From an uncultured Clostridia bacterium (GTDB lineage: Bacteria; Bacillota; Clostridia; Oscillospirales; CAG-272), in the NCBI GenBank assembly GCA_946040935.1, contig CAMGCN010000001.1, positions 1-15,396 of the forward strand: 15,396 nt of DNA. Direction: 5' to 3'. The translations under genes and the position numbers were made by a program. This document shows, one piece after another, positions 1-15,396 of the stretch (the first letter of the stretch is position 1; every line of letters starts with the position of its first letter). The notes beneath the pieces were generated by a model. It did no database searches. It had not been told where the DNA came from and was given only the letters and a program-made list of their open reading frames with translations.

Positions 1-45
1 ACACCTAAGCCTTCGTCGGCAGCGTCAGATGTGTATAAGAGACAG
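1..45 (+). other. Nextera i5-side sequencing adapter (artefact)
   Basis: Not genomic. Bases 1-4 match the end of the P5 oligo, 5-12 (CTAAGCCT) match the Nextera i5 index S508, 13-26 are the read-1 linker (TCGTCGGCAGCGTC), and 27-45 are the Tn5 mosaic end (AGATGTGTATAAGAGACAG). Genomic sequence begins at 46. Translated on the minus strand it yields the tail SYTHLTLPTKA, and on the plus strand MCIRDS; both are well-known adapter-derived peptides in protein databases. Adapter identity is from memory of the Illumina sequences, but the match is full length. Confidence 0.98.
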
Positions 46-286
46 CATCGTACTCCTCTTCGTCGCCGTAGAGGTACTCCTCAACATCACCGAGGTCGCA
101 GTCGAGCTCATCAACATAGTCAGCCATTTCAGCGTAGTCTTCCTGCATATAAGAAATCTCATCTGTGATATCCTCGAGAATGTCTGCAACAGCATCAAAG
201 AGCTTTGCTTCGTTTGACGAAGCGTCGAGCTTCATTCCCTCGATAAGTCCCTTCAAGTGGGCAACCTTTTTGATTATTTCTTCCAT
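46..286 (-). CDS. CD1247-type N-terminal domain protein, 3'-truncated by contig end
   Basis: Eighty genomic codons of a small, very acidic, helical protein. The start is MEEIIKKVAHLKGLIEGM, followed by a long coiled-coil-like stretch rich in Glu and Asp (residues 30-80). This resembles the CD1247 N-terminal domain proteins of Clostridia, which are commonly encoded beside efp; efp is the upstream neighbour here. The ATG (286-284) is preceded on the minus strand by GGAGAA at about 8 bases, which fixes the start. The natural C-terminus is missing: reading on past base 46 enters the Nextera adapter, so the residues VSYTHLTLPTKA are artificial. Function is unknown. Family assignment rests on N-terminal resemblance and gene order, so it is moderate. 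Confidence 0.7.
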
Positions 287-310
287 ATTCGTTTTTCTCC
301 TTTATTATTT

Positions 311-342
311 TTTATAAAACAACCCGCACCGTCGGTGCGGGT
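311..342 (-). terminator. Rho-independent terminator of efp
   Basis: Read on the minus strand, a 9-bp perfect stem (ACCCGCACC / GGTGCGGGT, bases 322-342) with a 3-base loop is followed by a U-rich run (TGTTTTATAAA). It lies 18 bases after the efp stop and before the CD1247-type gene, so efp transcripts probably end here, with read-through supplying part of the downstream gene's expression. Confidence 0.8.
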
Positions 343-359
343 CGAATTAATTACTGTGA

Positions 360-917
360 TTATGCTCTTGACAAGTATTCGCCCGTTCTTGTATCTATCT
401 TGAGCTTTTCGCCTTTTTCGATAAAGAGCGGCACTTTGATAACCGCGCCTGTTTCGAGCGTGGCGGGTTTAAGGGTGTTCGTCGCGGTATTGCCGGCAAA
501 ACCGGGATCCGTATCTGTTACTTCAAGCTCGACGAACATAGGCGGCTCGACTGCGAAAACATTTCCTTTATAGGAAACGACCTTGCACATATCGTTTTCT
601 TTTACGAACTTGAAATTGTCCTGAAGAATGTTTGCGCCGATCGGTATCTGTTCGTAGCTTTCCATATCCATGAAATAATAGAGATCACCGTCGTTGTAAA
701 GGTACTGCATTTCCTTTCTGTCGACGATGGCGTTTTCAAACTTGTCGGTAGGGCTGAAAGTCTTTTCGACCACAGCGCCCGTGATGACATTTTTAAGCTT
801 TGTTCTTACGAAAGCCGCGCCCTTTCCGGGTTTGACGTGCTGAAACTCGATAACCTGAAGTACATTGCCTTCACTCTCGAAAGTAATTCCGTTTTTGAAA
901 TCACCGGCTGTTACCAT
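360..917 (-). CDS. efp: Translation elongation factor P
   Basis: 185 residues, the normal EF-P length. EF-P is a cytoplasmic tRNA-shaped protein that binds between the P and E sites and relieves ribosomes stalled on polyproline. Three beta-barrel domains are visible: a KOW-like N-terminal domain (1-65) with the PGKG loop (30-33), a central OB domain (about 68-127), and a C-terminal OB domain (about 130-185) ending GEYLSRA. Lys32, the tip residue modified in other bacteria (5-aminopentanol in Bacillus, beta-lysine in E. coli), is present. No modification enzyme lies in the window, so the modification type cannot be told. A GGAGGA Shine-Dalgarno lies 8-9 bases before the ATG. The gene has its own promoter (959-987) and a terminator (311-342), so it is expressed at least partly apart from the pepP operon upstream. 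Confidence 0.97.
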
Positions 918-958
918 TATTATTGTCCTCCAAATGATTATACATTATATTCACATAT

Positions 959-987
959 ATAATACACTAATGCGCGTATTTTTTCAA
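959..987 (-). promoter_or_regulatory. Sigma-A type promoter of efp
   Basis: On the minus strand, TTGAAA (987-982), a 17-base spacer and TATTAT (964-959). Transcription would start near 952, giving a leader of about 35 bases with the GGAGGA ribosome site. A second AT-rich hexamer (TATAAT, around 945-950) lies just downstream but has no matching -35. Confidence 0.7.
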
Positions 988-1004
988 GTATTTTTTTCTA
1001 AAAA

Positions 1005-2051
1005 TCAAATTTCTATCAGGTTTTTGGGCGCTCGGGTGAGAATCTCCGCGCCGTTTTCGGTTATATACGCCATATCCTCTATGCGGACGCCGTATTTTCC
1101 CTCGATATATATACCCGGCTCGACTGTGACGACATTGCCTGTCTTAAGCTCTTTTTTGCATTTGGGCGAAAGCCGCGGCTCTTCGTGGATATACAGTCCC
1201 ACTCCGTGACCGAGACCGTGACCGAATGTGCCCGGATATTTTGCGTCTATAATTCTACGCGAGACCGCGTCTGCCTCCGAGCAGACAACGCCGGGGGCGA
1301 GCATTTCTTCCGCCGCCTGCTGTGCCCGGAGCACCGTTTTGTATACCCTTTTCATTTCTTCGTCTGCTTTGCCGAGGACGATCGTGCGCGTCATATCCGA
1401 GCAATAACCCTTATATCTCGCGCCGAAATCGAGAGTGAGAAAGCCTTTTTCCAGCTTTACGTCGCGCGGCGTGCCGTGCGGCATGCTCGAGCGTTTTCCC
1501 GAAACGGCGATGGTTTCAAAGCTCACGCCGTCGGAGCCGTGGCTTCGCATATAGAACTCGAGGTGCAGGGCAACCTCTTTTTCAGTCATGTCGGGATTTA
1601 TAATTCCCAAAAGGTCGTCGAAGGCGGCCTCGGCAATTCTCTGTGCCGAGATGATACATTCTTTTTCCCTTTCGTCCTTGCGCTCGCGTATTTCATTGAT
1701 TTTTTCGCCCATTCCTATGAAATCTGCATTATGCAGTTTTTTATATCTTCGCAAATCCGAGCAGGTGACATAGTTATCTTCAAAAGCGATTTTTTCCGCT
1801 CCTTCAAGAGCGTTTTTCAAGTCGCCTGCGGAGGAAAAGAGAGATACCTCCACGACGCCCGCCGCCTGACTTTTTGCCGCCTCTATATAGCGTGAGTCGG
1901 CGAGCAGCAGCGCACCTTCCTTTTTCACTATCAAAAAGCCGTCTGTAAAGTCAAAGCCCGTGAAATAAAACTGATTTAACGGGTCGCAAATAATAGCCGC
2001 GTCGCAACGTTCGCCGATAACGCCGCGCAGTTTTTCAATTCTTTTCTGCAT
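1005..2051 (-). CDS. M24 Xaa-Pro aminopeptidase (aminopeptidase P family)
   Basis: 348 residues, typical of the short Firmicute PepP/YqhT-type enzymes, cytoplasmic dimetal peptidases that remove an N-terminal residue in front of proline. The N-terminal creatinase-like domain covers about 1-120. The catalytic pita-bread domain (about 128-345) has all expected metal ligands: Asp208 (LTLDFGA), Asp219 (YCSDMTRT), His282 (GLGHGVGL), Glu311 (TVEPGIY) and Glu325 (RIEDMAY). The second conserved histidine, His289 (YIHEEP), is also present. The ATG overlaps the upstream TIM-barrel gene by 17 bases and has GAGGTG in front of it, which suggests translational coupling. Its place directly upstream of efp is a common Firmicute order, and the pairing makes sense because EF-P and PepP both deal with proline-rich peptides; that link is inference. 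No terminator is seen after the TGA stop. Confidence 0.95.
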   Translation of the reverse strand: MQKRIEKLRGVIGERCDAAIICDPLNQFYFTGFDFTDGFLIVKKEGALLLADSRYIEAAKSQAAGVVEVSLFSSAGDLKNALEGAEKIAFEDNYVTCSDLRRYKKLHNADFIGMGEKINEIRERKDEREKECIISAQRIAEAAFDDLLGIINPDMTEKEVALHLEFYMRSHGSDGVSFETIAVSGKRSSMPHGTPRDVKLEKGFLTLDFGARYKGYCSDMTRTIVLGKADEEMKRVYKTVLRAQQAAEEMLAPGVVCSEADAVSRRIIDAKYPGTFGHGLGHGVGLYIHEEPRLSPKCKKELKTGNVVTVEPGIYIEGKYGVRIEDMAYITENGAEILTRAPKNLIEI

Positions 2052-2886
2052 ATGTGCACCTCTTCATAAAGAGCGCGTCACGCGCCTGCGTGCCTGCCGA
2101 CTCGCATATAATGCGAGGACAGAGCCCCTCTTTTACTATAGCCTCGCCGAGAGGCTCAAAATTCGGGCCGTATGTCGTGTCGTCGAATGTGAGGTGCTGT
2201 TTTTCTCCGCCGGGTACAGTGTATTCTATTTTTGAAAAATGACAATGGAGGTTTTTCGCCTTTTCGTCGCCCAGCGCTTCGCCTATTTTACAGAACACGC
2301 GTCTGTAATCGTCCGCGGCCGTGAATACTCCGCCGAAATCGCGCGCGTTCAGGTGCCCGAAGTCGACGACGGGGCATAGTCTGTCGCTTACCTTGCAAAT
2401 CTCTATTACCTCGTCGAGGGTGCCGAGCTGATTTACCTTGCCCATTGTTTCTATTCCGAGCCGTATTCCGTCGTCGGGAATTTCGTCTACAACACGTGAC
2501 ATGGTATCTTTCGCGAGGGAAAGAGCCTCCTCGCGGCTAATTTTAGCCGCAGAGCCGGAATGAATAACTATTGTGTCGGCGTTGATTGCGCGCGCCGCCT
2601 CGAGACTTTGTTTTATATACTCGATACTTTTCAGTCTTTTTTCCGGGTCAACGCCGGAAAGGGAAATAAAGTACGGGGTGTGAAATGAAGTTAAGATGCC
2701 GTTTTCTCTCGCCTCTTTTCCCATTGCGGCAAAGGTCTCGAGCGAACCGTGGATTCCCTTTCCCGCCGAATACTCGTAAGCGTCGAGTCCGTATTCCTTT
2801 AACCATGAAAAAATCTGAACGGTTTTTTTGCCGCCCGAAGCGTAAAAGTCCTCGGGATTTCCCGAAGGTCCGAATGTTGCTTTCAT
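2035..2886 (-). CDS. Endonuclease IV-like TIM-barrel protein (AP endonuclease family 2)
   Basis: 283 residues, close to E. coli Nfo (285). Nfo cuts DNA 5' of abasic sites with three zinc ions. The ligand set is recognisable and nearly co-linear with Nfo numbering: His69 (FHTPYF, with Tyr72), His109 (VIHSGS), Glu146 (GIETMGKVNQLGT), Asp175 and His178 (VVDFGHL), His216 (HCHFSK), His231 (QHLTFDD) and Glu262 (IICES). The Nfo D-x-H pair reads Lys229-Gln-His231 here, so one zinc ligand seems replaced. That fits a divergent clade annotated only as TIM barrel protein or sugar-phosphate isomerase/epimerase, and activity on abasic DNA is not certain. The start codon directly follows the yqeG stop (TAAATG), with an AAAGGCGG site inside the end of yqeG. 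The 3' end overlaps the peptidase gene by 17 bases. Confidence 0.85.
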   Translation of the reverse strand: MKATFGPSGNPEDFYASGGKKTVQIFSWLKEYGLDAYEYSAGKGIHGSLETFAAMGKEARENGILTSFHTPYFISLSGVDPEKRLKSIEYIKQSLEAARAINADTIVIHSGSAAKISREEALSLAKDTMSRVVDEIPDDGIRLGIETMGKVNQLGTLDEVIEICKVSDRLCPVVDFGHLNARDFGGVFTAADDYRRVFCKIGEALGDEKAKNLHCHFSKIEYTVPGGEKQHLTFDDTTYGPNFEPLGEAIVKEGLCPRIICESAGTQARDALFMKRCTYAEKN

Positions 2887-3396
2887 TTAGTCAAATCCGC
2901 CTTTCTTTTTTTGATATGCCCGAAGAACGGGTACTTCAAGTCTTCTCTTGAAACGAAAAAATACAGTCAGCTTGTCCTTTATGGGCTTGACGAGAAATAC
3001 CGTAAGACCTGCCCGCTTTCCCGCAAAAACATCGGTAAACACCTGATCGCCGATTAAGGCGGTGTTTTTTCGGTCGCTCCCCATATCTGCCATCGCCTTT
3101 TTTATGTCGCGGATAAAGGGCTTTCCGCTCTTTGCATACGCAGGGTAATTAAGACTTCTGTTAAATTTTTTTACTCTTTCCCATTCATTGTTTGAAACAA
3201 ACGATACTTTTATTCCCGCCGCCGCCATGCCGTCAAACCACGCCTGCGCCGCGGGAGTGGGGATAGGGTCGTCATAGGTTACTATGGTGTTGTCTATATC
3301 CATGACAAGCGCTTTTATACCCAGACTCAAAAGAAACTCGGGCGTAATATCGGATATTGTATCATAATAATAATCGGGCAAAAACTTTCTATACAT
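2887..3396 (-). CDS. YqeG-family HAD IIIA phosphatase
   Basis: 169 residues, the usual YqeG length, and probably soluble. The haloacid dehalogenase motifs are intact: motif I DIDNT with nucleophile Asp33 and Asp35, motif II Ser68 (FVSNN), motif III Lys92 (SGKPF), and motif IV GDQVFTD with Asp117 and Asp122. The YqeG family is a conserved Firmicute group predicted to hydrolyse small phosphomonoesters; its physiological substrate is not firmly known. It is the first gene of a minus-strand operon with the TIM-barrel and Xaa-Pro aminopeptidase genes. The ATG has AAAGGA about 8 bases upstream, and a promoter lies at 3422-3450. The basic C-terminal tail (from about 140, rich in Lys and Arg) is a common family feature. 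Confidence 0.93.
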   Translation of the reverse strand: MYRKFLPDYYYDTISDITPEFLLSLGIKALVMDIDNTIVTYDDPIPTPAAQAWFDGMAAAGIKVSFVSNNEWERVKKFNRSLNYPAYAKSGKPFIRDIKKAMADMGSDRKNTALIGDQVFTDVFAGKRAGLTVFLVKPIKDKLTVFFRFKRRLEVPVLRAYQKKKGGFD

Positions 3397-3421
3397 AAAT
3401 ATTCCTTTTTGATTTTTTTAC

Positions 3422-3450
3422 ATTTTACCACCAAATATCTGAAAGTGCAA
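3422..3450 (-). promoter_or_regulatory. Promoter of the yqeG operon
   Basis: On the minus strand, TTGCAC (3450-3445), a 17-base spacer and TAAAAT (3427-3422), some 26 bases before the yqeG start. The -10 matches consensus at 5 of 6 bases and the -35 at 3 of 6. It lies in the 113-base divergent gap shared with the DUF4830 gene, for which I see no comparably good plus-strand promoter. Confidence 0.6.
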
Positions 3451-3509
3451 GCATATCATACCCAAAATGCGAATAAGAATGAGATACAGATAACGCACGG
3501 AGGTTTATT

Positions 3510-4001
3510 ATGTTTATTTGTTCAGTTCGCGCGGCGAGCGTGAAATTCGTCGGCGCGGTAGTATTATCGGTGGCGGCACTTGTCGCCCTCGTCGCTTTCG
3601 TCCCCGAAAGCGGAGCGAAGAGCACCCAGACTGCGGCAGGAGCCGCAGGCAGCGAATTTGTCTATTCGGGCATAAAAAGCAACGAGGACAGGGTGAAATT
3701 TCTTTCCCAGTTCGGCTACGAGGTTGAGAGCGAACCTGAAGAGGAGGAAGAAATAAAGATACCCGATAATTTTGACAAGGTTTATATAGGTTATAACGAG
3801 ATACAGAAAAATCAAGGCCTCGACCTCTCGGAATATAAAAACAAAAAGGTGACTCGCTATACATATAAGGTTACAAACTACGAGGGCTACGACGGCGAGG
3901 TGCTTGCCAATATCATCATATGGCGCGACCATGTTATAGCGGGGGATATATGCTCAAAAGACACGGGAGCAAACGGCTTTGTACACGGCTTTCAGAAATA
4001 A
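3510..4001 (+). CDS. DUF4830 domain protein, membrane-anchored
   Basis: 163 residues. One hydrophobic helix (about 11-31) near the N-terminus has basic residues before it and suits a signal anchor, which would put the rest outside the cytoplasm. A low-complexity Ala/Gly/Ser linker (36-48) leads to a small C-terminal domain (about 57-163). It carries family hallmarks of clostridial DUF4830: NEDRVKFLSQFGYEV, a Glu run (76-81), IPDNFDKVY, KVTRYTYKVTNY and the ending GFVHGF. The domain has no known function. GGAGG (3499-3503) sits 6 bases before the ATG. The gene is divergent from yqeG and is followed ten bases after its stop by the structured element 4011-4130, which probably ends its transcript. 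Confidence 0.85.
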   Translation: MFICSVRAASVKFVGAVVLSVAALVALVAFVPESGAKSTQTAAGAAGSEFVYSGIKSNEDRVKFLSQFGYEVESEPEEEEEIKIPDNFDKVYIGYNEIQKNQGLDLSEYKNKKVTRYTYKVTNYEGYDGEVLANIIIWRDHVIAGDICSKDTGANGFVHGFQK

Positions 4002-4010
4002 CGGCGTCGG

Positions 4011-4130
4011 GGTGCTGCAAAAAAACAGTGCAGATAGTTTAAGGGAAAATATATTTGATTTGCGGCGTCGTATTTTCCGACGCCGCAAACCGATTTTCGT
4101 TCTGCGCGTTTTTTCAGCACCTTTTTGTTT
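4011..4130 (+). terminator. Large nested stem structure with T-tract (terminator or structured RNA)
   Basis: Three nested stems can be drawn by hand. The outer one pairs 4011-4034 with 4101-4121 (about 21 pairs, one wobble, small bulges; GGTGCTG with CAGCACC at the base). The middle one pairs GAAAAT (4045-4050) with ATTTTC (4093-4098). The inner one is a perfect 12-bp stem, 4059-4070 with 4078-4089, around a 7-base loop. TTTTTGTTTT (4122-4131) follows directly, as in an intrinsic terminator. It lies between the DUF4830 stop and the methyltransferase promoter. It is far bigger than a normal terminator, so a small RNA, an attenuator or a remnant inverted-repeat element remain possible. Confidence 0.65.
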
Positions 4131-4145
4131 TAATCAAAATAAGTA

Positions 4146-4174
4146 TTGACGGAAAAGTTTTGTTATGCTATGCT
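4146..4174 (+). promoter_or_regulatory. Extended -10 promoter of the rRNA methyltransferase gene
   Basis: TTGACG (4146-4151), a 17-base spacer and TATGCT (4169-4174), with the extended -10 dinucleotide TG at 4166-4167. The predicted transcription start, about 7 bases on, coincides with the ATG at 4181. Confidence 0.7.
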
Positions 4175-4180
4175 GATGTC

Positions 4181-5314
4181 ATGGAAAACAATGAGATTAT
4201 TACTTACACGGCGACCTGTCTTTTCGGACTTGAAAAATTCTTGGGGGAGGAAATTGATTCTCTCGGGTATAAGCGAATTGAAACTATCGACGGCAGAGTT
4301 ACGTTTGAAGGGGATATAGGCGCTGTTGCAAGATGCAATTTGCACTTAAGATACGCCGAGAGACTGTTTATAAATCTCGGCTCTTTTTCGGCTTCTACCT
4401 TTGACGAGCTTTTTGAGGGCACGCGCGCCCTGCCGTTTGAGAGGTGGATAGGAAAGGACGACGCGTTTCCCGTCGGCGGACATTCCGTAAAAAGTTTACT
4501 TACGAGTATTCCCGACTGCCAGAAAATTGTCAAAAAGGCGGCAGTCGAGCGTATGAAAGAAACATATCGCACCGACTGGTTTAACGAAACGGGAGTAAAA
4601 TATCAGATCGAGTTCTTCATTTTGCGTGACAGGGCGACGGTCATGATAGACACATCGGGCGTCGCGCTTCATAAGCGGGGCTACCGCCCTGCCGCGCTTG
4701 CGGCGCCTCTTAGGGAAACTCTTGCCGCGGCCATGGTGAAGCTCTCCCGTCCGAGAGAAGACGTGCTGCTTTGGGATCCCATGTGCGGTTCGGGTACGAT
4801 ACCGTGCGAGGCGGCGCTTATGATGACAAACACCGCGCCCGGACTTTCACGCTCGTTTGCGGCACAGGAGTTTGAATCTGTTCCTAAAGAAATCTGGAAA
4901 AACGCGAGGGAGGAGGCGCTCTCTCTTATAAAGAAAAGCGATTTTCGCGCCAACTGTTCGGATATCGACCCTCACGCCGTAGAGACGGCGCAGGCGAATA
5001 TTTCCCGCGCGGGGATGGACAAGTATGTAAAGTGTTTTTGCGCCGACGCGCTGAAAATAGAAACCGGAGGCGTGCGCGGTACGGTGGTGTGTAATCCGCC
5101 TTACGGAATACGGCTTTTTGACAGAGAGCAAACGGAAAGACTTTACCGTGAAATGGGAAAACATTTTGCCACGCTCGACAGGTGGCAGATATATATTCTC
5201 ACGGCATGCGAGGATTTTGAGAGACTGTACGGAGCCCGCGCCGACAAAAAGAGGCGTCTTTACAACGGCATGATAAAATGCGGATTTTACCAATTTTTCA
5301 AAAATAAAAAATAG
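4181..5314 (+). CDS. THUMP-containing 23S rRNA guanine-N2 methyltransferase, RlmL/YpsC type
   Basis: 377 residues from the chosen start, close to Bacillus YpsC. The family uses SAM to methylate a guanine N2 in 23S rRNA (E. coli RlmL acts on G2445); the exact site here is inferred. Domains in order: an N-terminal ferredoxin-like plus THUMP domain (about 1-158, starting ITYTATCLFGLEKFLGEE), then a Rossmann methyltransferase. The latter shows motif I DPMCGSGTIPCEAA (199-212), acidic SAM-binding residues in CSDIDPHA (259-266) and catalytic NPPYG (305-309). An upstream in-frame ATG at 4055 would add 42 residues that overlap the 4011-4130 structure and do not resemble the family, so 4181 is preferred. 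No Shine-Dalgarno precedes 4181, and the promoter spacing suggests a leaderless mRNA. No terminator is seen after the TAG. Confidence 0.93.
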   Translation: MENNEIITYTATCLFGLEKFLGEEIDSLGYKRIETIDGRVTFEGDIGAVARCNLHLRYAERLFINLGSFSASTFDELFEGTRALPFERWIGKDDAFPVGGHSVKSLLTSIPDCQKIVKKAAVERMKETYRTDWFNETGVKYQIEFFILRDRATVMIDTSGVALHKRGYRPAALAAPLRETLAAAMVKLSRPREDVLLWDPMCGSGTIPCEAALMMTNTAPGLSRSFAAQEFESVPKEIWKNAREEALSLIKKSDFRANCSDIDPHAVETAQANISRAGMDKYVKCFCADALKIETGGVRGTVVCNPPYGIRLFDREQTERLYREMGKHFATLDRWQIYILTACEDFERLYGARADKKRRLYNGMIKCGFYQFFKNKK

Positions 5315-5317
5315 CTG

Positions 5318-5346
5318 TTGCCTCGGTGTTTTTAATTTGTTATAAT
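5318..5346 (+). promoter_or_regulatory. Promoter of the DUF4874/DUF4832-SLH gene
   Basis: TTGCCT (5318-5323), exactly 17 bases, then a perfect TATAAT (5341-5346), starting four bases after the methyltransferase stop. The predicted start near 5353 gives a leader of about 36 bases with a GAGGA ribosome site (5379-5383). Confidence 0.8.
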
Positions 5347-5388
5347 GAAATTACAGAAAACAGGAATATCCAAACAATGAGGAATACC

Positions 5389-8300
5389 ATGAAAAAAATT
5401 ATCTGTATCCTATTATCCCTTGTGACGGTACTTTTGTCCGTCACTGTGAATGTCGGAGCGTCCGACGGGCTTATCGACCAGATTGAAAACGGAGCTGTGA
5501 TAAGCTATCTTGACTCGACAGCGTCTCTGTCGATGCCCTCCTGCGGAAGCGGAGCGGGAATAGAAGTATATCCTAAACCGGGTGAAAGCTGGGCGTTTTT
5601 CCCGACTTCATATTCCTTTGTTATGATAAATCTGCGCGGATATTCGGGACAGTCGCGCGAGGACGGAAAGGACGTGCCGCTTGACGAGAGCTTTTTCACG
5701 GGACTTGAGCAAAGCCTGAAAAACGCGCGCAATTCGGGGGCGGTATTGGGAATACGCTTCCGTTTTGACGCGCTCGGCGAGACAAACAAAGAACCCGACT
5801 GGGACAACATGGTTCAGATGTTTGTCGATATACGCGATTCGGGACTTTTCAAAAAGTACGGCGAGGTTATTCATTACTGCGAGCTGGGCACATTCGGCGC
5901 ATTCGGCGAGCAATGGGGCACGAGGTACGGCGATTACGGTTACAGCACCGAGCTTATCGACCTGTATTTGCAGATTTTTCCCGAACATGTGCCGATACTT
6001 CTTCGCACGGGCGGAAGAATCACCAGATGGGCAAACGACAAACTGGGAGAAAACTATTGCGGTCAGTCAACCATAAATATGCTTACCCGGGTAAAGGAAA
6101 AATACCCCGATAAGAGAAACGGAAAGATAAACTATTATTCTCAAGACGGTAAGGACTTTTCAACGGGTAATTATCTGTGGGAGGACATCTCGCGTCTTGG
6201 CTATTACAACGACGGCTATATGGGAACAAACTGGGACTACGGTACTTATTCCAACCGTGAAAACGAGACCGCTTTTCTCGCCGCCCAGGAAGACAACGCC
6301 TACGGAGGAGAGTTTTCGGGCGACAGGTTTTTACAGATATATTACGGCAACGACTACACGACTTGCTGGTGGCCGAAAAACGGTATTCCCGAGATGTATT
6401 ATACCCACCTTTCCTACCTGCACGGCGGATATATCTGGGGAGAAAAGAGCGAATCTCACTCATATGCGGGAAACGCCGATACTATCACAGAGTCGGAGCT
6501 TGACGGCTACTACAAATCGGCAAAGACTTTTGCAGACCGCGTTGAATATGTTTATGAGCAGATAGGCGCGGAAAAGCTCATGGGCACGGTTACGGTTACC
6601 GAGGTAAAGGGCACGTCCTCGTCGGGCGATACGGTTGTTACCGGATATCAGGTTAACTATATTGCGCCCGGTTTTGAAAGCTCTGTATTTACCGAGGAAA
6701 TCGCGCAGGCGGTTGAGAAAAAGCTCGGAAAATCGCTTGACCTTTCTGAATATTACGGTATTAACAACAAAAAATTCGTATTAGATCATCTGGGATACCG
6801 TTTTGTCGTTCGTTCTTCAAAGATGTCACAGACAGTGAACGCCGGCGGAAAGCTCAAAATAGAGCTTGAAATAGACAACACGGGGTTTTCAAAGCTTATC
6901 GGAGAGGAAAGCGCGCAAATAGTAATATCAAACGGGGAAAACAAATATATCAGCACTATTGAAAACGTATCTCCGACCGAGTGGAAATCCTTTGAAAAGC
7001 ATACTGTTTCGGCAGAAATCGATATGCCCGAATATATTTCGGCTGGGGATTGGAAGGTATATCTTCGCATATCAAACGAAAATATGCCCGAGTGGTCGCG
7101 TGCGGCGGTTCCGTTTGCAAACGAGGGTATGTACGACGCAGATCTCGGCGCAAACCTCATCGGAAAAATCAAAGTGGAAAGCGATTTCACATACTCGAAG
7201 TCAGAAGTAAAAGAAGATACCAGACCTGCAGGGTATTATCCGGAAAACCCCGAACCGAAAGAGGTAAAGGAGAATGATACCTTTTATTTCTTTGATTCCC
7301 CGTATGTATTCACTCAAAGCGGTTTATACGGCTTCAGCCTGGTCTTCAAAATCGACGGAATCGCCGAGGGAAGCAGTATAAAATTAAATAAATGGTTCTG
7401 CTCGGCAGGAGGTTATTATTCAGGGCATCAGCTCCATTCCTTCAACTATGATTTTCAGTATAGACAAAGCGACGGAAAAACCGGACACGGATATACATTT
7501 ACCGAAAACGGATACTATATCATGTACTGCCCGTTCTATTCGGTCGGCGCGTATTCAAGCCCCTCTGTCGCAGGAAAGACATCCGTGGGTGCGCTCAGCT
7601 TTAACAACAGTTCGGCTTGTTATAAGGACAGCTCTCTGGAGCTCAACGGAAACAATGTTACCATAACGTCGATAGCGCTTATCGAGGGCGCGCCCGACGG
7701 ATATTCGGTATCTTTTGAGACCGAGAATAATAAATATGAATACAGCGGAAAATACGGATTTTCCAATACAAACGGCGCGTATGCAGAAAGGTGTCAGTTC
7801 AAACGCGCAGAGTCGCTGCTCTCGATGTACGACGGAGAGGATATAACCGGAAACGAGCATTTTGAGGACGGGATAAGAACCGAGTGCGTCGGTTGGACGA
7901 CCAAGCCGGGCGACAGAAGATGCGCCATAGGGGAGGACTATGTTCCTCTCGGAAACGAAAAGTTCTATCCCGACAGAATAATTTTGACAGACAGCTTTGT
8001 CGCAGATGAGAGAACGGTCGAGATAAACGGAGGAATCGACAGTCAGGGGGTAATCTATTCCTTTGACGGCGAGAGAAAGGCGACGGTAGGCGAGTCGGGT
8101 TGGAGAAGCAATATCAGCGAGGGCGCAAATCTTTGCGGATTTATCATAATCCCGTCGGCGGTTATATCCGACGGCAAAAAATACACGGTTACTTCAATAG
8201 ACGACCTTTGCACAGACGGCATTACGGGCATTATCATCCCTTCGAGCGTTACAAATATATCTGCGCGTGTATTTGAAGAAAATGAAGAGATTATTATCTA

Positions 8301-8925
8301 CGGTTACAAAAACAGCGCGGCAGAAAAATTCGCCGTGGATAACGGATACGAATTCCTTCTTATGACAGAAGATTTTGACGGTGTTTTTGTTGATATCGAA
8401 AGGGGAGACTGGTACTACTCTGCCGTAAGATTTGCATATAAAAACAATATAATGAGCGGTATGGAAGAGAATGTTTTCGCGCCTCTTGAAAAGACGACGC
8501 GCGCCATGTTTGCAAAGATTCTTTATAATATTGAAGGAAAACCCGACATGACGTATTATGCGAACGTGTTTGACGACGTCGAAAAGAATTCCTGGTACCG
8601 CGACGCAGTTGTTTGGGCGGAGGAATACGACATAGTCAAGGGAATGACAAAATACACCTTCGCGCCCAATGATATATTGACGAGGGAGCAGCTTGCCGCA
8701 ATGCTATACAGGTATGCAAGATATAAAGGCGAGGATATTTCCTATACCAAAGATATAAAGGATTACTTCTCGGACGCGTCAAAAGTGTCCGACTGGGCGT
8801 ACGGCCCCTTCTGCTACGCCTATGAAAGAGGCTATATAACGGGAGTCAGCGAAACGGTTCTCTCACCGGACACATCTGTTACGCGCGCCCAGGTGGCTTC
8901 GGCTATGAAGAGATTTTGTTCATGA
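5389..8925 (+). CDS. Secreted DUF4874/DUF4832 glycosidase-like protein with LRR segment and three SLH domains
   Basis: 1178 residues from ATG 5389, chosen because GAGGA lies 5 bases upstream and MKKIICILLSLVTVLLS begins a clean signal peptide (cut near Ala24). The upstream in-frame ATG at 5326 lies between the -35 and -10. Domains: a DUF4874-like barrel (about 55-220) with CELGTFGAFGEQWG, whose Glu165 and Glu174 are candidate active-site acids; a DUF4832-like part (about 225-595) with RLGYYNDGYMGTN, HLGYRFV and DNTGFSKL; an unassigned module (645-767) shared with the next two genes; a degenerate beta-repeat (about 770-865) with VGWTTKPG; a BspA-like LRR segment (about 885-990) ending in the cap YGYKNSAAEKFAVDNGYEF; and SLH domains (about 998-1050, 1058-1112, 1125-1177). 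The SLH triplet should bind pyruvylated wall polysaccharide, putting the barrel on the cell surface. A glycan substrate is inferred only. Confidence 0.88.
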   Translation: MKKIICILLSLVTVLLSVTVNVGASDGLIDQIENGAVISYLDSTASLSMPSCGSGAGIEVYPKPGESWAFFPTSYSFVMINLRGYSGQSREDGKDVPLDESFFTGLEQSLKNARNSGAVLGIRFRFDALGETNKEPDWDNMVQMFVDIRDSGLFKKYGEVIHYCELGTFGAFGEQWGTRYGDYGYSTELIDLYLQIFPEHVPILLRTGGRITRWANDKLGENYCGQSTINMLTRVKEKYPDKRNGKINYYSQDGKDFSTGNYLWEDISRLGYYNDGYMGTNWDYGTYSNRENETAFLAAQEDNAYGGEFSGDRFLQIYYGNDYTTCWWPKNGIPEMYYTHLSYLHGGYIWGEKSESHSYAGNADTITESELDGYYKSAKTFADRVEYVYEQIGAEKLMGTVTVTEVKGTSSSGDTVVTGYQVNYIAPGFESSVFTEEIAQAVEKKLGKSLDLSEYYGINNKKFVLDHLGYRFVVRSSKMSQTVNAGGKLKIELEIDNTGFSKLIGEESAQIVISNGENKYISTIENVSPTEWKSFEKHTVSAEIDMPEYISAGDWKVYLRISNENMPEWSRAAVPFANEGMYDADLGANLIGKIKVESDFTYSKSEVKEDTRPAGYYPENPEPKEVKENDTFYFFDSPYVFTQSGLYGFSLVFKIDGIAEGSSIKLNKWFCSAGGYYSGHQLHSFNYDFQYRQSDGKTGHGYTFTENGYYIMYCPFYSVGAYSSPSVAGKTSVGALSFNNSSACYKDSSLELNGNNVTITSIALIEGAPDGYSVSFETENNKYEYSGKYGFSNTNGAYAERCQFKRAESLLSMYDGEDITGNEHFEDGIRTECVGWTTKPGDRRCAIGEDYVPLGNEKFYPDRIILTDSFVADERTVEINGGIDSQGVIYSFDGERKATVGESGWRSNISEGANLCGFIIIPSAVISDGKKYTVTSIDDLCTDGITGIIIPSSVTNISARVFEENEEIIIYGYKNSAAEKFAVDNGYEFLLMTEDFDGVFVDIERGDWYYSAVRFAYKNNIMSGMEENVFAPLEKTTRAMFAKILYNIEGKPDMTYYANVFDDVEKNSWYRDAVVWAEEYDIVKGMTKYTFAPNDILTREQLAAMLYRYARYKGEDISYTKDIKDYFSDASKVSDWAYGPFCYAYERGYITGVSETVLSPDTSVTRAQVASAMKRFCS
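7321..7689 (+). repeat. Shared unassigned module, copy 1
   Basis: Residues 645-767 of the first surface protein. Landmarks: FSLVFKIDGI, then YTFTENGYYIMY, VGALSFNN, and the end NNVTITSIALIEG. The same landmarks recur in the two downstream proteins. It is predicted beta-rich, with no family I can name. Confidence 0.65.
8380..8922 (+). other. Three SLH domains (cell-surface anchor), first surface protein
   Basis: Three consecutive S-layer homology repeats with the usual pattern of an F-x-D start, W-Y/W-A, an internal G-(Y/I)-(I/M)-x-G turn and T-R-A/E-(Q/M). They read FVDIERGDWYYSAV...TTRAMFAKIL, FDDVEKNSWYRDAV...LTREQLAAML and FSDASKVSDWAYGP...VTRAQVASAM. Confidence 0.93.
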
Positions 8926-9014
8926 TTTTTGTGATTGCAGCTTCGCTTTTGACATTATGCACAATAAAATTACTAATACTTTGTACATAAAGCATAATGT
9001 TAAAATCACAAAAA
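8926..9014 (+). repeat. Long imperfect inverted repeat between the first two surface genes
   Basis: TTTTTGTGA (8926-8934) and TTTTGACATTATGC (8947-8960) pair with TCACAAAAA (9006-9014) and GCATAATGTTAAAA (8992-9005). That is 22 of 23 positions, with a 12-base bulge in the left arm and a 31-base centre. It begins right after the TGA of the first gene. A run of A, not T, follows on the plus strand, so it is not a standard terminator for that gene. It ends three bases before the extended -10 of the next gene and could be an operator, RNA-stability hairpin or transcript-end structure. Confidence 0.6.
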
Positions 9015-9016
9015 AA

Positions 9017-9025
9017 TGATATAAT
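9017..9025 (+). promoter_or_regulatory. Extended -10 element of the second surface gene
   Basis: TGATATAAT (9017-9025) combines the TG extension with a perfect TATAAT. No good -35 lies 16-18 bases upstream (the bases there are ATGTTA). A TTGACA at 8949-8954 lacks a partner -10 at normal spacing. The start would fall near 9032, giving a leader of about 22 bases with GGAGG at 9043-9047. Confidence 0.55.
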
Positions 9026-9053
9026 TAATACAATAAGATAATGGAGGTACATT

Positions 9054-12000
9054 ATGAAAATCAAAAGATTATTGTCATTAGTGTTGGCGCTCACCATGAT
9101 TGCGTCGGTTTCGACGTTTTGCGTGACATCTAATGCTGATGACCTTCTTTTCAATTCTAATCCCAAAGCAGTCACTTTTACTGCGAGCGAAGAATCGGCA
9201 ACTATCTTAAGTGATACTTTTACTCCTGATGAGGGTGCCGAAGGAATGACTCTCTGGATTCGCATAAGCGATGCAAAAGAGCCCTTCTATCTCTGTAAAA
9301 TGTCGATGACCGTTCAGACAAGAGATTTTGATTCTCTTTCGACGTACAACCACGGACAGGACGGCATAAGACAGGCGATGTGGAAAATTGACGGTAACGG
9401 AGACTATCTCTTGTACATACCTTTCAAGTACTACTCGCTCAGCCATCAGTTTGTCGGCGAAAAGGGCGACTATGTAAAGGGAATTTCGAATATTTCCGTT
9501 GCTGCCCTTGAGCTTACTTCTGCCAACAAAAATACGAGTATTTCTCTTATGGGTATCTTCAACAATCAGGTGAAAGTCTTTGACTCTTCCTTTGATGTTG
9601 AGGGCACAAAGAGCAATCACAGCGGAGAGTATATCTATAAAAACTGCGAGGTGGTACCCGACAATACCATGACGGGCATACTTGCAGGAACGATTACAAG
9701 CTCGGATGAAATGTATGATCCCGAAACGGGAAAAACAATCCACACGGGTTATCCTATCGACTATTCCGATGCAGTCAGAGAAACCTGGCAATATGCCTAT
9801 GTAGATTCGGCGCTTCCCGATGATCCCCAAAAGCCCGCAAATGTATTTACAGGCTGGACTGACAGCGAAGGCAACGCGATGATTCCTTACGGAACTAATG
9901 AGCTTTTCGCGTCCTTCGAATATGGTTCGTCGATTGCTCACACAGTTACATTCCATAACGGCGACGGAAGTGTTTTGAGCACGGTTAAAGTTATTGACGG
10001 CAAAACCGCGGTTTACCGCGGAGCGACGCCCGAAAAAGCGGGTACGGATACTACCTATTTCGTATTTAAGGGCTGGAGCACCAGTGTTATGTCTGTTACC
10101 GAAGACATGGATGTTTATCCCGAGTTTGAAGAAAAGGATATAACATATAACGTAACATATAAGATGGGTAACACTCCTATTTGCGTTAATACCGTCAAAA
10201 AGCATGAGGCTTCGGTATACGATACGGAAAAGTATGAAATACCGACCCAAAACGGTGACGTGGAGGTATATTATGAGTTTGATTATTGGGCAGACGCAGA
10301 CGGAGCGCGCGTAGATCTTTCGGACGTTGTTTCCGATATGACTGTGTATGCACACTTTGCAATGATTCCCGAAACTCAGACTTATACTGTCACCTTTGCA
10401 AACTATGACGGCACCACTCTTTGCACAAAGACCACGGGTGTTCACAGCTATGTTGAGTACGATCTCGACAATCCTGTTCGCAAACCTACCGAAACAGTCA
10501 TCTATACGTTCAGCGGCTGGGATGTCGAGGACTACAAGACGCTCCGCGAAGACGCCACCGTCACGGCGCTTTACGATGAATCTCCCGTAGGCGTAGCAGG
10601 AAGCAAGCCCGGAAAGGTAATAAACAAAACAAGCGACTTCTCGACTACGGATGAGGTAACTCTTGTAGAGGGTTATACTTTTAAGACGGATACAAAGTTC
10701 CTCACCCTTACTCTTAAGGTTGAAGGAGTGGAAGAGCCTTTCGTTCTCGGCGGATTCAGAATGAAAACCATAGCGAGAGATGAAGAAGGCGTTGCTTCAG
10801 ACTCGACCATCGACTCAAACTCTTCCGGAAATTATACGAATTTAGCTGATAAATCTGACAATTCATCTGCATTTACCTTTACCGAAGACGGATATTATGC
10901 GATTACCATTAATAAGGAAATCGTAAACTGGGAGAAAAACTATTATAACAGAATAGTAAGCCTCTCCTTCTCAAACGGCACGTCGATAGGTAAGCAGACT
11001 TCTAACCTTAACGACAATCTCAATGTTACATTCCTCGCAATGTACGAGGGCAAGCCTGATTTCACCGTAAGATATTACGGCGAAGACGGTGATTTCCTCG
11101 GTTTGGGTATTGTTGAGAACACATGTGCAAACTTCGGCGTGACAAAGCTTTTGTCTGCGGACGGAGCATATGTTGACGAGGTACCCGTAAAGGCAGAAGA
11201 CGCCGACTACAGATACAATTTCGCAGGTTGGGCGGACAGCGAAGGAAACAAGGTCGAGTATTTATGTGACAATGCCGACGTATACGCTTACTTCCTTCCC
11301 GAAATCAAAGATCCGATAACTGTTACATTCAAGAACGGCGATGAAAACGCTGCGGTTTACACCATTCCGAGAGGAAAAGGCGTTGAATACTCCGAGAAGA
11401 CTCCTATAAAACCGTCTACCGATGATTATACTTATATTTTCCGCGGCTGGACGACCGATCCTTCTAAGGTGTTGGGCACAGAGGTGGAGACGCTTCCCGA
11501 AACCTACACGGACGATGCAGTATATTACGCCGTATTCGAGCAGACAGACAGAATGTTTATCGTAAATTATACTGGCGAGGACGGAAGCGATCTCGCAACT
11601 GTTTACGTAAACAAGAAAAATCACGAGGTTGTCGGCGAAGCTCCGGCAGATCCTTTCAAGGAAGCGTCTGCTAAATATACCTATGAATTTGAAGGTTGGG
11701 TAACTGCCGACGGCGAGGCGCTTGACTTCGCTAAGGTTAATGACGATATAGTTGTTACACCCAAGTTCAAAGCTACTATTAATAAATATACAGTTACCTT
11801 CATGAACGAGGACGGAACTGCCGAGCTCGGCAAGGTGACCGTGGATTACGGTACAAAGGCTGAATTTGAAGAGCCCGTTAAGGAAAACGACAAGTATCAT
11901 AAATTCGTATTCAAGGGCTGGAGCCAGTCTGTAACGACCGTTGTTCGCGATATGACGGTAAACGCAATATTTGAGCCTGTCTTCGTCAGCCCGTTCAAGG

Positions 12001-12605
12001 ATGCGGTTGAAGGCGACTGGTACTACAGCGCAGTTCAGTATGTCTGTGAAAACGGCCTCATGAGCGGTACGAGCGCAACTACATTTGAGCCTCAGACTAC
12101 GACTACAAGAGCGATGGTAGTAAATGTTCTTTACTTCGCAGAGAATACCCCGAGCGTAGAGGGAATGAAACATCCTTTCAAGGACGTTCCTGCTAATGAG
12201 TGGTATACAAAAGCCATCACATGGGCATATAACTGCGGAGTAGTCGCAGGTAAGACTCCCGACACATTTGAACCTAATGTCAAGATTACAAGACAGGAGT
12301 TCTGCAGCATCCTTTACAGATACGCTGATAAGGTTATGTACGACGGCGTCGGATGCGATATGAAGATACCCTCATCTGACATTTCGAGCAGCACAAGCGT
12401 TTTCGCCGACAAAAACGATATCGGCGGATGGGCACAGTCTTCTATCAAGTGGTGTTTGTATGTCGGTTGTATTTCCGGCGAGACGAGAACCGTTAACGGT
12501 GTCGTCCGCAGATACCTCAAGCCCACTGACGGTATGACACGCGCTGAAATGGCGTCTATGCTCAAGAGATTTATAGGAAACGAAAAGCTCGTTAAGAAGA
12601 GCTGA
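9054..12605 (+). CDS. SLH-anchored surface protein with InlB-type beta-repeats
   Basis: 1183 residues. GGAGG sits 6 bases before the ATG. A signal peptide (MKIKRLLSLVLALTMIASVS, cut near Ala28) is followed by a shared unassigned module (65-171). A degenerate repeat comes next (about 192-290, FTGWTDSEG), then three InlB/Listeria-Bacteroides-type repeats (296-358, 364-436, 444-508). A second module copy (549-666) is followed by four more repeats (668-748, 754-830, 834-906, 911-975), and SLH domains finish the protein (about 978-1030, 1040-1093, 1115-1172). The repeats follow the pattern YTVTFxNxDG...YxFxGW...DMTVxAxFE, known from internalin B-type stalks. No catalytic domain is visible, so it looks like a wall-bound stalk, adhesin or scaffold. 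Glu and Asp are abundant and cysteines are few. It shares its modules with both neighbours, so the cluster probably grew by duplication. A terminator follows at 12652-12683. Confidence 0.9.
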   Translation: MKIKRLLSLVLALTMIASVSTFCVTSNADDLLFNSNPKAVTFTASEESATILSDTFTPDEGAEGMTLWIRISDAKEPFYLCKMSMTVQTRDFDSLSTYNHGQDGIRQAMWKIDGNGDYLLYIPFKYYSLSHQFVGEKGDYVKGISNISVAALELTSANKNTSISLMGIFNNQVKVFDSSFDVEGTKSNHSGEYIYKNCEVVPDNTMTGILAGTITSSDEMYDPETGKTIHTGYPIDYSDAVRETWQYAYVDSALPDDPQKPANVFTGWTDSEGNAMIPYGTNELFASFEYGSSIAHTVTFHNGDGSVLSTVKVIDGKTAVYRGATPEKAGTDTTYFVFKGWSTSVMSVTEDMDVYPEFEEKDITYNVTYKMGNTPICVNTVKKHEASVYDTEKYEIPTQNGDVEVYYEFDYWADADGARVDLSDVVSDMTVYAHFAMIPETQTYTVTFANYDGTTLCTKTTGVHSYVEYDLDNPVRKPTETVIYTFSGWDVEDYKTLREDATVTALYDESPVGVAGSKPGKVINKTSDFSTTDEVTLVEGYTFKTDTKFLTLTLKVEGVEEPFVLGGFRMKTIARDEEGVASDSTIDSNSSGNYTNLADKSDNSSAFTFTEDGYYAITINKEIVNWEKNYYNRIVSLSFSNGTSIGKQTSNLNDNLNVTFLAMYEGKPDFTVRYYGEDGDFLGLGIVENTCANFGVTKLLSADGAYVDEVPVKAEDADYRYNFAGWADSEGNKVEYLCDNADVYAYFLPEIKDPITVTFKNGDENAAVYTIPRGKGVEYSEKTPIKPSTDDYTYIFRGWTTDPSKVLGTEVETLPETYTDDAVYYAVFEQTDRMFIVNYTGEDGSDLATVYVNKKNHEVVGEAPADPFKEASAKYTYEFEGWVTADGEALDFAKVNDDIVVTPKFKATINKYTVTFMNEDGTAELGKVTVDYGTKAEFEEPVKENDKYHKFVFKGWSQSVTTVVRDMTVNAIFEPVFVSPFKDAVEGDWYYSAVQYVCENGLMSGTSATTFEPQTTTTRAMVVNVLYFAENTPSVEGMKHPFKDVPANEWYTKAITWAYNCGVVAGKTPDTFEPNVKITRQEFCSILYRYADKVMYDGVGCDMKIPSSDISSSTSVFADKNDIGGWAQSSIKWCLYVGCISGETRTVNGVVRRYLKPTDGMTRAEMASMLKRFIGNEKLVKKS
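9246..9566 (+). repeat. Shared unassigned module, copy 2
   Basis: Residues 65-171 of the second surface protein, directly after a short mature N-terminal strand region. Landmarks: MTLWIRISDAKEPFYLCKM, GDYLLYIPFKYYS, VKGISNISVAAL and the end TSISLMGIFNN. It is the most divergent of the five copies. Confidence 0.55.
9939..10577 (+). repeat. InlB-type beta-grasp repeats, first block (three units)
   Basis: Residues 296-508 hold three units of 60-75 residues, opening VTFHNGDGSVLSTVKV, YNVTYKMGNTPICVNTVK and YTVTFANYDGTTLCTKT. The unit closings are FKGWSTSV...DMDVYPEFE, FDYWADADG...DMTVYAHF and FSGWDVED...DATVTALYD. They match the Listeria-Bacteroides repeat pattern. Confidence 0.8.
10698..11051 (+). 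repeat. Shared unassigned module, copy 3
   Basis: Residues 549-666 of the second surface protein. Landmarks: LTLTLKVEGVEEPFVLGGF, SSGNYTN, FTFTEDGYYAITI, IVSLSFSNGTS, LNVTFLAMYEG. This is the clearest reference copy for an alignment. Confidence 0.65.
11055..11978 (+). repeat. InlB-type beta-grasp repeats, second block (four units)
   Basis: Residues 668-975 hold four units, opening FTVRYYGEDGDFLGLG, ITVTFKNGDENAAVYT, FIVNYTGEDGSDLATVY and YTVTFMNEDGTAELGKV. Each has the later G-W turn (FAGWADSEG, FRGWTTDPS, FEGWVTADG, FKGWSQSV). They lead straight into the SLH domains. Confidence 0.8.
11985..12578 (+). other. Three SLH domains (cell-surface anchor), second surface protein
   Basis: FKDAVEGDWYYSAVQYVCEN...TTRAMVVNVL, FKDVPANEWYTKAITWAYN...ITRQEFCSIL and FADKNDIGGWAQSSIKWCL...MTRAEMASML. 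The first unit is close to the first SLH of the upstream protein, which shares GDWYYSAV, suggesting a common origin. Confidence 0.93.
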
Positions 12606-12651
12606 AATAATAATTTAACTCGGCTTTTGTAAAAAAGTTCGGCAAAAAGCG

Positions 12652-12683
12652 AAAAAGCGGCACGGTAAAACGTGTCGCTTTTT
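12652..12683 (+). terminator. Rho-independent terminator of the second surface gene
   Basis: AAAAAGCGGCACG (12652-12664) pairs with CGTGTCGCTTTTT (12671-12683): a 13-bp stem with one G-T wobble and a 6-base loop. The stem ends in a T-run followed by GTGG. It lies 46 bases after the stop. Confidence 0.88.
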
Positions 12684-12692
12684 GTGGCATTT

Positions 12693-12720
12693 CAACAAAT
12701 TATATAATTGGTATTTGTTG
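12693..12720 (+). promoter_or_regulatory. Inverted repeat CAACAAAT-12-ATTTGTTG, possible operator
   Basis: A perfect 8-base inverted repeat around a TATAAT-containing centre (12703-12708). The left half recurs as CAACAAATTA at 12794-12803, just after the main -10 and before the ribosome site of the third surface gene. It may bind a regulator of this gene, but the AT-rich setting allows chance occurrence. Confidence 0.35.
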
Positions 12721-12756
12721 TAAACGCCGAAAATGAATATGGAATATTTTATTCAC

Positions 12757-12785
12757 TTGATTTTATTGTGCAAATGATTTAAAAT
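12757..12785 (+). promoter_or_regulatory. Promoter of the third surface gene
   Basis: TTGATT (12757-12762), a 17-base spacer and TAAAAT (12780-12785). The start would fall near 12792, with a leader of about 29 bases containing GGGAGG (12804-12809). Confidence 0.75.
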
Positions 12786-12820
12786 AGATATAACAACAAA
12801 TTAGGGAGGTAAAACCTATA

Positions 12821-15351
12821 ATGAAAAGATTTATCGCGCTTGTATTGGCGACGCTTATGGTTGTTGCACTTGTGCCGGGCGGCATATTTGCGTTTGATAC
12901 CGAGCCGAGCGATACAATAGTACATCAATCCGGTGTATTTTTTGACAACGCGGAGACAGTACCGCTTGACGGAACACCGCTTCAGGCAATAGGCAGCGGA
13001 GGGCTTGTCGAAAGCTATACACCCGATCCTGAGAATCAGCCGACTAACATGACTCTTCTTTTTGAAGTATCGGGAATAAGAAATCCTGTTACGTTCGGAA
13101 GATTCCATATTAACAGCCAGGGAACAGCGGGAGGTTGGATAGACTCTAATAATTCCGGCAACTACACGATGGATACGTCCTTTACCATTTCATCGGACGG
13201 ACAGTACGCATTGCAGACCGGCTTTTACTTTGTAAGCTGGGATGGTGACGGACACTTTGCTTCCGTAAATGATTTCACGCTGTTCGGAGGAACACGCGGC
13301 GTTGATTTTTCGTCTAACAACCCTGCCGCAACTGTAAAGCTCGTAGGTGTTGTTGATAACGCGCTCGAGTACGACGTTGTTTTCTGTGCAGAAGACGGCA
13401 GTGAAATCACATCTAAAACCGGCGGCTTCACAATTTGCAATAAGTGGGGCGCAAGACTTGAGCAGGTTCCTTCGCTTGTTGAGCTTTACGACGGTGAAAT
13501 TCCCACTAAGGAAGAGACCGAACAGTTCAGATATGAATATGAAGGCTGGCAGACTGCCGACGGAACACCCGTTGACTTTGCAAACTTCAGCGGAAAAGTA
13601 TATCCGAGATTCAAGGAAATTGACAAGACAAAGGCAACTGTCACGTTCAAAGACGGCGACGGCTTTGTGATAGGTGAAAAGATAGTTACAATAGGCGAGG
13701 CCGTAACATATGACGGCGATATTCCCACCAAGAGTGAGGATGATAATAATACTTACGAGTGGACGGGCGAATGGGATACTGACCTTTCCTCGATCCAGGG
13801 GGACGTTGTCGTAACCGCTCTGTTCAATACCGTGCCGAAACCCAAGTATACTATGTCTGCTCCCGATTCGGTAACTAACGAGAGCGAGCTGTCCGTAACG
13901 GTTTATCCTATAAACTTCGACGGAATGACGAACGCAACAATGACGCTCAAATATGACAACAGACTGTTCAAGGTGAGAGGATGCGCTTCTGTTGCAACTA
14001 TAGTATCAGATGAAGACGGTTTGCTCACATTAGAGGTTTCTGAAGGTGCAACAGACGGATTTTCCGTTGATTTTGACGTTCTTTACGAGGCGTTCAAGCT
14101 GAGTAAGACAACTTTGACGTCGGGCGGCTCATATGGAGTTGACGGCGAAAAGGCGGTTTATGAATACTCGATTGATTTAAGCGTGGACGGACTTATCCCC
14201 GGATTCTTCGCAGAGAGCGACGAGAGCGGAAGCATGGTTCCTCAGTCCATCCCCTCTTCGGGAAGCGTTACTTTCTATAAAAATGACGCGCCCGGATTTA
14301 CAACGACATATTGCTATACTTTGATATTCAAGGTTGAAAATCTTGACGCTCCTCTTACCATAGGAAATCTTCAGGTGACTTCAACAAAGCCTGACGGAAG
14401 CGATCAGCCGTATATGTGGTCGTCAAACTGGACTAACCCCACATACAACTATCCTTCGATAGTTACTTTTGAAGAAAGCGGCATATACAGCTATACGATA
14501 AACTCTGTTCTCGGCGGTCTCACAGGCCCCACAACGAGACTTCATTCGGTCACCGGTAACACTTTCGTAAGCGGTGATTGGGAGCTTGGAACTAACGCTG
14601 ATAACAGACCTATTGCAGTTCCTACCGAAGAGAGCGCTCTTCTCCAGGACCAGCTTAACCAGAATGCAACCGTTCAGATTATAGCTGTACTTGAGGGTAA
14701 CTTCACACCCGAGACTAAATACTATAATGTTGACGGCCAAGAGCTCGGAACTTCCGTTCATGTCTATAATGAAAGAGGAGACAGCACCGACTGGAGCAAG
14801 GCAACGGTTGAAAATCTTGTGACATACAGTGAAGATTATCTTGCAAGTTATGAGACTCCTACCTATTCAGATCCCGAAAAGCCTTATCTCCGTTACGATT
14901 TTACGGGTTGGGCTGATAAGGACGGCGCGCCGGCAACACATGTTTACAGAAGCGCAAAGGTTTACGCTACATACGATGTAGTCGATACAAGACCTGACTG
15001 CACGATCACGTTTATGAACGACGGTAGCGTTTATGACAGACAGGTTATAAAAGAGGGCGAAATGCCTGTTGTTCCCACTGTTAACCCCACTAAACCCTCG
15101 ACCGATGAATATTCTTACATCTTCCAGGGTTGGGACGCTGACGGCGACGGCAACGTCGATGAAATCACGGCGGCAACAGTAGAGGGTGCGACCTATACGG
15201 CCGTTTATGAGCAGGTTGACAGAAGATGGGAAATCAAGTACTATGCAGAAGACAAAGAGACATATCTCGGAAGTCTTTATGTTCTCGGCGAAATCGAGGA
15301 CGGAACCGAACCGACAGCTCCCGTAAAGCCTGCTGACGTACAGTATACCTA
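12821..15351 (+). CDS. Secreted modular surface protein with beta-repeats and cohesin-like domain, 3'-truncated
   Basis: The frame stays open from ATG 12821 to the contig end: 843 genomic codons with no stop. GGGAGG lies about 11 bases before the ATG. A signal peptide (MKRFIALVLATLMVVALVPG, cut near Ala24) opens the protein. Then come a shared module (78-180), two InlB-type repeats (about 183-266 and 272-338), a domain at about 343-457, a second module (500-627), and repeats at 630-725, 727-800 and 803 to the end. The 343-457 domain (ELSVTVYPINFDGMTNATM, LKYDNRLFKV, GLLTLEV) has the strand pattern of bacterial cohesins. Layout and module content match the upstream protein, so a C-terminal SLH triplet is expected beyond the contig; that is inference. 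Codons after 15351 encode adapter (CLLYTSPSPRD) and must be removed. No catalytic domain is visible. Confidence 0.88.
13052..13360 (+). repeat. Shared unassigned module, copy 4
   Basis: Residues 78-180 of the third surface protein. Landmarks: TLLFEVSGIRNPVTFGRF, NNSGNYTM, FTISSDGQYALQT, VNDFTLFGGTRG, and the end ATVKLVGVVDN. Confidence 0.65.
13367..13834 (+). repeat. InlB-type beta-repeats, third protein, first pair
   Basis: Residues about 183-338. The first unit runs from YDVVFCAEDGSEITS to YEYEGWQTADG and VYPRFKE. The second runs from ATVTFKDGDGFVIGEKIV to YEWTGEWDTD and DVVVTALF. Confidence 0.75.
13847..14191 (+). other. Cohesin-like domain
   Basis: Residues 343-457. SELSVTVYPINFDGMTNATM is followed by LKYDNRLFKVRG and GLLTLEVSEGATDGFSVDF, the order seen in bacterial cohesins (early paired strands, a YDxxLF turn, then G-hydrophobic strands). 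Cohesins bind dockerins; no dockerin is seen in the window. A structurally similar Ig-like or carbohydrate-binding domain is an alternative. Confidence 0.4.
14318..14701 (+). repeat. Shared unassigned module, copy 5
   Basis: Residues 500-627 of the third surface protein. Landmarks: TLIFKVENLDAPLTIGNL, NPTYNYPSI, VTFEESGIYSYTI, and the end NATVQIIAVLEGN. It has about 10-20 more residues before the last strand than the other copies. Confidence 0.65.
14708..15351 (+). repeat. InlB-type beta-repeats, third protein, second block (cut by contig end)
   Basis: Residues 630-843: ETKYYNVDGQELGTS...YDFTGWADKDG...KVYATYD, then CTITFMNDGSVYDRQVI...YIFQGWDADGDG...YTAVYE, then WEIKYYAEDKETYLGSLYV, which is cut off after PADVQYT. 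Confidence 0.75.
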
Positions 15352-15396
15352 CTGTCTCTTATACACATCTCCGAGCCCACGAGACGCTACGCTATC
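15352..15396 (+). other. Nextera i7-side sequencing adapter (artefact)
   Basis: Bases 15352-15370 are the reverse-complemented Tn5 mosaic end (CTGTCTCTTATACACATCT). Bases 15371-15385 are the read-2 linker (CCGAGCCCACGAGAC), 15386-15393 (GCTACGCT) match the Nextera i7 index N709, and ATC begins the P7 oligo. Genomic sequence ends at 15351. Confidence 0.98.

Follow-up and report, generated by a model that had tools for sequence, protein, structure and literature searches.

Several described systems share parts with the locus reported here. Ordinary B-repeats are known stalk units, CBMs are usually placed beside DUF4832 and on cohesin or dockerin proteins, as is the module described below, and richness in tryptophan and asparagine is common in sugar-binding loops. 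Cellulosome-type systems resemble the genus studied here in the presence of cohesins, dockerins and SLH domains and differ from it in that it has just 1–4 dockerin matches per genome, any cohesin–dockerin pairing being putative. In streptococci and clostridia, according to PMC7112168, DUF4832 genes adjoin clusters for the Pel polysaccharide, and PMC7480376 already lists a DUF4874–DUF4832–dockerin protein in a rumen Ruminococcus metaproteome. In the literature on DUF4832, DUF4874 and pairings of B-repeat, SLH, cohesin and CBM, a scope that leaves out most subscription journals, the module is unnamed in titles and abstract openings.

The window, by which we mean the whole stretch of DNA that was analysed, is one complete contig (C1, 15,396 bases). 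The genome to which it belongs is fragmentary, with 242 contigs that add up to 1.26 Mb and a completeness of 68%. Its left half (window 360–5314) is ordinary, with elongation factor P, an M24/creatinase-type peptidase, a xylose-isomerase-like TIM barrel, a HAD-like phosphatase, a DUF4830 protein and an RlmL/THUMP-type methyltransferase. The right half encodes three adjacent proteins, A, B and C, all on the + strand, and the five segments singled out by the sequence-only reading all lie inside them where it had placed them. The features are as follows.

5326..8925, + strand: protein A, with signal peptide (by eye), DUF4874, DUF4832, module A1, enlarged B-repeat, leucine-rich-like part (by eye) and three SLH domains
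5623..6009, + strand: DUF4874 (PF16173) of protein A, Pfam E=2.6e-08, above cut-off
6193..7122, + strand: DUF4832 (PF16116) of protein A, Pfam E=1.5e-35, the region earlier read as a 'glycosidase-like barrel'
7258..7695, + strand: module A1, held-out HMM 69.9 bits
7699..8037, + strand: enlarged B-repeat behind A1, held-out HMM E=8.4e-6
9054..12605, + strand: protein B, with B1, B-repeats, B2, B-repeats and three SLH domains
9135..9569, + strand: module B1, held-out HMM 66.6 bits
9567..9965, + strand: enlarged B-repeat behind B1, held-out HMM E=9.2e-6
10602..11057, + strand: module B2, held-out HMM 66.1 bits, AlphaFold2 pLDDT 82.4 and pTM 0.77
11055..11354, + strand: enlarged B-repeat behind B2, structure predicted jointly with B2
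11787..11930, + strand: ordinary B-repeat of protein B, top-scoring among its four Flg_new stretches (PF09479, whole-protein E=2e-11)
12174..12305, + strand: SLH of protein B, the best of three stretches (E=1.6e-24 for the protein)
12821..15394, + strand: protein C, open at the contig end, with C1, enlarged B-repeat, more repeats, cohesin-like part, C2 and enlarged B-repeat
12905..13363, + strand: module C1, held-out HMM 67.7 bits
13367..13693, + strand: enlarged B-repeat behind C1, held-out HMM E=1.4e-17
13889..14002, + strand: cohesin-like stretch of protein C, PF00963 E=0.0038, 17.8 bits against a cut-off of 24.1 (below)
14189..14704, + strand: module C2, held-out HMM 31.8 bits, the lowest of the five copies
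14705..15022, + strand: enlarged B-repeat behind C2, held-out HMM E=3e-12

Pfam assigns DUF4874, DUF4832 and SLH to protein A, Flg_new and SLH to protein B, and to protein C only a sub-threshold cohesin. The module had been seen as the neighbour of a barrel-like part and as a component of stalk proteins, and this agrees with the DUF4874/DUF4832 pair beside A1 and with the SLH stalks. The ORF ends at window 1–40 and 15355–15396 and the start of the ORF of locus L028 read ..YTHLTLPTKA, ..LLYTSPSPRDATL and TPKPSSAASDVYKRQ.., peptide endings typical of adapters left behind where contigs end; the final residues of protein C and the opening codons of the contig therefore probably do not belong to the genome.

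Sequence comparison identifies the five window segments as homologous copies of one domain of about 150 residues. An HMM built from 27 copies from genomes G033, G094 and G137, with no window copy used, retrieves all five with 31.8–69.9 bits; any other match in the window scores −0.8 bits at best, and 300 shuffled window proteins reach at most 4.6 bits. The claim of five copies of one module in three adjacent proteins is thereby upheld. Aligned with HHalign to a profile of 33 non-window copies, each window copy reaches a probability of 97.7–99.3%. Pairwise scores, where the sequence-only reading had looked for counter-evidence, are less uniform: the ten pairs of single window copies give probabilities of 0.05–94%, only one of them above 90%, and because such pairs are often insignificant, homology is not provable from the window alone. 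These weak pairs are what one would expect if the segments were convergent beta-rich stretches between repeats with no common domain, but the probability of such chance convergence is practically negligible: it is ruled out by the held-out HMM scores, by HHalign against the other copies and by the six further copies that a profile of the five finds in the same genome (E 1e-18 to 3e-8).

With redrawn bounds the five segments span 145–172 residues, and their alignment has few fixed columns. Their location in the sequence-only reading was correct and their start was not, as the domain reaches one or two strands earlier. The motifs that had been listed are present in a looser form. By eye, N-x-S-G-N-Y is exact in two copies (B2 and C1), the closing E-G is found in three (A1, B2 and C2) and the proline of the opening strand is absent from A1. 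Among the best-kept columns of the 38 copies aligned in total are Gly97 (38/38), Asn137 (35/38), Gly42 (34/38) and Tyr99 (32/38) in B2 numbering. In a tree that covers 37 of these 38, copies group by host class (6 changes versus a mean of 15.0 after shuffling), and supported clades place A1 among the DUF4832 copies and B1 among the stalk copies. The window copies are scattered over this tree and are not recent tandem duplicates, with the reservation that the branches of C1 and C2 are long.

The unit that is repeated consists of the domain together with an N-terminally extended InlB-type B-repeat, forming a cassette of about 250 residues. The stretch behind the module has a common pattern and a length of roughly 85–130 residues. 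In its C-terminal half it ends like any B-repeat, and the N-terminal half is an addition, making it about 45 residues longer N-terminally than the InlB B-repeat (Flg_new, PF09479, structure 2y5p); for most ordinary repeats of the carrier proteins, the match to the enlarged-repeat model is confined to its second half. Applied to the fetched loci, an iterated module HMM gives 45 matches (13 in G000, the source genome, five in G033, eight in G137 and 19 in G094), a few of which are cut or near-identical between species and four of which run into a contig end. Behind 40 of the 41 modules away from contig ends there is a full-length enlarged repeat; the sole exception is in L072, where it is missing behind the first module of the ORF with 1123 residues. 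As the HMM used for this pairing was trained on most of the same repeats, a held-out HMM made from the repeats of other genomes is the stricter evidence. With it, each of the five window copies is seen to have an enlarged repeat directly behind it (E 9.2e-6 to 1.4e-17), which bears out and strengthens the earlier observation of a beta-repeat following every copy; behind B2 the match begins only at model position 38. Three repeat matches that start within the first 12 model positions have no called module directly ahead. For the repeats, the relevant Pfam scans are those of whole proteins.

The module together with its enlarged repeat was modelled well by AlphaFold2 (pLDDT 88.4, pTM 0.83). In this model the second half of the cassette resembles the InlB B-repeat, and the first half is predicted to be a jelly-roll-like sandwich that falls into the broad CBM/lectin/MAM class, no single match being decisive. 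The beta-sandwich proposed from sequence is also what is predicted: modelling of the module of the second protein, as had been suggested, gave an all-beta sandwich for B2.

A known Pfam or NCBIfam domain as the identity of the module was considered and rejected, as none scores above cut-off, in line with the earlier failure to name a family. The Pfam scan of the 38 copies, with cut-offs given for the first member only, has 14 families at E<=1 and none above cut-off; the best is SusF_SusE (E=0.0086, 16.8 bits versus 27.5). With the whole L074 protein as query, MtrC-MtrF_N is matched inside a module, again below cut-off (E=6.5e-5, 23.3 bits versus 27.7), and NCBIfam has no match over the modules of proteins A–C. 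A sequence search of the PDB returns 18 sequences at E 0.28–1.4 (lectin, TNF ligands, malectin and others), none of them significant, and a viral structure library contains nothing at E<=0.001. CBM families 4, 6, 11, 16, 28 and 35 are like the module in size, all-beta sandwich, place in proteins and a Trp/Asn-rich variable loop, and unlike it in that there is no significant Pfam or PDB sequence match and that structural scores are at background level. The C-terminal domain of GH115 alpha-glucuronidase (GH115_C, PF17829, PDB entry 5by3) takes second place in the module's fold comparison, below any accepted threshold, and is also matched by one ORF of a sister family, f5, at a sub-threshold Pfam E of 0.019. 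These are two weak hints that point the same way; no GH115 catalytic part is seen in the scanned carriers.

All four analysed genomes of the genus carry the module, with 5–19 matches each. The source genome has eight matches outside the window on six other contigs, two of these matches, on C43, being divergent or cut, and the notion that the module 'defines this locus' must be given up. At E<=0.001 an 11-copy profile has no match in 142 family genomes of other genera or in 397 other genomes of the phylum sample. The 38-copy profile gives weak partial matches in eight of 391 family genomes of other genera at E<=0.01, a single one of which also passes E<=0.001, and by eye these look like unrelated ORFs. 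In the order sample five of 393 other genomes match at E<=0.001. Four belong to f5 and their matches are, judging from the alignments, probably true distant relatives; the fifth, G908, does not look like one. Two matches among 390 others in the class sample were judged by eye to be due to chance. The genome samples overlap, so that their counts are not to be summed. The genome search is able to see domains in this family: of 122 family genomes, 108 match Flg_new and 20 match DUF4832. Among the sampled genomes the domain thus appears lineage-restricted, occurring almost only in this genus.

The f5 ORFs (L138–L141 and L143, with two ORFs each in L138 of G956 and L140 of G983) are by eye small secreted proteins. 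In most of them the C-terminus resembles, again by eye, an NPXTG anchor, for which NCBIfam gives a weak, sub-threshold match in one of six. Unlike the module carriers, the six f5 ORFs have no B-repeat, SLH or DUF4832 in Pfam, and for their unnamed domain no named one is above the Pfam or NCBIfam cut-off. HHalign aligns this domain (alignment A6) to the module over 65 columns with a probability of 94% and a score of 47.7 versus at most 15.3 for 100 column-permuted controls, from which we infer that the f5 proteins are probably distant relatives, although the controls overstate the significance because the f5 set was chosen via profile matches.

Searching proteins with an alignment of 39 cassettes gives one match, a B-repeat protein (E 3.1e-3); such a search admits only 0.55–1.75 times the query length and would therefore miss multi-domain relatives. 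Searches with single regions return two proteins for B2 and five for A1, one of the latter labelled by its source as coming from a Clostridiales bacterium, and scans of contig collections with proteins B and P0005 yield no confirmed relative. P0005 and P0007 are relatives of B and A; in the regions used as queries they are 58% and 66% identical to them, respectively. Both come from sources whose longest contig is given as 192,635 bases, and because of this shared figure the A–B pair may stay together in another species.

Carriers fall into several kinds. Of the 26 carrier ORFs that lie outside the window, 22 were scanned with Pfam (all except L064, the 847-residue ORF of L072, L077 and L080), some of which are cut by a locus or contig end. 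DUF4832 is present in eight (L027, L063, L065, L066, L069, L070, L081 and L082), or nine with protein A. Five of the eight have SLH domains (L027, L065, L066, L069 and L070), two have a dockerin (L063 at 9e-12 and L081 at 0.009, the latter above cut-off in the genome dockerin search) and L082 is truncated where its contig stops. A dockerin (8e-7) is also present in P0010, a protein-database entry. Six carriers are SLH stalks (L002, two in L067, two in L071 and one in L072). In two of these, L002 and the 1638-residue ORF of L067, a calcineurin-like phosphoesterase (metallophosphatase) stands behind the SLH domains, which looks unusual. Three carriers have cohesins: L028 with one module, and the scaffold-like L075 and L076 with three modules each, an F5/8C domain and four and three cohesin stretches, respectively. 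L075 and L076 end directly in a cohesin, with no wall anchor seen. The remaining five (L068, L073, L074, L078 and L079) show repeats, weak matches or nothing. Matches limited to SLH or InlB-repeat proteins had been named as support for a new family; the carriers include such proteins and in addition some with cohesins and dockerins. The latter carriers, and the joining of domain and enlarged repeat into one unit, go beyond the sequence-only reading.

Cohesins and type I dockerins are each above cut-off in all four genomes of the genus. Among the matches listed, nine of ten cohesins and three of ten dockerins lie on module carriers; G094 has neither its cohesin nor its dockerin on one. At the end of contig C138 of G000 a frame matches the enlarged-repeat part of protein B (query 672–764) with a dockerin adjoining; judging from sequence, it is perhaps the tail of another cassette–dockerin protein. 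DUF4832 is multiplied in the genus, with 12, eight and eight matches in three genomes versus 1–3 in 17 other DUF4832-positive family genomes; in G033 and G094 just two of the eight matches each are on module carriers.

Added to the computed common origin, pairing, two-domain fold, narrow sampled spread and kinds of carrier, a function can be proposed. We lean, a little beyond even chances, towards an unnamed beta-sandwich that together with its enlarged B-repeat forms a surface cassette binding glycans via a loop. The carrier proteins would be exported by the signal peptides recognized by eye and held on the wall by their SLH domains, the ordinary B-repeats would serve as stalk and the beta-sandwich would be the binding part. 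The loop in question (B2 residues 60–88, picked after inspection of the alignment) lies between strands and has a variable length (mean 20.7, SD 5.5). It contains 6.5% Trp and 13.5% Asn versus 1.4% and 5.5% in 26 host proteins, and its content is unlike that of the rest of the domain. Most likely this loop would hold glycans, bringing DUF4832 proteins and some cohesin or dockerin proteins to a polysaccharide. One ligand for all copies is unlikely, because loop Trp is mostly in stalk copies and the seven cohesin-class loops hold a single Trp in all.

The same sandwich could instead be a protein-binding or self-associating adhesion domain, similar to MAM or to lectin-plus-repeat adhesins, that binds no sugar and links surface proteins to each other or to a host. 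The variable loop rich in Trp and Asn and the CBM-like placement beside DUF4832 and on cohesin or dockerin proteins argue against this, as do the YwfG entries, which are titled as complexes with mannose or mannobiose, and we consider it unlikely. The near-fixed pairing with the B-repeat, the confident joint model and the known role of ordinary B-repeats in stalks would also suit a purely structural role without a ligand, as a spacer in the stalk or as an element that stiffens it between domains. The module, however, is also found near the N-terminus of stalk proteins (for example B1, C1, L067 and L071) and behind DUF4832, and its loop differs in content from the rest of the domain; this role is distinctly improbable.

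As far as seen, the domain, so far without a catalogue entry, belongs to a familiar kind, the beta-sandwich modules of surface proteins; what is unusual is its near-fixed partner repeat and its narrow spread. With 45 matches in four genomes and clear bounds, this well-modelled family is ready for naming and testing. The module ties uncharacterized DUF4832/DUF4874 proteins to wall anchoring and to cohesin and dockerin parts, and the guess at their substrate is therefore testable via the module. The glycan-binding reading can be taken further, on the doubtful side of possible, to a genus-private family that is positioned by its B-repeat and has reached surface proteins of three classes, both partners of a small cohesin–dockerin system among them, with loops specific for each class. 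If this is true, the module would be the targeting part of an undescribed cell-surface polysaccharide-handling machine around the DUF4832 proteins.
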